Source of the DNA: Myxococcota bacterium
Lineage (GTDB): Bacteria > Myxococcota_C > UBA6777
Direction: 5' to 3'
Assembly: GCA_023150835.1 (NCBI GenBank)
Contig: JAKLKB010000005.1
Coordinates: 1 to 64,000 of the forward strand
Length of the DNA: 64,000 nucleotides
Shown here piece after piece: positions 1-64,000 of the stretch. A program made the translations under genes and the position numbers. The stretch's first letter is position 1; each line of letters starts with the position of its first letter. Below the pieces are notes generated by a model. It saw only the letters and a list, made by a program, of their open reading frames with translations. It was not told where the DNA came from and made no database searches.

Positions 1-41
1 CACGCTGTATGCACGACGCGCAGACGCTGCCCGTTCCAACT

Positions 42-70
42 TCCCCCCGTTCACGGGGGGATTGAGGGGG
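42..70. repeat. Short C/G hairpin near the window's left edge
   Basis: A run of C followed by TTCA and a run of G forms a small self-complementary hairpin (CCCCCGTTCACGGGGGG). It lies just before the family B repeat. No gene is supported between the left edge and the thioredoxin gene start at 583; this 582-bp stretch holds this hairpin, one family B copy and one family A copy. Confidence 0.4.
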
Positions 71-126
71 GGCGACAAAAGAAACGGCGATCAGGCTAGA
101 CTATCCGGTGTTTCCACCTTAACAAG

Positions 127-271
127 GCGCGTATGGGGTGTCACCCCACACCCCACTTCCAAGGGCGCGGCTCCCTTGACCCCGTATCGGCGAAGAGATC
201 ACAGGTTTTTCAACACAACGACCCAGTCGCTTGGGCGTTCGCGAACACGGGGTTTTTGCCCACAAGTGACG
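127..271 (-). repeat. Family B structured repeat, copy 1
   Basis: On the minus strand it shows the core shared by the other copies: a GTTCGCG block, a TCGCCGATACGGGGTC block, AAGGGAG/CTCCCTTG arms and a closing GGGGTG/CACCCC hairpin. The inverted ends seen in the best copies are not intact here. It is probably a decayed non-autonomous element or structured intergenic repeat; it does not encode a convincing protein. Confidence 0.6.
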
Positions 272-366
272 CCTCTTTTCACCGCATCGCCAGCCCTACC
301 CGCTCCCAAACAAACCACCGAGCCGCAAGAACTGCCCACAAACACGGCTCGCTCAAAACAGCGCTG

Positions 367-483
367 TAATACGAGATCCGCCCGTTGTATGACCGTAAAG
401 ATGTAGGGGCAGCCCCCCGTGGCTGCCCTATTACAGGGCGTCTCAGCACGATCCTTTGCGTACACTTCGCTCGGAGATCGTAC
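367..483 (+). repeat. Family A inverted-end repeat, copy R1
   Basis: The left end reads TAATACGAGATCCGCC and the right end CGGAGATCGTA, an imperfect inverted pair. The middle has the family's GTAGGGGCAG / CTGCCC hairpin. It lies in the leader region of the thioredoxin gene and ends 100 bp before its start codon. Related copies occur at 2956, 23866, 23981, 43887 and 59121. Confidence 0.65.
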
Positions 484-582
484 AACTCTGTCTGCTGCGC
501 CCACAAAAAACCTTGCAACCATCCCACCCCTGCCGACTCTCTATCCAGCAGAACAAACACACCCCCAACCAAGGAGCACGTC

Positions 583-1185
583 ATGGCACGCGACCTCACC
601 CAACGTTTTAAACGCAACCGCACCACCAAAGAACAAACCGAAACCCAAACAGGCCCCGTCATCGAGATCCGCAACTCCGCACACTTTGAGAAACAAGTCA
701 TCCAAGCCGATATACCCGTGATCGTAGACTTCTGGGCCCCTTGGTGTGGCCCTTGTAAAGCGATGGCTCCGATCTTTGAATCCGTCGCCCAAAAATACCA
801 AGACCAAGTCCGCTTCGTGAAAGTCGATACCGAAGCCAATCCCCGTATATCCGAACAAATGCGTATCCGCTCGATCCCCACACTGATGATCTTTTGGCAA
901 GGCGAAGTCCTTGACGTCAACATCGGCCTCACCCAAGCGGGTGCGCTCGAACGCATGGTCAAAAGCACGCTCAAAACAGCCGCACGCCAAACCACCCCCC
1001 AAACGTCCCAAGAAGCCCAATCATCCGCAACAAACACCGAGGCACCGCAACACACCGAGGCATCGCAACACACCGCAACACCTCAAAGCAACGCAACGCC
1101 CCCTGCATCGGCCACCACCGCCACCCCAAACAGCGGGGGCCTAATTTCCAAGATCAAAGGCTGGTTTGGTAGCCCACAGCCCTAA
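583..1185 (+). CDS. Thioredoxin-domain protein with low-complexity C-terminal extension
   Basis: A 200-residue protein. Residues about 28-130 form a thioredoxin fold with the redox motif WCGPCK at 54-59 and the cis-proline segment RSIPTLMIF. This is the family's standard thiol-disulfide oxidoreductase site. There is no signal peptide, so it is probably cytosolic. The start is ATG 583 because AAGGAG (571-576) lies just upstream; reading further upstream would run into the family A repeat. The last 60 or so residues are Thr/Gln/Ala-rich with a short HTEAPQ/HTEASQ repeat and end in a short basic-hydrophobic stretch (ISKIKGWFG), which ordinary thioredoxins of about 105 residues lack. The tail may tether or localise the enzyme (inference). 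Confidence 0.9.
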   Translation: MARDLTQRFKRNRTTKEQTETQTGPVIEIRNSAHFEKQVIQADIPVIVDFWAPWCGPCKAMAPIFESVAQKYQDQVRFVKVDTEANPRISEQMRIRSIPTLMIFWQGEVLDVNIGLTQAGALERMVKSTLKTAARQTTPQTSQEAQSSATNTEAPQHTEASQHTATPQSNATPPASATTATPNSGGLISKIKGWFGSPQP

Positions 1186-1243
1186 CACAACCCCTCCGCT
1201 CCAACCACACACCTCGCCTAAAATGACCCTGATTGAAACGCCG

Positions 1244-2929
1244 CTACTTCGGCTTGTTTGAGCGTAGCATCTTCCGCATCACTCGCCCTGCCATCAAAAA
1301 GGGCTTCTTTTTGTCTCCCACCAGCCACTCCCTCGGCCACCGCAAACCCAACAGATGCGCCATCGTGGGAGCCATGTCCACCACCCGACAACGCCCAAGA
1401 TGCTTGCCTTTGCGCGATATCCCCGCTCCCGAAGCCACCCACATCGCCAACATCTTCGGATGATTCGGCAAGTAGCCATGCGAACCAAAAAAATACGCCA
1501 TCGGTTTGCCCGACACCTTCATCAACACCTTGCGGCGATGACCACGCCGAAAATAACAGTCTGGCTTCGTTAACACCACCAGATCAGGCGCTCCCCGATG
1601 CCATGCGTACGGATCCTCTCGATCGACCCCCTCCACCAACGGCTTCGGAAGACCCATCCGCGAGAACGCATCGGGCGTATACACCGCCTCAATACACTGC
1701 GCATACGACGGATGCTTGAACGCTTTGATCACTCCACTCTGATAACGCTCCCGATACGACGGATGAATGTACACATACGCCGCATGACCATTCTCAAACA
1801 CCATCACGCGCTCTCGACGGCGCTCCCGACGACTCAAGTTCCGATAACGGCTATACTTCGCCTTGATCAACAACAAACGCGGATCCACCGCGTGATGCAC
1901 ATTCAAAAAACCATGATCCGACCCCACAAAGATCGCCGTCTGCCCCAAGATCCCCGCCTTCCGATACGCCTCCAAGACCCGACCCAACAACTGATCGTTC
2001 ACTTGCAATGCCCAACGCGCTGTCCAGCCGTTGCGACCGTACTTGTGGTTCAATACATCGGGCAACACATAATGCAAATACATCAAACGCGGAATCGACG
2101 CCTTCCCTCGCACACGGCCCACCTGCCCTTCTCCCCGCAACAACCGCTCCGTTAGCTCCGTCATCAAGATATCCGCTTCGATCCGTTCCCCATCCATCAC
2201 CCGACCAAACAACGCCTCCAGATGCTTTTGACTTCGCACCTCATCACCACGCATCGACTCCCAATACATCTTCTTTAACAACTGCTGCACCGTCAACGAT
2301 GTGTACCCGTACCACAAGCCCGCGTTGTACATGATCGCAGGCACGTTGTACGTCAGCGTCTGCGCCTTTTGCGTACCCGGCCAATTCAACGCCGCTGTCG
2401 GCCATCCCTTCTCGTGCGCCAGATCGTACACACTCGGCGTCCGCTTCAATCGATCCAACTCCGTAATGTTCTCTTGGTACGGATAGATCAGATCAAAAAA
2501 ACCCTCCAACCAACGATTCCCCAACAAACCATGATGCGATGGGTATTGTCCCGTTGTCATCGACGCATGCGACGCCCACGTCACGCTCGGAAACACCGTC
2601 TCCATCGAACAGCGCATCCCTCCTCGCATCAACCCCCGCAACACCGGCACTTCCCGCGCATACGACTCCAGATCTCCCGCAGAAACACCGTCGATACTCA
2701 CAAACAAACCGTACTTCGCCGCTCCAAAACCTCGGCGTAGTCGCTCAGCAGGCCGCAACGCCCCGATCTGGTAAGGCGCTGGATCTCCCTTCGCCTCTCC
2801 TCCTTTCTTCGCTTCTGCGCCCCACACCCCACAAAATACCACGCTCCACAGCCACCCACCGCAAAACACCGCGCTCCACAGCCCGACACACCACCCACCG
2901 CAGCGCGACCTACTCTTGCGCCTCTCCAT
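1244..2929 (-). CDS. Exported type I phosphodiesterase / nucleotide pyrophosphatase family protein
   Basis: A 561-residue protein of the alkaline-phosphatase superfamily (ENPP-like). After a basic start and a Trp/Val-rich hydrophobic stretch (about residues 12-38, a signal peptide or anchor), the fold begins with SIDG (metal-binding Asp80). FPSVTWASH follows, with the likely nucleophile Thr117, then TTGQYPSHHG. A GSDHGF motif and a C-terminal GSHGY with downstream His provide further metal ligands. The family hydrolyses phosphodiester or pyrophosphate bonds of nucleotides, lipids or sugars; the substrate cannot be told from the sequence. The ATG start has AAGGAG upstream. The gene converges on the thioredoxin gene, with 58 bp between them. 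Confidence 0.85.
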   Translation of the reverse strand: MERRKSRSRCGGWCVGLWSAVFCGGWLWSVVFCGVWGAEAKKGGEAKGDPAPYQIGALRPAERLRRGFGAAKYGLFVSIDGVSAGDLESYAREVPVLRGLMRGGMRCSMETVFPSVTWASHASMTTGQYPSHHGLLGNRWLEGFFDLIYPYQENITELDRLKRTPSVYDLAHEKGWPTAALNWPGTQKAQTLTYNVPAIMYNAGLWYGYTSLTVQQLLKKMYWESMRGDEVRSQKHLEALFGRVMDGERIEADILMTELTERLLRGEGQVGRVRGKASIPRLMYLHYVLPDVLNHKYGRNGWTARWALQVNDQLLGRVLEAYRKAGILGQTAIFVGSDHGFLNVHHAVDPRLLLIKAKYSRYRNLSRRERRRERVMVFENGHAAYVYIHPSYRERYQSGVIKAFKHPSYAQCIEAVYTPDAFSRMGLPKPLVEGVDREDPYAWHRGAPDLVVLTKPDCYFRRGHRRKVLMKVSGKPMAYFFGSHGYLPNHPKMLAMWVASGAGISRKGKHLGRCRVVDMAPTMAHLLGLRWPREWLVGDKKKPFLMAGRVMRKMLRSNKPK

Positions 2930-2955
2930 CCTTCGCTCCTTCTCCTGCCCAACTC

Positions 2956-3070
2956 ATACGATATCCGGGTGATGTGTACACAAAGGATAGCGCGTAGACG
3001 CCCTATTCTTGGGCAGCCACACCTGTCTGCCCCTACGCCTTTACGATCACACTATGGGCGGATCTCGTAT
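2956..3070 (+). repeat. Family A inverted-end repeat, copy R2
   Basis: It starts ATACGATATCCGG and ends CGGATCTCGTAT, imperfect inverted ends. Between them are GGGCAG and CTGCCC arms that fold into a hairpin. It lies between the divergent phosphodiesterase and alkB genes and is not part of either. Confidence 0.65.
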
Positions 3071-3139
3071 CATTCCCCTCCCCAATCTACAACCCACGCG
3101 CCTCTCACGCCAAAAATATGCAGCACTCTCTTTTTTTCA

Positions 3140-3177
3140 TTGACAAATCCATTCTTTTTATTTAGAACATTCGTTCT
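3140..3177 (+). promoter_or_regulatory. Putative alkB promoter overlapped by an operator-like dyad
   Basis: TTGACA (3140-3145) is followed after 17 bp by TAGAAC (3163-3168), a fair -35/-10 pair. A perfect dyad AGAAC-ATTC-GTTCT (3164-3177) sits on the -10 box, so a bound protein should block transcription. The TetR-family gene at 4631 is the obvious candidate regulator. The core GAAC-N4-GTTC also resembles Gram-positive-type LexA boxes, so an SOS repressor is an alternative. Confidence 0.5.
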
Positions 3178-3328
3178 GTAAAGATACTACAGAAAACAAA
3201 AATGCAAAGACAAAGAATGTAAGAACCAACACAACAAACGAAGGCAAAGAAGGGCTGTTTGGAGCAGAGCAAAGAAAGACGAGATCTGCGTTCCGAAGCC
3301 AGCGCATTTGACCAAAAGGAGCGGCGCG

Positions 3329-4417
3329 ATGAGCAAGATAAAGTATTTGTTGGCATTGATCTTTTTGCCGATGGCGGCGTGGGGGGTGCAGGTTGGGGGT
3401 TGGTGGGCTTATAGCGTGCCGATCGCAGCGTTTGGCGTGATCCCTTTCGTCGAGCTGTTTTTGTCGGGTTCGACGGTGAACATGAACGAAGAAGAAGAAA
3501 CCAAAGCCCTGAGCAACGTGTGGTACGACGTGATGGTGTACTCGATCGTGCCGCTGCATTACGGGCTGGTGTTTTTTTATTTGTGGCGGGTGTCAAAAGG
3601 TGAGATGGGTTGGGCGCATCTGATCGGTGCGACGTGGAGCGTGGGGCTTGCGTGCGGAGCCTACGGGATCAACGTCGGCCACGAACTCGGTCACCGCAAA
3701 AAACTCCACGAACAATGGATGGCACAAGCGTTGTTGTTGACGGCGATGTATATGCACTTTTTCATCGAACACAACCGAGGGCATCACACCCGCGTCGCCA
3801 CCAAAGAAGATCCTGCATCTGCCCGCTATGGCGAGATGCTTTACACTTTTTGGTTTCGCTCGATCTGGCAAGGCTTTTGGTCAGCATGGGAACTCGAAAC
3901 CCATCGTCTTGAAAAGCGCGATCTCCCTTGGTGGAGCCTTCAAAACCAGATGGTGCGCTTTCAATTGATCCAGATCGCTTTTGTGTTGGGGATCTTTTTT
4001 GTGCTGGGTTGGCAAGCCACCCTTGCCTTTTTGACGGTGGCGCTTGTCGGTGTCCTGCTGCTCGAAACCGTCAATTACATCGAACACTACGGACTTGAGC
4101 GTCGCATGCAAGAAAACGGTCGCTACGAACGCCCTCTTCCCATCCATTCTTGGAACTCCGATCACCCGCTTGGACGCATCATCCTTTTTGAACTCACTCG
4201 CCACTCGGATCACCACGCCCACGCCTCGCGACACTACCAAGTCCTCCGTCACTTCGACGAAAGCCCGCAACTCCCCACAGGCTACCCCGGGATGATGATC
4301 CTTGCATTCTTCCCCCCATTATGGTTTTTTGTCATGCGCCGCCACATCGAAAAGCACCGCCAACAACTGTCCGGTGCGCTTCCTACACAGGCTTCCCCTG
4401 AAGCGATCGTGGCCTAG
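3329..4417 (+). CDS. alkB: Alkane 1-monooxygenase (AlkB-type membrane di-iron hydroxylase)
   Basis: A 362-residue integral membrane enzyme that hydroxylates terminal alkyl carbons using rubredoxin-delivered electrons and O2. All family histidine boxes are present: HELGH (118-122), EHNRGHH (147-153), NYIEHYGL (from 249) and HSDHHAHASRH (from 292). Several hydrophobic segments precede and separate them. The start at ATG 3329 has AAAAGGAG 7 bp upstream, better than an upstream in-frame start at 3308. No rubredoxin or rubredoxin reductase gene is in the window, so electron partners must lie elsewhere. The first 330 bp is G-rich, while the rest has the C-rich style of the plus-strand genes. The dyad over the promoter and the downstream TetR gene suggest substrate-induced derepression. 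Confidence 0.93.
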   Translation: MSKIKYLLALIFLPMAAWGVQVGGWWAYSVPIAAFGVIPFVELFLSGSTVNMNEEEETKALSNVWYDVMVYSIVPLHYGLVFFYLWRVSKGEMGWAHLIGATWSVGLACGAYGINVGHELGHRKKLHEQWMAQALLLTAMYMHFFIEHNRGHHTRVATKEDPASARYGEMLYTFWFRSIWQGFWSAWELETHRLEKRDLPWWSLQNQMVRFQLIQIAFVLGIFFVLGWQATLAFLTVALVGVLLLETVNYIEHYGLERRMQENGRYERPLPIHSWNSDHPLGRIILFELTRHSDHHAHASRHYQVLRHFDESPQLPTGYPGMMILAFFPPLWFFVMRRHIEKHRQQLSGALPTQASPEAIVA

Positions 4418-4630
4418 GGGCGAATGATCGCCACAGATCACATATCCCCCTCTCTTCGCCAAAAGCCCCACAACAAACGCCTGAAACACTCTCCCACGTC
4501 TCATGCGCTTGCCTCGATCGGCCTCAACCACCCCCTGCTCGGCAAGGACTCACCGCGAAGATCTCCGATTCTCCCAAACCAGACTCTCCTGTGCTTGCCT
4601 ACGCTTGCCAACCACGAGAAAGACCCTACG

Positions 4631-5230
4631 ATGCCCAAGATTGTGGATCATGATCAACGTCGCGAAGAACTCCTGACCACCAGCTTCGCCCTGTTTGCAC
4701 AACGCGGTTATGCTGCGGTCACCATGCGCGAACTTGCCCGTGAACTCGACGTCTCCACAGGCTTGCTCTATTACTACTTCCCCAACAAAGAAGCTCTCTT
4801 CGAGCAGATGTTCACCTTGATGTCGCGCCGCGATGTCTCCCGCGTCACCGCCGAACTCGACGCCACCATCCCCATCTCCGAAAAACTCAGCATCCTCTTT
4901 AAATACCTCGCCAAAAACGAAAGCCACTTCCAAAACTTGCTCTTGATGGCGCTTGACTTTCACAGGCAAAACGTAGAACACGGAAGAGACCATGTTCTCC
5001 AAGACATTGTGAAGATCTACAGCGACGCCATCGAAGATCGACTCAACCTTCACGGCACCCGTTTCGGCAGTGTGATCTTTAGCTTCCTTTGTGGGATGTT
5101 CTTCCAACGCTACCTCGCCCCCGACATCAGCTCCATCGAAGAACACCGCCTTTTGATCCAACAACTCTTGCAAGGACTGGCGTTCTCTAACCCACCACTG
5201 CCCGACGCAGTCAACCACAAGAGAAATTGA
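4631..5230 (+). CDS. TetR-family transcriptional regulator, probable regulator of alkB
   Basis: A 199-residue repressor-type protein. The N-terminal helix-turn-helix (about residues 10-57) has the TetR signature: FALFAQRGYAAVTMRELA, then LLYYYFPNKEALFEQM. The C-terminal ligand domain is diverged, as usual. The start is ATG 4631 (MPKIVDHDQRREE), matching the second TetR at 19671, whose protein opens with a near-identical MSPKIVDKEQRRE; the two are paralogues. It lies 213 bp after alkB on the same strand, and its stop overlaps the next gene's start by one base (TGATG). Control of alkB through the dyad at 3164-3177 is inferred from position. Confidence 0.88.
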   Translation: MPKIVDHDQRREELLTTSFALFAQRGYAAVTMRELARELDVSTGLLYYYFPNKEALFEQMFTLMSRRDVSRVTAELDATIPISEKLSILFKYLAKNESHFQNLLLMALDFHRQNVEHGRDHVLQDIVKIYSDAIEDRLNLHGTRFGSVIFSFLCGMFFQRYLAPDISSIEEHRLLIQQLLQGLAFSNPPLPDAVNHKRN

Positions 5231-6123
5231 TGAACGCACCTCAAAACAACCAGACTCCCGTACAACCCGCACAACCCAGTTTTCTTTCTCGGCTCCCTTG
5301 GATCGCAGGCAGCTTCCTTGTTGGCGCTGCGATCACCGTCGTCGTGATGATGATCTCCGGCGATTCCGGTCGTAAAAACCTCACCGATGTCGTGCAAAAA
5401 GGTCTTCAGAGCGGCCTCACCGCCATCATCACCACTCTGTTTACCTACTTCCTCGTCAATCGGCACTTGCGTAAACGTGAGCGCGAATCCGACAACATCA
5501 CCGTCAGCTATCTTGCCGAGATGTTCAGCCGTTTGCGCGACATCACGGGGTACTACAACCCCGAAACCCTCCCCGAAGAAGAAGGCGAACTCAGCGAGAC
5601 CATCGCTTGGCTGCGCGAATACGAATCGACCCCCAAAGAACGCCGCCAAAAGTCCGATCGCGCCGAACTCGAAGATCTGCTCTTCCGTTTGCGCGGCATC
5701 CCTTCTGTTCTCCAAGCCGGGCAAGTCCGCATCAATTTTGTCCGCGATGTCACCGCTCGCATCGAAGCCCTTCTTGGCGTCTGTAGCCCCGTCGTCGCTT
5801 CGGGTATCCCCGACTGCATCGATCAACTAACCTACGATCTGCGCGAAGCCATCGAAGATCTCTCCTACGCCGAACGCGGATACCTCGAACTTGAGCGCAT
5901 CCACCGCTACGCTGGACGACGCAACCTCCCCCAACACGAGATCGCCGATATCCTCGAACGCATCGCCGTTGGCATCACCGCCCTCTACGACGACCTCACG
6001 GAATCCTTTGCGGAATTCAAAAAAGAACCCCTTCCAAACTTCCTTGCCACACTTCCTGCCCACGCTCTCGAATCTTACAACGCCACCATCGAAGGTCTCA
6101 AAAGCGACGAAGAAGCCGCTTAA
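5230..6123 (+). CDS. Membrane protein with helical cytoplasmic domain, coupled to the TetR gene
   Basis: A 297-residue protein not recognised as a named family. It has two closely spaced hydrophobic segments, WIAGSFLVGAAITVVVMMI (about 22-42) and GLTAIITTLFTYFLV (about 62-77). A long charged, mostly helical region follows, rich in Glu, Arg and Leu. The hairpin topology would place this domain in the cytoplasm. Translation is probably coupled to tetR, because TGATG joins the two genes with a one-base overlap. The context suggests a role linked to the alkane or membrane-stress response of the regulator, but no function can be assigned. Confidence 0.75.
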   Translation: MNAPQNNQTPVQPAQPSFLSRLPWIAGSFLVGAAITVVVMMISGDSGRKNLTDVVQKGLQSGLTAIITTLFTYFLVNRHLRKRERESDNITVSYLAEMFSRLRDITGYYNPETLPEEEGELSETIAWLREYESTPKERRQKSDRAELEDLLFRLRGIPSVLQAGQVRINFVRDVTARIEALLGVCSPVVASGIPDCIDQLTYDLREAIEDLSYAERGYLELERIHRYAGRRNLPQHEIADILERIAVGITALYDDLTESFAEFKKEPLPNFLATLPAHALESYNATIEGLKSDEEAA

Positions 6124-6152
6124 CCGCCCCATCCCCCCCCAAAACCGCCATC

Positions 6153-6290
6153 GCTTACGCAGTTGACCAAAAAACCCGTTTTCGCGGCACTTCAAGCGGC
6201 AGGGCTGTTGGTCTGAAACACTTCCGAACTCCCCGCCAATACGGGGTCAAGGGGGCCGCGACCCCTTGCGGGGTTTGGGGTGGAACCCCA
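6153..6290 (+). repeat. Family B structured repeat, copy 2
   Basis: It begins GCTTACGCAGTTGA (the family inverted-end motif) and runs through TTCGCGGCACTTCAAGCGG and ATACGGGGTCAAGG to a closing GGGGT...ACCCC hairpin. The right inverted end is missing. It occupies the gap before the VWA gene. Confidence 0.65.
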
Positions 6291-6342
6291 AAAAAACACT
6301 CTCAAAAAAACACTCTCCAAAAAAACACTCTCCAAAAAAACC
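6289..6342 (+). repeat. Short A-rich tandem repeat
   Basis: Four imperfect copies of a 14-16-bp unit, CAAAAAAACACTCTC, directly follow the family B repeat and precede the putative VWA promoter. Such A-tracts could bend DNA or vary in length by slippage (inference). Confidence 0.7.
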
Positions 6343-6349
6343 GACCTCA

Positions 6350-6378
6350 TTGACAATCTTTTTACAAACCGATGACAT
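6350..6378 (+). promoter_or_regulatory. Putative promoter of the VWA gene
   Basis: TTGACA (6350-6355), 17-bp spacer, TGACAT (6373-6378). The -35 is a perfect consensus and the -10 matches three of six. The A-tract tandem repeat lies directly upstream. It would give a leader of about 90 bases. Confidence 0.4.
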
Positions 6379-6473
6379 CCACCTCACCCATGACGGCGCG
6401 ATCTCGGCTACCTCTGATTGCGAGGAAGAGCCTCTTCCTGTACAACCATCTCTCAAAGAGGAAGGAGATCACC

Positions 6474-7817
6474 ATGACCTCGCAACATCCCGTGCTTCGG
6501 CTGTTTGGCTTCTTGTTCTTGGCTTGCTTGGCCTATTGCACCCCGCTTCATGCCGAATCGTCGGCCCCACCGCTACACCTTGATATCGCCGTCAGCCACC
6601 CATACCTCCGCCCCCACGCTCACCAACGCATCTATCTCAAAGTCGGCGTCAAAGGTGGCCCCCTTCCCTCCGCCAAAAAGCGCGCTCCGCTCAATCTTGC
6701 GGTCGTCATCGATCGTTCGGGATCGATGAGCGGAGAACGCATCGCCCGCGCCAAACAAGCGGCTCGGATGCTCGTGTCGATGCTTCAACCCGATGATATC
6801 CTTGCGATCGTCACCTACGAATCGAGCGTCCACGTCCTCGTTCCCGCCACAAAAGTGACGGACAAAGAAGATATCATCCGCAAGATCAACAGCATCCAAG
6901 CCAACGGATTTACTGCCCTGTTTGGTGGCGTCAGCAAAGGACTGGCCGAAGTCCGCAAGTTCCTCCACAAAGATCGTGTCAATCGCGTCATCCTGCTTTC
7001 GGACGGACTCGCCAACGTCGGTCCTCGTTCCCCCAATGCCCTCGGTCGCCTCGGAGAAGCCAGCGCCAAAGAAGGTATCTCCATCACCACCATCGGCATC
7101 GGACTCGGATACAACGAGGATTTGATGACACAACTCGCACGACGCAGTGACGGAAATCACGGGTTTGCCCGTAATGCCAGCGATCTTGATCGCATCTTTC
7201 GCGCAGAACTCGGTGATATCACCACCGTCATCGCACAACAAGTCCATGTCACTATCCGCTGCGCCGCCGGTATCCGACCCATTCGCGTCCTCGACCGCCC
7301 CGCCGAGATCCGTGACAACGTCGTCTTCACCTCCTTTAACCAACTCTACAGCAACCAACACAAATATCTCCTGCTCGAAGTCGAACCGCCCCTCGGAAAT
7401 AGCGAGCAACTCAAAGATATCGCACACGTCGATATCTCCTTCCTCGATATGCAAAGCCGCCAACGCACCCACACCAAGGGCCAAACCGCCTTGCGCTACA
7501 CCCTCGACGAACGCACCATCCAACAACACCTGCGCCGCGATGTCTTGATCGAAGTCCACGAAGCCCTTGGCAACGAAGCCAACCAACGCGCCGTCACCAT
7601 GCGCGACAAAGGCCAGCTTGAAAACGCCCGTAAACTCTTGCTCGAAAATGCCTTGCGCCTCCAACAAATGGCCAAACGGCTCGGCTCCAAACGACTCAAA
7701 CGCTCTAGCGAATCGAATATCCAAGACGCCAAAAACCTCCAAGGCCAACAATGGCAAAATCAACGCAAGGTCATGCGCAAGCGCCAATACCAGATCCAAA
7801 ACCAAACCAACTGGTGA
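6474..7817 (+). CDS. Secreted von Willebrand factor A domain protein
   Basis: A 447-residue protein. A signal peptide (LFGFLFLACLAYCTPLHA) is followed by a VWA domain. Its metal-ion-dependent adhesion site DRSGS is at residues 80-84, with the supporting Thr in NGFTALFGG and Asp in LLSDG. The architecture matches exported VWA proteins in which an N-terminal beta-rich stretch leads into VWA and a C-terminal beta/helical region. Such domains bind protein partners through Mg2+. The start at ATG 6474 follows a strong GGAAGGAG. It is followed by a family B repeat and then, on the same strand, the sensor kinase gene. The C-terminus is Gln/Lys/Arg-rich and coiled. The partner is unknown. Confidence 0.85.
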   Translation: MTSQHPVLRLFGFLFLACLAYCTPLHAESSAPPLHLDIAVSHPYLRPHAHQRIYLKVGVKGGPLPSAKKRAPLNLAVVIDRSGSMSGERIARAKQAARMLVSMLQPDDILAIVTYESSVHVLVPATKVTDKEDIIRKINSIQANGFTALFGGVSKGLAEVRKFLHKDRVNRVILLSDGLANVGPRSPNALGRLGEASAKEGISITTIGIGLGYNEDLMTQLARRSDGNHGFARNASDLDRIFRAELGDITTVIAQQVHVTIRCAAGIRPIRVLDRPAEIRDNVVFTSFNQLYSNQHKYLLLEVEPPLGNSEQLKDIAHVDISFLDMQSRQRTHTKGQTALRYTLDERTIQQHLRRDVLIEVHEALGNEANQRAVTMRDKGQLENARKLLLENALRLQQMAKRLGSKRLKRSSESNIQDAKNLQGQQWQNQRKVMRKRQYQIQNQTNW

Positions 7818-7837
7818 TCGAACGGACTTGTCTTGTC

Positions 7838-7990
7838 GGTTTGTTTGGTGGGGTTTCACCCCACGCCCCACAAGGGAGCCCAGCCCCCTTGACCCCATAT
7901 CGGCGAAGAGGTCGATGGTTTTCCAGACGAACGACTCTGTCGCTTCAAGCGGCGCGAACACGGGGTTTTTAGCCAACCGCGTAACTCCTA
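7838..7990 (-). repeat. Family B structured repeat, copy 3
   Basis: Read on the minus strand it starts TAGGAGTTACGCGGTTG, a near-match to the family end. It continues through GTTCGCGCCGCTTGAAGCG and GATATGGGGTCAAGGGG to GTGGGGTGAAACCCCAC. The opposite end is diverged. The plus-strand right end finishes 22 bp before the sensor kinase start. Confidence 0.65.
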
Positions 7991-8012
7991 GCAAAGAAGC
8001 ACCGAGGAGTCG

Positions 8013-9986
8013 ATGAACCGAACACGCACACTCGCCTTGCTTGCCTTGATCTTGCTTCCGCTGCTTTTGCTCGGATGGCTCGGGCTGCGCGTCGGTTATG
8101 AAGACCAAACCCGCCACCAACAAGACATCTACAACCTCCTACGCGCCCGCCTTGAAGACCATAAAGAGCGCATCCAACAAGCCACCCTCCGCGTCGAACG
8201 ACAACTCCTCCACATCCTCGATACATGGGACGGACAACACACCACCCTCTTCCAATGGCAACGCAACCTGCCGCTTGTTCGCCAATGTTTCTGGCTCGAT
8301 CAAGAAGCCCGACTCCGCTATCCCTCCCCCCTCCGACCCCAAACTCCGCAAGAACGCGACTTCCTCGACCGCACTCGCACTCTCTGGGCAGGAACGGCTG
8401 TTCTTCAACCGCCCAACTCTCCCGAAGATCCGCCCGCACAAGCCCCCTCCCCACTCAACCGTCCACCAACCCGAAACCAGCGCAAAACACAAACACCCGC
8501 GAAACTTCCCGCAAACTCGGCGTATCCAACTCAATCCTTCAACACAGGCAACGCGCAGATTCCAACGAAACCTCCCGAAACCTCGGCATATCCAACTCAA
8601 TCCTTCAACACAGGCAACGTGCAGATTCCAACGAAAACTCCCGCAGCCTCGGCGTATCCAACTCAATCCTTCAACACAGGCAACGCGCAGATTCCAACGA
8701 AACCTCCCGAAACCTCGGCATATCCAAAGCAGACACCCAACAACATCGGTGCGCAAACACGAACCTACCCAGCGAAACGGCCCTCCCACCAAGGCGACAG
8801 CTTGCAGATGTTGGCGCGCACCCACAGACACGGCTGGCTGGTATGGTATTGGGCGGAAGGTTTGCATCTGCTGTTTTGGAAACGCACACCGCAGCAAGAG
8901 ATCGTCGGCGTAGAAGTCGATCGCGTGGTGTTGTTGTCCAATCTCACCGCGCAACTGCCCGACAATACGCGCACCCAAGGCCACCAGATAGGAAGGATGA
9001 TGTTGCTCGATGGGCGCGGAAACATCGTATACCAGTGGGGAAAAGGCATCGCAGCTTACAAGAAACGTCCGCTTGTACAGATCCCTTTGTCCTATCCGCT
9101 ACATTCATGGAGCCTCGCCTACAATGGCCCTGAAGCCACGCAGATCCAAGCCGCCACAGGGCGCTACCTCTATGGCGTGCTGCTCCAATGGTTGGCCGTC
9201 GCCGTCTTGCTCGTACTACTCGGGCTTTACGTCTTTGTCGAGTGGTCTCGTGACACCCGTGAAGCCGCACAGCGCGTCAGTTTTGTCACACAGGTCTCCC
9301 ATGAACTCAAAACCCCCCTCACCAACATCCGCCTGTACGCGGAACTCCTCGAAAACCGCGTCCCCAAAGAAGATCCCCGCGCACAACGGCATATCCGCGT
9401 GATCGTCGAAGAAAGCCAACGCCTCTCCCGCCTGATCCACAACATCCTCACCTTCTCCCGACAACAGCGACAAAAACACTCGCTTCATCCCACTTCTTGC
9501 GATCCAAATGCGATCCTTCAACGCACCCTTGAACAATTCGCCCCAACCTTCGCCACCAAAAACATCGTCATCGAAACCGAAACCTCCGATGCCCCGTTCG
9601 TGTTCGCAGATCCCGATGCCATCGAACAGATCCTTGGGAATCTACTCAACAACGTTGAAAAATACGCAGCAGAGGGCGAATGGCTCGGGATCCGCTTTGT
9701 AAAAGAGGCCCCCGAATTTCTCCGCATCGAGATCCAAGACAACGGCCCCGGCATCCCCGCAACGTTTCGTGAACACATCTTCCATCCCTTTTTCCGCCTG
9801 AGCGGAAAGTTATCGGATGGTGTGACAGGCACAGGGATCGGTCTCACGATCGCCCGCGAACTTGCCCGACAGATGGGCGGCGACCTCCGTCTTCTCCCAC
9901 GCCAACAAGGTGCCTGCTTTGCACTCCTCCTCCCTACCGACAAATCGACCCATCCCAACCGCTGCCCCCTAGCAGCCACAGATTGA
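8013..9986 (+). CDS. Membrane sensor histidine kinase with repetitive periplasmic region
   Basis: A 657-residue two-component sensor. TM1 is at about 7-27, then a large periplasmic region, then TM2 at about 388-410. HisKA has SHELKTPLTNIR (phospho-acceptor His430). HATPase_c has the N box QILGNLLNNVEKYA (about 537), the G1 box DNGPGIP and the G2 box GTGIGLTIARELA (about 605). No HAMP domain lies between TM2 and HisKA. The periplasmic part contains three full copies of a 22-residue repeat (SAYPTQSFNTGNAQ...), encoded by 66-bp repeats. The partner regulator is at 10764, but a toxin-antitoxin-like pair separates them. ATG 8013 has GGAG (8003-8006) 6 bases upstream. Confidence 0.9.
   Translation: MNRTRTLALLALILLPLLLLGWLGLRVGYEDQTRHQQDIYNLLRARLEDHKERIQQATLRVERQLLHILDTWDGQHTTLFQWQRNLPLVRQCFWLDQEARLRYPSPLRPQTPQERDFLDRTRTLWAGTAVLQPPNSPEDPPAQAPSPLNRPPTRNQRKTQTPAKLPANSAYPTQSFNTGNAQIPTKPPETSAYPTQSFNTGNVQIPTKTPAASAYPTQSFNTGNAQIPTKPPETSAYPKQTPNNIGAQTRTYPAKRPSHQGDSLQMLARTHRHGWLVWYWAEGLHLLFWKRTPQQEIVGVEVDRVVLLSNLTAQLPDNTRTQGHQIGRMMLLDGRGNIVYQWGKGIAAYKKRPLVQIPLSYPLHSWSLAYNGPEATQIQAATGRYLYGVLLQWLAVAVLLVLLGLYVFVEWSRDTREAAQRVSFVTQVSHELKTPLTNIRLYAELLENRVPKEDPRAQRHIRVIVEESQRLSRLIHNILTFSRQQRQKHSLHPTSCDPNAILQRTLEQFAPTFATKNIVIETETSDAPFVFADPDAIEQILGNLLNNVEKYAAEGEWLGIRFVKEAPEFLRIEIQDNGPGIPATFREHIFHPFFRLSGKLSDGVTGTGIGLTIARELARQMGGDLRLLPRQQGACFALLLPTDKSTHPNRCPLAATD
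8517..8726 (+). repeat. 66-bp tandem repeat inside the sensor kinase gene
   Basis: Three full copies start at 8517, 8583 and 8649, and a partial fourth at 8715. The unit is 66 bp (22 codons), so copy-number change keeps the frame. The encoded unit is Ser/Thr/Pro/Gln-rich and periplasmic, probably a flexible stalk. Confidence 0.85.
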
Positions 9987-10044
9987 CGGCGCAAAAAAAA
10001 CTCGCTACGTTTCGGACGAACACTGAGAACGTGAGGTTTTTTCC

Positions 10045-10308
10045 ATGAGTACAGTCGTCCTTGATATCCCCGAAAGCAGCCGACTCGCACTGAAATTATC
10101 TACCGAGCAACTCGGCCAAGAAATCCGCCTCGCTGCGGCCATCAAGCTCTACGAACTAGGAAAGCTCTCTTCGGGAGCCGCCGCTCAACTCGCAGGAATT
10201 CCCAAAGTCGTCTTTCTCTCCAAGCTCTCGGATTATGGGGTAGCGACCTTCACGTTGACAGAAGAAGAACTAAAGCGCGAGGCCCGTCTTGGCGAACGTG
10301 ATCTGTAA
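10045..10308 (+). CDS. UPF0175-family small protein, probable antitoxin
   Basis: An 87-residue protein matching UPF0175: VVLDIPESSRLALKLS at the start, then the LAAAIKLYELGKLSSG AAQLAG helix region, then a GVATFTLTEEEL tail. The family is widely found upstream of DUF3368 PIN-like genes and is thought to be a DNA-binding antitoxin. ATG 10045 lies 58 bp after the sensor kinase stop. It overlaps the next gene, consistent with one operon. Confidence 0.85.
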   Translation: MSTVVLDIPESSRLALKLSTEQLGQEIRLAAAIKLYELGKLSSGAAAQLAGIPKVVFLSKLSDYGVATFTLTEEELKREARLGERDL

Positions 10309-10789
10309 CACCTCCCCATTGCAGTACCTCCATCAGCTCCGACTGATCGAGATCTTAGAATCCCTATATGGACAAATCATCGTTCCGTACGCAGTCCAAG
10401 ACGAACTCGAAGCAGGGGCAACACTCGGTGTAGACGTTCCTCACCTCCTCTCCTATGATTGGATTTCATTACAACAACCCACCAGTTATGCAGCCTTTCC
10501 TCTGGTTTCGGACCTTGGCGCAGGAGAAACCGCCGTCCTCGCGTTGGCGCTGGAGCAGGTTGGGAGCCTCGTGATCTTGGATGATGGACTCGCTCGACAA
10601 TTCGCCGAAAGCCTCAACATCCAGCGTATCGGAACACTGGGAATCCTTTTACAGGCCAAACAACGCGGACTGATCGCAGAGATCGCTCCGCTACTCGATC
10701 AACTTAACCAACTCCGCTTCCGCGTCAGCCCCGCTACAAAACAAGCCGTGTTGAGGCTCGCACATGAAGATCCTGATCGCCGAAGATGA
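10298..10789 (+). CDS. DUF3368 PIN-like protein, probable toxin
   Basis: A 163-residue protein if read from GTG 10298, which gives the family-like opening MICNTSPLQYL; TTG 10289 is an alternative. Acidic residues expected of the PIN-like fold are visible in VQDELEAG, LGAGETAVLALA and VILDDGLARQFA. PIN toxins are Mg2+-dependent ribonucleases; DUF3368 members are assigned to this fold, but activity is inferred here. It overlaps the UPF0175 gene by 11 bp and the response regulator by 26 bp. The family domain ends at about AHED, exactly where the regulator's start codon falls. Confidence 0.82.
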   Translation: MICNTSPLQYLHQLRLIEILESLYGQIIVPYAVQDELEAGATLGVDVPHLLSYDWISLQQPTSYAAFPLVSDLGAGETAVLALALEQVGSLVILDDGLARQFAESLNIQRIGTLGILLQAKQRGLIAEIAPLLDQLNQLRFRVSPATKQAVLRLAHEDPDRRR

Positions 10790-11462
10790 TCCCCATATCC
10801 GCGCAGGGATCGTCGAACTTCTCGAAGAAGAAGGCTACACTCTTGTGGAAGCCCGCGATGGACAAGACGCCATCGAGGCATTCCAACGCCACGCCCCTGA
10901 TCTCGTCATCCTCGATATCATGATGCCCCGTCACAACGGCTACGATGTGTGCCGTGCCATCCGAAAAAACAACGCACACACGCCCGTCCTGTTTTTAAGC
11001 GCAAAGTCCGAAGAGATCGACAAAGTCATCGGCCTCGAATTGGGGGCCGACGACTACATCGCCAAACCCTTCGGAACCAAGGAGCTAATCGCTCGTATCC
11101 GCGCTCTCTTTCGTCGCGTCCAAGAACCCTCCCCCGTCAAAGCCACCTCCCCGATCTCTGCAACCCCCTTCACTATGCACGATCTTCATATCTTTCCTGC
11201 CGAACTACGGGCACGACGAAACACACAAGAGATCGAGATCAGCCCTCGCGATCTCCAGATCCTTCTGCTTTTGCACCAACAACAAGGAAAAGTCGTCGAC
11301 CGCAACACCCTCTTCGATACCTGCTGGGGAATGGACTACACCCCCAACAGTCGCACGCTCGATCAACACATCTCTCAATTGCGTAAAAAAATTGAAACCG
11401 ATCCCCGATCCCCCTCGATTATCCGCACTGTTCACGGTGTCGGATATCGTTATGACCCCTGA
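10764..11462 (+). CDS. OmpR-family response regulator
   Basis: A 232-residue regulator. The receiver domain has the acidic pocket AEDD (7-9), phospho-acceptor Asp51 in VILDIMMP, Ser79 and Lys101 in AKPFG. The C-terminal winged helix (about 135-230) shows ISPRDLQILLLL and the signature RTLDQHISQLRKKIE ... VHGVGYRYDP. It is the natural partner of the kinase at 8013. ATG 10764 has TTGAGG upstream and lies inside the 3' end of the DUF3368 gene, so its translation may depend on the inserted pair. Confidence 0.93.
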   Translation: MKILIAEDDPHIRAGIVELLEEEGYTLVEARDGQDAIEAFQRHAPDLVILDIMMPRHNGYDVCRAIRKNNAHTPVLFLSAKSEEIDKVIGLELGADDYIAKPFGTKELIARIRALFRRVQEPSPVKATSPISATPFTMHDLHIFPAELRARRNTQEIEISPRDLQILLLLHQQQGKVVDRNTLFDTCWGMDYTPNSRTLDQHISQLRKKIETDPRSPSIIRTVHGVGYRYDP

Positions 11463-11510
11463 AGCCCCACGCCCCCCAAAGCCCAACATCGGTCCCAGAC
11501 GGCGAACACC

Positions 11511-13793
11511 TTACATATTGTCGAACTTCCATTGAATCGCCCAAAACAAGTACAGGATCGACGCAAAGATCACCGCCACCATCAAGATCGCCAAAAAGAT
11601 CATCGCCGTGCCACGCCCTTTGATACGGATCCCTTCTTCCTTGGTGAACTCATCCAAACGCGCTTGATCCCGCCGATAACCAAAGAACATCCACAAAAAC
11701 ATCCCCAACAACACAAATGACCCCAACCCCCCCAAAGTCATCAGCGTTCGGCGACGAAAATCATGCTGATAACGCCGCAAACTGGAAAGCCGATCTTTGG
11801 AAGAATCGTACAACAAAGAAGGTGGCGTAAAACGCGCCTTTGCAACAGAAAAGATCGCACGCGCCCATCCTTCGATATCTTGCGAACGGCTTGGCGATGG
11901 GAAAGATTCGATCTCCAACAAACGCATCCCATCCCCTCGCTCCACAAGATGTTTTCGCAACGCACCACGCAAAGCCTGTTCGTCTGCTCCCCCAACGTGC
12001 AGCAAACGCGCATCGTAGACCTCGCCCGGGAAATAAAATTCGGTATACACTTGAACCGTGATCAGGCCCTTGATTCCTTTGGGAATTTTTAGAGAGACTT
12101 CGCTTCGCCCGTCCTGCAACATCCGCTGTGTTGACCACAAACGCCGACCGTGTTGAACAAGATCGATGTGCAACGGTGCGGTCGCCTGAAGGCTATCGAC
12201 CCGCACAAATAGCGTTCCCCCTTCCGCCACCAAGACCTGACGCGGCTCTGCCAACATCTGATAACCTTCGGTCTTCATCTCGATGGCCTGTTGTGATCTG
12301 CCCAAACGACCCCACACCGTCGTCTCAAAACCCACACGGAAAAATTGCGGAACGTACGGAAAACGCACGATCCCTTGCACTTCTTTGGCTGGATACGTCC
12401 CCAAACGCGACATCCCTTCGCGCAGTTCGAGCCACACCCGATGCGAGGGCGTTTCCCATACCGTCGTATCGGCCTTTTGGCGCGGCGCTTCCATCTTTCG
12501 CGCAGGCTCCGCAAAAGGATCAAGGAGTGTCCTCCGTTGCACACCAGCATCGGGAGTCCCAAAAAGCCGCTGCATCGAAGGTTCCACCGTAGGGCGCGAA
12601 GCCACGCTCTCACGCTGCCTAGGCACCGCAGCACGAGGCTTCAATTTTTGGCTTGGCGAAACTTGTGATCGAGGCAAGCGAGCGGGTCGAGAAGTCGCAA
12701 CAATCTGCCGAATCACCGATATCGAGGATGAGTGCTGCACAGGAAGCACAGGTCTTGAGGTCGATAGCTCCGTGATATGCGACGGTTTGGAGGTCGATAG
12801 CCCTGTATGCTGTGATGGTCTTGATGTCGATAGCCACGTAATATGCGACGGTTTGGAGGTCGATAGCCCTGTAGGTTGAGCTGGTTTGGAGGCCGCTCGT
12901 CCCGCAGGTTGGGACGGTGTGGAGGTCGATAGCCCTGTAGGTTGAGCTGGTTTGGAGGAGGGAAAGCCCAAAGGCTCAGCGTTTTTTGAGGTAGGGGGTT
13001 CTTGTTTCGAGGAAAGCGAAGGTGCGGGGCTTTTGCGTTGTTGCACCCAAGCATAGATACGGTTCGGAAGATCCGAGATCAGAGAGCGGCCTTCTGCAAA
13101 AAAACGGATGCGATAGGGCGAAGAAGGCGTTTCTGGGGCCGCCCAGAGAGGCTGGCTGCTTTCTTTGGTGTAGCGGCCTTGTGCTTGGGTCAAGTCGACC
13201 AATTCAACGGGCCGCTCGAAAGTCTCTTCGCCTGTAGGACCACGAACGCGGATGCGCAAGGTGTACGCACCAAGCGGCCAACGTGGGATATGGAGGTTGG
13301 CAACCAACACGTCTTGCTCGGTTCGCCCATGAAAGATCTGGGCCTCGCGATGGGGAGCGATCAACCAAAAAGTGCCTTGAACACCGCGCAAAAATGCGGT
13401 GCTTTCGGCTTCAAAGATCGCCAAACGAAAACTGGCCCGCTCGCCCACCACAAGGCGCGATGGCCCGTAGACTTGGCTTGCAAACCGCACATCGCGCACC
13501 ATCACCATCGTCATAATGCCCAAGGCCAACAGCGTAAAAAAACTCAAACCGTACCCCAGATAACGCACCGCAGGAGGAAAAGTGCCTTCGCGATCATTGC
13601 GGATTTCTCGCAACATTCGAGCGATATCCTCTTCGTCCTCTTGGTGTGCGCGCAGCAATCCCCCGACCTTGGGGCGCCTTCCCTCGGTGGGGGGTTGGCC
13701 CGTTGATGAGGTGGGCGATTGGCCCGTCGATGAGGCGGAAAGATCGGCTTCTTTCTCCTGCACAGCGCCCAGCTCGTCCTGTTTGCGATCCAT
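11511..13793 (-). CDS. Multi-TM protein with beta-rich domains and Ser/Thr/Pro linker
   Basis: A 760-residue protein of unrecognised family. A charged N-terminus of about 70 residues is followed by a TM segment (LGYGLSFFTLLALGIMTMV). Next comes a beta-rich, macroglobulin- or Ig-like region (YGPSRLVVGERASFRL ... GAYTLRIRVRGPTGEE). A low-complexity linker of about 130 residues has 11-residue repeats such as LSTSKPSHITW. A second beta-rich domain follows, and two C-terminal TM segments (GSFVLLGMFLWMFFGY and ILMVAVIFASILYLFW) end the protein. The extracytoplasmic domains may bind a surface partner. The start is supported by TAGGAAG. It converges on the response regulator gene. Confidence 0.75.
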   Translation of the reverse strand: MDRKQDELGAVQEKEADLSASSTGQSPTSSTGQPPTEGRRPKVGGLLRAHQEDEEDIARMLREIRNDREGTFPPAVRYLGYGLSFFTLLALGIMTMVMVRDVRFASQVYGPSRLVVGERASFRLAIFEAESTAFLRGVQGTFWLIAPHREAQIFHGRTEQDVLVANLHIPRWPLGAYTLRIRVRGPTGEETFERPVELVDLTQAQGRYTKESSQPLWAAPETPSSPYRIRFFAEGRSLISDLPNRIYAWVQQRKSPAPSLSSKQEPPTSKNAEPLGFPSSKPAQPTGLSTSTPSQPAGRAASKPAQPTGLSTSKPSHITWLSTSRPSQHTGLSTSKPSHITELSTSRPVLPVQHSSSISVIRQIVATSRPARLPRSQVSPSQKLKPRAAVPRQRESVASRPTVEPSMQRLFGTPDAGVQRRTLLDPFAEPARKMEAPRQKADTTVWETPSHRVWLELREGMSRLGTYPAKEVQGIVRFPYVPQFFRVGFETTVWGRLGRSQQAIEMKTEGYQMLAEPRQVLVAEGGTLFVRVDSLQATAPLHIDLVQHGRRLWSTQRMLQDGRSEVSLKIPKGIKGLITVQVYTEFYFPGEVYDARLLHVGGADEQALRGALRKHLVERGDGMRLLEIESFPSPSRSQDIEGWARAIFSVAKARFTPPSLLYDSSKDRLSSLRRYQHDFRRRTLMTLGGLGSFVLLGMFLWMFFGYRRDQARLDEFTKEEGIRIKGRGTAMIFLAILMVAVIFASILYLFWAIQWKFDNM
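12737..12965 (-). repeat. 33-bp-type tandem repeat encoding an LSTSKPS linker
   Basis: Alternating units share the phrase GGTTTGGAGGTCGATAGCC (plus strand). They encode roughly 11-residue repeats of the form SKPxxxxxLST on the minus strand. Copies are diverged and interleaved, suggesting successive duplication. All lie within the linker of the 11511-13793 protein. Confidence 0.7.
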
Positions 13794-13964
13794 CTGTTCT
13801 TCCTAAGATTCTTCGGGGGTCGATTGAGAATGACCCCTTGTTTGCGTCACTTGGCGCACCTATGCTAACCCAGCGCTTTTTGGATGCAACAAGAAACTTC
13901 TCGTTGACGTCCATCCCCTTCCACTCCGAAGACGACGCATCCCCCCAAACACCTACAGGATACG

Positions 13965-16220
13965 ATGCGCAAAGACCTTCCGCCTCTTTTTTTCGTATGG
14001 GTTTTGCCGTTGCTTTTCAGCACGGTCAGTCCGTCTCACGCTTACACATTCTTTGTCGAGGAAACACCGCCCCAAACGCTTCGCGTCAGTTATTGGCCCT
14101 ACCAACAAGGCCCTGTCCCCTTTTGGGTGGACGCGGATCCTTTTGTGCTTGAAGAACTGCGCTTTTCCTCCCTTGTTCAACTCGCCTTTCAATACTGGAC
14201 CCAAGCCTCTGGAACGGCCCTGCGCGTCCAACTCCACACACTCCCGCTCGATATCGACGCCAGCAACATCGCGCAATCAAGCCGCATCGACGACCAACGG
14301 CCCGATATCCTCCTTGAACACGATGGAAAGATCCTCGAAAGTCTTGGACTGGACGCCGAATATGTCTTGGGGATCGGCGTCCCGATCGTCGAACAAAACC
14401 AACAAGGCGCACTCACCGGCCCATTTGGCGGCAAGATCGTTGATGCCCTTGTGCTGATCAACACGGCTCGCCTACCCAAAGCCGCTCGCCTTCAGCGCTT
14501 GCTGATCCACGAGATCGGCCATGCCCTTGGCATCGGACACACCAACGTCGTCCACCTACCCAACGCCGAAAAACTCCCCGCCATGTTTTTCGATACAGGG
14601 GTCCAACAAAGCCTCCCCTCGCCACACGCCGATGATATCGCAGCGATCAGTAGTCTCTATCCAAACCCAGACTACGAACAACATTACGGAGCCATCGAAG
14701 GCCAAGTCCAACGCGCCGATCGGACGCCTGTGTTTGGAGCCGTCGTGATCGCCGAACCCACCGACGGTTCCGCTCCGATCGCAGCATGGAGCGATCCTGA
14801 CGGCCGATTCGGACTGTACGGACTCCCGCCCAATACTTATACGCTGCATACACGCGCTCTTTCGGGTGATCGCTTCTTGTTTTCGATGGACCCTGCCCTT
14901 CATGTCGGCGGCATCTACAAAAAAGCCACCCGCAGCTTTTGCCCCGAGTCGTACAACGATCTTCCCTTCCTTCAATGCCGCATCCAACCCACCCAAAGCA
15001 CCCCCCTCACCGTCCGCGCAGGGCAACGTCAAACAGGCTTGATCATCCGAGAAGATCAGGGCAACCCTTCCCCTGCGTTGCTCTGCCGCCTTGGTGCATC
15101 GCCACAACTTCCCGAACACCCCGCCCGATTTCCTCCCGAAGTCCCCAACCAAGGGCTACGCAACACGATCTGCCCACCCGATGAACCGCCACAAGAAAAC
15201 CTTGCCTCCGATGCTTCCGAACCCTTCGCAGCAGAAAGAGCCGAACCCCCGCCCGAAATGTCATCGCTCGAAGCACCCGACCAAAAGCCCGAATTGACGG
15301 ACATCTCAGGATGCCGATGCGGCGCTTCCCCCTCATGGCCATCGTCGTGGCTTGCTTTGCTCTTGCTTTTGGCCTTGCGTTCACGCCGGCGCGGTCGCAA
15401 CATCCGCAACATCTCGCGGTGGTCGGCGTTTGTGCTATGCCTGTTTCTTCCTTCCGTTCCTTGGGCGCTCACGGTACGCAAACCGTCTTTTACGATGATG
15501 GCCCAACGAGCGCAGACGGTTGTACGCGCCCGCGCCATCGCACAAAACACCTTGCCTTCGCAGCCATTGCCCTTGCTCCGCACCACCTTTTCCTTGGTCG
15601 AGTGCCTCAAAGGCCCGTGTCCTCAAACCTTTTCGCTCTCGCTTCCAGCGCCGCGATACGGGCGTTATCGGCTCTTTACATCAGGAATACCGCGTTTTTC
15701 TCTTGCCCAAGAGTACATCCTGTTCGTCCGCCCAAACCATCGCCAAAAGCCGATCCTTGTGGGCCTTTCCTTTGGGGTGTTCGATGTACAACCCGATCCC
15801 CAACAGCACCTCCGCTCACGCGGCTGCTTTTTTGCGCCTCTCCCACTCGCAACATTTCGCCGCCTCCTTGATCGCGCCTTACATCCGAGGTCTCGTGCCA
15901 CATCACAACCCACACCACGAAGCCTCCCCACCTCTCGCCCACGCTCCCATCCAACGCCCCCGATGCTCCGAACCCACCACACCACCACACCGACGATCTG
16001 CCCTCTGCGTGCCCATGCTCCCACAAGATCGCAGTCCCCGCTGCGAGACTTCGGATTATCCGCGATCTGTGCGCCCACTTTCCCGCAAGATCGCGGCCCC
16101 CCGCTGCAATGCTTCACAAAGACGCTCGATATCTTGCGTGTCGTGGAAGAATCCAACGGACACCCGCAACGACGGCGGATTCGCAGGAACCGAGCGCAAG
16201 ATCATCCCCTCTTTTTCTAA
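13965..16220 (+). CDS. Matrixin-like metalloprotease fused to a second exported module
   Basis: A 751-codon frame. It opens with a signal peptide (LPPLFFVWVLPLLFSTVSPSHA). A matrixin-type zinc protease has HEIGHALGIGH (His182, Glu183, His186, His192). A carboxypeptidase-regulatory-like beta domain follows (GAIEGQVQRADRTPVFGAVV). At about 445-470 comes a MYXO-CTERM-like tail: CRCGA, hydrophobic LALLLLLAL, then RSRRRGR. There is no stop; a second hydrophobic segment (SAFVLCLFLPSVPWAL) leads into a module with QTVVRARAI ... LVECLKG. That pattern is typical of separate secreted proteins in myxobacteria. TTG 15375 could start this second module independently. The Pro/Ser/Thr/His-rich C-terminus overlaps the convergent aminotransferase gene by 165 bp and may not be real protein. 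Confidence 0.7.
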   Translation: MRKDLPPLFFVWVLPLLFSTVSPSHAYTFFVEETPPQTLRVSYWPYQQGPVPFWVDADPFVLEELRFSSLVQLAFQYWTQASGTALRVQLHTLPLDIDASNIAQSSRIDDQRPDILLEHDGKILESLGLDAEYVLGIGVPIVEQNQQGALTGPFGGKIVDALVLINTARLPKAARLQRLLIHEIGHALGIGHTNVVHLPNAEKLPAMFFDTGVQQSLPSPHADDIAAISSLYPNPDYEQHYGAIEGQVQRADRTPVFGAVVIAEPTDGSAPIAAWSDPDGRFGLYGLPPNTYTLHTRALSGDRFLFSMDPALHVGGIYKKATRSFCPESYNDLPFLQCRIQPTQSTPLTVRAGQRQTGLIIREDQGNPSPALLCRLGASPQLPEHPARFPPEVPNQGLRNTICPPDEPPQENLASDASEPFAAERAEPPPEMSSLEAPDQKPELTDISGCRCGASPSWPSSWLALLLLLALRSRRRGRNIRNISRWSAFVLCLFLPSVPWALTVRKPSFTMMAQRAQTVVRARAIAQNTLPSQPLPLLRTTFSLVECLKGPCPQTFSLSLPAPRYGRYRLFTSGIPRFSLAQEYILFVRPNHRQKPILVGLSFGVFDVQPDPQQHLRSRGCFFAPLPLATFRRLLDRALHPRSRATSQPTPRSLPTSRPRSHPTPPMLRTHHTTTPTICPLRAHAPTRSQSPLRDFGLSAICAPTFPQDRGPPLQCFTKTLDILRVVEESNGHPQRRRIRRNRAQDHPLFF

Positions 16221-17363
16221 CACAGCCATAAGCGCCGCTGGAGCCACCCCCTCCATCCGAAAAGCCAACAAGCTCGCTTCTTTGCCCGCAGGCGTGACGA
16301 CTGACACACCTTCGAGCGATTCAAGCGCCGCCCGAACCTTCGGAACCATCGCTGCGATCCGCGCAAAGATCCACGGCCAACCCACCTCTGTTTCCAAGAA
16401 CTCAAGCGATGCCACCAACCCCTCCAGCAACGGGCGAAAACGCCCTCCCGCCAGATAACGACCCGCCCCCTCCGTCGGCACATAATACGGAGCCGTCTGA
16501 TCGTACCACCCTGCATTCCGCATCGAAAACGTCCCCACAAAGGTGGGTTGAAGTCGCGATTGCCAAGCCCGATCCACAAACAAAACCCCCGTCCCTTCGG
16601 GTCCACAAAGCCATTTCTGACAAGGAGCCGCCAAAAAGTCGATCTGAAGGGCTTTCACATCCAGCGGAAATACCCCCAGCGATTGTGCCGCATCCACGAG
16701 CAACGGGATGCCCCGCGCTCGACACATCGCCCCCACCGCCTCGATCGCAAAGCGACGTCCGTCCAGATACGACACATGCGACAACGCCACCAGTCGCGTA
16801 CGCGGAGATATCGCCTGTTCCAACAACGCCGCATCTTCTTGCGCATCACCACGAAACGGCAGATACCGCACCTCCACCCCAAATCTCCGATGGATCTGCG
16901 CCAACGGAGCCAACAGGCCCATGTGTTCTTGATCGGACGTGAGGATCTGATCTCCCGCCTGCCAAGGCAGTCCCCACAAAACGATGTTCATCCCTTCGGT
17001 GGTGTTTTGCGTCCAGATCACTTCCTCTTCTGCGGCCCCCAACAACGCGGCCAACAGCGCGTGAAGATGGGCTTGGCGCTTCAAAAAACGCAGATAGCCC
17101 GAGATCGCAGAACGCCCCCCCAAAAGCTCCTGCTCTTGGGCTTCTTGGAGCGCTTGGAGACTTCGCAACGGCAACGGGCCGCACGTCCCGCTGTTCCAAT
17201 ACCCACCCTCTCGCAGCACAGGAAAAGCGCCGCGCATACGCGACCATGCTCCCGCATCTTGCGCATGATCTATCACTTCTTTGCTTCGCTTGCTCAACGT
17301 CTCTACCCTTTCCAACGTCTGTCTTGTCTCACCGACTCTCGGCACGCTGACCGCTTCTTGCAT
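16056..17363 (-). CDS. Class V aminotransferase (cysteine desulfurase/selenocysteine lyase-like)
   Basis: About 435 residues, a PLP-dependent fold-type I enzyme. Visible features are the early YWNSGTCGPLPLRSLQ segment, TQNTTEGMNIVLWG, LVALSHVSYLDGRRF, the PLP-binding LLVDAAQSLGVFPLD and the likely Schiff-base lysine in CQKWLCGPEGTGVLF. It resembles the CsdA-like / isopenicillin-N-epimerase-like branch; the substrate is not assignable. ATG 17363 is chosen; GTG 17375 is in frame four codons earlier, and neither has a strong ribosome site. It is divergent from the lipoprotein hydrolase at 17435 and convergent with the metalloprotease frame. Confidence 0.82.
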   Translation of the reverse strand: MQEAVSVPRVGETRQTLERVETLSKRSKEVIDHAQDAGAWSRMRGAFPVLREGGYWNSGTCGPLPLRSLQALQEAQEQELLGGRSAISGYLRFLKRQAHLHALLAALLGAAEEEVIWTQNTTEGMNIVLWGLPWQAGDQILTSDQEHMGLLAPLAQIHRRFGVEVRYLPFRGDAQEDAALLEQAISPRTRLVALSHVSYLDGRRFAIEAVGAMCRARGIPLLVDAAQSLGVFPLDVKALQIDFLAAPCQKWLCGPEGTGVLFVDRAWQSRLQPTFVGTFSMRNAGWYDQTAPYYVPTEGAGRYLAGGRFRPLLEGLVASLEFLETEVGWPWIFARIAAMVPKVRAALESLEGVSVVTPAGKEASLLAFRMEGVAPAALMAVLEKEGMILRSVPANPPSLRVSVGFFHDTQDIERLCEALQRGAAILRESGRTDRG

Positions 17364-17434
17364 AACCACGCGCACAAGGTATCTTGTTTCCGTCTATTTG
17401 GGTGTGTTTTCTTTTTCATCGGCAGGCAAAAAAA

Positions 17435-19519
17435 ATGAACAAACGAAGCGGATTGTTTTGGTGGATCGCGATGGGGTTCGTGGGATGGGGACTTTGGTCC
17501 TGTGGCTCTCCTTCGACAGCACCTTCCTCACAAGCCCAAGAGGCCGCCCGAACGCCCACCGGCTTGTTTTTTGGTTATCCCACCGATGGGAAATTTACAA
17601 CCGAAAACTTCTACAACTTCCCTTTTCCGCACACCTTGCGCATCAAAGAAAACGGAACGCCCGACCTCACCTTTTTTCCTGCCCCAAAGCGCGTCCAAAA
17701 ATGCCCGCTCCCTCCAAGCAAAGACGCCTTTGTCGGCCAACTGATCGGCGCTTATGAACCTGACGACTTCCTCCGTAATCTGGTCAAACAAGCCAACAAC
17801 GGCGCTGTCGGCGCAGGCAACAACCCAACCCTGTACTTGCGCTTCAATCGTCCCCTCGCGGCCCGTTCTCTCCCGCCCGTCGAAGCCACCCTACACGACA
17901 CCAGCCCTGCTTTTCTCGTCAACATCGAACCCAACTCGCCCCGCCTCGGTCAGCGCCTGCCGATCCGCGCCTACCCCCAACTGCGCACCCGCTTTGCTCC
18001 TGATTTTCTCGCCGCCTTTCGACCCGAACCCGGCTTTTCTCTCGCTCCCAACGAACATTACGCGCTCGTGCTAACCCGTTCGATCCGAGACGAAGAGGGC
18101 TGGCCTCTTGCCCCCATGCCCTTGCTTGACACCTTGAACGCCCAAACCGCTCCCACCACTCCCCATCTCAAAGCCTTGTGGGACGCCTACCAACCCTTCT
18201 GGGCTTTCCTCAAAAGCAAAACCTCCCTCAAGCCCGAAGATATCGCCGCTGTCAGCGTGTTTCGCGGTGGCGATCCACTCCAAGAACAACGCAAGATCGT
18301 TCAATTCTTGCGCGAAAAACTCCCTGCCCCCACCCCTCCCAAAGACATCACCTGCACCGATCCCGGAGCCTCCCGCGCTTATCTTCTTTGCAAAGGAACC
18401 TACACTTCCCCCAACTTCCAGTTCGGCGACCCTCCTTATCTTGATGAAAAAACAGGATTTTTCAGCTACGAAAAAGACGGAACACCGATCTACAAAATGG
18501 AAGAGCTGCGATTTGCCCTTGCTTGGCCCAAAAGCGCTTTTGAGGATGGAGCACTACGCGAACGCCCCCTTCCGATCGTCCTTTACGCACACGGAACGGG
18601 TGGCGATTATCAAAGCTTCATCAGCGACAATACCGCAGAACGCCTCGCTCGGATGGGCATCGTCAGCTTGGGCATCGATCAGGTCATGCACGGCAATCGG
18701 GGTCGAAAACTTGGCAGCGTCGATCTCGACTTTCTGTTCTTTAACGCTCTCAACCTCCCCGCTGCCCGCGATAACGTCCGTCAATCCGCGCTCGATTACC
18801 ATTGGCTGGTCCGTCTGATGCAGACCTTCACACTTGCTCACGACGGACACAACCTGCGCATCGACCCCAAGCGGATCTGGTTTATGGGTCACAGCCAAGG
18901 CGGCTTGATCGGGCCGCTGTTTCTGGCTTTTGAACACAAAGTCCCTGCCGCTTTCCTTTCCGCTCCCGGGGCTTTGCTTGTTGGGATGCTTCTGAGCAAA
19001 AACGAACCCAAAGACCCCATCGAGATCCCCGCTGTGATCAGTTATCTCGTCTGCGATGGTGATGCCGCCAAAACCCCCTTCCATCCGGTCTTTTCTGTTC
19101 TCCAAAGCCTGCTCGATCCCGCCGATCCCGTCAATTATGGCCCCCTGATCCTCGCCGAAGACCGCCCTCCCATGCAGTTCTTTATGACCAAGGGAAACAC
19201 CGACAACTACGCTCCCCCCGCTGTCTTTGATCCGCTTGCCGTCGCCATGAAACTCCCGATGTTCGGCCCTTCACAAGACAACCTCATCGGACTCACTTTG
19301 CGCGGCGTCCCCACCTACCCGCTTCCCGTCAGCGGAAACCTTACCCACCCTTCGGGAACTCCCATCACTGCGGGCTTTACACAACACCAAGAATGCAAAT
19401 ACTCCAGCGGGGGCCTCTGTGACGGCCACTTTGTCGCCTTCCACAACCCCGATGCCTTGCGCAATTGGCAAAGCTTCTTCCGCTCCCTCACCAACCGCAC
19501 CACCGCCGAAGTCCACTAA
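17435..19519 (+). CDS. Alpha/beta-hydrolase lipoprotein (lipase/esterase-like)
   Basis: A 694-residue lipoprotein. The signal ends in lipobox LWSC, so it is probably anchored in a membrane. The N-terminal half is a large beta-rich region of a type seen in extracellular lipases. The hydrolase core has the oxyanion-hole segment VLYAHGTGGDY and the nucleophile elbow MGHSQGG with Ser487. Expected Asp and His of the triad lie further downstream (candidate His in GLCDGHFVAFH). The substrate is unknown; esters or lipids are likely. The start at ATG 17435 gives the clean lipoprotein signal. The TetR gene follows on the same strand after about 150 bp, so the pair may form a regulated unit. Confidence 0.85.
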   Translation: MNKRSGLFWWIAMGFVGWGLWSCGSPSTAPSSQAQEAARTPTGLFFGYPTDGKFTTENFYNFPFPHTLRIKENGTPDLTFFPAPKRVQKCPLPPSKDAFVGQLIGAYEPDDFLRNLVKQANNGAVGAGNNPTLYLRFNRPLAARSLPPVEATLHDTSPAFLVNIEPNSPRLGQRLPIRAYPQLRTRFAPDFLAAFRPEPGFSLAPNEHYALVLTRSIRDEEGWPLAPMPLLDTLNAQTAPTTPHLKALWDAYQPFWAFLKSKTSLKPEDIAAVSVFRGGDPLQEQRKIVQFLREKLPAPTPPKDITCTDPGASRAYLLCKGTYTSPNFQFGDPPYLDEKTGFFSYEKDGTPIYKMEELRFALAWPKSAFEDGALRERPLPIVLYAHGTGGDYQSFISDNTAERLARMGIVSLGIDQVMHGNRGRKLGSVDLDFLFFNALNLPAARDNVRQSALDYHWLVRLMQTFTLAHDGHNLRIDPKRIWFMGHSQGGLIGPLFLAFEHKVPAAFLSAPGALLVGMLLSKNEPKDPIEIPAVISYLVCDGDAAKTPFHPVFSVLQSLLDPADPVNYGPLILAEDRPPMQFFMTKGNTDNYAPPAVFDPLAVAMKLPMFGPSQDNLIGLTLRGVPTYPLPVSGNLTHPSGTPITAGFTQHQECKYSSGGLCDGHFVAFHNPDALRNWQSFFRSLTNRTTAEVH

Positions 19520-19624
19520 AACCGCACATCCTCCAAAACAACGACACTCCTCTCTTCATCGAAATAGGCGGTAGCATGGGGGTAAAGATCGATATCTTTG
19601 CTTGACAAGCACCCCAAGACAAAG

Positions 19625-19665
19625 CACTCTTCTTTTTGGGTCAACGAACCGAAAAAAGAAGAGTG
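19625..19665 (+). promoter_or_regulatory. Long stem-loop covering the TetR ribosome-binding region
   Basis: CACTCTTCTTTTT (19625-19637) pairs perfectly with AAAAAGAAGAGTG (19653-19665). Three extra pairs lie inside a small internal loop, with a CAACGA loop. The right arm contains the GAAGAG Shine-Dalgarno-like bases and ends five bases before ATG 19671. It could be a TetR autoregulatory operator in DNA or an RNA hairpin that masks the ribosome site. Confidence 0.6.
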
Positions 19666-19670
19666 AAGGA

Positions 19671-20330
19671 ATGTCACCGAAGATTGTCGATAAAGAGCAG
19701 AGAAGAGAGAGTATTTTGGGCGCGGCCTTTTTGATCTTTAGTCAGAAAGGCTATCACAGCACAAAGCTGGCAGATATCGCCCAAGCAGCGGGGATCGGGC
19801 AGGGTACGTTGTACTATTATTTTCCAACGAAAGAAGAGATCTTTTGGGGAGTGTATGAGCGGATGATGGGGCGTCTCGAAGAAGAGACGCGCACACGCTT
19901 GGCCAGTTTGGAGAGTCCAAAAGCGCGGATGGAAGCTCTTGTACGGGGGATCTTTGAATCGTTTCCAGAGATCCGCCCACCTTGGCTCAACGAAGCAGAA
20001 GAAGAACGTTGGCGCGTGACAACAGGATTTTTTCAAGTGATGATGGAGTTTTGGCTGCAAGCCGAACGCAGCGGCCATCAAAAAGAATTTTTCCAGCGTT
20101 TGTCTTTGCACCAAAACGCGGTAATCAGCGTGATCAAGCTGGCATTGACGGAAGCTCGGTCGCCTTGGCCTGCGGATCTTGATCTGGACGTGGTCGCGCA
20201 CTTGTTGATCGCTTTGCGCGATGGATTGGGGCTGCAACTACGCCTCGGATTGATCGCCTCGGATGGAAAGATGTTCGAGCGCATCCATCAGTTTTTGATG
20301 GCCTTTGTGGGCAAAGAATACAACAACTGA
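19671..20330 (+). CDS. TetR-family transcriptional regulator
   Basis: A 219-residue protein. Its helix-turn-helix region contains ILGAAFLIFSQKGYHSTKLADI followed, a few residues on, by GTLYYYFPTKEEIF. The opening MSPKIVDKEQRRE closely parallels MPKIVDHDQRRE of the alkB-linked regulator, so the two are paralogues. The start is ATG 19671 with GAAGGA directly upstream. The sense strand is G-rich, unlike neighbouring plus-strand genes, which hints at recent inversion or acquisition. It lies between the hydrolase lipoprotein (same strand) and the propeller lipoprotein (convergent). Confidence 0.9.
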   Translation: MSPKIVDKEQRRESILGAAFLIFSQKGYHSTKLADIAQAAGIGQGTLYYYFPTKEEIFWGVYERMMGRLEEETRTRLASLESPKARMEALVRGIFESFPEIRPPWLNEAEEERWRVTTGFFQVMMEFWLQAERSGHQKEFFQRLSLHQNAVISVIKLALTEARSPWPADLDLDVVAHLLIALRDGLGLQLRLGLIASDGKMFERIHQFLMAFVGKEYNN

Positions 20331-20352
20331 TCGTAGGTTGGCTTCGGCAGAG

Positions 20353-21435
20353 TTAACGGTCCGCGAACTCATGGACACGGAAGCCTTCGGCTTCGGCGGC
20401 AAAGAGGATCTTTCCAGCGATCAGGATATCGCGGATCGTAAAGCTGCGAAGTTCGGTGGCAGCGTATTTTGTGGGGGCGGTAAAGCTCTTTGTAAAGTCC
20501 CACACTTCGAGCTTTCGGCTGACACCGATGCGGCTGGCGGCATCAAAGGCGTGCAATCCGCCAACGGTGGCGGTGCCTTGGGAGGCGGGTTCGCCTGCTT
20601 TGGTAAAGTTGCGACCGAGATCAAACACCTCGATATCGGGCGATCCTTCGGCGGCTTCGGCGACGGCGATCAGCGTGTTGACGTTGTCGAGAGCGTGAAA
20701 CAAAAGTTTTTGCAAACGATTACCGAGCGCACAATTGACGGAAGAGGAGGGCTTGCTCGCTTGGCCGCTTTCGATCTCGGAGACCAGCCATGCGTTGATC
20801 TTTCCGTCTTTGGTGCCTGTGTAAAGTCGCACAGGGGTTCCGTCTGTTTGGAGAACCAGTTGGATCCCTGCGCCACCCGCACCGTCATAAGCCTTGACCG
20901 CACCCGTCACGATCGCGGCTTCTGGTAAAATGGGGACATTCAACACACCCAGATCGATGCGCGCCAAGGCTTTTCCATCGCCGGGCGTCATATACATCAC
21001 GCCCGCTTGTGCGTTGATCACAAAGGGACCCGACTTAAAGGGCAATTGAACGAACTTATCTCGTCCCCACGGGGTTTTGGGTTTGTTCGGATCATCCAAA
21101 GACAGCAAAGCCATCTTGCCATCCGCGCCCACCACAACCAAGCGATTCCCAAAAAGCGTCATCCCATAGTAAGGCCCCGCAAAGATATCGACCTGCTCTT
21201 TTTTGACGGGATCTTTGGGATTGGTGATGTCGTAGACTTGAAGCTTGTTGTTTTCGTCCGTGACGTATAGCAAGTTGTCTTTGCGCAAAACCAAGGTAGA
21301 TGGGGTGTTTTCAACGCCTTTGATCAGCGTCACCAGTCCTTTAAGACCCGCTCCACACGACATCAGCACCGCAGCCCACAACAAAACACAACACATCCCA
21401 AACAGAATCCTGCTTTTTTTCCACACAGACACCAT
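20353..21435 (-). CDS. Beta-propeller-like lipoprotein
   Basis: A 360-residue lipoprotein with lipobox VLMSCG. Repeated beta-strand phrases of the kind NLLYVTDENNKLQVYDI and NRLVVVGADGKMALLSLDD suggest an LVIVD-like or general beta-propeller fold, which usually serves as a binding scaffold. The start is ATG 21435, with GGAGG eight bases upstream; GTG 21450 reads through that site and is less likely. It faces the TetR gene tail to tail, with 22 bp between stops. Confidence 0.78.
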   Translation of the reverse strand: MVSVWKKSRILFGMCCVLLWAAVLMSCGAGLKGLVTLIKGVENTPSTLVLRKDNLLYVTDENNKLQVYDITNPKDPVKKEQVDIFAGPYYGMTLFGNRLVVVGADGKMALLSLDDPNKPKTPWGRDKFVQLPFKSGPFVINAQAGVMYMTPGDGKALARIDLGVLNVPILPEAAIVTGAVKAYDGAGGAGIQLVLQTDGTPVRLYTGTKDGKINAWLVSEIESGQASKPSSSVNCALGNRLQKLLFHALDNVNTLIAVAEAAEGSPDIEVFDLGRNFTKAGEPASQGTATVGGLHAFDAASRIGVSRKLEVWDFTKSFTAPTKYAATELRSFTIRDILIAGKILFAAEAEGFRVHEFADR

Positions 21436-21560
21436 CTTCAATTCCTCCACTCTGTTCGATATTCCTTCTTTGATCTGTTGTTCTTCAAGAAGCTACACAG
21501 CAAAAAAACACCCAATGTTTGCGCCATAAAGCAACACCCCGTGTTCAAACAACAAAGAAA

Positions 21561-21680
21561 CACCCGTGTTCGCGGAACTTCAAGCGGCAGGGCTGTTTGT
21601 TTGAAACGCCTCTGCTCACCCCGCCGATACGGGGTCAAGGGGCCTGTGGTCCCTTGTGGGGCGTGGGGCAAAGCCCCACA
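21561..21680 (+). repeat. Family B structured repeat, copy 4
   Basis: It contains CGTGTTCGCGGAACTTCAAG, CCGATACGGGGTCAAGG with CCCTTGTGGGG, and a closing GTGGGGCAAAGCCCCAC hairpin. Both inverted ends are missing. It fills most of the 288-bp gap between nagZ and the propeller lipoprotein gene. Confidence 0.65.
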
Positions 21681-21723
21681 ATACCAAACCCCAACAAGCC
21701 GCCTCTGTGCGCCTGATTTTCAT

Positions 21724-22869
21724 TCAAACTTGGCGGAGAGCGCTTGCCCACCGAGATTGAAGATGCGCGGCTTGCGTTCGGTGTTCGTGTTGTTCGGCCA
21801 GATAAGCGTCGATGGTCTCGGGGGAACAGCGGTGCGAAAAATCAGCAAAACGAGCTTTGGCGCGCATAATCCGCCGCCATGAGGCCAACAAGCGCTCTTC
21901 CGAGATCGTGCCATCGCGCAGCGCTGCCAACACCGCTTCTGTCGCAGGCCCAAGGGCCTCCCACACACGGCACAACAAAAACACGTCGATCCCTGCCAAC
22001 AAGCCGCGAACAACGATCTCTTCGATGGGATAGTGATCGGCAACGCCCTTCATCTCTAGATCATCCGAGACCACCAGCCCATCGTAGCCCCACGCCTCGC
22101 GCAAGATATCCCGAAGGATCCGCACCGATAACGTGGCGGGAGACACAGGATCAAGCGTTGGAAACAACACGTGTGCCGTCATGATCGCGGGGAGTCCTGC
22201 TCGAGCCGCCGCCTGAAACGGCGGCCACTCGATCGATTCGAGGCGTTCGCGGGGATGCGATACGGTGGGCAGTGTCAAGTGCGAGTCTTTGTCGGTATCT
22301 CCGTGTCCGGGAAAGTGCTTGCCACACGGCATCACCCCTGCGTCGATCAAGCCCTCCGCTTTCGCCATCGCGAGACGTGCGACTTGTTCGGGTTGTTGTG
22401 CCAACGAACGATCGCCAATCACGGGGTTGTGAGGGTTGGTGTGAACATCCAAGATCGGCGCAAACACCCAATTAAATCCCGCAGCCGCAGCTTCCTCCCC
22501 AAGGATCTGTCCGTACTGTCGGGCGATATCTGTGTTGCCTTCGAGCCCCAACACCGCTGCGGGAGGGAGTTCCGTAAAAGGCGCACGCAAACGACGAACT
22601 CGCCCGCCTTCTTGATCAACTCCGATCCAAGGGGGGATGGCTTTGTTGGTTTCTGCGATGGATGTATTTAGCGAGACCAATTCGGCGGGTGTTGCGATGT
22701 TTCTGGCGAATAAGATGATGCCGCCACAATGCCCCTTCTCAAGGGCTTCTTGCAAGCCTTGTGGCAGCGTTTTTCCCTCAAATCCACACACAAACAGTTG
22801 CCCGACAAGCTCACGGATATCGCGTGGGGGTGCAAGTGGAAGCGTCTCAGGATCAATGGATTCGACCAT
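21724..22869 (-). CDS. nagZ: Beta-N-acetylhexosaminidase, glycoside hydrolase family 3 (NagZ-like)
   Basis: A 381-residue enzyme that removes N-acetylglucosamine from muropeptides in peptidoglycan recycling. Diagnostic features are GVDQEGGRVRRL (84-95), the catalytic loop KHFPGHGDTDKDSH (184-197, the NagZ His/Asp acid-base dyad) and the nucleophile segment VVSDDLEMKG (about 266-275). There is no signal peptide, which fits cytosolic NagZ. The C-terminal 40 residues extend slightly past the usual core. It lies 69 bp downstream of the small exported protein gene on the same strand, probably one transcript. Confidence 0.92.
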   Translation of the reverse strand: MVESIDPETLPLAPPRDIRELVGQLFVCGFEGKTLPQGLQEALEKGHCGGIILFARNIATPAELVSLNTSIAETNKAIPPWIGVDQEGGRVRRLRAPFTELPPAAVLGLEGNTDIARQYGQILGEEAAAAGFNWVFAPILDVHTNPHNPVIGDRSLAQQPEQVARLAMAKAEGLIDAGVMPCGKHFPGHGDTDKDSHLTLPTVSHPRERLESIEWPPFQAAARAGLPAIMTAHVLFPTLDPVSPATLSVRILRDILREAWGYDGLVVSDDLEMKGVADHYPIEEIVVRGLLAGIDVFLLCRVWEALGPATEAVLAALRDGTISEERLLASWRRIMRAKARFADFSHRCSPETIDAYLAEQHEHRTQAAHLQSRWASALRQV

Positions 22870-22937
22870 GTTCTTTGCTTTCTGCGGAAGATCGCACCAA
22901 CGGATGCTTGTATTGCCAAAGCATCGGGGGTTCGAGG

Positions 22938-23579
22938 CTACAAAAAGATCTCGACACCCGCCATCGTATTCAAACCAAGGCGGATTCCTTTGAAATCGAT
23001 CTGCTTGTAGATCGCCCAGTCAAATTGAAACAACAACCGCGCTGTAAGCGTGAGGCGCACCCGCTCAGATAGCGGTAGAACGATGCCCGCCCCCACCAAC
23101 AAACCACCAAACTCCACACGCAGGATATTGCGCTTCATCCACAACAGATTCAATTGCACATCCACAAAAAACAGCGAAAAAAACTGCCGAAGCCCTAAAC
23201 CCAACTGGCCTGTAAACAACAGCGCGACCACAGGATCGTATTCAAACCCCAACGGAAGCGCAAGAAATAGCACCGTTTGTTCTTTCCAATAGTAGCCGTA
23301 CTCGATCTGCAACTGGATATCGATATTTTGCGGCCCCACCGTCAACAGCAATCCCTCGCCGCTGGTGTTGGAATAGCGCAAGACCTGAACCCCCGGCTCC
23401 AAGCGCAAAACGACGTCCCCCAAATAACTTCTCTTGGTGGCTTGCTTTGGGGGTGTCTTCAAACTTGTTTCGGCTTTGTCTGCCTGTGCTTGCGCTGGAC
23501 GCTGCAAGCCCACGCACAACCCCCCGATCCAACCAACCCACAGCGCGCACACAAACCATCTCTTCAACAGATGACGCAT
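22938..23579 (-). CDS. Small exported, probable outer-membrane beta-barrel protein
   Basis: 213 residues if started at ATG 23579. The signal peptide WFVCALWVGWIGGLCVGL... ends in PAQAQA. The mature part has alternating hydrophobic strands such as LQIEYGYYWKEQTVLFLAL and GLRQFFSLFFVDVQLNLL. The pattern and size suggest an 8-strand outer-membrane barrel, but no family was recognised. A longer in-frame reading to 23771 runs into the family B repeat and is rejected. It precedes nagZ. Confidence 0.7.
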   Translation of the reverse strand: MRHLLKRWFVCALWVGWIGGLCVGLQRPAQAQADKAETSLKTPPKQATKRSYLGDVVLRLEPGVQVLRYSNTSGEGLLLTVGPQNIDIQLQIEYGYYWKEQTVLFLALPLGFEYDPVVALLFTGQLGLGLRQFFSLFFVDVQLNLLWMKRNILRVEFGGLLVGAGIVLPLSERVRLTLTARLLFQFDWAIYKQIDFKGIRLGLNTMAGVEIFL

Positions 23580-23745
23580 CCGACATCCAAAACCTTCGGT
23601 GGTTCGGGCGATTCCCCGCATGGAAACAGCACACGACCCCCACAGACTCATCCGTTGAGATACAACAGATCCGCTCTGTGGCGCAAGTGAGCTTAGGCAC
23701 GAGGAACACGGTTGGGAGCGCAGAAAAGTCATGCCGATGGTGTTT

Positions 23746-23865
23746 GCGGGGCGTTGCCCCATACCCCACAAGGGACCTTCGGTCCCTTGACCCCGTATCG
23801 GCGAAGAGATCGTTTGCTTTTCAAACAGACAACTCTGTCGCTTGAGATGCCGCGAACACGGGGGT
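23746..23865 (-). repeat. Family B structured repeat, copy 5
   Basis: In minus orientation it shows GTGTTCGCGGCATCTCAAGC, CGCCGATACGGGGTCAAGGG and a terminal TATGGGGCAACGCCCCG-type hairpin. It abuts the family A pair that starts at 23866, so three structured repeats lie end to end in one intergenic space. Confidence 0.65.
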
Positions 23866-23983
23866 TAGACGAGATCCGCCCGTAGTGTGATCGTAAAAAC
23901 GTAGGGGCAGACAGGTGTGGCTGCCCCAGAATAGGGCGTCTACGCACGACCCTTCGATCACACATCACATGGGTATCGTATTA
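23866..23983 (+). repeat. Family A inverted-end repeat, copy R3a
   Basis: The left end TAGACGAGATCCGCC is an imperfect inverted match to the right end GGGTATCGTATTA. The middle has GGGGCAG/CTGCCCC arms. It is the first of two head-to-tail copies. Confidence 0.7.
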
Positions 23984-24099
23984 TACGAGATCCGCCCTTT
24001 GTGTGATCGTGAGGATGTAGGAGCAGACAGGTGTGTCTGCCCGATCATAGGGCATCTACGTACTCTCCTTTGTGTACGCATCACTCGGATATCGTATTA
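23981..24099 (+). repeat. Family A inverted-end repeat, copy R3b, carrying a gene's stop codon
   Basis: It runs from TTATACGAGATCCGCC to CGGATATCGTATTA. It shares three boundary bases with copy R3a. Its last three plus-strand bases (24097-24099) are the TAA stop codon of the giant minus-strand gene. Confidence 0.7.
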
Positions 24100-27000
24100 C
24101 GTCGACGAAGAGCGAGGGCGGAAACGACGGGCAACAAACAAGACGAACAACAGCAGCAAGGCCCATATCCCCCAAGCCAAGGCTTTTTTCAATGGAGGCG
24201 TGTGAAGTAGCTGGAGTTGCAAACGCGGCTTGGCTCCCGGGGTCGTGTAAGAGGAGAACTGGCCCACAGAAGGCATCTCAAAGGCTTTCTGTGGGGTCGT
24301 GCGTTGGGCCGCCTCTTGGGGCGTCGGTGCCAAATTTTGTTGAAGGATCTGTTGCGGTAGAAAGCGTTGCCAATTACGCGGACTGGCGGGGGCCTGCTGC
24401 GTATAACGCGGTCGCATTTGTTGGATGGTTTGGGTAATGCGTCCGAGGCGTTCTTGGATATCCTTGGTTTGGCGGGCTTGTTGGCGGTTCAGTTTGCCCG
24501 ACTGAAGCTGCCAAGAAAGCTGAGAATTCAAGGCTTGGGTTTGTTGGGCGGATTGTTGGAGTGTGGACAATTGCTGAGCGAGGTTGCTTTGCGCTCTTCG
24601 TCGTTGCGCTTCTGGGCCTGTATCCGAGAGCTTTTGGAGCTTTTGCAAGAAAGACAGGCCTTGTTCGAGCCGATTGTAAGAGGCGCGCAATGTGACGGTC
24701 TCTTCCATATTGCCGTCACTGCGCAAGATCTGCCATCCGCTCGGTAAAGCCACATCCCAAAAGCTCTCGACGACCTCGATCCCTTCGAGATGTGGAGCGG
24801 GCATCTCCAACGCAGGAGCTGTCCCTGTCAGCGCAAACTGGTGGGCATACAAGACACGGATCTCGTAAGCGAGATCGGCGAATTGACGCGGTGGCAAGGG
24901 GATCAAAAACCGCTGGGGTGGATCTTTGGGCGAGCGCGCTGGCAAGACAGGTCGTTCTTGCACGCGGATCTGCCAAAGCTGCGCACCTTCGGGCAAGCGC
25001 AACGGCAACATCTGCAGGCCGGGGGTTCGTAAGCGATAACGTGCCTCGGTCCACGCTTGCCCTTGTTCAGCGATCGCGGTGCGCAAGTGCGCGGCTTCCA
25101 CGATCGGCTGCATCGCCACATCGGTCTTTAACAAGATGCGTTGCAACGCCATCGACCACATTTCTTCGCGGGCGCGAAATGCCGCAAACACCCCGCCTGT
25201 ACCTTGTGAAGGCGTGCTCTCTTGTAAGAAATCGTTCGGCAAAGCAGACGAAGAGATCTCATCCAGACCTTTTCGCTCCTTGGCATCGAGAGAGACACGG
25301 ACTTCGGAAACTTTTCGCAGTGCAAAAAAGGTTTCTTGTTGCTCGACGCCTTCGGCACGAACAAAGGGCAACGTCACCGTCCCGTTGCGCGGGATCGGCA
25401 AACGCATCAAAAAGCGCAGATGCAGATCTTTTTTCAATTGCACCCAAGACAGCGCAAACGAAGTGCGTCCTTCTTTGGTGGTTTGTTCGAGGCGTGCGCC
25501 GCTTGGCCTATCGATCTCGATCTGATCGGCCCAAACGGTGGGGACGGAAAAGGCAAAGACCTTGGAACCCGGACCCATCGCCACAAAGCGAACCCCGACG
25601 TGTGCGCTCACTTGATCGGGCTGCACCAGCACGTTGTAGTGCGTCGTGGCCCGTTGTTCGCTTGGGATCACACGAGACGACAAACGCACACGATATTCAC
25701 CCACGATCTTGAAAAACAGACGCTTCTCTTGTTCCCGCATATCGGGCGCATCCGAAGGCAGTTCTTCTTCGTCTAGCGTACCCGCAACCAGCCCTTGCAC
25801 CTCGTCGCTTTGAAGCTCCAACGTCGGCAAAGACAACACCCACAGCCCCCCCGTCAGCTTTTGCGTCCCATGAAACCGCAGCGACGGCGCTTCGGAACGC
25901 AACGCAGAGCTTGGCATCAAGGCGTCGATGTGAAAGACCTGCCCCCGATGAAGAGGCTGTGCAAACTCGATCACCCATTCGCGGATCTGCCCATGCAGCG
26001 GTCCTTTCCACACCTGACGGATCGCTGCCCCCATCGAGGTCTCGATGCGGCGAAAGCGCAAGGCGTCGGGAACTTGCAAGCGCAGCGTAAAACGCGGCTG
26101 TTTGAGTTGTTTGATCTCGACCTTTGCCCAAAAACGCGACGTGGTCGGAAGTGACGACAAGACCGCTTGCAGATCGATGTGCATCATCGGATCACGCCAG
26201 CGCAAGGCGAGATGTAGCGCGGGTTGACGCTGGTACGCATACGCCAACTGCACCGTTCCACCCCATTGTTGGGAGGCTCCATCGTAGGCTTCGGGAGTCC
26301 GCTTTTCGGCGTGTTCGGATTGCAAGATCGTCCATTGGATCGAAGAAGCGGCAGAAAGCCCGACAAAGCCGACGTGTTGAGCAGCAGAAACAGGCTCCAA
26401 CAAAGGCAACTGCAGCCGCTGATCAACCTTTTCGTGCAAGCGAACTATTTGGATACGCAGATCCGCCCGCTGGACGGGTTCTTCAAAGATCACCGTCAAT
26501 TGTTGTCTTTTGTCGGGGGTGCGCAGCAGATTCCATGCGCGAATTTGCGTGCCTTGGATGGATTCGAGCTGCACCTCCGCAGGCAACCAAAAAGACACAC
26601 GATCATGCTTGCGAAACTGCCGTTGGATCTGGAGGCGGGTTTGGATGCGGATCAACGCTTCGCGGATCGTGACATGATGATACGCCTGAATCTGCGGTGC
26701 CTCGGGCTCTTCGGCTTGCACTTCACGCTGCGCCCAACGAACGCTCAGATCGCGTGTGGCTCCCAAGATCGCATCCACCACCGTTTCCGAGGCCGTTTGC
26801 GTCTGTGACCATCCGCCTGCTTGCTCTGAAAACGACATCTGCCAAGAGCCTTTCGGCAGGTGAAGCCGCAAAGAAGCCCCACTCATCGGGGATAACTGCA
26901 AAAACAGGTGGCGATGGTAAGCTTTTTGTTCGGGCAGCGAAAAGGACAGACGCAATCGCACCCGGCCCGGGCCTTGCAAAAAAGCCGTGTATCCGTCCGT

Positions 27001-30000
27001 TCCAACATCCAACGTCACATTCTCTTCGACGCCCCACCCTTGTTCTTTTCCACGCAAAGCACCTTGCGCCCGTTGCATCTTGGCGGCCTGCAAACGCGCC
27101 CCCTTGAGGCCCAACGGGATACGTTGCCACGTTGGATTCAAGAGATGAAGGTCCACCACCATCTCGCCTTCGGTGCTACGGGCCTCTTGGACGCGGAGCG
27201 TGTAATGGGCCTGCCCCCACCATCCCACCGCTGCGGCAGGACGACACGGAAGCTGACGACGTTGTAAGCCTTCCCACAACGCTCGGCGCAAAAAGACGGG
27301 CGTTTGCGGTGTCAACAGATTGGCCTCTCCTTTTTTCGCGATCTCGGGCAGAAACACGGGCAGATGTTTGGGAAGGGTCCGTTGGATCTGGGCTTGGCTT
27401 TCGGGCGGACAAGGCGGCAGATCTTGCGCAGACGCCTCGCGACCTGCAGCCATCGCACCGAACCACAAGACCACCGAAACCACCGCGATACGCGCTTGTT
27501 TGCGGCCCAACAACACGCTCACAACCCAAGCCAAGCCGATCCCCGCAAGCAAACCGTTGCTCGCCATCCGCGCCATATCCTCAAACAGCATCGACGCCAA
27601 CCCCACAAAAAACAGCGAACCACCAAAGAACAACCAGCGCCGTTGGACCCACCACACGCCGCAAGCCAGCCACAACAGCAAGCCCAGCAGCACGATCAAG
27701 CCCATCATCACGCGCACCACTTCGCCTTGCCACAGCACCACCGCGATCTCGGGAACCGCCCCAAGGCTCGTCCCTGACAATCGCCATCCGTGTGGCTCCG
27801 CGCCCACAGGCAACGAACGGATCCCGCGCATCATCCGCGCATCCGCACCTTTGAACGCCATCTGCATACTGCGCTCGATCTCTTTGCTGCGCTTCTCCAA
27901 TTCGGACGCCACTTTGTACTCAGTTTTCTTGCCTTTCTTCTGGCCGCCAAGCTTGGGTTTTCTTTTCAACCCCCCGACATCACCGCTCGGAGCGTTGGCA
28001 TCGTCGCTGTCGCTTTCCGCTTTTTTTCCATAAGTCCCCAGATTACCGATCCCAGTCATGCTCGAAGGCTTGGAATCGTCCTTTCCATCTTTTCCACCCA
28101 GCAGGCCCAAGATCCCGAGTTTTTGGGCTTGTTGCTCTTTTCCTTCGCCGCGCTCTTCATTTTTGGTGGCGATCTCGCTTCGTTTTTTGCTGTCCTCTTC
28201 TTTGTCTTCTGGGCGAGGCGAAGGCTCAGCATCTTTCGGGGCCTCTTGGGTGCTCTTTTCTACCGCGCTTGGTTCGGGAGAAGTTTCTACCGCGCTTGGT
28301 TCGGGAGAAGCTTCTCTGACGATGCGTGCTGGAGGCGGCGGTGGCGCGGGGGGTTCAGCAGGAGCGTTGACCACCGACGGCTTGGGCATCTCCAGTTGTG
28401 GGGCGGGTTGCTGTTGAGGAACTTTTGCATCGTCTTCATCCGCCGAACGGGCAGACCGCGTTGATCGGGATTCTTCCATCGGCATCGGCATCGGCTTTTT
28501 CGGCGCGTAGTACCGTCGCGACTTTCGAGCCAATTGGCGATAGTAGACATTGGGACCCGCAGGGGCAGGGGCTGCCGTTGCGGCTGGCGAAGACGGCGCA
28601 GCGTCGTAACGTTGGGATCTCTCCCCTCCACGAGCGCCAACGCCAGAAGAAGCGCCAGACCTTCTTCCTCGCCCGCCCATCCGACCTTCGCGTTGCGGAG
28701 CGCTGTCAACATCCAACGTGCTGGAAGATTTCTGCTCGTCTCGGTGAATGTATCTTGAGAAACGATTCGACCGAGACATCGACATTTCGGGCGGCGCTTG
28801 TTTGGTGTAGCGCATCGAAGACGGCAACAGAAACACCATCCCCACCATCAACAAGATCACCAACCCGATGCTCAAACGCCAACGCAAAAGGAACCACCGC
28901 AAGATCCACCACACCCAAGCCCGCAACCACCACAGCACCACCAAGAAAACGAAGAAAAACGCCAACGCTTGGAGATCGCTATCTGCTTGAAGGCGGTTGA
29001 GGGCGCGCAACATCAACACATCGGGCTGCGCCGAAGAGGACATCTGGATCGTCGTTCCCGCAAAGATCGGGTGCATCGAGCCTTCGACAAACAGATTCCA
29101 TTGTGTTTGTTGGATCGGGTAGGTCACTTGCGGCGCTTTGGCTCGCAAAACTTCGCGTGGCTTCAGACGTTCGGCAAAACGCACCGTGTAAAAAACACGG
29201 ATCTGATGATCTTCGCGGTGCAAACCACCAAACAGCGGAACTTGGATCCGCTGCTTTTCGCGCAAAGGCTTCACGCCTTTGCCGTTGAGCGAAACCGACC
29301 ACATCTCCGCACCTTCGGGAAGCTGCGCTTCAAAAAAGGCCAAACTTTGACTGCGCAGATGCCATGTCACAGAAACCCGCATCACTCCCGATGCAAGGAC
29401 TTCTCCGTCGATCTGCATCGAACGCACAAGCACCTGCAACGTCTGGTGCGGATCATAACGGCGCACTTCGACATCCAACACAGGCTGCGCACCCGAGGAA
29501 CGATACACCACCAACGGCGTGATCGCCGCTTTGGGATGAACAGGCGGCGGCAAAAGATCGGGTTCGATCAACGTCCATTGGCGGGGCAACAGCTTCAACG
29601 AAACGCGCTCTCCCCCTGCAACCGCCGCCCACATCCGCAACGAACCCGCATCTGGCGAAGACAACGTCGGCAAAGCCAACTGGCGATCTTGAGGATTCAA
29701 ACGTCGCTGAAAACGCAGCGTGATCGGGATTTGACCATAGACTTCACGTGAAAGCTCGATCTCCCACTGCATCGAACCATCCGCATTTTCGGCTGTTTTT
29801 TGCTGTGCGATCTCGACTTGCGGCGACAACACCAACCAAGAAAAACCGTTGGCGCGCTTGGCGACCAAACGAAGGCGGCGTATACCTGCCCGCTGGATCC
29901 GCACAAACGCATCGAGATCACCCGTCAACATCGCATCGTTGACGTGATAACGCCCCACAGCCCACAATCGGATCTCTGGCTTTTTGCGTGCGATCTGCAA

Positions 30001-31812
30001 TTGCCCACGATACGGAAAGGCCAAGATCCGATACCGCAAACGCTCTTGGATATCCGCTCCTTCTCGGCGTACCGCTTCTTCGGGCAAGATCTGCTGTGAC
30101 GACAGCATCCGCAACGCATAAAACGCAGGCGACACGATCTCGATACGGCCTTCTTGGAGGGATGCACCCTCGATCTGGGTTTGCGGCAAAGCCATCTTTT
30201 CTTCGCCGACTTCGGGAAGCTGGAGGTTTCGCACCCACACCAGACGCACCTGCAAGCTTTGGCCTTCTTCCAAGGGCCTCGCTAACTCAGCCAACCAGCG
30301 GCGGCCTGAACGTGAAAAGCGCATCTCTTTGTTTTGACCATCGCGAAAATCATAAAGCTGCCAACCTTCGGGAGAAACGCCGCTCAACTGGTACAGCGTC
30401 CCGCGCTTCATCGCGATCTTGGCGTCGGTTTCAAAACGGCCTTGGCGGACTTTCATCGACATCGTCATCGCGTGGTGAACGTCAAAGCGCGGTGTCAGCT
30501 TTTCGATCGTCAACGCCAACCTTGCGTCTGTTCGCCAATACACAAAGTACAAAGACGTTCCGCGCATATCCGCCGTCTTCGCGGCGTTTGGAACGGCCTC
30601 TCGACGCAAGGCCCCGCTTTCTTCGCTGCGGTATCGCAGTTGGCGATCCATCTGCACCCACAACGTACCTTCTTGGGCGTACGCATCGGCCACTTCGATC
30701 GGCTGCCATCGCCAGATCGAGGCTCCATCTTGCCGCAGCAATCGAACATGCAGCAGCGCCCCCTCGCTTCCTTGCGGAGTTCGCAAACGCACCAACACCT
30801 CGCGTTGATCTTTGCCGCGCAAAGAGAAATCCACCAACGCAGCCGAGCGGATATCGACCAACCGAAAGCCCGCAGGGACGCGGAAGATCGCTTGCTGACG
30901 TTGCCCCAGACGCCAGCGCAATTGGATATCTGCATACAGCCATTGCACGTTCGAGCGCACCACCAAACGATGCGTAAGATGCGCGTCCATCAAGCTCTTG
31001 CGTTGCGTCACTCCTTCGCGTGGACGAAAGACCAAGCTCACGCTCTCTTGCGAGCGCAGCGCTCCCTCTAACACCGTCGCATCGGTGGCGCTTTGCAGGC
31101 GTACCCCCAACGGAAGACCGCTGACTTCTTGTTCGGGTGGCAGACGCAGGCGAAGTTGTGACACGGGACTTGGGGGGAGTTGGAAGGCCAACACAGATCC
31201 ACGAGGCGTATGACGGATCGCACTTCCTGCATCGATCCACAAACGCCCTTGCGACGGCCCCCACACGTCCAACACAAAGCCAGCGCTTGTTGCGCGCACG
31301 CTGCCCAGAATGCCCGAGAGTTCGACATTTGATACGGCAAATCCGCTCATCGGCAAAAAGATCCGCTGCCATCCTTGGCGTGCGACACGCAGTTTCATCT
31401 CGATCCGCAGACGAGCTTGTTGGCCTTGCCAGACGGCCCCTTCGCAATGAACGCGCTTCAACAACCATCGCATCGGAGCCTGCTTGGTTTCAGCGGATTG
31501 TTGCGCAACCCACGCTTGCCAACGCGCATACAACTGGCCGTATGGAACGACCACACCATCGGCTTGATCTTGCAACAAGCTTTGCCAAGCCTCGACAGGC
31601 GTCCAGATCAAACGCAACGAGGGAAAAGACTCCGAGGGTTTCGGCCTTGTAAGACGTGGGCCATGACTCCCGTCCCATCGAGAAAAAGATGCACCCGTTC
31701 CATCTAAAAACGGACTCGGTTTGCCCGCAAATGCCGCCTGTTGTGCGCCCCACTTCCACACGCACACACACACGACGCACATCCACCAACGAAGGAGGTT
31801 TTGGTTCTCCAT
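24097..31812 (-). CDS. Giant exported protein, two-module, about 2571 residues
   Basis: Not a named family that I can assign. The N-terminal signal peptide is CVVCVCVWKWGAQQAAFA. Module A (to about 940) is beta-rich with repeated RLRL/VRL strands. TM segments follow (AFFFVFLVVLWWLRAWVWWI, then IGLVILLMVGMVFLLP). A Ser/Pro/Glu linker of about 250 residues includes APPPPPARIV and GILGLLGGKDGK. A multi-TM cluster lies at about 1365-1440. A second signal-peptide-like stretch ends EASAQ. Module B is again beta-rich, then a Gln-rich coiled region, then a final TM (AWGIWALLLLFVLFVARRF). It starts at ATG 31812 (GTG 31815 also possible) after AGGAGG, and its Shine-Dalgarno overlaps the upstream gene's end. 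The stop lies in a family A repeat. I recall similar long proteins with VPYxxL openings in Planctomycetes (not verified). Confidence 0.8.
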   Translation of the reverse strand: MENQNLLRWWMCVVCVCVWKWGAQQAAFAGKPSPFLDGTGASFSRWDGSHGPRLTRPKPSESFPSLRLIWTPVEAWQSLLQDQADGVVVPYGQLYARWQAWVAQQSAETKQAPMRWLLKRVHCEGAVWQGQQARLRIEMKLRVARQGWQRIFLPMSGFAVSNVELSGILGSVRATSAGFVLDVWGPSQGRLWIDAGSAIRHTPRGSVLAFQLPPSPVSQLRLRLPPEQEVSGLPLGVRLQSATDATVLEGALRSQESVSLVFRPREGVTQRKSLMDAHLTHRLVVRSNVQWLYADIQLRWRLGQRQQAIFRVPAGFRLVDIRSAALVDFSLRGKDQREVLVRLRTPQGSEGALLHVRLLRQDGASIWRWQPIEVADAYAQEGTLWVQMDRQLRYRSEESGALRREAVPNAAKTADMRGTSLYFVYWRTDARLALTIEKLTPRFDVHHAMTMSMKVRQGRFETDAKIAMKRGTLYQLSGVSPEGWQLYDFRDGQNKEMRFSRSGRRWLAELARPLEEGQSLQVRLVWVRNLQLPEVGEEKMALPQTQIEGASLQEGRIEIVSPAFYALRMLSSQQILPEEAVRREGADIQERLRYRILAFPYRGQLQIARKKPEIRLWAVGRYHVNDAMLTGDLDAFVRIQRAGIRRLRLVAKRANGFSWLVLSPQVEIAQQKTAENADGSMQWEIELSREVYGQIPITLRFQRRLNPQDRQLALPTLSSPDAGSLRMWAAVAGGERVSLKLLPRQWTLIEPDLLPPPVHPKAAITPLVVYRSSGAQPVLDVEVRRYDPHQTLQVLVRSMQIDGEVLASGVMRVSVTWHLRSQSLAFFEAQLPEGAEMWSVSLNGKGVKPLREKQRIQVPLFGGLHREDHQIRVFYTVRFAERLKPREVLRAKAPQVTYPIQQTQWNLFVEGSMHPIFAGTTIQMSSSAQPDVLMLRALNRLQADSDLQALAFFFVFLVVLWWLRAWVWWILRWFLLRWRLSIGLVILLMVGMVFLLPSSMRYTKQAPPEMSMSRSNRFSRYIHRDEQKSSSTLDVDSAPQREGRMGGRGRRSGASSGVGARGGERSQRYDAAPSSPAATAAPAPAGPNVYYRQLARKSRRYYAPKKPMPMPMEESRSTRSARSADEDDAKVPQQQPAPQLEMPKPSVVNAPAEPPAPPPPPARIVREASPEPSAVETSPEPSAVEKSTQEAPKDAEPSPRPEDKEEDSKKRSEIATKNEERGEGKEQQAQKLGILGLLGGKDGKDDSKPSSMTGIGNLGTYGKKAESDSDDANAPSGDVGGLKRKPKLGGQKKGKKTEYKVASELEKRSKEIERSMQMAFKGADARMMRGIRSLPVGAEPHGWRLSGTSLGAVPEIAVVLWQGEVVRVMMGLIVLLGLLLWLACGVWWVQRRWLFFGGSLFFVGLASMLFEDMARMASNGLLAGIGLAWVVSVLLGRKQARIAVVSVVLWFGAMAAGREASAQDLPPCPPESQAQIQRTLPKHLPVFLPEIAKKGEANLLTPQTPVFLRRALWEGLQRRQLPCRPAAAVGWWGQAHYTLRVQEARSTEGEMVVDLHLLNPTWQRIPLGLKGARLQAAKMQRAQGALRGKEQGWGVEENVTLDVGTDGYTAFLQGPGRVRLRLSFSLPEQKAYHRHLFLQLSPMSGASLRLHLPKGSWQMSFSEQAGGWSQTQTASETVVDAILGATRDLSVRWAQREVQAEEPEAPQIQAYHHVTIREALIRIQTRLQIQRQFRKHDRVSFWLPAEVQLESIQGTQIRAWNLLRTPDKRQQLTVIFEEPVQRADLRIQIVRLHEKVDQRLQLPLLEPVSAAQHVGFVGLSAASSIQWTILQSEHAEKRTPEAYDGASQQWGGTVQLAYAYQRQPALHLALRWRDPMMHIDLQAVLSSLPTTSRFWAKVEIKQLKQPRFTLRLQVPDALRFRRIETSMGAAIRQVWKGPLHGQIREWVIEFAQPLHRGQVFHIDALMPSSALRSEAPSLRFHGTQKLTGGLWVLSLPTLELQSDEVQGLVAGTLDEEELPSDAPDMREQEKRLFFKIVGEYRVRLSSRVIPSEQRATTHYNVLVQPDQVSAHVGVRFVAMGPGSKVFAFSVPTVWADQIEIDRPSGARLEQTTKEGRTSFALSWVQLKKDLHLRFLMRLPIPRNGTVTLPFVRAEGVEQQETFFALRKVSEVRVSLDAKERKGLDEISSSALPNDFLQESTPSQGTGGVFAAFRAREEMWSMALQRILLKTDVAMQPIVEAAHLRTAIAEQGQAWTEARYRLRTPGLQMLPLRLPEGAQLWQIRVQERPVLPARSPKDPPQRFLIPLPPRQFADLAYEIRVLYAHQFALTGTAPALEMPAPHLEGIEVVESFWDVALPSGWQILRSDGNMEETVTLRASYNRLEQGLSFLQKLQKLSDTGPEAQRRRAQSNLAQQLSTLQQSAQQTQALNSQLSWQLQSGKLNRQQARQTKDIQERLGRITQTIQQMRPRYTQQAPASPRNWQRFLPQQILQQNLAPTPQEAAQRTTPQKAFEMPSVGQFSSYTTPGAKPRLQLQLLHTPPLKKALAWGIWALLLLFVLFVARRFRPRSSST

Positions 31813-31817
31813 CACGA

Positions 31818-34800
31818 TCAATCCTCCTTTTTACCCGTTTTTTTCGCCGCTGGGGTCTTGGCTTTGGCGGTGGACTTTGGCGCAGCGGAGTCCACCTCAG
31901 CAGAGGTGTTTTGTTGAGGCTTGTTCGTTTGGGAGGTTGCGCTGCCTGACGAAGTTTCTGGAGCCGCACTGGCTTCGGGCACATTGGCAACTGTCTTCGC
32001 GGTCGTGCCAGCAACCGTCTTCTCGGTCGTTTGGGTAGAAACAGGCGGAGCAGATGAAGAGGTCTTGCTCGATGTTGCCGATCCCGCTTTGTAATTGTCC
32101 AAGACCGCAAGATCATCGCCCTCATCGGACGGGATAGTTGGAAGCGGTGAAGCCGACGGACTCGGCGCGGTTTTGGGAGCAGATGAAGCCGACGGACTTG
32201 GCGCGGTTTGTGGGTTCGCTTCGGCCAGCTTCGCCCAACGATCATCTCCGCCGAGGTTTGCGGCTCCCACCAACATCTGCCAGCGTTCGCCCGCGTTGCG
32301 GAACAAAGCGATCCCCATCCATCCCACCGACAACATCGCCACCGACACCGAGGCAGAATACAGCAAATGCACCCACGCCACAGGCAACAGGCTCGAACCA
32401 AACAACAGCAACAAAAAGGCGAACGTCGCAAGCCGTAGCCGCTGAATCCCCTGTTGTAACGGGCTTCCTAGCACCAACAGCACCACAAACATCACCAAAA
32501 ACGCCGCCAGTTCCAAAGCCCATTGCAACCAAGGACTGCGAAAGGCCACGTTGACACGGACGTTTCCAGAGCGCGATACAAACGCTTTGTATTTTGCACG
32601 ACGCGGAAACTGCGTAGACATCTCTCCCGCAGCCCCCACAAGCCCGGCATATTCGCCCGATAACGTCCCCCAAAATCCACCATCCCACGCCGAAACCCAC
32701 AACGCCTCACGCAAGATCTGCCACATCCCCCGCACATTCAAGCGATGCCACATCGACGTATCGTAGGCCACATACGACGGATTCTTGGGCAGATGCAGAC
32801 GCAACGTACTTCGCAACACAGGCGTATCCACCAAGATCGGGCCTTGGTAAGCCAAACTTCCCGACCACTGATCCAATCGCGTCTTGTTGGGCAAGGCATG
32901 GCGATAACGCACGATCAACGGAAAGACTTGGCCATCGTTTCGCTGCACCAGATCCACCAACAACTCACCTTTTGCATCCAACTCGAAACGATATCGATCA
33001 CGCTCTGCCACCCGCAAGGAAAGCACCTGTGCTTCTTGTGGCAACTTGACCTTCAAAAACTGACGGCCCCGATTGCGGATCTGCGCCATCGCCAAGACTT
33101 GGACCTCGCCTTCCATATTGACCACCGCTTCGATGTGCATCACGGGAACCACCGCACTCAACACTTGTGCATAACGATGGCGACGCAAGTAGATCTTCAA
33201 AGCAGGCGGTTCTTTTTCACGCGAACGCAACACCCGAGACACTTTGGTTCCTGACGCAAACGACGGGATATCCGAGACATCCACACGTGTGATCCCTCGC
33301 GTCTCTTCGTCTTGCAATGACAAGCTCTCTTCTTTCTTTAATCCCCAATACACCTCTTGGCGCAAAGCCCCCGGGATCACAAATGCAGGCAATACCACAT
33401 CGCGCAAAGCTCCTACATCCATCGCCTTTTTGAAGGGGTAGGCGTAGGTAAACGACACCAAAAAATGCGCATCACGCGGGATGCGGCGATCCATCAACAA
33501 GGTATACGTCGTCTTGCCTTGCTTCTCTTCTTTTCGGGTTTCACGGACGATCGTCGTGATCTGGATGCGCTTTGCCACTTCCGAAGACACCGTAAATTGA
33601 AGCTGCTTGGTCCCTGCAAAACGCACTTGATATCGCAACGTCCCCTCGATCCGATAGCCATCTTCGCGCAGTTGCACAGGCAACCAAGCCTGCGCTTCGA
33701 TCGCCGTAGCTTTCCGACGCAGCTTGACTTTCCCCTCGGCAGGACGGCCCACATAGCGAAACGCTTGACGCAACGGATAACGCCCACCTCGTCCCAACGC
33801 CGCCACTTCGTCGATATCTTCGACCGACATCAGCCCCTTCAAACCTTCGGTCTCAAGGTCCAGATGGCGTGGCAACAACAAGCCCACCTCGCCACGTTCG
33901 CTCTCCAATCCCAACGGCTCAATCAACGGAATCGCCAACGTATCCGCCAAAGTATGCTTTCGCTGCATCCGCACCTGACAACGATGCACCAAACCACTCT
34001 GATAACGCACACGACCAAACAGCCGCTGCAAGGCTTGGAGCGAACGCGGACTCGTCAACCGCTCACGCAACAAACTCTCCGAAGACCCGATCTGTTGCAA
34101 AAGGTCCCATCCCATCTGGTGTTTCAACGTCGCCCAAAGCTGCTGCGCTGAGACTTGGCGGATCTGCACAGGCCCCCCGATCTTGTCCTTTAACGTCACC
34201 ACCAAAGTGTCCTTCCCTTCGAGGTAATGATCTTCCATCGAAGGACACGTCACCTGCAACAACTTCCAGTCCGCAGGGATCCGAAAACGCAGGCGATCCA
34301 CTCCCGCACGCTCGATCTGAAACGCCACATTTGTCCACAACATCGCTTGCTCTTCATCCAATTGAAGCTGATGTGCGACACGGCCCCGCAAGCGCGGCTG
34401 GATCTTTTCGAGCGTCACCGTCAAACTGTAATCCGTCGAAAGATACGAAAAAGCCTGCTGAGGAGCGCTGGTCTTGTTGATGCGGGCGTATTCTTCGGGA
34501 TCGATCTGGTTGACGCCTTGTTGTGCGGGGATCTTGATCTGCAACGCACCATCCACGCGCAACGCGATCCCTCCGTGTTGCCAAGCCGCTCCCTCGACAC
34601 GTACCTTCGGGATCTCCACTCGTTCGGGCGTCTTCGGCCAGATCTGCTCAAACTCCAAACGCAGCGACTGGCTGCCTTTCAGCGTCTTTCGCCACAGCAA
34701 CACAAGGATCTGTGCATCGTTGTGTTTGCGCGTGCGCCATCGCAAAAGCTGTCCACCCGCATCCACCGAGATCAAACGATTTCCCGCAGGCAAATGGATC

Positions 34801-35681
34801 TCCGTCGTATCCTGCCCCCCGCGCAAGATCCGCAAGCCGATATCTGCCCGCATCCGCAACGCCCCTTCGCTCAACACGCAATCCAGTTGGGTTTGCGCCG
34901 ACAAGATCGTCCGACTCCCCGTCTGGACCTGTTGGCGCGGAAACCACCGCAACAACAAGGCACTCTGCGGACCCAACTGCAACGTCGCGGTCGCTTCGTC
35001 GCCCTTACTCACCAACGGCGCAGATTCCCCATTGACCGACATCTGAAGCCCTTTGCCTTGAACGCTGATCTGCAACTGTGTCTGTGGCGTCGGAGGGATC
35101 GAGATCTGCGCCTCACGCCAACCCCCTTGGCGCTTTGCTTGGCCTTGAAACACCAAGTGCAGCTTGTGGACGCCTGCTCCCTGCACCAACAAGTGCGGTG
35201 TTCCCCCTTGTCTTGCCGAAGAAAACAACAAAGCCGGCTTTCCGTCCAGATGTGCCGTCCACAGCGGCAACCCTTGGAAGGGCAATGACACGCGCACCCA
35301 CCCTTTGTCTCGCAAAACACGCAACGCGAGATCGGCCTCCAACAACACCTGCTCGCCCTGCACGCGCACCCGATACGTCGCGTGTGTCAACACCGCTGAC
35401 ACAGGCACCTGTTGAGAACGCTGTTTCTGCCAACGTTTCAGGATATCCATCAACACGCTGTACTGCTCGCGTGAAAGAAACACCCCCTCTTCCTTCATCA
35501 CTTGTCCGAGCCGATGATAGGGCACATACACGCGCACTTCTCGCAAGGTCTCAATCTTCTCGCTGTTCGTCGGACGCGAAGACGGCCCACTCTCCGCCTT
35601 CACCACACCCATCGCACCCCACCATGACCCCAACAAGGCCAAAGCACACCATAGACCGCACCACCGTCGTCTCTCAAGCAT
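31818..35681 (-). CDS. Large exported protein, 1287 residues, paralogous layout to its neighbour
   Basis: A signal peptide (ALALLGSWWGAMGVVKAES) leads to VRVYVPYHRLGQVMKEEGVF, reminiscent of VVVPYGQLYARW in the neighbour. The rest is largely beta-rich. Phrases such as VSLPFQGLPLWTAHLDGKPA and IHLPAGNRLISVDAGGQ match the neighbour's style. C-terminal TM segments (ALELAAFLVMFVVLLVLG and FAFLLLLFGSSLLPVAWV, about 1050-1130) precede an Ala/Ser/Pro/Thr/Lys tail. The likely topology is a large periplasmic body anchored at the C-terminus. The stop at 31818-31820 is directly followed by the downstream start, so the two are probably co-translated and may form a complex. Function unknown. Confidence 0.82.
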   Translation of the reverse strand: MLERRRWCGLWCALALLGSWWGAMGVVKAESGPSSRPTNSEKIETLREVRVYVPYHRLGQVMKEEGVFLSREQYSVLMDILKRWQKQRSQQVPVSAVLTHATYRVRVQGEQVLLEADLALRVLRDKGWVRVSLPFQGLPLWTAHLDGKPALLFSSARQGGTPHLLVQGAGVHKLHLVFQGQAKRQGGWREAQISIPPTPQTQLQISVQGKGLQMSVNGESAPLVSKGDEATATLQLGPQSALLLRWFPRQQVQTGSRTILSAQTQLDCVLSEGALRMRADIGLRILRGGQDTTEIHLPAGNRLISVDAGGQLLRWRTRKHNDAQILVLLWRKTLKGSQSLRLEFEQIWPKTPERVEIPKVRVEGAAWQHGGIALRVDGALQIKIPAQQGVNQIDPEEYARINKTSAPQQAFSYLSTDYSLTVTLEKIQPRLRGRVAHQLQLDEEQAMLWTNVAFQIERAGVDRLRFRIPADWKLLQVTCPSMEDHYLEGKDTLVVTLKDKIGGPVQIRQVSAQQLWATLKHQMGWDLLQQIGSSESLLRERLTSPRSLQALQRLFGRVRYQSGLVHRCQVRMQRKHTLADTLAIPLIEPLGLESERGEVGLLLPRHLDLETEGLKGLMSVEDIDEVAALGRGGRYPLRQAFRYVGRPAEGKVKLRRKATAIEAQAWLPVQLREDGYRIEGTLRYQVRFAGTKQLQFTVSSEVAKRIQITTIVRETRKEEKQGKTTYTLLMDRRIPRDAHFLVSFTYAYPFKKAMDVGALRDVVLPAFVIPGALRQEVYWGLKKEESLSLQDEETRGITRVDVSDIPSFASGTKVSRVLRSREKEPPALKIYLRRHRYAQVLSAVVPVMHIEAVVNMEGEVQVLAMAQIRNRGRQFLKVKLPQEAQVLSLRVAERDRYRFELDAKGELLVDLVQRNDGQVFPLIVRYRHALPNKTRLDQWSGSLAYQGPILVDTPVLRSTLRLHLPKNPSYVAYDTSMWHRLNVRGMWQILREALWVSAWDGGFWGTLSGEYAGLVGAAGEMSTQFPRRAKYKAFVSRSGNVRVNVAFRSPWLQWALELAAFLVMFVVLLVLGSPLQQGIQRLRLATFAFLLLLFGSSLLPVAWVHLLYSASVSVAMLSVGWMGIALFRNAGERWQMLVGAANLGGDDRWAKLAEANPQTAPSPSASSAPKTAPSPSASPLPTIPSDEGDDLAVLDNYKAGSATSSKTSSSAPPVSTQTTEKTVAGTTAKTVANVPEASAAPETSSGSATSQTNKPQQNTSAEVDSAAPKSTAKAKTPAAKKTGKKED

Positions 35682-35805
35682 CCTCTTCCCTCGCTTCTTT
35701 GCTAGGTTGTTTTGCCAAACACAGATCGGTATAACACAGATCCCCCCCCAAACGCATCCCCCCCAAAAACGATCTAACTCCGCCCTTCCCCGTTGTCCTT
35801 GTGGC

Positions 35806-36840
35806 TTAATTTCGCCCCATCATCTCGTCGTCTTCGGCGTAAAAATCCAGATACCACGCGACAAACCGCCGCACGCCCTCTTGGATCGATGTCGCAGGTT
35901 GAAACTGCGTGACTGCCGCAAGTTCCGAGGCGTTCGCGTACGTCGCAGGAACATCGCCGGGCTGGATCGGCAACAGCTCCTTTTGGGCTTTCTTGCCGAG
36001 CGTCTCTTCGAGCGCTTCGATCATCTCCAACAAACGAACAGGTTGGTTGTTGCCGATATTAAACAGGCGATACGGTGCGGAACTTGTGGCAGGATCGGGA
36101 TGCTGCGTAGAAAAAGCAGAGTTGGGCTGCGCAGGGTGATCGAGCAAACGAACGATGCCTTCGACGATATCATCCACATAGGTAAAATCGCGCTGCATAT
36201 CGCCGTGATTGAAGACTTGGATCGGTTTTCCCGACAGGATGGCGCGTGTAAACAAAAACAACGCCATATCGGGCCTTCCCCAAGGGCCGTACACCGTAAA
36301 AAATCGCAAACCTGACGTCGGGATCTGGTAGAGATGACTGTACGCATGGGCCATCAGCTCGTTGGCCCGCTTTGTGGCTGCGTAAAGGCTCACAGGATGG
36401 GACACATCGTGATGCTCCGAAAATGGCATCGCTGTATTCATCCCATACACCGAGCTTGACGAAGCGTACAACAAGTGCTTGACGGGATGATGACGGCATC
36501 CTTCGAGGATATGCAAAAACCCCATCATGTTGCTGTCGATGTAAGTGTAGGGATCGCGCAACGAATGGCGCACTCCTGCTTGTGCCGCAAGATGGATCAC
36601 ATACGTGGGCTGCTGTTGCGCAAAGATCCGCTCCATCACCTCCCGCTCGCACAGATCGTTGCGAAAAAAGGTAAAGCCCTCAAACCCCCGCAAATGCCCA
36701 AGCCGCGCTTCTTTTAAACGCACATCGTAATAAGCGTTCACGTTGTCGAGTCCGATCACTTCGTCACCCCGCGCAAGCAACCGCAAACTCACATGATACC
36801 CAATAAACCCCGCAACTCCCGTCACAAAGATACGCGCCAC
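35806..36840 (-). CDS. UDP-glucuronate 4-epimerase-like NAD-dependent sugar epimerase
   Basis: 344 residues, an extended short-chain dehydrogenase. The NAD-binding motif TGVAGFIG is at 7-14, and the catalytic YAATK has Tyr153 and Lys157. The preceding YASSSSVYG and the later TVYGPWGRPDMALF are typical of CapI/LspL-type enzymes that interconvert UDP-glucuronate and UDP-galacturonate. The start is GTG 36840 because AAGGAG lies seven bases upstream and the protein then opens MARIFVTG; ATG 36873 would read through that site. With the dehydrogenase at 36914 it supplies nucleotide-sugar uronates for surface polysaccharide. Confidence 0.9.
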   Translation of the reverse strand: MARIFVTGVAGFIGYHVSLRLLARGDEVIGLDNVNAYYDVRLKEARLGHLRGFEGFTFFRNDLCEREVMERIFAQQQPTYVIHLAAQAGVRHSLRDPYTYIDSNMMGFLHILEGCRHHPVKHLLYASSSSVYGMNTAMPFSEHHDVSHPVSLYAATKRANELMAHAYSHLYQIPTSGLRFFTVYGPWGRPDMALFLFTRAILSGKPIQVFNHGDMQRDFTYVDDIVEGIVRLLDHPAQPNSAFSTQHPDPATSSAPYRLFNIGNNQPVRLLEMIEALEETLGKKAQKELLPIQPGDVPATYANASELAAVTQFQPATSIQEGVRRFVAWYLDFYAEDDEMMGRN

Positions 36841-36913
36841 ATCCCACTCCTTGACCTTGTATTGGCCTTTCATCGACTCTTCGGCGTGGAAACCCCCGTG
36901 TTGACGAGGCTTC

Positions 36914-38191
36914 TTAAAGACTCCAATAATGAAAACCTGTCGGGACTTGGTGAGGTCTCAAGATCGACTTGATATCGCCGATCACACCACCCGCATTCAG
37001 TCCTGCAAACAGTTGCGCAACGGGCATCTCTCGAAACATCCGATGCGCCACCGCCAAGATCACACCATCCAGATCCCTCATCTCTTCCCATCCCACCAAC
37101 GAAACACCGTACTCTTCAAATGCCTCGTGTGCGTTGGCGGTCGGATCGAACACCAGCGTTTTGACCCCAAATTCCTGCAATTCATGGAGGATATCTGGCA
37201 CGCGGCTGTTGCGCAGATCCGTCACATCTTCTTTAAAGGTCAAGCCCAATACTCCGATACGCTTTCCCGCAGGGGCCAGCCCCGAACGCACCATCGTCTT
37301 GATCATCCGTTGCGCAACATACGCCCCCATTCCATCATTGATCCGACGCCCCGCCAAGATCACCGCTGGATGATAACCTGTCGCTTCCGCCTTTGCCGTC
37401 AGATAATACGGATCCACACCGATACAATGCCCCCCCACCAGACCGGGACGGAACGGCAGAAAGTTCCATTTGGTCCCCGCTGCCTCCAAAACGTCTGTGG
37501 TTCGGATGCCAAGACGCTCAAAGATCAGCGCAAGCTCGTTCATTAGCGCGATATTGAGATCACGCTGCACGTTTTCGATCACCTTAGCTGCTTCCGCCAC
37601 TTTGATCGAAGAAGCCCGATGCAAGCCGGCCTTTACAAACGCCCCGTACACCGAGGCCACCCGCTCAAGCGTTTCCTGATCTTCGCCTGCCACGATCTTC
37701 ACAACCCGCTCAAGCGTATGTTGCCGATCCCCCGGGTTGATCCGCTCTGGCGAGTAACCTAGCTTAAAATCACTGCGCGAAAGGCCCGATACCCTCGCCA
37801 AGATCGGACCACAGATATCTTCCGTCACTCCGGGATACACCGTCGACTCATACACCACCACATCGCCTTTTTTGAGATAGCGCCCCACCGTTTCCGAGGC
37901 TTTCTCGACGATGCTCAAGTCCGGGTTGCGATCTGAATCGATCGGCGTCGGCACAGTCACAATAAAAAAAGTCGACTCTCGCATCTGTTCGGGATCGACC
38001 GTGAATTGGATCGCGAGATCGCGCAGACTTTCGGATTCCACTTCGCCCGTCCGATCCACTCCGCGCTGCAATTCTTCGATTCGGCTCTTTTGGATATCAA
38101 ACCCCACCGTCCGAGAAAAATGACGCGCACACGCCACCGCCACAGGAAGCCCCACATAACCCAATCCCACCACAGCAATCTTTTCAGGCAT
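36914..38191 (-). CDS. Nucleotide-sugar dehydrogenase (TviB/WbpO/WecC-like)
   Basis: 425 residues. It oxidises the C6 of a UDP-sugar to a uronate in two NAD-dependent steps. The Rossmann start MPEKIAVVGLGYVGLPVAV is clear. VPTPID, YESTVYPG and SPERINPGD are family signatures, and the catalytic cysteine is in GGHCIGVDPYYL (about residue 257). These features favour the UDP-N-acetylhexosamine dehydrogenase subgroup, but UDP-glucose cannot be excluded. The start is ATG 38191; longer in-frame readings pass through a duplicated 39-bp repeat. It lies 73 bp upstream of the epimerase on the same strand. Confidence 0.9.
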   Translation of the reverse strand: MPEKIAVVGLGYVGLPVAVACARHFSRTVGFDIQKSRIEELQRGVDRTGEVESESLRDLAIQFTVDPEQMRESTFFIVTVPTPIDSDRNPDLSIVEKASETVGRYLKKGDVVVYESTVYPGVTEDICGPILARVSGLSRSDFKLGYSPERINPGDRQHTLERVVKIVAGEDQETLERVASVYGAFVKAGLHRASSIKVAEAAKVIENVQRDLNIALMNELALIFERLGIRTTDVLEAAGTKWNFLPFRPGLVGGHCIGVDPYYLTAKAEATGYHPAVILAGRRINDGMGAYVAQRMIKTMVRSGLAPAGKRIGVLGLTFKEDVTDLRNSRVPDILHELQEFGVKTLVFDPTANAHEAFEEYGVSLVGWEEMRDLDGVILAVAHRMFREMPVAQLFAGLNAGGVIGDIKSILRPHQVPTGFHYWSL

Positions 38192-38223
38192 CGTTTCTTT
38201 ACCTTTGTTTTTTCTCACGCCGC

Positions 38224-38322
38224 TCCCTTCGCACAAGTATCGCGCAAAAGGAGGTGCTGCTTGTGTCTTCATCACCTCTTTATTCCCTTCGCACAAGTAT
38301 CGCGCAAAAGGAGGTGCTGCTT
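38224..38322. repeat. 39-bp direct repeat pair upstream of the dehydrogenase
   Basis: Two identical 39-bp copies at 38224-38262 and 38284-38322 share a 60-bp period and contain CGCACAAGTATCGCGCAAAA. The pair lies in the 204-bp gap between the methyltransferase stop and the dehydrogenase start. No gene is supported in this gap. Confidence 0.85.
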
Positions 38323-38395
38323 TGTCTGGACCCTGCGCTTCTACGACCCACCGCACGTCTTAGCACACCCCAGCACGCACCCCAACACTCTTCTA

Positions 38396-39205
38396 TCAAA
38401 ACAACGGATCATGCCCAAGGGCTTGCGCTTCGAGCGTCGGGATCCGATACTCGCGCCGCGCCACCAAGATCAAACGCGATGCCTCCAAATCATACGCAGC
38501 CCCCTCCAGATCCCCGTACGCTTCCAAGCTAATAAACCCACACTGCTTGCACATATCGCTCAACTCCACTGCCGAATAAAGCTGCATATCCCACGTGAAT
38601 TCACGCGTCTCTGCGCCATTAATCACGATCCAACGATTGTTGATCGAACGCCACGCATCCACCGCACGCCGCTCCTCCAACAAATACACTCCACCTTCTT
38701 CGCTCCAACTTCGCGCCACAAAATGCCGAATCAACAACTCTTTCCCCAACAAGTCCATCAAGAGCTGTCCCCCCGGGCGCAACGAATTGTGCATATTCTT
38801 GAGGGTCTTGAAATTCTCCTTTGGGTCCGCAAAATAACCAAAACTCGAAAACAAATTCAGTACCGCATGAAAACGACCCGGGCGAACAAACCCGCGCATA
38901 TCCCCCTGCACGACCTCCAGCGACAACCCTTCGGCATCCGCTTGCAAGCGCACCTTCTCCAAAAAACTTGCCGTCCGATCCACGCAGGTCACCGCATATC
39001 CCCGACGCGCCAACTCCAACGCATGACGCCCCGGCCCACAAGCCACGTCCAAGATCTGCGCTCCTTCGGGCAAATTCAACAACGCCAACATCTGCGTCAC
39101 TTCTTGCTCTGCCCGCTCCCATCGCTGCGCCGAAAACAACACGGGCGACACCGCTTCCCAAAACGCATCGTCCTCATGCCACCTCTTCTCCGTACCCCTG
39201 CTCAT
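38396..39205 (-). CDS. Class I SAM-dependent methyltransferase
   Basis: 269 residues. Motif I is ILDVACGPGRH (51-61). VTCVDRTASFLEK provides the acidic residue that binds the ribose, and LEVVQGDMRGF is the adenine-binding motif. The protein resembles small-molecule methyltransferases (Methyltransf_25-like). The substrate is unknown; its position ahead of nucleotide-sugar genes permits but does not prove sugar methylation. ATG 39205 is preceded by GGGAGAAG. A MITE-like element sits 46 bp upstream, and the sequence beyond it is in frame with this gene if the element is removed. Confidence 0.82.
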   Translation of the reverse strand: MSRGTEKRWHEDDAFWEAVSPVLFSAQRWERAEQEVTQMLALLNLPEGAQILDVACGPGRHALELARRGYAVTCVDRTASFLEKVRLQADAEGLSLEVVQGDMRGFVRPGRFHAVLNLFSSFGYFADPKENFKTLKNMHNSLRPGGQLLMDLLGKELLIRHFVARSWSEEGGVYLLEERRAVDAWRSINNRWIVINGAETREFTWDMQLYSAVELSDMCKQCGFISLEAYGDLEGAAYDLEASRLILVARREYRIPTLEAQALGHDPLF

Positions 39206-39684
39206 CGCTTTCTTCTCCCAAGCTGCTTTCTGGCGCTGTTTTCTCTCTGGATAGGACTTACGCAGTTCGATACGAAAAAGGCCCATGTTCGGGCGTGGGC
39301 GGTTCGCGAACCGCCCCTACAACGTTCTGATATCTCAGGGTTTCCCTTTTCAACTGCGTAACTCCTATCTGGAATCTTTTTTGTTCCCCACGCAAACACC
39401 AAGTTTGCCCGAAGCCACGCCACCAACGCAACCCCCTCCGCTTTCCACCCCCCACCGCACTTCACGATCGCCTCGCCTTGCAGAAGCACAACACCTTCGC
39501 TAAAGTACCCTCCACACAAACGCGGCGCTTTTTTTCTTCTCGCAGCCTCCCCCAACGTCACCGTCCTCACCCCATCCACACACCGCAGCGTTTGATTCTC
39601 TGACCCTTGCCATCGAGTTTTCCGCAAGGTGCGTCCCCTCAACCCAACCGCACATACGCGCCTGCGTTGTCGAGACTCGAACAA
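39202..39684 (-). pseudogene. Possible small Cys-containing reading frame interrupted by a MITE
   Basis: About 105 codons upstream of the element encode a plausible protein piece (TLRCVDGVRTVTLGEAA, then APRLCGGYF and VIVKCGGGW-like text), entering the element at 39368. Downstream of that it reads element sequence and stops in an ATGA overlap with the methyltransferase. Removing the element plus one CTGG copy would put this frame in phase with the methyltransferase. It may be a disrupted gene or only non-coding leader; evidence is weak. Confidence 0.25.
39251..39368. mobile_element. 118-bp MITE-like element with 17-bp TIRs and CTGG target duplication
   Basis: The left end ATAGGACTTACGCAGTT (39251-39267) and right end AACTGCGTAACTCCTAT (39352-39368) are inverted repeats with one mismatch. 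CTGG flanks both sides (39247-39250 and 39369-39372). The interior holds a perfect 20-bp palindrome at 39297-39316. It has no coding capacity, so movement would need a transposase from elsewhere. Its ends match those of the family B repeats. Confidence 0.75.
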
Positions 39685-39723
39685 ACCTCCATTCCCAAAC
39701 CTCTAGCCCCCGTGAGGTGGATC

Positions 39724-41373
39724 GTGCCTTCGAGACGTTTGCTTTTGTACTCATTGTTGCTTGTTTGCCTTTGTACCACTCCGCTTTTCCTCGGATGCGA
39801 AACCTATATGGCGATCTCTCAAGATCCGACCCAACGCCCAAAAACCGAACCCATCGCCTCGATCGAACCCCCCCCCGAAGAGATCCCCCCCGAAGAACCT
39901 CCCCCCGAAGAACCCGAATGTACCGACGGTGTCCGTGAGTCTTGCGAAACAGGAGAACCCGGTGTCTGCGCACCCGGCGAACGCCTCTGCAACAACGGAC
40001 GCTTTGGCCCTTGCAAACGTCTCCAAGAACCCAGCGCGGAAATATGCGACAACCTCGACAACGATTGCGACGGAAAAACCGACGAAGACCTCCAACGTAG
40101 CTGCTACACAGGCCCCCCCGAAACCCGACAAATCGGCGACTGCCGCGATGGAATCCAAGTCTGCAACTCTGGACAATGGGGCCCCTGCCTCGGCGATATC
40201 TTGCCCAAAGAAGAGATCTGCGACAACCGCGACAACGACTGCGACGGCTTTATCGACGAGTACCTCCCGATCCAACAAATCGGCACCGTTCGCAACTACT
40301 CGAATCTCGGCGATTATAGCCACTTGTACATGGTCTCCACACCCAACGGCTATGCCTTCGGTTGGTCCGAACGCGCTCAAAGCGAGATGACGGGGCAGAT
40401 CCGCGTCACAGGCGTCCGCCCCGACGGCGACCGCGAAGGCTCCGACTGGCCCGTCACCAAAGAAGGAGAACGCGGGAATATTCACGGCCTCGCATGGATG
40501 GGCAAAGGCTTTGCCGTCGCATGGGATACAGACCAATCGCGTGGACGCGATATCTCCGATGCGTATATAGGAACCTTTAACCCCAACGGCAGTCGATTAC
40601 GCGGCCCCTTGATGCTTGAACAAGGCGGACGTGCCGCCAACACAGGCGTGACCTACGGTGCGGGCCTTTTAAGCGTTGGCTGGATCCGCTACCTCGACGA
40701 ATCTAGCGGATACATACGCCTCCAACTCTTTGACACCGATCTCAAACCCCAAGGCGAGATCACCCCCATCCAGCCCGAATACGCGCTGCTTCCTCAAAAC
40801 TCTCCTTTCCCCGCCATGGCTTTCAGCGGAAACCAAGTCGCCGTTTCTTGGTGCGCTCCCCAACGAAAACTCAAACTCGGACTCTTCGACAACAAGGGCA
40901 AACCCACCAACACCTTCTTCGATATCCCCAACGCAGGGATCGCTCCTGCCGACCCCGCCATCACGGGCTACAACGACGGCTACCTCCTGCTGTGGACCGA
41001 CCTCAACAGCAACCCACCCGGCGCTCTCTACGCACAACGCCTCGACCGACAAGGCCGCACCGTCGGCACACGCCAAACCCTCAGCAACGAAGGCAGCCGC
41101 ACCCCCACCCTCCAAGTCACCTCCTTTGGTGCGGTCGTCGCGTGGTATCAAGAACAGGCTCGCGGATTGGGCGTCTCCATCGGTCGCGTCGACCGCGACG
41201 GAAAACTCCTTGCCCCTGCTTCTTGGTTCTCTGTCCCCAACATCCAACCCTACATCACGATGGCTTGGACTGATCTCGGAAAAGGCTCTGGACGCGGTGC
41301 CATCGCTTGGATAGAACGCGAACAACGACTCAATGTCGATCGCATCATGGTTGCCCCCCTCGGCTGTCGCTAA
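39724..41373 (+). CDS. Lipoprotein with two MopE-like DNDCDG metal-binding motifs
   Basis: 549 residues. The signal ends in lipobox LFLGC, then a Pro/Glu-rich stalk (PPEEIPPEEPPPEEPE). Two Cys-rich repeats each carry ICDNxDNDCDGxxDE, the putative Ca/metal-binding motif known from MopE and many myxobacterial surface proteins. The rest is a beta-rich, propeller-like region with repeated GYAFGWSE- and GFAVAWDTD-type strands. It is probably a surface-displayed binding protein. The GTG 39724 start follows GAGGTGG; GTG 39712 lacks a ribosome site. Confidence 0.8.
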   Translation: MPSRRLLLYSLLLVCLCTTPLFLGCETYMAISQDPTQRPKTEPIASIEPPPEEIPPEEPPPEEPECTDGVRESCETGEPGVCAPGERLCNNGRFGPCKRLQEPSAEICDNLDNDCDGKTDEDLQRSCYTGPPETRQIGDCRDGIQVCNSGQWGPCLGDILPKEEICDNRDNDCDGFIDEYLPIQQIGTVRNYSNLGDYSHLYMVSTPNGYAFGWSERAQSEMTGQIRVTGVRPDGDREGSDWPVTKEGERGNIHGLAWMGKGFAVAWDTDQSRGRDISDAYIGTFNPNGSRLRGPLMLEQGGRAANTGVTYGAGLLSVGWIRYLDESSGYIRLQLFDTDLKPQGEITPIQPEYALLPQNSPFPAMAFSGNQVAVSWCAPQRKLKLGLFDNKGKPTNTFFDIPNAGIAPADPAITGYNDGYLLLWTDLNSNPPGALYAQRLDRQGRTVGTRQTLSNEGSRTPTLQVTSFGAVVAWYQEQARGLGVSIGRVDRDGKLLAPASWFSVPNIQPYITMAWTDLGKGSGRGAIAWIEREQRLNVDRIMVAPLGCR

Positions 41374-41408
41374 TCCTCCTAAACAACCTCCGCCTTTTGG
41401 AGACGGCA

Positions 41409-42989
41409 TTGAATCGCTCTTCTCTCACTCGAACGCTCGTCCTCCTCGCTTCTTTTCTCTTGTCCTTCACCTTTTGGCAGATCCTCTCCAGTTGGCATCA
41501 CCGAGTCCCCCCAAACGAAACGGTCTGGGGCCTGTTTCAAGGAGATATGCCCACCTATCTCGCCAACGCACGCGCCACTTCCCCGCGCTTCTTCCACCTC
41601 ACCTACGCAAGCCCCCTCGATATCTCTCCCCAAAAACACGATTACCTCACCCAGCTTCCCATCTCTTTGCTTTCGCTCTTGTTGAAAGCGGGCCTTAGCG
41701 AAAGCCAATCCAACCAGTTCCTCACTTTGTTCTTTGGAACGCTCATGTTCTTCGGCCTGTTTTTTTTGATCGAGAACACACTCCAACACCAAACCTTTCG
41801 CATCCTCCTGTTTTTCCTTCTGTCTTTTGGCGGTGGACTCGCTTGGCTTTCGAGTCTCCTTCGATCGGATGTCGGCTTTTGGGCGGGCATCCGTTTTTTT
41901 GAACACAACTACTACTGGTGGTTTTTTAATCTGTTCCGCAACTTGCTCTACCCCCTCGAACTGATCCACCACTGCATCTTTTTTTGGTATTTGTTGTGCT
42001 TAATCAATCGCCAATGGCTCCCTGCCAACGGCCTCCTTGTGCTTGCTTTGTTGAGCAATCCTTTTTTAGCCGCGCACTTGATCTTGATCCACGCGCTCAC
42101 AGCGATGTTCGACGCCACCTCCTCGTGGCTCAAAAAATCCGCTAGTCTTCCTCTTGTCCTTTTGTGGGTCCTCTATTACACTCTCCTCTTGCCCTCAAGC
42201 CCCACATTCCACAGCCTGATCTCACAACACGCAACAGCCTACAAAACCCCCATGCAGTGGGCTGATCTCTTCCAAGCCTATGGGTTTTCAACCCTCGCTT
42301 TTCTTTTGTTCTTGGATCGATCGTTTGTTCGGGCCGTTTGGGCCGAATGGGTATTGATCCCCATCGTCGCTATGGCTCTCGTCACTTTCGCTTTGGTACA
42401 CCATTCTCGCCTGCCCTTTCTCCACGCCGTTCAACCGCTTCATTTCAGCCGAGGATATCTCTTCGTCAGTTTGTGGTTGCTCCTCTTCAGTTGGATTGAA
42501 TTTCGTACTCGACAAGGACATCTCCAAAAATCATTCTCTCTGTTTTTGCTCACGATGTTCCTTCTGAGTGCTTTGCCCGACAACCTTTCGTTCGCCCGCG
42601 ATATGTACTTGATCAAGCCTGACTCTCCCCTCCTTGTTTGGGATTCCGGCAGAAACACGGTGCTGCGCTTCGTCAAAAATCTACCCCCCAAAACAAAGAT
42701 CCTTGCCACAGATCTCACACTCAACCGCCAGATCAGCGCGATGACGGATCACGTTGTTCTTTTTGGCACGCCTTACACGACCCCCCATTTTCAACTCCGA
42801 ATGCAAAAAACCATCGAATTCCTCGCCAACGGCGGTGTCGGCAGCCTCTCCTTGCCCTCCGCTTGGTGTCCCGATCTGATCATCGCTCCCAAAAACCCCG
42901 ATATCCTCGCACGCCTTGATCGCTCCCTTTGGGAACACTTCCCGCTCTCGCCTTCTTGGAACATCTACCTCAAAAAAGCCCCCCGCTAA
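41409..42989 (+). CDS. Polytopic membrane protein, possibly GT-C glycosyltransferase-like
   Basis: 526 residues with about 9-11 hydrophobic segments, for example TLVLLASFLLSFTFWQIL and GTLMFFGLFFLIE, and a C-terminal soluble domain (about 400 onward) containing TKILATDLTLNRQISA. The layout is like GT-C-type or oligosaccharide-related membrane proteins, but no catalytic motif is clear. The start is TTG 41409, with GGAG six bases upstream, 35 bp after the preceding lipoprotein gene. The pair is probably co-transcribed. Confidence 0.72.
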   Translation: MNRSSLTRTLVLLASFLLSFTFWQILSSWHHRVPPNETVWGLFQGDMPTYLANARATSPRFFHLTYASPLDISPQKHDYLTQLPISLLSLLLKAGLSESQSNQFLTLFFGTLMFFGLFFLIENTLQHQTFRILLFFLLSFGGGLAWLSSLLRSDVGFWAGIRFFEHNYYWWFFNLFRNLLYPLELIHHCIFFWYLLCLINRQWLPANGLLVLALLSNPFLAAHLILIHALTAMFDATSSWLKKSASLPLVLLWVLYYTLLLPSSPTFHSLISQHATAYKTPMQWADLFQAYGFSTLAFLLFLDRSFVRAVWAEWVLIPIVAMALVTFALVHHSRLPFLHAVQPLHFSRGYLFVSLWLLLFSWIEFRTRQGHLQKSFSLFLLTMFLLSALPDNLSFARDMYLIKPDSPLLVWDSGRNTVLRFVKNLPPKTKILATDLTLNRQISAMTDHVVLFGTPYTTPHFQLRMQKTIEFLANGGVGSLSLPSAWCPDLIIAPKNPDILARLDRSLWEHFPLSPSWNIYLKKAPR

Positions 42990-43113
42990 CCCACCTCAAA
43001 GAACCCCCCCCCTCGCTCCAACCGCCCCCACTCTACACCTTTGAGCATGGGCAATCCCAGCGGCTCGCTTTTCCATCTCCTCGCTCCAACCGCTCTCACT
43101 CCGACCTACACCC

Positions 43114-43866
43114 TCAAGGTGCAAAAGACGACAGCGGACTGCGTTTTCGTGGGGCGGCGATGCGTGCGGTCATACGCCCACCACAGCAGCGCACGTTGTT
43201 GTGCGCAACACAAGCGAAACGGCCTTGGTTGCGCTTCGAACACCGATAACGCCACGCAGCCATCCACACCACTTGACGCCCTTTGCACTGGCGCGAAGCA
43301 TGGCGACGTGCGGTTTGGCGGGCTTGTTTTTGTGCGGTTTCTTTGTTTCGATCGCGCCCAACGCCACGCAGAGCTTTTGGGCGTGTACACGCCCCACCGC
43401 GAAGACTCATCCGACGAATCGGCCTTTGCAACAGCTTCCGTTCGCGTCGAGAGATGCGTGCCACAAGGCGTTTCCGAACGCTCCCTTTGCGCTGCACGAC
43501 TACTTTGCGCACAACACGACGCTTTCGAGCGTTTCTTTTGCGCTGTGCAAGCATCTTCCGCTTGGATTGACGCGGGCCGCACACAAAGCGCCGCTTTACC
43601 ACACAGATCACCCGCCCTTTTTGGGTACGGCATTGCTGCCGCCATACCCCCGCCACGCTGGCTCCCTGTTTTCCGCAACGTTCCCTCGCCGCAACAAGCA
43701 CGCGTTGTCGAGCGCGCTTGACGGTATGCGCGCTGTTTCGACCTTCAACACTCCGTGTCACAACAAAAGCCTTCCCTGCTTTCTTGGGGGACGCGACCGC
43801 TTGACTCCCCCACCCGATCGCACACAAACACAAACACAACCAACCGCTTCTCCAACGCTTCTCCAT
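43114..43866 (-). CDS. Secreted Arg/Lys-rich protein with duplicated Cys module
   Basis: 250 residues. The signal peptide is SGWLCLCLCAIGWGSQAVAS. Two similar cysteine modules flank a very basic linker (RKR/RRERK-rich). The first includes VWRQQCRTQKGRVICVV and ends in FVC; the second includes AWRYRCSKRNQGRFACVA and ends in NNVRC. The shared pattern WRxxC-x5-GRxxCV suggests duplication of a disulfide-bonded domain. The basic linker could bind polyanions such as DNA or polysaccharide (inference). ATG 43866 follows GGAGG. Overlapping plus-strand frames lack such support. Confidence 0.65.
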   Translation of the reverse strand: MEKRWRSGWLCLCLCAIGWGSQAVASPKKAGKAFVVTRSVEGRNSAHTVKRARQRVLVAARERCGKQGASVAGVWRQQCRTQKGRVICVVKRRFVCGPRQSKRKMLAQRKRNARKRRVVRKVVVQRKGSVRKRLVARISRRERKLLQRPIRRMSLRGGACTRPKALRGVGRDRNKETAQKQARQTARRHASRQCKGRQVVWMAAWRYRCSKRNQGRFACVAHNNVRCCGGRMTARIAAPRKRSPLSSFAP

Positions 43867-43886
43867 CGCCCAAAGCCTCCTCACAA

Positions 43887-44087
43887 CGATATACGAAAGA
43901 TGTGTAAACAAAGGGTAGGTGCGATCCGCTGTAGACGCCCTGTTCTTGGGCAGCCACAGGGGGATGCCCGTGCATATGTCGGCACACACCCTGCGGATTT
44001 CGTGCAACGCTCCACATAGACGCACTGTTCTTGGGCAGCTGCCCCTACATGTCGGCACACACCCTGCGGATTCCGTACAACGCTCCA
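43887..44087. repeat. Degenerate family A repeat with internal 38-bp direct duplication
   Basis: The ends CGATATACGAAAGATGTG and GCGGATTCCGTACAAC are weak matches to the family. Inside, a 38-bp segment at 43977-44014 recurs at 44050-44087 with two mismatches (73-bp period), together with the GGGCAGC hairpin core. The 387-bp gap before the FHA gene holds this repeat and no supported gene. Confidence 0.55.
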
Positions 44088-44253
44088 AAACTCGCAAACC
44101 CCATCCCAACGAACCGAACGAGGCCATACATCACCTCACCCATCAAACGGCAGAAAACCACACGCCCGCTCGTTTCACAAATTTTCGGAACGTCTTGGCG
44201 CATCCCAACGAAACGTGCTAGGATGCGGGCCTCCCAAGGGAAGGAGCTTGAAC

Positions 44254-46098
44254 GTGCCAAAGTTGGATATCAGGATAGGCCATCACGCAAGACAGCAAGT
44301 GGATATCAACAAACCGCAGATCTGGATCGGCAGCGACGAAAGCTGCGATGTTTTTTTGCGCGAACCCGGTGTCTCGCGTTTTCATGCACAACTGCACGTG
44401 GACGAACAAGGCCGATTCTGGCTCCAAGACGCAGGTGGTAGCTTTGGAACGCTGCTCAATGGCCGCGATATCGAGCGAGAACAACTTTTTGAAGGCGACG
44501 AGATCACCCTCGGTCGGATCAAGATCCTTTTCCACGAAGAAGGCGCTCCCTACCGCAGCGGCCTTTCCCTCCCCCCCCAGATCGCAGGACTCCAACTCCC
44601 CGCACCCGCACCTCATCCACCACATCCACTAGGTTCCTTGCCTCCCGCACTGCGCGATGCATCCCTCCATTCATCCCCACCACTCGGCTCTTTGTTTCCT
44701 CCTGAACCCCACGAACAAAATATGCTGCCTCCATCCAAATCCACCGCACAAAGCGCATCATCTCCATCCGAACCCACCGCACAAAGCGCATCATCTCCAC
44801 CCGAATCAACCGCACAAAGCGCATCTCTTCCACCCGAATCCACCGAGCAAGACGATATCGCGATGCTTCACGATTTTGCATACGATGCCGATCTTCCCGA
44901 AACAACCGAATCTTCCGCTCCATCGCCGCTTTCGCTGTTATCTGCCGACGAACTCCCTGCTCCACCACCCACTTCGCCTTCTTCTTCGATCTGGCCAGAA
45001 GCCTCGGAGCTTGCAACCAATTTGCCCACCCATGCCTTTACTCAGACCAGCGAAGCAGAACCAGAAGCCTCGGAGCTTGCGACCGATTTGTCCGATCATC
45101 ACTTTACCAAAAACAACGAAACCGTGATCACCGCCTATCCATCGGCCTCAACAGCAGACGACTCACACGCTTTTTTAGATGGACTGATGTCCTCTGTGCC
45201 TTCGATCCAAGATCTGGATCGAGACTTTGATGCTGTGATGTCGAACCTGCCGCACACTTCGATCTCTCCACTTGCTAATCCTCAAAAAAGCCCTTCTTTC
45301 GGTGCTTTTGCACAAGCCATCCAGCCCTACATACAGCCCCAAAGCTTTCACCACGATCCACACGGGATCGTTCTTCCTATCCAAGAAGAAGATATCCCCG
45401 CTCACCCCTCCCGCGTTTCATCCACACACACCCAAGACACCCAAGACGCCCAAGATATCTGGCAAAAAGAGCAAACAGCTTTGGGGCTGTTTCCGTCTTC
45501 GCTCTCCAACGAAACAGCCAGCTACGGACTGTTTCCTTCCGCAGAAGATCGCACACAACCTGCCGCCCACGCGCCTCCGCATCTCTTGGCTCCGCCCTCG
45601 GCCCAAACAAGCCCCTTGTCTTTGAATGAAACGATCGCGCATATACTTTCGCACGCACCACAAAGCCGCCACGAACTCTCGTCGTCTTTTCACAAAGGCG
45701 ACGTCTGGGCAAGCGAGGCGGATCGGCTGCGTGGCCTTCTGCGACAACGCGAAGAAGAAACCTCCACACTCCAAGAACGCCTTCGCCTTCAAGCCCAACA
45801 ACACCGAGATCTGATGAACACCACGCTCCAACGGTACCGCGAAGAAAATGAACAACTTCAACGACAGATCGCGTTCTACGATCAAATGCGCCTCGAACAA
45901 ACCCAGATGCTCCAAGCTCTCCACGATCTCGAAGAGGCGAAACAACGGCTCCTTGAAGAAAATCAGCGCCTACGTGCTGAAAACCAAGCATGGCGCGAAG
46001 ACGCGAAGACGCGAAGACAACAGCCTCCACACGCTCCGACTTCTCCTGACAACCCCCTGAATCACGGGTTGCCGCCGCAAGCAGCAAAGAACTCATGA
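44254..46098 (+). CDS. FHA-domain protein with disordered middle and C-terminal coiled coil
   Basis: 614 residues. The N-terminal FHA domain (about 4-100) contains IWIGSDESCDVFL and GVSRFHAQL, then GTLLNG. FHA domains bind phosphothreonine; here the usual Arg of IGR is Ser, which may weaken or alter binding. The middle 370 residues are Ser/Pro-rich with repeats such as STAQSASSPPE and two copies of an EASELAT segment. Residues about 483-590 form a strong coiled coil with many Leu/Glu heptads. GTG 44254 has AAGGAG seven bases upstream. Its stop overlaps the kinase start by four bases (ATGA), so the kinase is the likely phospho-partner. Confidence 0.88.
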   Translation: MPKLDIRIGHHARQQVDINKPQIWIGSDESCDVFLREPGVSRFHAQLHVDEQGRFWLQDAGGSFGTLLNGRDIEREQLFEGDEITLGRIKILFHEEGAPYRSGLSLPPQIAGLQLPAPAPHPPHPLGSLPPALRDASLHSSPPLGSLFPPEPHEQNMLPPSKSTAQSASSPSEPTAQSASSPPESTAQSASLPPESTEQDDIAMLHDFAYDADLPETTESSAPSPLSLLSADELPAPPPTSPSSSIWPEASELATNLPTHAFTQTSEAEPEASELATDLSDHHFTKNNETVITAYPSASTADDSHAFLDGLMSSVPSIQDLDRDFDAVMSNLPHTSISPLANPQKSPSFGAFAQAIQPYIQPQSFHHDPHGIVLPIQEEDIPAHPSRVSSTHTQDTQDAQDIWQKEQTALGLFPSSLSNETASYGLFPSAEDRTQPAAHAPPHLLAPPSAQTSPLSLNETIAHILSHAPQSRHELSSSFHKGDVWASEADRLRGLLRQREEETSTLQERLRLQAQQHRDLMNTTLQRYREENEQLQRQIAFYDQMRLEQTQMLQALHDLEEAKQRLLEENQRLRAENQAWREDAKTRRQQPPHAPTSPDNPLNHGLPPQAAKNS

Positions 46099-49000
46099 CG
46101 CAGATATCTTATCAACTGACACAAAAACTGCGCGAAGGCGAAGCCTACAGCACCTATCGCGGGACGGCCTACCTACCTGACGGCAGCCAACGCAGCGTCG
46201 TCATCAAGCTCTTGCAACCCCGCCTCGCAAGCGACGGCGTGCTGATCTCCCATCTAACGGGCTTTTTGGACGCCTTGCGCAGCTTGATCCACAGCAGCCT
46301 CGCTCCGATCTGGGACTTTGGACGAGCGGGCGATCTGTTCTTCTTGATCCGCGAATACATCCCGGGTGTTTCGCTCGAACAACTCTTTGGCCTTGCACAA
46401 CAAAACAAAGCCTCGATCTCACCGGCCCTTGCGCTGTATCTCGCACGCGATATCGCCCAAGCCATCCACCTCATCCACAAGCATCGCGTCCCGGGCGATC
46501 AACCGATCTTTTTGTTTCATGGCGGTTTGACTCCCCAAAACATCATCCTCACGCGCATAGGCGATGTCGTGATCACGGATACCGGCCTTGACGTGATCTT
46601 CTGGCGCGATGATCTGATCGTCAATGCCCTACGGCAACGCAAACAACCCTATCATCCGCCAGAATACCTCGTCGGACAACGCCCCTTGCGCCGTGGAGAT
46701 ACCTACAGCGTCGCAGCCCTGCTTTATCAGATGCTTGTCGGACTTCCCCCTCAACAAGCTGCCCAACAGTGGGGACACGCCCAACATTTTGTCCCACCTT
46801 CCAGCCAAAGTCAGCGCGCCACACCCGAACTCGACCAACTCCTCCAACACGCACTCTTCCCACAAGTCGAACAACGCCTCGTCCAAGTCGAACTCTTGCT
46901 CGACGCCCTCAAGTCGCCTTCCCTGATCCGACAAAAACACCTCGATCGCCGCGAAGCCATGGAATACATCGAGGTCCTTGTCCGCGAAGAAACCACCGAT
47001 CCACCGGCTCTTCAAGAGCCTCTGCTCTTCGGCTACCCTTTTCACATCGAATCGCTACTCCCCCAACGCGACGATCTACCACCACCCCACAAACGCTACC
47101 GCCCACCGCGATTCGAAGACACCGACGCTTTCCATCCGCTCCAAGAAGCCGACACGGAACGCTATCACCCCCATCTTGTCGAAGGAAGAGATCTTCCCAC
47201 CAACCCCGCGCTGCGACCCGCTCCGCTTTCTGTCACCCCCTTGCCTCGCCAAACCTCTTCCCTCGGCAGCGCTCTCTTCGTCTCCCCCGACGCACTCGGC
47301 CAACCCACCGCCACACCTCGCACCATCTCTTCACCCGCCCAAACCCTCGATGAAAGCATCGATATCGCCGCCCCACTCGATCCCTTCCAACAAGAAGAAA
47401 ACACACACTCCGGCCTTTCTTCCCCCTCAAACGTTGCTCCTCCCCCGCACACACCTTACATCGCCCCTGACGAAGATACGGACTACCACCAAGGCACCGC
47501 CATCGCGCCTGTCCCCCTCCTTCCCACGCCCATCACAGCGCCCACATCCGCATCGGCCTCTACGACCCCCACAGCACCGACCTCTGCGCCCCAAGCAGAA
47601 TCCGATTCCAACGAAGAGATCCAAGAACTCGGTAGCTACGAAGACAGCGACGAATACGACTCCAACGAAGAGATCCAAGAACTCGGTAGCTACGAAGACA
47701 GCGACGAATACGACTCCACAAACCATCACTCCGCAGACACCGCCAAAGACGCCCCTCGTTCGGGCCAATCCACCGAGGGGACCGTTGCCCTTTCCATCGA
47801 AGACGTCGCAGGATACGAAGGCGATACCCTCTACCGCAAAAACGCCAATCCCTTGGTCCCTCCCCAAATAGCCGAAGCCACGACATCGCGAACGGCTCCG
47901 CTGCCGCCCTCCCCTCATGCCACCACCACACAAACAGCCCCGCTGCCAACAACTTCTCCATCCTCCTCCTCTCCCCCCGTCCCATCGCCTTCTCCATCCT
48001 CCTCTTTGCGCCCCGTCCCATCGCCTCCTCCATCCTCCTCTTTGCACCCCGTCCCATCGCCTTCTTCCGAACCGATCGAAACCTTGGAACCTCTCGAAGA
48101 CGAGGACGAAGAAGAAGAACCCAGCGAGTCCACCGTCACCGTCCCTCTCCACCAAGTCCACGGGATCATCGCAGCCCAAAAAGCCGCACAAATCCCCTCC
48201 GTCCCCACAGACCCATTTCACTCGGCCACACCGCAAGCCTCCGTCGCCCCCACCATCACACCGATGCCCCCACCAAGTCCAGCCGCTTTCGCCCTCCACA
48301 GCGCAGCCGCTTCCTCCACACCCATCAAACCTCCGATCCCCGATATCCCACTCCCACCCCATCTGCTCGCTGGCGCACCAAAAAAGCAAAGCAGCGATCC
48401 CCAACCCACCCAACACTTCGAGCCTCCCGAACCGCCCTCCGATCTCGCCTCTGCCGTTCGCCCGGGACAAGCCATCTTAGAACAACTCGAAGAAGGCCAA
48501 GAACGCTTCGGAAAATTTGTCCTGCTTGGCCGCGTTGCCCTCGGTGGCATGGCCGAAGTCTTCCGAGCTAAGCTCAAACAACCCGATGGTTCCGAGCACA
48601 TCGTCGCAGTCAAGCGCATCCTCCCCGAATTCTCTGGCGACGCGAACTTTATCCAAATGTTCAAAGACGAAGCCCGTATCGCAGGCGCTTTGCTTCATCC
48701 CAATATCGTCCAGATCTACGAACTCGGCGAAGTCGACGGCATTTATTTTATCTCGATGGAATACATCGATGGCATCGACCTTGCCCGTGTCATCAAGATC
48801 CGACGCGCCCTCAATATGCCGATCTCTCCAGAACTCGCGATCGTCATCGGCGTCGGCGTGTGTCGCGCTCTCTTTTACGCACACGAAGAAAAAGACGCCA
48901 ACGGCGAACCCCTCAACATGATCCACCGCGACGTCACCCCTCACAACGTCTTAATCAGCCGCAGCGGAGACGTCAAACTGACCGACTTTGGGATCGCCAA

Positions 49001-49907
49001 AGCCTCACAAAACCTCGCCGAAACCGCCGTCGGTGAACTCAAGGGCAAACTCTCCTATATGTCCCCCGAACAAGCCGCTGGCTACCCCCTCGACAAGCGC
49101 TCCGACCTCTTCCAAGTCGGCATCATGCTCTACGAGATCCTCACCCTCCAAAAAATGTTCGAAGGAAAGTCCGACCAAACTCTGCTCGCCAAGATCCAAC
49201 GCGGCGACTTCCCACGCCTCCACACCATGCTCCCTCACCTTCCTCCCGTCTTTGAACAAGTCATCATGAAAGCCCTCGCCCTTCAACCCAACGAACGCTA
49301 CCAAAACGCCCATGAACTCGAACAAGATCTCTTGCGCGTTCAGTACGAGATCCAAAGCCCCCCCACTGCCTATGCCCTCGCCCCCTTCGTCGACCAGATC
49401 ATCGAACAGCGCGACGCCCTCCTCGAACAATACGCCCAAGCTCGAAAACAACAAGCCAAACAAACCTTTTCCGTCTGGGACACCCCCAACGAAGCCCCTC
49501 CTCTCGAAGCTCCTCCCCCTTCCAAACACCCACACCCCTCCCCCCGTCCCACTCTACCCGCACCGCGCCGACGCACTTGGATCTACGCTTCCTTTGCGCT
49601 GCTTTTCCTTGTGAGCGCCGGCCTCAGCGCAGCCTACTTTTTCTACGCCGTCCCTCCGCCCGAAGGCATCCTCTCCGTCTCCACCGTCCCCCCCGGTGCC
49701 ACCGTCCGCCTCGACGGCGACATCCTCGGCCAAAGTCCCGTTGAAGAAAAACGAATCCCCTTCGATAAAGATACGCACGTACTTCAGATCCAAAAGGACG
49801 GCTTTGAGATCGAAACCAAAACTTTTCAGTTCTCCGACCCCAACACTCCCGTCCAAATCGCCGTCCTCCTCCAACGCAAGAAACACAAAAAGCCACCCAC
49901 CCGATAA
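46095..49907 (+). CDS. Pseudokinase-kinase fusion with TM segment and PEGA domain
   Basis: 1270 residues. The first kinase fold (about 6-280) keeps the ATP Lys (VVIKLLQ), but the catalytic loop is HGGLTPQN (from 142), lacking the Asp, with DTG instead of DFG, so it is predicted to be inactive. A 500-residue Ser/Pro/Thr/Glu linker follows. The second kinase (about 810-1085) is complete: GRVALGGMAEVF, VAVKRIL, HRDVTPHN (His944, Asp946), DFGIAK and MSPEQAAG. One TM segment (about 1158-1180) precedes a PEGA domain (about 1183-1255) that would face the periplasm. Translation is coupled to the FHA gene. The ECF sigma gene follows 134 bp later. Confidence 0.9.
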   Translation: MTQISYQLTQKLREGEAYSTYRGTAYLPDGSQRSVVIKLLQPRLASDGVLISHLTGFLDALRSLIHSSLAPIWDFGRAGDLFFLIREYIPGVSLEQLFGLAQQNKASISPALALYLARDIAQAIHLIHKHRVPGDQPIFLFHGGLTPQNIILTRIGDVVITDTGLDVIFWRDDLIVNALRQRKQPYHPPEYLVGQRPLRRGDTYSVAALLYQMLVGLPPQQAAQQWGHAQHFVPPSSQSQRATPELDQLLQHALFPQVEQRLVQVELLLDALKSPSLIRQKHLDRREAMEYIEVLVREETTDPPALQEPLLFGYPFHIESLLPQRDDLPPPHKRYRPPRFEDTDAFHPLQEADTERYHPHLVEGRDLPTNPALRPAPLSVTPLPRQTSSLGSALFVSPDALGQPTATPRTISSPAQTLDESIDIAAPLDPFQQEENTHSGLSSPSNVAPPPHTPYIAPDEDTDYHQGTAIAPVPLLPTPITAPTSASASTTPTAPTSAPQAESDSNEEIQELGSYEDSDEYDSNEEIQELGSYEDSDEYDSTNHHSADTAKDAPRSGQSTEGTVALSIEDVAGYEGDTLYRKNANPLVPPQIAEATTSRTAPLPPSPHATTTQTAPLPTTSPSSSSPPVPSPSPSSSLRPVPSPPPSSSLHPVPSPSSEPIETLEPLEDEDEEEEPSESTVTVPLHQVHGIIAAQKAAQIPSVPTDPFHSATPQASVAPTITPMPPPSPAAFALHSAAASSTPIKPPIPDIPLPPHLLAGAPKKQSSDPQPTQHFEPPEPPSDLASAVRPGQAILEQLEEGQERFGKFVLLGRVALGGMAEVFRAKLKQPDGSEHIVAVKRILPEFSGDANFIQMFKDEARIAGALLHPNIVQIYELGEVDGIYFISMEYIDGIDLARVIKIRRALNMPISPELAIVIGVGVCRALFYAHEEKDANGEPLNMIHRDVTPHNVLISRSGDVKLTDFGIAKASQNLAETAVGELKGKLSYMSPEQAAGYPLDKRSDLFQVGIMLYEILTLQKMFEGKSDQTLLAKIQRGDFPRLHTMLPHLPPVFEQVIMKALALQPNERYQNAHELEQDLLRVQYEIQSPPTAYALAPFVDQIIEQRDALLEQYAQARKQQAKQTFSVWDTPNEAPPLEAPPPSKHPHPSPRPTLPAPRRRTWIYASFALLFLVSAGLSAAYFFYAVPPPEGILSVSTVPPGATVRLDGDILGQSPVEEKRIPFDKDTHVLQIQKDGFEIETKTFQFSDPNTPVQIAVLLQRKKHKKPPTR
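47607..47714 (+). repeat. Exact 54-bp tandem duplication in the kinase linker
   Basis: Copies at 47607-47660 and 47661-47714 are identical, each encoding 18 acidic residues (NEEIQELGSYEDSDEYD type). Identity at synonymous positions indicates a recent event. Confidence 0.95.
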
Positions 49908-50041
49908 CCCTCCTTGTTCCTTGCGTTCGTACCGTTATGTTTTTTGTGTGATGTTTCTTGAGTCGTCTTGTATATCCCGCAAAGGTGAACAGACCGAAAC
50001 CCTTGGTTGCGACCCTTTGTCCTTTCTGTGAGGCAACGTCT

Positions 50042-50704
50042 ATGGACCGTAAAACGGAAATCTCTCTAATCCACCGCATCCAACAACACGGCTGCGTCAC
50101 TTCCTATACACAACTCCTCACCGAACTCAAACTCTATCGCGATGTGTATCACTTTGTACGGCGATATCTCCCCAACCCCTCCGATGCCGAAGAAGTCACC
50201 CAAGAAACCATGTTCCGCGCCTTCCACAACATCCAAGGCTTTGATTGCGAACGCGGACGCTTTCGCGCTTGGGTCTTTGGCATCGCCGTCCACCAAGCCT
50301 ACGACCGACTCAACGAACGCAAGCACCGTAGCCTCTTCGAGATCGAAGACCTCCCCCTCCGTCACCGCTCCCCCGAAGAGATGCTCCAGATCGTCGAGAT
50401 GGAAGAAGCTCTCGTCGCCGCCGTCGAACTCCTTGGCGAACGCTACCGCCGCATCCTCGTGATGTATTACGTCGATGGACTCTCTCACAAAGAAATCGCC
50501 GAAGCCGAAAACATCACTCCCAACAACGCAGGCACGTTGCTCAATCGCGCAAAAGACCGATGCCTCCAGCTTTATGAAGAGCAACTCGCCCAACAACGCG
50601 GCTTCGCTCGATTTCCCGAACGCCCCTCCCAAGCCACCCAAGCGTTCGCGGATATCTTGGCTTCGCTCAATCAAAAATTTCTGCATTATCTCAGCCATCG
50701 CTGA
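50042..50704 (+). CDS. ECF-type RNA polymerase sigma factor
   Basis: 220 residues. Region 2 shows DAEEVTQETMFRAFHNI and RGRFRAWVFGIAVHQAYDRL. Region 4 has ERYRRILVMYYVDGLSHKEIAEAENI with a closing NNAGTLLNRAKDR. An N-terminal extension of about 35 residues and a C-terminal tail of about 25 frame the core. ATG 50042 with GAGG upstream is preferred to upstream starts. It is followed after 75 bp by a protein with a zinc-type anti-sigma motif. It follows the kinase operon on the same strand, so it may be an output of that kinase or FHA system (inference). Confidence 0.9.
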   Translation: MDRKTEISLIHRIQQHGCVTSYTQLLTELKLYRDVYHFVRRYLPNPSDAEEVTQETMFRAFHNIQGFDCERGRFRAWVFGIAVHQAYDRLNERKHRSLFEIEDLPLRHRSPEEMLQIVEMEEALVAAVELLGERYRRILVMYYVDGLSHKEIAEAENITPNNAGTLLNRAKDRCLQLYEEQLAQQRGFARFPERPSQATQAFADILASLNQKFLHYLSHR

Positions 50705-50779
50705 TCTTCTTGCGACCCACCGCGAGACGCTCGCTCGCATCGATGATCGCATGGCTGTCAACAAACGGCGTCGATAGCT

Positions 50780-52621
50780 ATGGCAGAAACAAAGGCCCCT
50801 TCTTCACACGGTACAAATATGCGATGCGCTGACGTCGACACCGCCTTCCGTCCATCCGATTGCGCGCCCTCCCCGCATCTTCTAGCGCACATTCGCGATT
50901 GCAAAACCTGCCAACAAAAACACACGCACCTCTTGCTCCTCAACGCCCATCGCTCCGAGCCTTTGATGGCCCCCGGCGAATCCGACTTTCTCGCTCGGCT
51001 TCACAAACTCGGTGAAGCCCAAAACGACGCGATCCAACGCTCTCAAACCCTCCATCAATCCGTCCTCGACGGCGACCGCTTCTTTTGGCAAGGCGATTAC
51101 GACAAAGCCACCCAAATCTACCGCGATGCCCTCATGATCGTCAAAGACGACCAAGGCCGTGTCGCTCTCCTCAACAAGATATCCCGCGCACAAAGCCACC
51201 GCCACCACACCAAACAAGCCATCTCCCTCCTCCAAGATGCCCTCGCCACTCTCCGCGAACCCCTCCCTCCCCGCCGATTTCGTACCCTCGTCACCTTGTG
51301 GCAAAGCCTTTGCGTCGCCTTTTTGCTCCTCACACAACAACTCCGACGCCTACGCAAAAACAAAACCGACTCCTCCACCCGCTACGGCGATCGCAGCCGC
51401 TCCGCCCAACACATCTACCGCGAACTCTCCATCCTCTCCCAAGGTTACGACAAAACACTCTGCCGTTGGGCCTTGATCCAAGAGATCCGTTGGGCCTTGC
51501 GTCTCCAACAACCTCTCGAACTGGTCGTCGCATGGGGCCGCCTCGCCGTCTTTTCCACCCAACACCACATCCATGCTTTCGCGCATTTTTGCACCCGACA
51601 GATCGATCTCCACACACCCGAAAACGACACCATCACCCAAGCCGCTGCTGACTTTTATCTCGGTCGGATCGCCTATCTGCGCGAAGAATGGGAAGATGCA
51701 CGCATCCACCTCGAACGCTGCGTCGAACGCTGTCGCGATGCCCGTGATGCTTGCCTGCGCGAAGCCTCCCTTCAACACCTGATCCGCGTCTACCGCAACG
51801 ACGGCAACTTTGCCAACGCCGTCCGTGTCGCAGGTCAACTCCTCAGCCTTTACCACAAACTCGGCAATCTTTCCCGACTCTCCGCATGTTGCCGACACTT
51901 CTCTCTGATCTACCTCGCCTACGGCGATCTCCGACGCGCCCGTCTCTGGGCCTTCAAAGCTCTTGATGTCGCCAACCAGCCCGAGATCCAACAAGACGAC
52001 CGTATCCTCTCGCAGATCCGTTGCTATGTCTTGCTTGCTGACCTCGAATTCCGCAGCAGCCGCAAAGACAACGCTCGCCGCTTCCTCGGCGAAGCCATCC
52101 GACTCCAACGCCTTCATCGCCAGCCCTTTGCTTATATCCGCGATGGCATCGAGCTTTTGCGCCTCATCCTCGGCGAAACCCAACGCAGACACAAACTCCC
52201 CCTCTCCCAACGCCTCTTCCGCGCCATCGCCTCCCGCGTCGCCATCTGGCGCGGTGATGCCACCCGCGCTCTCGCCCTCCAACAAGCCCCTCGCATCCGC
52301 ACACAAGAACACGCCGTCCCCGAAGAGATCGCCTACCTCTACCAAGAATACACGGGCGACGAACGACAACCCGGTCTGCGCGAAGCCATCCCCGCTTCCA
52401 CCTTCGCTCGCGCTTTTCTACTCAACGAGATCCCCATCCTCCCCTCCCCCGAAAAACGCATCGACTCCGAAACGCTCGCCGCCATCTTCCCCGTCGGTGC
52501 GGTCTCTTCGCGCTGGGGACGCGGTACCCTCGCCAACGAGATCACCGGCCACACCACCACCCAATTCTCCAACGCCGTCGAAGCTCCTTGGGGATACTTC
52601 TTTGCCGATGACATCGGTTAG
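50780..52621 (+). CDS. Zinc-motif and TPR-repeat protein, possible anti-sigma factor
   Basis: 613 residues. The N-terminus has HIRDCKTC, i.e. His37-x3-Cys41-x2-Cys44, the core of the ZAS (zinc anti-sigma) fold. The rest is helical with many TPR-like pairs (for example DFYLGRIAYLREEWEDARIH and HLIRVYRNDGNFANAVRV). No TM segment is seen, unlike many ZAS anti-sigmas, so it would be soluble. It immediately follows the ECF sigma gene, the usual anti-sigma position. There is no clear ribosome site at ATG 50780. The 42-bp minisatellite starts 20 bp after its stop. Confidence 0.75.
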   Translation: MAETKAPSSHGTNMRCADVDTAFRPSDCAPSPHLLAHIRDCKTCQQKHTHLLLLNAHRSEPLMAPGESDFLARLHKLGEAQNDAIQRSQTLHQSVLDGDRFFWQGDYDKATQIYRDALMIVKDDQGRVALLNKISRAQSHRHHTKQAISLLQDALATLREPLPPRRFRTLVTLWQSLCVAFLLLTQQLRRLRKNKTDSSTRYGDRSRSAQHIYRELSILSQGYDKTLCRWALIQEIRWALRLQQPLELVVAWGRLAVFSTQHHIHAFAHFCTRQIDLHTPENDTITQAAADFYLGRIAYLREEWEDARIHLERCVERCRDARDACLREASLQHLIRVYRNDGNFANAVRVAGQLLSLYHKLGNLSRLSACCRHFSLIYLAYGDLRRARLWAFKALDVANQPEIQQDDRILSQIRCYVLLADLEFRSSRKDNARRFLGEAIRLQRLHRQPFAYIRDGIELLRLILGETQRRHKLPLSQRLFRAIASRVAIWRGDATRALALQQAPRIRTQEHAVPEEIAYLYQEYTGDERQPGLREAIPASTFARAFLLNEIPILPSPEKRIDSETLAAIFPVGAVSSRWGRGTLANEITGHTTTQFSNAVEAPWGYFFADDIG

Positions 52622-52640
52622 CCAACAAACCCTAGACCTA

Positions 52641-52940
52641 CCACCCAAAAAACCTCTCATCACCTTCTTTTGGCACCACCCACCACCCAAAAAACCTCTC
52701 ATCACCTTCTTTTGGCACTCCCTACCACCCAAAAAACCTCTCATCACCTTCTTTTGGCACTCCCTACCACCCAAAAAACCTCTCATCACCTTCTTTTGGC
52801 ACTCCCTACCACCCAAACCAACCTCCCATCACCTTCTTTTGGCACTCCCTACCACCCAAACCAACCTCTCATCACCTTCTTTTGGCACTCCCTACCACCC
52901 AAAAAACCTCTCATCACCTTCTTTTGGCACTCCCTACCAC
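52641..52940 (+). repeat. 42-43-bp minisatellite, seven units
   Basis: CCACCC markers fall at 52641, 52683, 52725, 52767, 52809, 52852, 52895 and 52937, giving periods of 42 (six) and 43 (two, at 52809 and 52852, with an extra base). Each unit contains CCTCTCATCACCTTCTTTTG. It has no palindrome of useful length. The rest of the 456-bp gap between the TPR gene and the zinc-motif gene contains no supported gene. Confidence 0.9.
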
Positions 52941-53077
52941 CCCTCAACTCGTCGTCGGCTTTTTTTGGAACCACCCAACATCGCTCAAAAATCCCCACCT
53001 ATTCAGTCTCTCCGCCTGTTCCCCTTCACAGCATACACACGCAGCAACCCCCGCCTTTCCGATCGGAACGCTCGGCG

Positions 53078-53746
53078 TTATTGCTGCCACAAAAACTTGG
53101 CCGCGTGCGAGCCACAGCAAAAGACATACGCGCTCCCTCCCCCAAAATTCATCGAGGTCTCGTACCTTGGCCCCTCCTCCAATTGGGCAATGAACGCCAT
53201 CCCTTTCCCACACGTCGGACACTCCGGGTCGTCGGCACTTTGTAACCAAGACGGCTGCCCGAACATCTGCCCTACGACTTTGCGACGCGCCACTTTATGC
53301 GCGTCCGCCCACGATTGACGGGCTGGATCGTAAACATCACCATCCTCATCCGCTTGGGCCTCCCAATCCACCATCTCCACACCGTACACATCCGACCGCA
53401 ACAACGGCGTCCCGCTTCCACCCACCTGTGGAGGCTCCCAGATCTTCCAACTATTCCCCACAACCACCATCGCCTTGTTTGCGCCTTGTTCGGCGTCCCA
53501 CGTCTCGCATGTATCCGCAGAACACATAAACAACAGCACCAACCGATCCAGCCGCTCCCCTTTTTCTGGAGCCAGCACCAACTGCCCCAAAAATTGCATC
53601 GGCTCTTTGCACTCCCGACAACACGGCCACACGGGCGTCGCTGCACGCGGAATCAACGGCCTACCCCCAAAACGACTCGCCAACGCCGTCTCTTGCGGAG
53701 CCTCTTTTGCTACCATCAAATGCACTGTACTTTTTTTGTTTTCCAT
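53078..53746 (-). CDS. Small zinc-motif protein, YwqG/DUF1963-like
   Basis: 222 residues. Cysteine clusters WPCCRECKEPMQF (about 41-53), CPTCGKGMAF and FCCGSH may bind zinc. The phrase RFGGRPLIPRAATPVWPCC and following MQFLGQLVL recall the YwqG/DUF1963 family, whose function is unknown. Compared with that family the protein is short and Cys-rich; the assignment is tentative. ATG 53746 has GGAGG seven bases upstream; ATG 53752 is too close. It is divergent from leuS. Confidence 0.7.
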   Translation of the reverse strand: MENKKSTVHLMVAKEAPQETALASRFGGRPLIPRAATPVWPCCRECKEPMQFLGQLVLAPEKGERLDRLVLLFMCSADTCETWDAEQGANKAMVVVGNSWKIWEPPQVGGSGTPLLRSDVYGVEMVDWEAQADEDGDVYDPARQSWADAHKVARRKVVGQMFGQPSWLQSADDPECPTCGKGMAFIAQLEEGPRYETSMNFGGGSAYVFCCGSHAAKFLWQQ

Positions 53747-53974
53747 CACCATGCCTCCATGCTTTGAGCCACGTCGGCATCTTGCCCTAATTTTTCATCC
53801 ACGCAAAGTCTCCTCTTCATCTCTCTCCACACCGCCTCCTAAAAATTTCGTAATTTCCGTCCTTTCCGCTCTTTCTGCGCCTTGACTGCTCCTTGTTACC
53901 TCGATCTTCTTGGCGGCGTTGAAGCTTCCCAAACCTTCCGTGTTTTCCGTGTTTTCCGTGGACTCGTTTTGGTC

Positions 53975-54003
53975 TTGACAGCAACCAGCGCGGCGGCTAA
54001 GGT
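53975..54003 (+). promoter_or_regulatory. Putative leuS promoter
   Basis: TTGACA (53975-53980), 17-bp spacer, TAAGGT (53998-54003; three of six -10 matches). The remaining part of the 328-bp gap to the zinc-motif gene carries a short CCGTGTTTTCCGTG duplication and no recognisable T-box or leader hairpin. Confidence 0.4.
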
Positions 54004-54074
54004 GTCCAACCCATCGAATCCTTGCGAAATCCTCCCGAAGAAACAAGACCCACGAAAAAAAGCGGAGCATGATC

Positions 54075-56594
54075 ATGGCAGAAGAGCAATATCGACCTCA
54101 CGATATCGAACAACGTTGGCAAGACTACTGGGAAAACCACAAAACATTCCGCGTGGTCGAAGACCCCACCAAGCCCAAATACTACGTCCTTGATATGTTC
54201 CCCTATCCATCGGGCGCAGGCTTGCACGTCGGCCATCCCGAAGGCTACACCGCAACAGATATCCTTTGTCGATACAAACGGATGCGTGGTTTCAACGTCT
54301 TGCATCCGATGGGATGGGACGCCTTTGGCCTCCCCGCAGAACGCTACGCCATGCGCACAGGCATCCATCCCGCTATCACCACACGCAAAAACATCGACAC
54401 CTTCCGCCGCCAGATCAAACGCTTGGGCTTTTCCTATGATTGGGATCGCGAAGTCGACACCACCGATCCCAACTACTACCAGTTCACCCAATGGATCTTC
54501 CTCAAGCTTTATGAACAAGGACTCGCTTATCAAGCCGAAGTCCCCGTCAATTGGTGTCCTGCCCAAGGCACCGTCCTCGCCAATGAAGAAGTCAAAGATG
54601 GCGTCTATGTCGAAACGGGCGATCCCGTCGAACGCCGCGTCATGAAACAATGGATGCTCAAGATCACCGCCTACGCACAACGCTTGCTTGATGACCTCGA
54701 CGAACTTGATTGGCCCGAAGGCATCAAAGCCATGCAACGCCATTGGATCGGTCGTTCCGAAGGGGCCGAAGTCGACTTCCGCGTCGCCGAAACCAACGAC
54801 ACCTTCCGTATCTTTACCACCCGCCCCGATACCCTCTACGGCGCAACGTATTGTGTACTCGCTCCCGAACACCCGCTGATCGCCAAGATCACACAACCCC
54901 ACCAACGCGATCAAGTCGAACAATACGTCCACACCGCTCGCAACAAACCTGACCGCGAACGCATCGACGAAGGCCGCCAAAAAACAGGCATCTGGACAGG
55001 CGCACACGCCATCAATCCCGTCAATGGACAGCCTATCCCCATCTACATCGCCGATTATGTCTTGATGCACTACGGCACAGGCGCGATCATGGCCGTCCCT
55101 GCGCACGATCAGCGCGATTGGGAATTCGCCAAAACCTACAACCTCCCCATCCTCGAAGTGGTCCAAGGTGGCGATATCACCACCGCTGCTTACGAAGGCG
55201 ACGGCTCCCACGTCAACAGCGACCTGATCGACGGACTCCACATCGACGATGCAAAACGCCGTATCATCGACTGGATCGAAGCACAAGGCTTGGGAACAGG
55301 CACCATCACCTATCGCCTCCGTGACTGGCTGTTTTCTCGACAACGTTATTGGGGCGAACCCTTCCCGATCTTGCACCTTGCCGACGGCACCATCAAGCCT
55401 ATGCCCTCGCAAGATCTGCCCTTGCTCTTGCCCGAACTCGAAGATTACCGACCCACCGAAGATGGACGACCACCCCTCGCACGCGCCCAAGAATGGGTCC
55501 GAACCCTCGATCCCGAAACAGGCATGGCCGCCGAACGCGAAACCAACACCATGCCCCAATGGGCCGGCTCTTGCTGGTATTACCTCCGTTATCTCGATCC
55601 CCACAACACCGAACTCCCCTTTGCTCCCGAAAAAGAACGCTATTGGATGCCTGTCGACCTCTACGTCGGCGGCGCTGAACACGCTGTCCTTCACCTCCTC
55701 TATTCGCGCTTTTGGCACAAAGTCCTCTTCGATTGTGGTCTCGTCTCCACCAAAGAGCCTTTCCAAAAACTCTTTAACCAAGGCATGATCCTCGCCTACA
55801 GCTACCAAAACCAAGCAGGCAAGTACTTTTCCCCCGAAGAAGCCACCGAAGAAGCCGGCAAGTGGTTCACCCGCGACACCCACGAACCCCTTCACACCCA
55901 GATCGAAAAGATGTCCAAGTCCCGCTACAACGTCGTGAACCCCGACGATGTGATCGCACACTACGGTGCAGACGCCATGCGCGCTTACGAGATGTTTATG
56001 GGCCCCCTCGATCAAGACAAACCTTGGAGCGACCAAGGGATGCAAGGCGTCTTTCGCTTTCTCGCCCGTGTCTGGCGGCTCTTTGTCAAAGATGGCTCCC
56101 TCCAACACAACCTCGACAACACGTATCCCTCTCCCGAAATCCAAAAGCTCCTCCACAAAACCATCAAAAAAGTCGGCGAAGATATCGAGTCCTTCAAATT
56201 CAACACCGCCATCGCCGCCCTCATGGAACTCACCAACGCTTGCTACAAACACGACGCTCTTCCCCGCGATCTGATCGAACAATTCACCCTGCTACTCTCC
56301 CCGATATGCCCCCACATCGCCGAAGAGATCTGGAGCCTCCTCGGTCATCCACACTCCCTCGCTTATGAGCCTTGGCCCTCCTACGATCCCGCCCTTGTTG
56401 TCGATGAAACCATCACCATTGTTGTCCAAGTCAACGGGAAACTCCGCGCCAAAATCGATGTCCCCCACGATATCGCTCCCGCTTCCCTCGAAAACCTCGC
56501 ACGCAACGATCCAAAGATCCTCGCCCTTCTCGAAGGCAAACCTCCCCGCAAAGTCATCGTTGTCCCGGGACGCCTCGTCAACATCGTCCTCTAA
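54075..56594 (+). CDS. leuS: Leucyl-tRNA synthetase
   Basis: 839 residues, close to bacterial LeuRS length (about 860). It charges tRNA-Leu with leucine using ATP. The class I motifs are present: HVGH from about residue 50 (HIGH equivalent, in [20 protein letters not shown]) and KMSKS from 612. The editing insert (CP1) lies about 220-420, and the C-terminal anticodon-binding and small appended domains are intact ([13 protein letters not shown] near the end). The start is ATG 54075, seven bases after CGGAG; ATG 54069 is too close to that site. It appears monocistronic. Confidence 0.97.
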
Positions 56595-56790
56595 CGCCTC
56601 GCAAACAGCCCAACCATTGCACCAAATCCAAGGTGCCTCGTCGAGTCCTTTAACGCCTCCTCTCGTCATCCTCCGCCCAAAAAAATTCTTGCTCTCCAAC
56701 CCAAAAGTAGCGATACTCTCGCTTTTGTGCGTATCAACACCGACACACACAACCAAACGCACCACGCACCTGTCGAGATCGAAGAAAAAA

Positions 56791-56951
56791 GGAGTCACGC
56801 AGTTGAAAAAACCCGTGTTCGCGGCACTTCAAGCGAGAGAGTCGCTGGGTTGAAAACCTGTGCTCTGTTCGCCGATACGGGGTCAAGGGGCGACAGTCCC
56901 TTGCGGGGTGTGGTGCCGCGCCCCACAAAAACAGCCCAACTGCGTCACTCC
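56791..56951 (+). repeat. Family B structured repeat, copy 6, with both inverted ends
   Basis: The left end GGAGTCACGCAGTTG (56791-56805) and right end CAACTGCGTCACTCC (56937-56951) are inverted repeats with one mismatch. The core has TTCGCGGCACTTCAAGCG and CCGATACGGGGTCAAGG. This is the most complete copy and finishes 38 bp before the kinase start. The other bases of the 395-bp leuS-kinase gap hold nothing recognisable. Confidence 0.75.
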
Positions 56952-56989
56952 CACCAAAAAAACTCAAGCAGCAAAGCGGGTACGGCTGT

Positions 56990-59125
56990 ATGTGGATTGA
57001 ACCGCATGATCTGATCGGACGACAAGTCGGAAAGTACCGATTCCTTGAACGCATCGGGCGCGGAGGGATGGCCTTTGTGTACCGAGGAGAACACGTCGAC
57101 ATGGCCCAACCCATCGCGATCAAAGTTCTCTTCCAAAAACACAGTCAGTCCCCCGAAAAACGCGCTCGCTTTCATCGCGAAGCCCAACTCCAATTCCGAT
57201 TGCGTCATCCCCATCTTGTCCGTAGTTTCGACCTGATCGATGAGCAAGGCATCCTCGGCATCGTCATGGATTGGGTTGATGGATTCGACCTCGCGACCCA
57301 CACCGAACAACATGGCGGACGCCTCGGACTCACCGACCTCAAACCCCTGTTTTTCCCAGTCCTTGAAGTCGTCCACTACGCCCACCGCCAAGGCATCATC
57401 CACCGCGACCTCAAACCCGCCAACATCCTCATCGAACACCGCGAAGGACAAACCATCCCCAAAGTCCTTGACTTCGGCATCGCCAAACTTCTCAACGACA
57501 CCGAATGGCAAACCGAAGAAGGTGTCCTCCTCGGTACACCCGCTTACCTTGCCCCCGAACAAGCCGAACGCGCCCAAATTGACCACCGCGTCGATATCTA
57601 CGCCCTCGGTATCACCTTCTACCAACTCGCCACAGGACAACTCCCCTTCTCTGGAGAAACTGTCCTCGAAGTCCTCCTCGCACACCGCGACAAAAATCCA
57701 CCCCCCATGCGCTTTTGGGATCCCGCCATCCCACCCTCCATCGACTACGTCATCCAAAAAGCCCTCGCCAAAAACCCCAACGAACGCTTTGAAAACTGCG
57801 ATGTCTTTGCCGATGCCCTTCAAGCCGCCTACGTCAACGAACACTATCCCTTTGTCTCCTTAAACGCCCGTGCATCCGAATCCATCGCCAGCACAAAAAC
57901 CGAAATCTCTCTCTCCCCTCACCTTCGCAACCTCGAACCCTCTGCCTCTTCTTTGCCCGATCCACAACTCTTTCCCCGCCTCGCTGCACTTGCCAAACAT
58001 CGCCCACCACCCGACCCATCACCTCAACCCCTCCCCAACCCCCAAAACCCTTCCCCCCTCTCCACCACTTGGAGCCCACCCATCCCTTCTCCTCTCTTGC
58101 TCCCCACCGAAGATACGCCCACCCTCACTCCCCCCAAACCACTCAAAAACACCTTCACTCAGATCACACAGATCTCCCTCGCCGCTTTTTCCGCACCCCC
58201 TCAAACAACCAGCACAACCTCCCGAAACAACAACGCTTTACTGACACCTCACACACCCAGCCACAACGCTTCGCCCATGCCTCGCACACCCATGCCTCGC
58301 ACACCCAGCCACAACGCTTCACCCATGCCTCGCACACCCATGCCTCGCACACCCAGCCACGAAGCCTTACCCACCGTACCCTCCCCAAGCTACGACGCTT
58401 TGCCCACCGTACCCTCCCCAAGCTACGGCGAGTTGCCCACCGTACCCTCCCCAAGCTACGGCGATTTGCCCACCGTACCCTCCTCCCCAAGCTACGGCAG
58501 CCTCTCTGCCGCCATCACCCCTCCTCACAAGCTCTCTGCTCCACCTCTTTCTTCTCGAATCATCTCACCCACCGATCCAACCGACGTCTCGCCCCCTCCA
58601 AACCATCCGCTCTCACCTCTATCCGAATCTCTCCGTCTTCTCGATCCCAACGACGAGATCGACTCCATGATCCTTCGCCTCTATCAATCCCCGCCGCCCT
58701 CCGATCCACCCACACCCGACCACTCGACACCCATCCCGCCTCTTTCCCCTCCTGCCGACTCGCCGCATCGCCTCGACTTCACGCCAGAACAACTCCCCTC
58801 CTCTTTTCTTTCTGAGCCGGTCTCTTCCGAGGGTATTGATCGCACAAACAACGCTCCTCTCACCTCCCATCCAAGCACCCGCCTCCCCGCTCACCCCTCT
58901 TTCGACGTGAAGCCTTCGAGGAACCCAACGGGCGCACCGACCCGCCTCCCCGCTCCCCCCTCTTTCGACTCGTCGCTCCCCTCACACACCACAGCCCGAA
59001 ACGCCGTCCCTCCCCAAAAAAACCTCTCCGCCAAACCAGAAGGCTTCGACTTTCGCATCGCACTGTTTTTTGGCCTGCTGATCGGCTTCCTTCTCTTTCT
59101 CGTCGTCCGCTTCTTCCCCCGATAA
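56990..59125 (+). CDS. Eukaryotic-type Ser/Thr protein kinase with C-terminal TM
   Basis: 711 residues. The N-terminal kinase domain (about 12-280) is complete: IGRGGMAFVYRG, Lys in IAIKVLF, HRDLKPAN (from 138, Asp140), DFGIAK, GTPAYLAPEQ and DIYALGITF. A long Pro/Ser/Thr-rich linker follows, with repeats of SPMPRTPMPRTPS and TVPSPSYxxLP type. The protein ends in a single TM segment (ALFFGLLIGFLLFLVVRFF), a tail anchor with the kinase inside the cell. Substrates are unknown. Its TAA stop is the terminal TAA of a family A repeat. The start is weakly supported by upstream GCGGG, and a family B repeat sits in its leader. Confidence 0.9.
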   Translation: MWIEPHDLIGRQVGKYRFLERIGRGGMAFVYRGEHVDMAQPIAIKVLFQKHSQSPEKRARFHREAQLQFRLRHPHLVRSFDLIDEQGILGIVMDWVDGFDLATHTEQHGGRLGLTDLKPLFFPVLEVVHYAHRQGIIHRDLKPANILIEHREGQTIPKVLDFGIAKLLNDTEWQTEEGVLLGTPAYLAPEQAERAQIDHRVDIYALGITFYQLATGQLPFSGETVLEVLLAHRDKNPPPMRFWDPAIPPSIDYVIQKALAKNPNERFENCDVFADALQAAYVNEHYPFVSLNARASESIASTKTEISLSPHLRNLEPSASSLPDPQLFPRLAALAKHRPPPDPSPQPLPNPQNPSPLSTTWSPPIPSPLLLPTEDTPTLTPPKPLKNTFTQITQISLAAFSAPPQTTSTTSRNNNALLTPHTPSHNASPMPRTPMPRTPSHNASPMPRTPMPRTPSHEALPTVPSPSYDALPTVPSPSYGELPTVPSPSYGDLPTVPSSPSYGSLSAAITPPHKLSAPPLSSRIISPTDPTDVSPPPNHPLSPLSESLRLLDPNDEIDSMILRLYQSPPPSDPPTPDHSTPIPPLSPPADSPHRLDFTPEQLPSSFLSEPVSSEGIDRTNNAPLTSHPSTRLPAHPSFDVKPSRNPTGAPTRLPAPPSFDSSLPSHTTARNAVPPQKNLSAKPEGFDFRIALFFGLLIGFLLFLVVRFFPR
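58255..58500 (+). repeat. Tandem repeats in the kinase linker
   Basis: Two arrays adjoin: CACCCATGCCTCGCACACCC-type units, then four ACCGTACCCTCCCCAAGCTA-type units of about 30 bp. Both keep the reading frame and encode Pro/Ser/Thr-rich segments. Confidence 0.8.
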
Positions 59126-59243
59126 TACGATATCCGCGAGATGTGTTACCGAAGATGGGCGCGGAGATACCCTGTGATTGGGCAGCCACACCTGTCCGCC
59201 TCTACATCTTTACGATCACACTACAGGCGGATTTCGTATTATC
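59121..59243 (+). repeat. Family A inverted-end repeat, copy R5, best-preserved
   Basis: GATAATACGATATCCGC (59121-59137) and GCGGATTTCGTATTATC (59227-59243) are 17-bp inverted ends with one mismatch. GGGCAG/CTGTCCGCC-type hairpin arms lie between. Bases 59123-59125 are the TAA stop codon of the upstream kinase. It lies between convergent kinase and ppc genes. Confidence 0.8.
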
Positions 59244-59284
59244 CGCCCCTTCCCCCGAGAATCCACCTCTTTCGCACCGAGGGA

Positions 59285-62104
59285 TCAGCCCGTACTCTTC
59301 AAGCCGCCTGCAACGCCACCGATGGTAAGAAATACGTCTCGCATCAATTGCTGTGCTTCCAAAGAATTGGGATCGCCAAGACCGCGCAACTGCCGCAACA
59401 ATCGGATCTGCAAAAAATTCAACGGATCGATGTACGGGTTGCGCAGCGCGATCAAACGCTGCAACATCGGTCGATTGTCCAACAGAGTTTTGTGCTCGCT
59501 GACTTGCAACACCCAATGCGTCGACTCATCAAAGGATTCTTTGATATGCGAAAACACCTTGTGCCGGATCTGCGCATCTTCGACCAACATCGAATAATGC
59601 TCCGCGATCCCCATGTCTGCTTTACACAACGAAAGTTCTGCGTTGTTCACAAGACTGTAAAAGAACGGCCAGTCCCGATACATCTCTCGCAACAACGCCA
59701 ACCGCGATGCACTTGACGCAAAACAACGAAACGCTTCGCCGATCCCGTACCATCCCGGCAACGCATGACGCGACTGCATCCAACTAAACACCCAAGGAAT
59801 CGCCCGCAACTGCGCGATCGTCGAAGACGCCGAACGCCTCGCAGGGCGAGAACCCAAACGCAATTGACTCAGTTCGTTGATCGGCGTGGCTTGGCTCCAA
59901 TACACCAAAGTGTCGGGATCCTCGTACACAAAGCGCCGATACGCCGCACGCGCCACTTCTGCAAGCTCGTCCATCGCTTCACGCCAAGATGCCTTCGGAG
60001 CCACTTGTTCGGGATGAACAGGGCAACTTGCGATCAACACCGCATGAAGCACTTGTTCCAAGTGCCGCCTTGCCACTTCGGGATGTCCATAACGCTGATC
60101 GATCACTTCGCCCTGTTCGGTGATCCGGATCCGACCGTTGATGGTGTCGGGTGGCTGCGCCAAGATCCCTTGGTTGGCAGGCCCGCCCCCTCGGGCGATC
60201 GTCCCTCCCCGCCCATGAAACAATGTCAGCGCCACACCATGCGCCCGACAACAACGGGCGATCTCTTCTTGGGCTTTATACAGCTCCCAGTTCGCCGACA
60301 CAAAACCCGCGTCCTTGTTGCTGTCCGAATAACCGATCATCACGATCTGCTGCATCCCGCAATCGCGCAAATGTTGCGCATACAACGGATGTGTAAACAT
60401 CTCCGTCAAGATCGCTGGTGCCGCCCGAAGATCCGCCACCGTCTCAAACAACGGCGCGATCTTCATCGTCTCCCCACCATCCCGACGCAAGCTCAATCCC
60501 GACCAACGCGCCAACAACAACACGCTCAACAGATCATCCACACCGTTGGTCATGCTGATGATGTACGGCCCCAAGATATCCGCCCCATACACATCCACAC
60601 CCCGACGCAACAACCGAAACAACTCCACCGTATCTTGCGCCTCTTGCGATAAACCCTGAAGCATCGAAAGATCGGGCGGCCAACACCCCAACTGCGCCGT
60701 CAACCATCCGATCCGCTCCTCCCGCTTCATCTCGCCATAACCTTCGCAGATCCCCATCCGATCAAACAATTCGTTCAATACACTGCGGTTTGAATCGCTC
60801 AACTGTCGGATATCCAGCCGCATCGCTCGCAAGCCAAACCCTTCAGCTTGATGCAAATATCCCCGTAACTCCGCCGAAGACGCCGCATCAAAACCATGCG
60901 CTTCAAGCTGGTGCAACATCTCTCGCAAAGGCTCACTCAACTGTTCGCTCTTGCGCAAATACGGCGACTCTTCTCCTACCTCTCCCAACAAACGCGGCTT
61001 GATCTTTTCTTTCTTTGCTTCTTCTAGATCTGCCGCCAACAACGCCATCCGCTGCCGAAACGGCTCCTCTGGATAACGTTCCGCGATATACATCGCATAT
61101 TTCTCAGGCCGCGTACTCCCCGTCAGCGCCGCCACCACCTCCTCCTCCAACCCCAACAACTCCTGCGAAACGCTCATATAACGGTCGAGATCCAACGCCG
61201 TCTGCCAATGCCGCTCCAACGCACGCCGACGATGCCAACGCAACGCAGAAGCCGTCGTCTCTGCCGTCACGTTTGGGTTCCCGTCTCGATCTCCCCCGAT
61301 CCACGAACCAAATGACAAAAACCGCCTTGGGGGTTTCACCGTCGGATAATACCGACGCAATGACGAAAGAAACGCCTCGTACACTTGCGGCAACACCTGC
61401 CACAACGTCGCCTCCAAGTAGTACAACCCCGTCCATACTTCATCCAACACGGTCGGAGCGGTCTTTGCGGCACGTTCTGTCACCCATAACGTCGTGATCT
61501 CCCCGCGTATCCGCTCCAACATCTCCTCGCGCTCGCTCGGCAAGAGATGCCTTACTTCCATCTCCAGCATGGTATTCGCCACTTGCCGCAGCTTCGCAAG
61601 GACGGTTCGACGCTTAGGCTCTGTTGGGTGCGCTGTAAACACCAACTCCACTTCCAGTTCATCCACGATCCGTTGCACTTGCTCTGCGCTCACACCGCGA
61701 TCTCGCAACGTACAAAACGCATCCGCCAACGACTCCCGCAACGGCGTCGGATGGCTCGCCCTTTGACGCCCCCGCAACATCCGAACCCGATGATGCTCCT
61801 CCGCCAGATTCACCAACTCAAAATGCGCTGTAAACGCCCGCGCAGCCTCGCTTACCTCTCGCGAGGTCAACGTCGCCACACGCTCCATCAACGCCTTCTC
61901 GGTCTCCTCATGCCTTGTGCGACCTCGCTCCTCGTCCAACCGCCTCCGCCGCGTCAACGCCAAGATCTCATCCAGCCGCCCGACGATCTCCGCACCTGCG
62001 TGCTTTTCCATCGCTACGTGCAACATCCCCGTCAACAACAACACATCCGCCTGAAACGACGACAACTGCTCCCGCGTTAACGCATCCTCCTCAAACCGCT
62101 CCAC
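59285..62104 (-). CDS. ppc: Phosphoenolpyruvate carboxylase
   Basis: 939 residues from GTG 62104, near the usual 880-930. It carboxylates PEP with bicarbonate to oxaloacetate, replenishing the TCA cycle. The catalytic His in FTAHPTEPKRRT is present, with GGDRDGNPNVTAETT, the IGYSDSNKDAGF motif and HGRGGTIARGGGP. The C-terminus extends about 25 residues beyond the common end. GTG 62104 is chosen because AGGGAGG lies just upstream; ATG 62218 would add 38 residues of atypical sequence. It is divergent from the GAF gene. Confidence 0.95.
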   Translation of the reverse strand: MERFEEDALTREQLSSFQADVLLLTGMLHVAMEKHAGAEIVGRLDEILALTRRRRLDEERGRTRHEETEKALMERVATLTSREVSEAARAFTAHFELVNLAEEHHRVRMLRGRQRASHPTPLRESLADAFCTLRDRGVSAEQVQRIVDELEVELVFTAHPTEPKRRTVLAKLRQVANTMLEMEVRHLLPSEREEMLERIRGEITTLWVTERAAKTAPTVLDEVWTGLYYLEATLWQVLPQVYEAFLSSLRRYYPTVKPPRRFLSFGSWIGGDRDGNPNVTAETTASALRWHRRRALERHWQTALDLDRYMSVSQELLGLEEEVVAALTGSTRPEKYAMYIAERYPEEPFRQRMALLAADLEEAKKEKIKPRLLGEVGEESPYLRKSEQLSEPLREMLHQLEAHGFDAASSAELRGYLHQAEGFGLRAMRLDIRQLSDSNRSVLNELFDRMGICEGYGEMKREERIGWLTAQLGCWPPDLSMLQGLSQEAQDTVELFRLLRRGVDVYGADILGPYIISMTNGVDDLLSVLLLARWSGLSLRRDGGETMKIAPLFETVADLRAAPAILTEMFTHPLYAQHLRDCGMQQIVMIGYSDSNKDAGFVSANWELYKAQEEIARCCRAHGVALTLFHGRGGTIARGGGPANQGILAQPPDTINGRIRITEQGEVIDQRYGHPEVARRHLEQVLHAVLIASCPVHPEQVAPKASWREAMDELAEVARAAYRRFVYEDPDTLVYWSQATPINELSQLRLGSRPARRSASSTIAQLRAIPWVFSWMQSRHALPGWYGIGEAFRCFASSASRLALLREMYRDWPFFYSLVNNAELSLCKADMGIAEHYSMLVEDAQIRHKVFSHIKESFDESTHWVLQVSEHKTLLDNRPMLQRLIALRNPYIDPLNFLQIRLLRQLRGLGDPNSLEAQQLMRDVFLTIGGVAGGLKSTG

Positions 62105-62248
62105 CTTCCGTTCCTCCCTATCCTTCGTTGAAAACACGCTCTCACGCCAACGATCCTCTCGCCTAACCACACACCGAAACGATCCGCGCAAATTTCGTGA
62201 ACACCTTTGCTCGATCATTCGACAAAGCCACCGAAGACTCTAGCCTCC

Positions 62249-62264
62249 GACACAAAAATGTGTC
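62249..62264. promoter_or_regulatory. Dyad between divergent ppc and GAF genes
   Basis: GACACA-AAAA-TGTGTC is a perfect 6-bp-arm dyad centred between two divergent genes, a plausible binding site for a dimeric regulator. No flanking regulator gene is visible, so the assignment rests on symmetry alone. Nothing else is recognisable in this 263-bp gap. Confidence 0.3.
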
Positions 62265-62367
62265 AACTTTCCAAGACTCACCGCTGCTCCGAGCCGAATC
62301 GCATCTTTGCACAATACAACACGCTCGGGCGCATCTTTTTTCCTTTCGGACCTTGTAGGAAGACAAC

Positions 62368-62862
62368 ATGTCACAAAGTGCTTTTGATGAAGCTCGCCAA
62401 ACTGCCGCCGCCAGCGCCAAACAGATCGCGCAAAAACTCGGGCTGCGCTCGGACGAAGTCTCCATCCTCCTTTGCAGTTCGGATGGTTCTTCGCTGCGCT
62501 TCCTCTACCCTGAAGCTCTCTTCAAAACGGGCATCCGCCTTCCCAACGACCGCAACTCGCTCGCTGGACAGGCCATCTACTACCAAAAACCACAACTCCA
62601 CAACAACATGACCCAAATCAAGCGTATGGCCTTCTTTGAGCGCGTCAAAACAGGCGAAGAATCCCCCACCCCCATCCAAAAAATGCTCACCCTCCCGATC
62701 CTCAACGGAAACAACGTCACCGCCATCGTCCAATGCAGCCGAAAAGCCAAAACCCTCGAAGAAGCCGGCCCCGACTTCACCAAAGACGATATCGCCGCAC
62801 TCGCAGAAGATCTCTTCGAGATCGCCACCCTCCTCCCTCTCCTTCGCCCCACCGACTTTTAA
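62368..62862 (+). CDS. Small GAF-domain protein
   Basis: 164 residues, almost entirely one GAF-like domain: DEVSILLCSSDGSSLRFLYPEA, NSLAGQAIYYQKPQLHNNM and MLTLPILNGNNVTAIVQCSRK are the characteristic strand and turn segments. GAF domains bind small molecules or act in dimer signalling; the ligand is unknown and there is no output domain. ATG 62368 has TAGGAAG upstream. The gene is convergent with the nuclease gene, only 13 bp between stops. Confidence 0.85.
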   Translation: MSQSAFDEARQTAAASAKQIAQKLGLRSDEVSILLCSSDGSSLRFLYPEALFKTGIRLPNDRNSLAGQAIYYQKPQLHNNMTQIKRMAFFERVKTGEESPTPIQKMLTLPILNGNNVTAIVQCSRKAKTLEEAGPDFTKDDIAALAEDLFEIATLLPLLRPTDF

Positions 62863-62875
62863 CCACAAATCCCCG

Positions 62876-63733
62876 TCAATCCGCAGGAATCGAGCCTTCG
62901 CTTTGTGGCTGTGAAGCGGCCACCGTCGTGGGTTCGTCGGGCACTTTCAACGCCATCTGTTGCCACCATTCCGCTTCCAACAATCGCTTGCGATCAGGGT
63001 TTGTGATCCGAGCCAAAAAGCAGTAGCCCGTCTCTTCTTCGAGTACACGCACAGACATCGCGTACGACCACAGATCGGCAGCGCGCACCTCTTCGTTGGG
63101 AAGCACAAACGCAATACAACGATCGTGTTTGTACGAATACACCACCTTATAAAACCGACGTGGTACGGGGATGTCCGACACACGCTGATTGCGCTCCCCA
63201 TACAACGGACCCGCCACCACCGCCAGTTTTCCCAGCCCGAGCGTCCACTTGCGCACCAACATCTCCAAACTCCGCCACGCCTGCCGATTGAGCCTTGGAT
63301 GCTGGAGCGCAACACAACTCATCGCAAAGGTCTCATCGTTGCTTTCGCGTGAAAAATCCACCGCAGCACTCGGCACCAGATGCCCTTTGTCGTAACCCGA
63401 ATTGCGAAACGCATCGGGTTTCACACGATACTTCTCGGGGACCTCAGGATCGGCATAAAAGCGATCTCCTCGATCTGTGTCCACTCCGATCGAATGGCGC
63501 GAGATAATGTACGACACCCACAACGCCGTCTTGCGCTTGAAACAATAACCCGCGCTGTATCCAATCCGATCAAGCACCAGATCGCTCGGACAAGGCTCTC
63601 CCACCGCTCGGTGATTGCGAAAACGAAACACCCACGTATACGTCCGATGTCGATGCGGCCAGATGTACCGCACAAACAGATGATACAACCCACCACCCAC
63701 CACCGCTGCCAAAAGATGCGTCACGATCCACAC
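62876..63733 (-). CDS. DNA/RNA non-specific endonuclease family protein, N-terminally anchored
   Basis: 285 residues. An N-terminal hydrophobic segment (VTHLLAAVVGGGLYHLFV) anchors or exports it. The nuclease core carries DKGH (115-118) where the family usually has DRGH, with Asn149 in LNRQAWRSLE and Glu157 as likely metal and acid residues. Family members cut DNA and RNA with Mg2+ and act in nutrient acquisition or defence outside the cytoplasm. GTG 63733 follows GGAGGG by five bases. It is 26 bp downstream of a methyltransferase gene on the same strand. Confidence 0.85.
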   Translation of the reverse strand: MWIVTHLLAAVVGGGLYHLFVRYIWPHRHRTYTWVFRFRNHRAVGEPCPSDLVLDRIGYSAGYCFKRKTALWVSYIISRHSIGVDTDRGDRFYADPEVPEKYRVKPDAFRNSGYDKGHLVPSAAVDFSRESNDETFAMSCVALQHPRLNRQAWRSLEMLVRKWTLGLGKLAVVAGPLYGERNQRVSDIPVPRRFYKVVYSYKHDRCIAFVLPNEEVRAADLWSYAMSVRVLEEETGYCFLARITNPDRKRLLEAEWWQQMALKVPDEPTTVAASQPQSEGSIPAD

Positions 63734-63759
63734 AGCAACCCTCCATCACGAAAATTCGC

Positions 63760-64000
63760 TCAAACAGCCCTTGATGATCGCGGTCGGATCGCTTGGATCA
63801 CCAACATCTCATCGCCCTCTTCCCACGGCGTTTTGTGCAGATCACAATAACAACCGCCGATCACAAACCCCACTTCCTCCAACATCGACACCAACTGCGC
63901 TTGGTGCAGATAACGCTGTGGGATCGCATACACTTGTTCGCTCTCCACACCGTCTTCCGTTGTTCGGTACAGATAATAAGCATCCCAACGCTGTTCGCTC
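63760..64000 (-). CDS. C-terminal end of a probable SAM-dependent methyltransferase, truncated by window
   Basis: About 80 codons run in frame to the right edge (EQRWDAYYLYRTTEDG, then YAIPQRYLHQAQLVSMLEEV and GDEMLVIQAIR). The closing beta-strand pattern resembles the C-terminus of class I methyltransferases, where an AELxxLLxxAGF-like helix precedes the last strands. The N-terminus and any motif I lie outside the window, so this is a weak family call. It shares strand and spacing with the nuclease gene. Confidence 0.6.
   Translation of the reverse strand, partial: SEQRWDAYYLYRTTEDGVESEQVYAIPQRYLHQAQLVSMLEEVGFVIGGCYCDLHKTPWEEGDEMLVIQAIRPRSSRAV

Follow-up and report, generated by a model that had tools for sequence, protein, structure and literature searches.

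A matrixin-type metalloprotease and a second secreted module, predicted to share the fold of TIMPs and NTR domains, are encoded as one chain of 751 amino acids in the window, that is, the whole 64,000-nucleotide stretch of DNA analysed here. We propose, with a probability of about two in three, that the matrixin and its cognate TIMP-fold regulator are made as a single precursor and separated after export. Direct support comes from the open frame, present in two genomes, from an outgroup with split genes, from the predicted folds, from the pairing of module and matrixin across bacteria and from the recurrence of the junction.

Architecture of the fused frame

The frame occupies 13965–16220 on the forward strand, with its stop codon at 16218. 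It opens with an N-terminal signal peptide, MRKDLPPLFFVWVLPLLFSTVSPSHA (13965–14042, assigned by eye), followed by the metalloprotease domain (14043–14693). The Pfam model PF00413 scores 28.2 bits on this domain alone against a cut-off of 24, and 23.8 bits when scored within the whole ORF. The domain carries the zinc motif HEIGHALGIGH (14508–14540) and a Met-turn candidate (14580–14591), whose Met column is conserved at 90% or more, and its predicted model (pLDDT 86) matches MMP12 (Z 15.4) and karilysin (Z 15.3). The HExxHxxGxxH zinc motif, the Met-turn and the modelled fold place the first half among the matrixins; no other ORF in the 64-kb window contains a matrixin motif. A carboxypeptidase regulatory-like domain (14694–14861; PF13620, 32.9 bits versus a cut-off of 32.3) adjoins the protease domain.

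The protease half closes with a MYXO-CTERM-like tail (15309–15398) that shows a short cysteine motif, a helix and an arginine-rich cluster: GCRCG (15309–15323), WLALLLLLAL (15348–15377) and RSRRRGR. The tail lies inside the chain rather than at its C-terminus. The frame runs on through a basic loop, RSRRRGRNIRNISR (15378–15419), presumed to form the cytoplasmic end of helix 1 and the n-region of the next segment, and through a second hydrophobic, signal-peptide-like segment, WSAFVLCLFLPSVPWA (15420–15467), which ends in VPWA and not in a canonical AxA. The module itself (15468–15971), placed by its predicted model, Foldseek and dN/dS, has the presumed mature start LTVRKPSF; the remaining C-terminal tail (15972–16220) is poorly conserved. 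That a Cys-x-Cys motif, a hydrophobic run and RSRRRGR lead on to a second hydrophobic segment and an LVECLKG-type module had been pointed out in an earlier note on this DNA, and one open frame does connect them. The LVECLKG motif itself lies at 15594–15614 (counted by hand), past position 15500 at which the note ended the feature. The note saw the two-part secreted layout but missed both the TIMP/NTR fold and the matrixin pairing.

The MYXO-CTERM model TIGR03901 scores 9.9–13.2 bits on the window's tail, below its cut-off of 20, and 28.4 bits, above it, on the tail of the orthologue in a congener described below. The same model matches 29 places in the window's genome and 22–47 in each of five genomes of the family. 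The myxosortase model NF040593 gives a partial match in the window's genome (98.9 bits against a cut-off of 180).

Conservation and origin of the fusion

A second genome of the genus (CAUJFU010000020.1, Myxococcota bacterium KLAP109) shares the open frame, there 757 codons long, with 88% identity to the window over the module query; 36 nt are inserted in frame at its junction, among them a near-perfect repeat. Codon comparison of the two congeners gave a dN/dS of 0.16 for the protease (408 codons), about 0.95 for the junction (54 codons), 0.10 for the module (15468–15886, 140 codons) and 0.79 for the tail (15887–16220), where it climbs beyond about 15960. The low values in protease and module indicate that both halves are selected in the same frame. 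A frameshift separating two genes, one of the options raised in the earlier note, is rejected because both assemblies keep protease and module conserved within a single frame. A signal-like ORF in another frame of the forward strand, MPMRRFPLMAIVVACFALAF (15311–15871), is present as the note stated, but it is rejected as coding: the congeners differ at 37 bases in the module, and 28 of these changes sit at the third positions of main-frame codons, the first positions of this ORF.

A genome from another genus of the same family (PCBK01000051.1, Deltaproteobacteria bacterium NP119) has the two parts as separate genes. Its protease, of 490 amino acids, ends in a Cys-helix-Arg/Lys tail and a stop codon, and a gene for a 201-residue module adjoins it; relatives in which a stop directly follows the tail of the protease, as the earlier note had suggested seeking, thus exist. 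Because the congener is fused and the other genus has separate genes, the fused state is probably derived within the window's family. In-frame gene fusion, also among the earlier options, is supported by the congener's open frame, the split genes of the outgroup and the same architecture in 55 further chains.

As a separate observation, the congener's junction contains a tandem repeat of ~30 nt that duplicates the stretch spanning the helix end and RSRR and introduces an in-frame ATG.

Fold of the second module

The window's module has no Pfam match at E 0.1 and no NCBIfam family, and no PDB chain matches it by sequence. Viral structures gave no match at E 0.001, and searches with one module each found none in 50,697 phage records and none in plasmid records. 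The profile matches of 75 module members do not include any TIMP model; Pfam NtA is matched weakly by five of them (best E 0.02), and the other families appear as single or double weak matches.

A model built on an alignment of 75 relatives reached a mean pLDDT of 89.8 and a pTM of 0.79. Against solved structures, Foldseek ranks 1–23 are all TIMP-1, -2 or -3, the PCOLCE1 NTR domain or agrin NtA (best E 6.5e-4), with the first other fold at rank 24. The TM-scores of these 23 are modest (0.37–0.49 by query length), and the fold call therefore relies on how uniform the list is and on structural alignment, which gave Z 10.4 for N-TIMP-3 (116 residues, rmsd 2.9) and Z 9.9 for NtA. We regard the TIMP/NTR (OB-type) fold predicted for the second module as well supported.

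In TIMPs, the free N-terminus sits at the zinc of the protease. The alignment to N-TIMP-3 begins at residue 2 of both the module model and the TIMP chain. Since the model begins directly after the presumed cleavage point, the mature N-terminus is predicted to lie where the zinc-binding N-terminus of TIMP does. The hallmarks of the TIMP family are an N-terminal Cys-x-Cys and conserved disulphides. The module domains lack TIMP's conserved N-terminal cysteines, and 59 of the 132 scored have no cysteine at all; by Cys-x-Cys and by sequence model, the module appears to fall outside the TIMP family proper.

Pairing with matrixins across bacteria

A search of 386 sampled genomes with the module profile gave matches in 63. 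At 65 of 81 fetched loci, an ORF with the matrixin motif HExxHxxGxx[HD] lies within 3 kb of the module or in the same chain, on the same strand in every one of the 65; the motif occurred in 0 of 3434 reversed ORFs used as a control. The protease is downstream of the module in 46 of these loci and upstream in eight, and the one-chain cases place the protease first in six and the module first in five. The 81 loci are a non-random set, the best-scoring of a longer list of places with some picked for long frames, so that the share of single chains among them is inflated. Outside the window's family, pairing was found in 38 of 46 genomes, and the window's own genome has six module copies, at least five with a matrixin motif. 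No matrixin motif was found near the module at the other 16 loci, which include five single chains whose motif has changed or been lost (L114, L117, L124, L126 and L128) and two loci close to a contig end (L063 and L133). These sequence comparisons make the pairing of module family and matrixins well supported.

Two other layouts were seen. The module stands ahead of the metalloprotease in one chain, in the position of a prodomain, at L122, L123, L124, L126, L127, L128, L137, L138 and L117. A tandem pair of TIMP-fold modules is encoded per ORF beside a protease of the HExGHAIGFPH type at L134 (1009–1893) and L136 (3160–4083).

Recurrence of the junction

In the phylum of genome G284, 56 of 68 genomes contain the module, mostly within a frame of 800–900 codons, and 53 of these 56 have a fused chain. 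The set analysed (55 fetched loci plus L114 and L125, with the module-bearing genome G433 left out) comprises 53 fused loci, two stand-alone modules (L175 and L228) and two loci cut by a contig end (L226 and L227). Together with the window, its congener, L103 (genome G159) and L131, a different paralogue from the outgroup genome, the 53 make up 57 fused chains.

Every one of the 57 has a first helix, a loop with at least three Lys or Arg residues and a second helix. The motif [AVSTG]xA stands at the end of the second helix in 56 of the 57 and after helix 1 in 19; helix boundaries and cleavage sites were assigned by simple scripts, not by SignalP or transmembrane predictors. The same one-chain solution appears to have evolved in three or more lineages.

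A model for export and regulation

In the proposed model, the N-terminal signal peptide would export the MMP-like matrixin, and the MYXO-CTERM-like C-terminal helix of the protease would stop in the membrane. The basic loop would remain cytoplasmic and double as the n-region of the second signal-like segment, which would export the TIMP/NTR-fold domain. Signal peptidase would cleave the second segment and a sorting cleavage would take place at the first helix; we infer this topology and both cleavages. The TIMP-fold domain would then restrain its cognate matrixin, plausibly, by analogy with TIMPs, by docking its newly freed N-terminus at the zinc. As a fusion, protease and regulator would be produced in equal amounts and delivered together. 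Counting against the model are the junction dN/dS of ~0.95, the VPWA of the window, the sub-cut-off MYXO-CTERM score, the partial myxosortase match, the absence of TIMP's conserved N-terminal cysteines and the 16 loci where no matrixin motif was found near the module.

The first half of the precursor model has a precedent, by analogy, in MXAN_5598 of Myxococcus xanthus, an internal MYXO-CTERM protein that, in the available part of that report, is suggested to stem from a two-gene fusion and to have its N-terminal part processed or sorted (Guo, Haft and Wall; PMC11980579). It shares with the window's protein the mid-chain MYXO-CTERM and the proposed gene fusion, but, as described there, it combines an adhesin, an outer-membrane barrel and OmpA domains and has no protease/TIMP pair.

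Role of the module

The strongest rival to restraint of the protease is that the domain is another kind of partner: it may serve latency or folding, act in adhesion like the NTR domain of agrin, or be a substrate that the matrixin cuts and sets free. We give this family of readings substantial weight, if somewhat less than even odds. It is favoured by the chains in which the module precedes the protease as a prodomain would, by the structural match to NtA and by Listeria monocytogenes, whose TIMP-like Tim is described as cleaved and released by the metzincin Mtz (PMC8235301, in the available sections). It also gains from the fused chains without HExxH. The motif is absent from 27 of the 57 (L114, L174, L176, L178, L180, L188–L192, L195–L197 and others, all in the phylum of G284) and complete in 27; the other three chains are cut off before the protease. 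Most of the 27 chains without it still match the matrixin profile, several of them weakly, and are apparent pseudo-proteases that keep the TIMP-fold domain. They imply that the module can be kept without a target for inhibition, and may represent inactive relatives whose TIMP-fold domain serves binding. The loss of HExxH in about half of the fused chains weighs against simple inhibition. Against this, the TIMP register of the N-terminus and the steady pairing with matrixins fit an active-site partner at least equally well. Given the chains without HExxH, the cleavage in Listeria and the module-first chains, regulation or cognate binding is the likely role of the module, and the odds of active-site inhibition are about even.

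Expression and topology of the second half

Two further readings concern the junction, and we consider each of them unlikely. One is that the module is translated, wholly or in addition, from an internal start of its own, at TTG 15375 or a TTG in helix 1, the fused frame being a mere overlap without a stop. In-frame TTGs occur at 15357, 15363, 15369 and 15375 (15375–15377, the codon named in the earlier note), the congener has the ATG in its duplicated stretch, and a start codon of one kind or another lies between the two helices in 26 of the 57 fused chains. At L062 (~4630–4670, reverse strand), in the C99 paralogue pair, the end of a MYXO-CTERM matrixin gene overlaps the start of the neighbouring module gene, a stop/start overlap that agrees with this reading and is plausible as a step preceding fusion. 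However, no SD-like motif was seen ahead of the window's TTGs, and in 53 genomes from the phylum of G284 the protease is not closed by its own stop codon. In 31 of the 57 fused chains, and likewise in L103 and L131 from other lineages, there is no ATG, GTG or TTG between the helices. These chains make continuous translation the simplest reading; TTG 15375 is there, but the need for it is not.

The other is that the second segment stays uncleaved and that a two-helix hairpin tethers the protease and the TIMP-like domain on the membrane's outer face. The junction has the layout of a helical hairpin, and the VPWA of the window, with Pro at −3, is the single miss among the 57 chains for [AVSTG]xA. 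Retention of the motif in the other 56, including the congener, argues for cleavage instead.

A faulty assembly, a sequencing error or a decaying read-through joining two genes is highly improbable even though both genomes are draft assemblies and the junction dN/dS is near 1, given that two genomes assembled separately share the frame, that the indel is divisible by three, that dN/dS is low on either side and that the architecture recurs elsewhere.

Relation to known systems

Neighbouring genes for a metzincin and a TIMP-like protein are already known from Listeria, and an internal MYXO-CTERM from MXAN_5598. In Listeria, mtz codes for a secreted metzincin and tim for a protein with a predicted likeness to TIMP, and pairs of this kind were reported in other Firmicutes as well; the authors state that they found no bacterial TIMP-like protein described previously, and base the likeness of Tim on Phyre2 only (PMC8235301). 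The window shares with that system a metzincin and a TIMP-like partner, both exported, but mtz and tim are, as described there, separate and phage-linked genes, and Tim is a lipoprotein cleaved by Mtz; Tim and the window's module family are likened here by description only. Among the papers listed in literature searches on bacterial TIMP-like and NTR proteins, the Listeria paper was the sole bacterial case recognised; neither the wide module family nor its fold nor the recurring single-chain layout came up there.

A further bacterial matrixin with a dedicated protein inhibitor is given by the title of PDB entry 8b2q, karilysin with potempin A from Tannerella forsythia. Potempin A is not among the 50 listed structural matches of the module. 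Karilysin and potempin A are separate proteins, unlike the window's single chain. The closest animal counterparts are MMP/TIMP, NTR and agrin NtA, with which the window's protein shares, in its models, the matrixin fold, the TIMP/NTR fold and the N-TIMP register of the N-terminus; unlike animal TIMP, the module lacks conserved cysteines and is encoded beside the protease or in one chain with it.

The matrixin/TIMP-fold pair, separate or fused, across many bacteria suggests a largely unnamed protease-and-regulator system. A domain family absent from Pfam and NCBIfam thereby gains a fold and a partner, and the natural fusions offer a set for testing how protease and module interact. The export layout, with a stop-transfer helix, a shared basic loop and an internal signal, would yield two exported proteins per gene and appears to be used repeatedly. 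The findings also bear on the origin of the animal MMP/TIMP pair. A broader reading, which we put forward tentatively, is that the widespread TIMP-fold family is a standing matrixin regulator, that several lineages make it as one precursor with its protease and that cleavage at the internal signal parts the pair and frees a zinc-docking N-terminus; if so, MMP/TIMP-style control would be an old bacterial invention.

Flanking features

The fused frame overlaps by 165 nt (16056–16220) a convergent class-V aminotransferase gene (16056–17375, reverse strand), which lies outside the matrixin/module system, and its real end may differ. Further on, 17429–19516 (forward strand) encodes an exported protein to which the VolA/Pla-1 lipase model gives 52.5 bits, below its cut-off of 383.9. 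Between the convergent genes, at ~16010–16105, repeated stretches bearing GATCGC are visible by eye.

Follow-up and report, generated by a model that had tools for sequence, protein, structure and literature searches.

Two giant exported proteins encoded in tandem in a Myxococcota genome are probably part of an ordered bacterial cell-envelope device with a structural or sensing role

Two adjacent giant genes, called gene A and gene B here, are encoded in a 64,000-nucleotide stretch of a Myxococcota bacterium genome (contig JAKLKB010000005.1; hereafter, the window), and they raise the question of what kind of device their products may form. A first-pass annotation of this DNA had described the products as exported, beta-rich, membrane-anchored giants without a characterised member, a description that was supported by sequence inspection, structural models and family searches. 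The coordinates, lengths and junction of both genes proved correct when the open reading frames were read again; the strand, which had been left unstated, is the minus strand, with gene A upstream and gene B downstream (Table 1). The start of gene A follows the end of a sugar epimerase gene after 124 bases. At the A/B junction, which reads aaggaggatTGAtcgtgATG on the minus strand, a Shine-Dalgarno-like motif sits within the 3' end of gene A. GTG 31815 and TTG 31821 are alternative starts of gene B. Because of this motif, the stop codon of gene A and the ATG of gene B, translation of the two genes is probably coupled.

Table 1. Positions of the genes A and B and of their parts in the window.
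Feature	Position	Strand	Basis and remarks
Gene A, single-unit protein	31818..35681	(-)	1287 aa; ORF and translation; homologous to both halves of gene B
Gene A, signal-peptide-like N terminus, residues 1-29	35595..35681	(-)	sequence inspection
Gene A, beta-rich body, residues ~96-975	32757..35396	(-)	AlphaFold2 model and Foldseek
Gene A, three C-terminal membrane helices, residues ~1050-1138	32268..32534	(-)	hydropathy; helices in model
Gene A, Ala/Ser/Thr/Pro-rich tail, residues ~1139-1287	31821..32267	(-)	translation
A/B junction	31810..31832	(-)	Shine-Dalgarno-like AAGGAGG, stop TGA 31820-31818, start ATG 31812 (or GTG 31815)
Gene B, double-unit protein (Bn and Bc)	24097..31812	(-)	2571 aa; ORF, translation, homology
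Unit Bn, beta-rich body, gene B residues ~50-940	28993..31665	(-)	hhalign A vs Bn, E 2.4e-23; profile
Membrane hairpin after Bn, gene B residues 941-1003	28804..28992	(-)	hydropathy
Low-complexity charged/Pro-rich inter-unit linker, gene B residues 1004-1355	27748..28803	(-)	translation
Gene B, central membrane cluster (1356-1436) and signal-peptide-like segment (1438-1462)	27427..27747	(-)	hydropathy; sequence
Unit Bc, beta-rich body, gene B residues 1463-2539	24196..27426	(-)	hhalign A vs Bc, E 1.6e-32; profile
Gene B, C-terminal membrane anchor, residues 2540-2564	24121..24195	(-)	hydropathy

First, membership in a known family was examined. Neither gene gave a significant match in Pfam, NCBIfam or PADLOC, and the units of A and B described below matched no PDB sequence, either as single sequences or as profiles. 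The claim that no recognised domain covers either protein was borne out by these searches, and no confident match to a characterised family over most of either protein was found in Pfam, NCBIfam or the PDB sequences. No such giant-protein family was described in the open-access literature searched (open-access text only). Among models of anti-phage defence systems, no PADLOC model matched.

Second, the two proteins were compared with each other. Gene A was found to be homologous to the first half (E 8.6e-17) and to the second half (E 4e-10) of gene B by BLASTP. Profile comparison with hhalign confirmed both relationships (Table 1) and also connected the two halves, Bn and Bc, to each other (E 2.6e-23). 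By these comparisons, gene B consists of two fused A-like units. The hairpin, the 350-residue charged linker, the membrane cluster and the second signal-like segment (which reads ...WFGAMAAGREASA-QDL) are as expected of two fused secreted-protein genes. Since Bc stands as a separate gene in two planctomycete loci (L161 and L165), the central membrane cluster and the second signal-peptide-like segment are probably the relic of a separate Bc gene. A second tandem pair in the same genome, C (1006 aa) and D (821 aa) on contig C63, is homologous to the A, Bn and Bc units but shorter, and BLASTP, hhalign and profile comparison showed all five units to be mutually homologous. Both pairs are present again in a genome of the same genus (G001) and in one of the same family (G003).

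Signal-peptide-like N termini and hydrophobic C-terminal helices were seen in both proteins, and the VPYxxL-like openings noted earlier were found as VYVPYHRL and VVVPYGQL. The homology between A and B and the double-unit make-up of gene B had been overlooked in the first-pass annotation, and the central membrane cluster of gene B was absent from its description.

Third, the order of the units was followed across genomes. Conserved tandem order and co-occurrence of the two genes had been named earlier as points to be checked, and both were found elsewhere: A precedes B in G001 and G003, which belong to the phylum of the window, and in the genomes G352, G164, G276 and G139. Among 20 planctomycete loci chosen for long matches, a gene for about 1100-1200 aa is followed by one for about 2300-2850 aa in about 18, including the split form of L161 and L165, in which the second element consists of two separate genes for about 1140-1470 aa instead of one double gene. 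Overlapping or adjacent start and stop codons are frequent between neighbouring unit genes. In a tree of 76 units (503 columns), A units grouped with A units (support of 0.955, with three single units falling inside) and Bc units with Bc units (0.92), in both cases across phyla; Bn units also grouped with Bn units across phyla, with a weak support of 0.37. X1 and X2, the two split genes that follow the first unit gene in L161 and L165, joined Bn and Bc. The window carries the ordered three-unit set so defined, with a single-unit gene upstream of a double-unit gene and each unit in its own tree group. Since A, Bn and Bc each form their own group across phyla, the three positions are, judged from this tree, distinct and old, and so is the triplication.

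In order to determine the distribution of the family, a profile of 11 units was compared with 386 genomes sampled across bacteria. Strong unit matches were obtained in 29 genomes, 25 of them outside the family of the window, and 4 of the 5 genomes of its phylum in the collection had a unit match. A scan of named genomes yielded 80 unit loci whose record titles cover more than ten phyla, these names being depositors' titles and some MAG labels looking doubtful (L097 'Klebsiella pneumoniae', L124 'Diapherotrites'). The titles comprise Omnitrophota, Hydrogenedentota, Planctomycetota, Aminicenantes, KSB1, Calditrichia, Latescibacterota, Krumholzibacteriia, Ignavibacteriae, TA06, Elusimicrobia, Armatimonadetes, Myxococcota and other Deltaproteobacteria, and, from the Gammaproteobacteria, Thiomargarita, Venteria and Thiotrichales, large sulfur bacteria among them. 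Two of the 80 loci stem from isolates (Plesiocystis pacifica SIR-1 and Enhygromyxa salina SWB007), and Myxococcota bacterium KLAP109 and Deltaproteobacteria bacterium NP119 are relatives of the window's organism. The family was present in 55 of 149 genomes of the phylum of G276. This phylum was taken to be Planctomycetota because of the number of DUF1559 proteins (130 in G276 and 57 in G139), which are reported to be apparently confined to Planctomycetes (PMC10632474). The first-pass annotation had noted a resemblance to large exported proteins of Planctomycetes, and planctomycete relatives were found in the profile search.

Structure prediction, which had been proposed as a check, yielded models of beta-sandwich arrays with membrane helices for gene A and for a short D unit. 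The AlphaFold2 model of D from KLAP109, based on an alignment of 72 sequences, reached a mean pLDDT of 82, and values exceeded 90 for most of residues 85-570. Its beta structure consists of three repeats and a small hairpin; a disordered linker and membrane helices complete the model. The gene A model was confident for residues ~96-497 and ~840-975, poorly predicted in the middle, and ended in three C-terminal helices. The best Foldseek match of both models was ribophorin I/Ost1 of the oligosaccharyltransferase (E 1.5e-9 and 1.2e-8; 6s7o_E); the search output gives the entry title alone, and 6s7o_E and related chains are what we take to be Ost1/RPN1. Further matches were integrin alpha legs, M1 aminopeptidase N-domains and the inter-alpha-inhibitor heavy chain. 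With 8-12% identity in the alignments, the likeness is at the level of the fold only. Whole-chain TM-scores were low (0.1-0.3) because the inter-domain arrangements differ, and the likeness is thus one of domains and not of overall arrangement. The units are predicted to consist of beta-sandwiches in tandem, of the type seen in ribophorin I and in the N-domain of M1 aminopeptidases, with membrane helices at the C terminus.

The genes flanking A-B vary. In the loci compared, no third gene was generally conserved beside the pair. The epimerase, UDP-glucose dehydrogenase and methyltransferase genes near A-B in the window also occur there in G001, but not in G003, a member of the same family. Downstream, G003 and the window share two genes, one for a barrel-like protein and one for a GH3/NagZ-like glycosidase. 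Epimerase and UDP-glucose dehydrogenase genes lie upstream only in the window's genus, and elsewhere one planctomycete has a single UDP-glucose dehydrogenase gene nearby. The position behind polysaccharide-precursor genes, taken earlier as a functional clue, was therefore abandoned, since these neighbours are not conserved. Two other candidate partners were set aside: M16 peptidases, which lie 3' of a pair lacking membrane helices in too few deltaproteobacterial loci, and the VIT domain, which is too common to inform (109 of 149 genomes).

A different linkage emerged when whole-genome matches of YfbK_C were compared with unit matches. In at least 13 planctomycete genomes, a gene for a VWA/YfbK_C membrane protein lies directly upstream of unit genes, with about 0.5 expected by a rough estimate. 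Among the VWA-linked planctomycete loci that were fetched (L168 and L181-L192), an ECF sigma gene precedes the VWA gene in seven (L168, L181, L183, L184, L186, L187 and L191), and in four others the contig ends within the VWA gene. A zf-HC2 anti-sigma finger was found in 4 of 9 VWA proteins scanned (L168, L183, L185 and, weakly, L191), and FecR was found in that of L186. In about half of the VWA-linked loci, only a double-unit gene follows. At locus L172, a divergently oriented ECF gene occurs together with a gene for a zf-HC2+VIT+VWA protein, and ECF and anti-sigma-like genes precede single-unit genes in four Hydrogenedentota loci and in G280. YfbK_C was present in 40 of 55 unit-positive and in 42 of 94 other planctomycete genomes (Fisher p 0.001, uncorrected for relatedness). 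Most A-B loci are without sigma/VWA genes, and no sigma, anti-sigma or VWA gene adjoins A-B in the window. G003 and G164 have no YfbK protein. Sigma coupling is unsupported for the window's organism, whose genome encodes one unlinked YfbK protein of 617 aa.

Taken together, the A-B set is probably a so far unrecognised device that gives structure to bacterial cell envelopes or senses their state. Our preferred reading, held tentatively and with rather less than even confidence, is that of an ordered A-Bn-Bc scaffold or sensor of the inner membrane and periplasm that is coupled to ECF sigma factors in some lineages. This reading builds on the homology, fusion, fixed order and position-specific orthology of the units, on the modelled fold and on the sigma/VWA linkage in a subset of loci; location, topology, joint assembly and signalling are inferences. 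A, Bn and Bc would together make up a single inner-membrane assembly of fixed order and old origin. Each of the three would be exported via its N-terminal signal, expose a periplasmic row of M1-N/ribophorin-I-like beta-sandwiches and be anchored in the inner membrane by one to four helices near the C terminus. Together, the three arrays may serve as a periplasmic scaffold without catalytic activity, binding or tracking the state of the envelope. Where the ECF/VWA link exists, the VWA protein, which often carries an anti-sigma zinc finger, could relay this state from the arrays to the ECF sigma factor; in the window's organism, the scaffold would act without that switch or via an unlinked regulator. 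Counted against the scaffold or sensor are the missing sigma and anti-sigma neighbours at the window, the lack of sigma/VWA genes at most A-B loci, the missing YfbK in G003 and G164, the weak support of the Bn group, the poorly modelled middle of gene A and the low TM-scores. The surface machine or envelope structure suggested by the first-pass annotation remains plausible in this respect, but the polysaccharide link behind it fell away. It appears doubtful that the reading extends to a full envelope machine of more than ten phyla, in which three position-specific giant beta-array proteins assemble in the inner membrane, extend into the periplasm and report envelope state to an ECF sigma factor via a VWA anti-sigma protein and the lumenal domain of ribophorin I is a distant structural cousin.

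The closest rival is a passive structural role, in which A-B would be a scaffold, tether or surface-layer support that is an ECF regulon target in some lineages and does not signal. ECF operons commonly encode their own targets, sigma/VWA genes are missing beside most A-B pairs, also in the window's own phylum, and the long beta arrays, tails and linker fit a tether. However, the sigma-VWA-unit order in seven planctomycete loci, with several VWA-anti-sigma fusions, is more specific than plain targets need, and we regard this role as possible but somewhat unlikely. An adhesive surface complex resembling integrin or inter-alpha-inhibitor, in which A-B would act with VWA (MIDAS) proteins in cell-cell or cell-surface contact, is improbable. 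It would account for the Foldseek matches to integrin alpha legs and the inter-alpha-inhibitor heavy chain and for the linked VWA proteins, one of them of the zf-HC2+VIT+VWA type, but the integrin matches span generic beta-sandwich legs, VWA genes are missing from most loci, and the multi-helix C-terminal anchors and cytoplasm-facing tails suggest the inner and not the outer membrane. Accessory subunits of a bacterial oligosaccharyltransferase, holding substrate as ribophorin I-like proteins, are a very remote prospect in spite of the top Foldseek match of two separate models and a shared layout (signal peptide, two or more beta domains, membrane helix), as the fold is common to M1 aminopeptidases and others, PF04597 (ribophorin I) was matched in 0 of 8 unit-bearing genomes at E<=10 and in none of the Pfam scans, and STT3, not found in the window's genome, occurs in 3 of 29 unit-positive and 34 of 357 other genomes (Fisher p 0.75); a glycosylation role was rejected on these two negative tests.

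With respect to the scaffold or sensor reading, the fold and the partner genes are already known, whereas the giant unit component is new and its function is a prediction. Ribophorin I/Ost1 likewise has tandem M1-N-type sandwiches on the non-cytoplasmic side, a signal peptide and a C-terminal membrane anchor, but the A/B units differ in lacking a match to its profile and co-occurrence with STT3, and in having more domains, several membrane helices and an ordered triple arrangement. The N-domain of M1 aminopeptidases and leukotriene A4 hydrolase shares the beta-sandwich type over about 200 columns; in contrast to these enzymes, the unit proteins have no zincin catalytic domain (no Pfam match to Peptidase_M1). 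DUF4424 (PF14415; Legionella lpg2210) is an exported protein with an LTA4H-N-like beta-sandwich and a proposed role in large assemblies (PMC3848476). It resembles the units as an exported bacterial protein with a similar sandwich and differs in its single domain, its YARHG helix bundle and its lack of membrane-anchored tandem arrays; no unit protein matched PF14415 in Pfam. ECF sigma factors and membrane zf-HC2 anti-sigma proteins with VWA/YfbK_C are operon partners of the units in part of the Planctomycetota, and compared with such systems the giant unit proteins are an extra component. In MoxR-Bat operons, a VWA membrane protein (BatA/BatB) is encoded beside the beta-rich, C-terminally anchored periplasmic BatD. 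The VWA-linked unit loci share this juxtaposition of a VWA membrane protein gene with a gene for a beta-rich anchored periplasmic protein, but the units had no Pfam match to Bat families and no MoxR ATPase was seen adjoining A-B.

A-B is among the larger gene blocks of the window's genome and represents a family that has no Pfam or NCBIfam model, yet is widespread. With a name and a defined three-part order, the family becomes open to testing, P. pacifica SIR-1 and E. salina SWB007 being cultured relatives, and the sigma-linked loci offer a direct reporter for function.

The tandem pair A-B has a shorter paralogue, the pair C-D, in the same genome (Table), and C-D is also kept in the same-genus genome G001 and the same-family genome G003. 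The two genes downstream of gene B, encoding a glycosidase and a barrel-like protein, are likewise found downstream of the pair in G003 (locus L018). At locus L172, the zf-HC2/VIT/VWA protein adjoins an ECF gene and is divergent from an A-B pair.

Table. Coordinates of the features
Feature	Location	Strand	Remark
GH3/NagZ-like glycosidase	window 21724-22869	-	downstream of gene B
Outer-membrane-barrel-like protein	window 22938-23771	-	downstream of gene B
MopE-like metal-binding-motif protein	window 39607-41373	+	
FHA-domain protein	window 44215-46098	+	
C-D pair	G000:C63 (L019:4765-10251)		same genome as window
Very large protein combining VIT and VWA domains with an anti-sigma finger of the zf-HC2 type	L172:10971-16000		

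Variant pairs were observed in myxobacteria, deltaproteobacteria and some planctomycetes (L096, L106, L110, L113, L119, L120, L133, L154). Their upstream gene, of 900-1600 aa, carries a large insertion, with weak TPR matches at some loci, the downstream gene encodes about 610-690 aa, and membrane helices are few or absent. These pairs are a soluble or differently anchored form of the unit pair.

M16-type peptidase genes lie near the pair lacking membrane helices at L097, L121 and L143; the L097 record, titled Klebsiella pneumoniae, is apparently a mislabelled MAG. Giant sulfur bacteria and related organisms (Venteria, Thiomargarita, Thiotrichales; L145, L148, L149) harbor a single unit of about 1050 aa, in which the N-terminal domain is duplicated.
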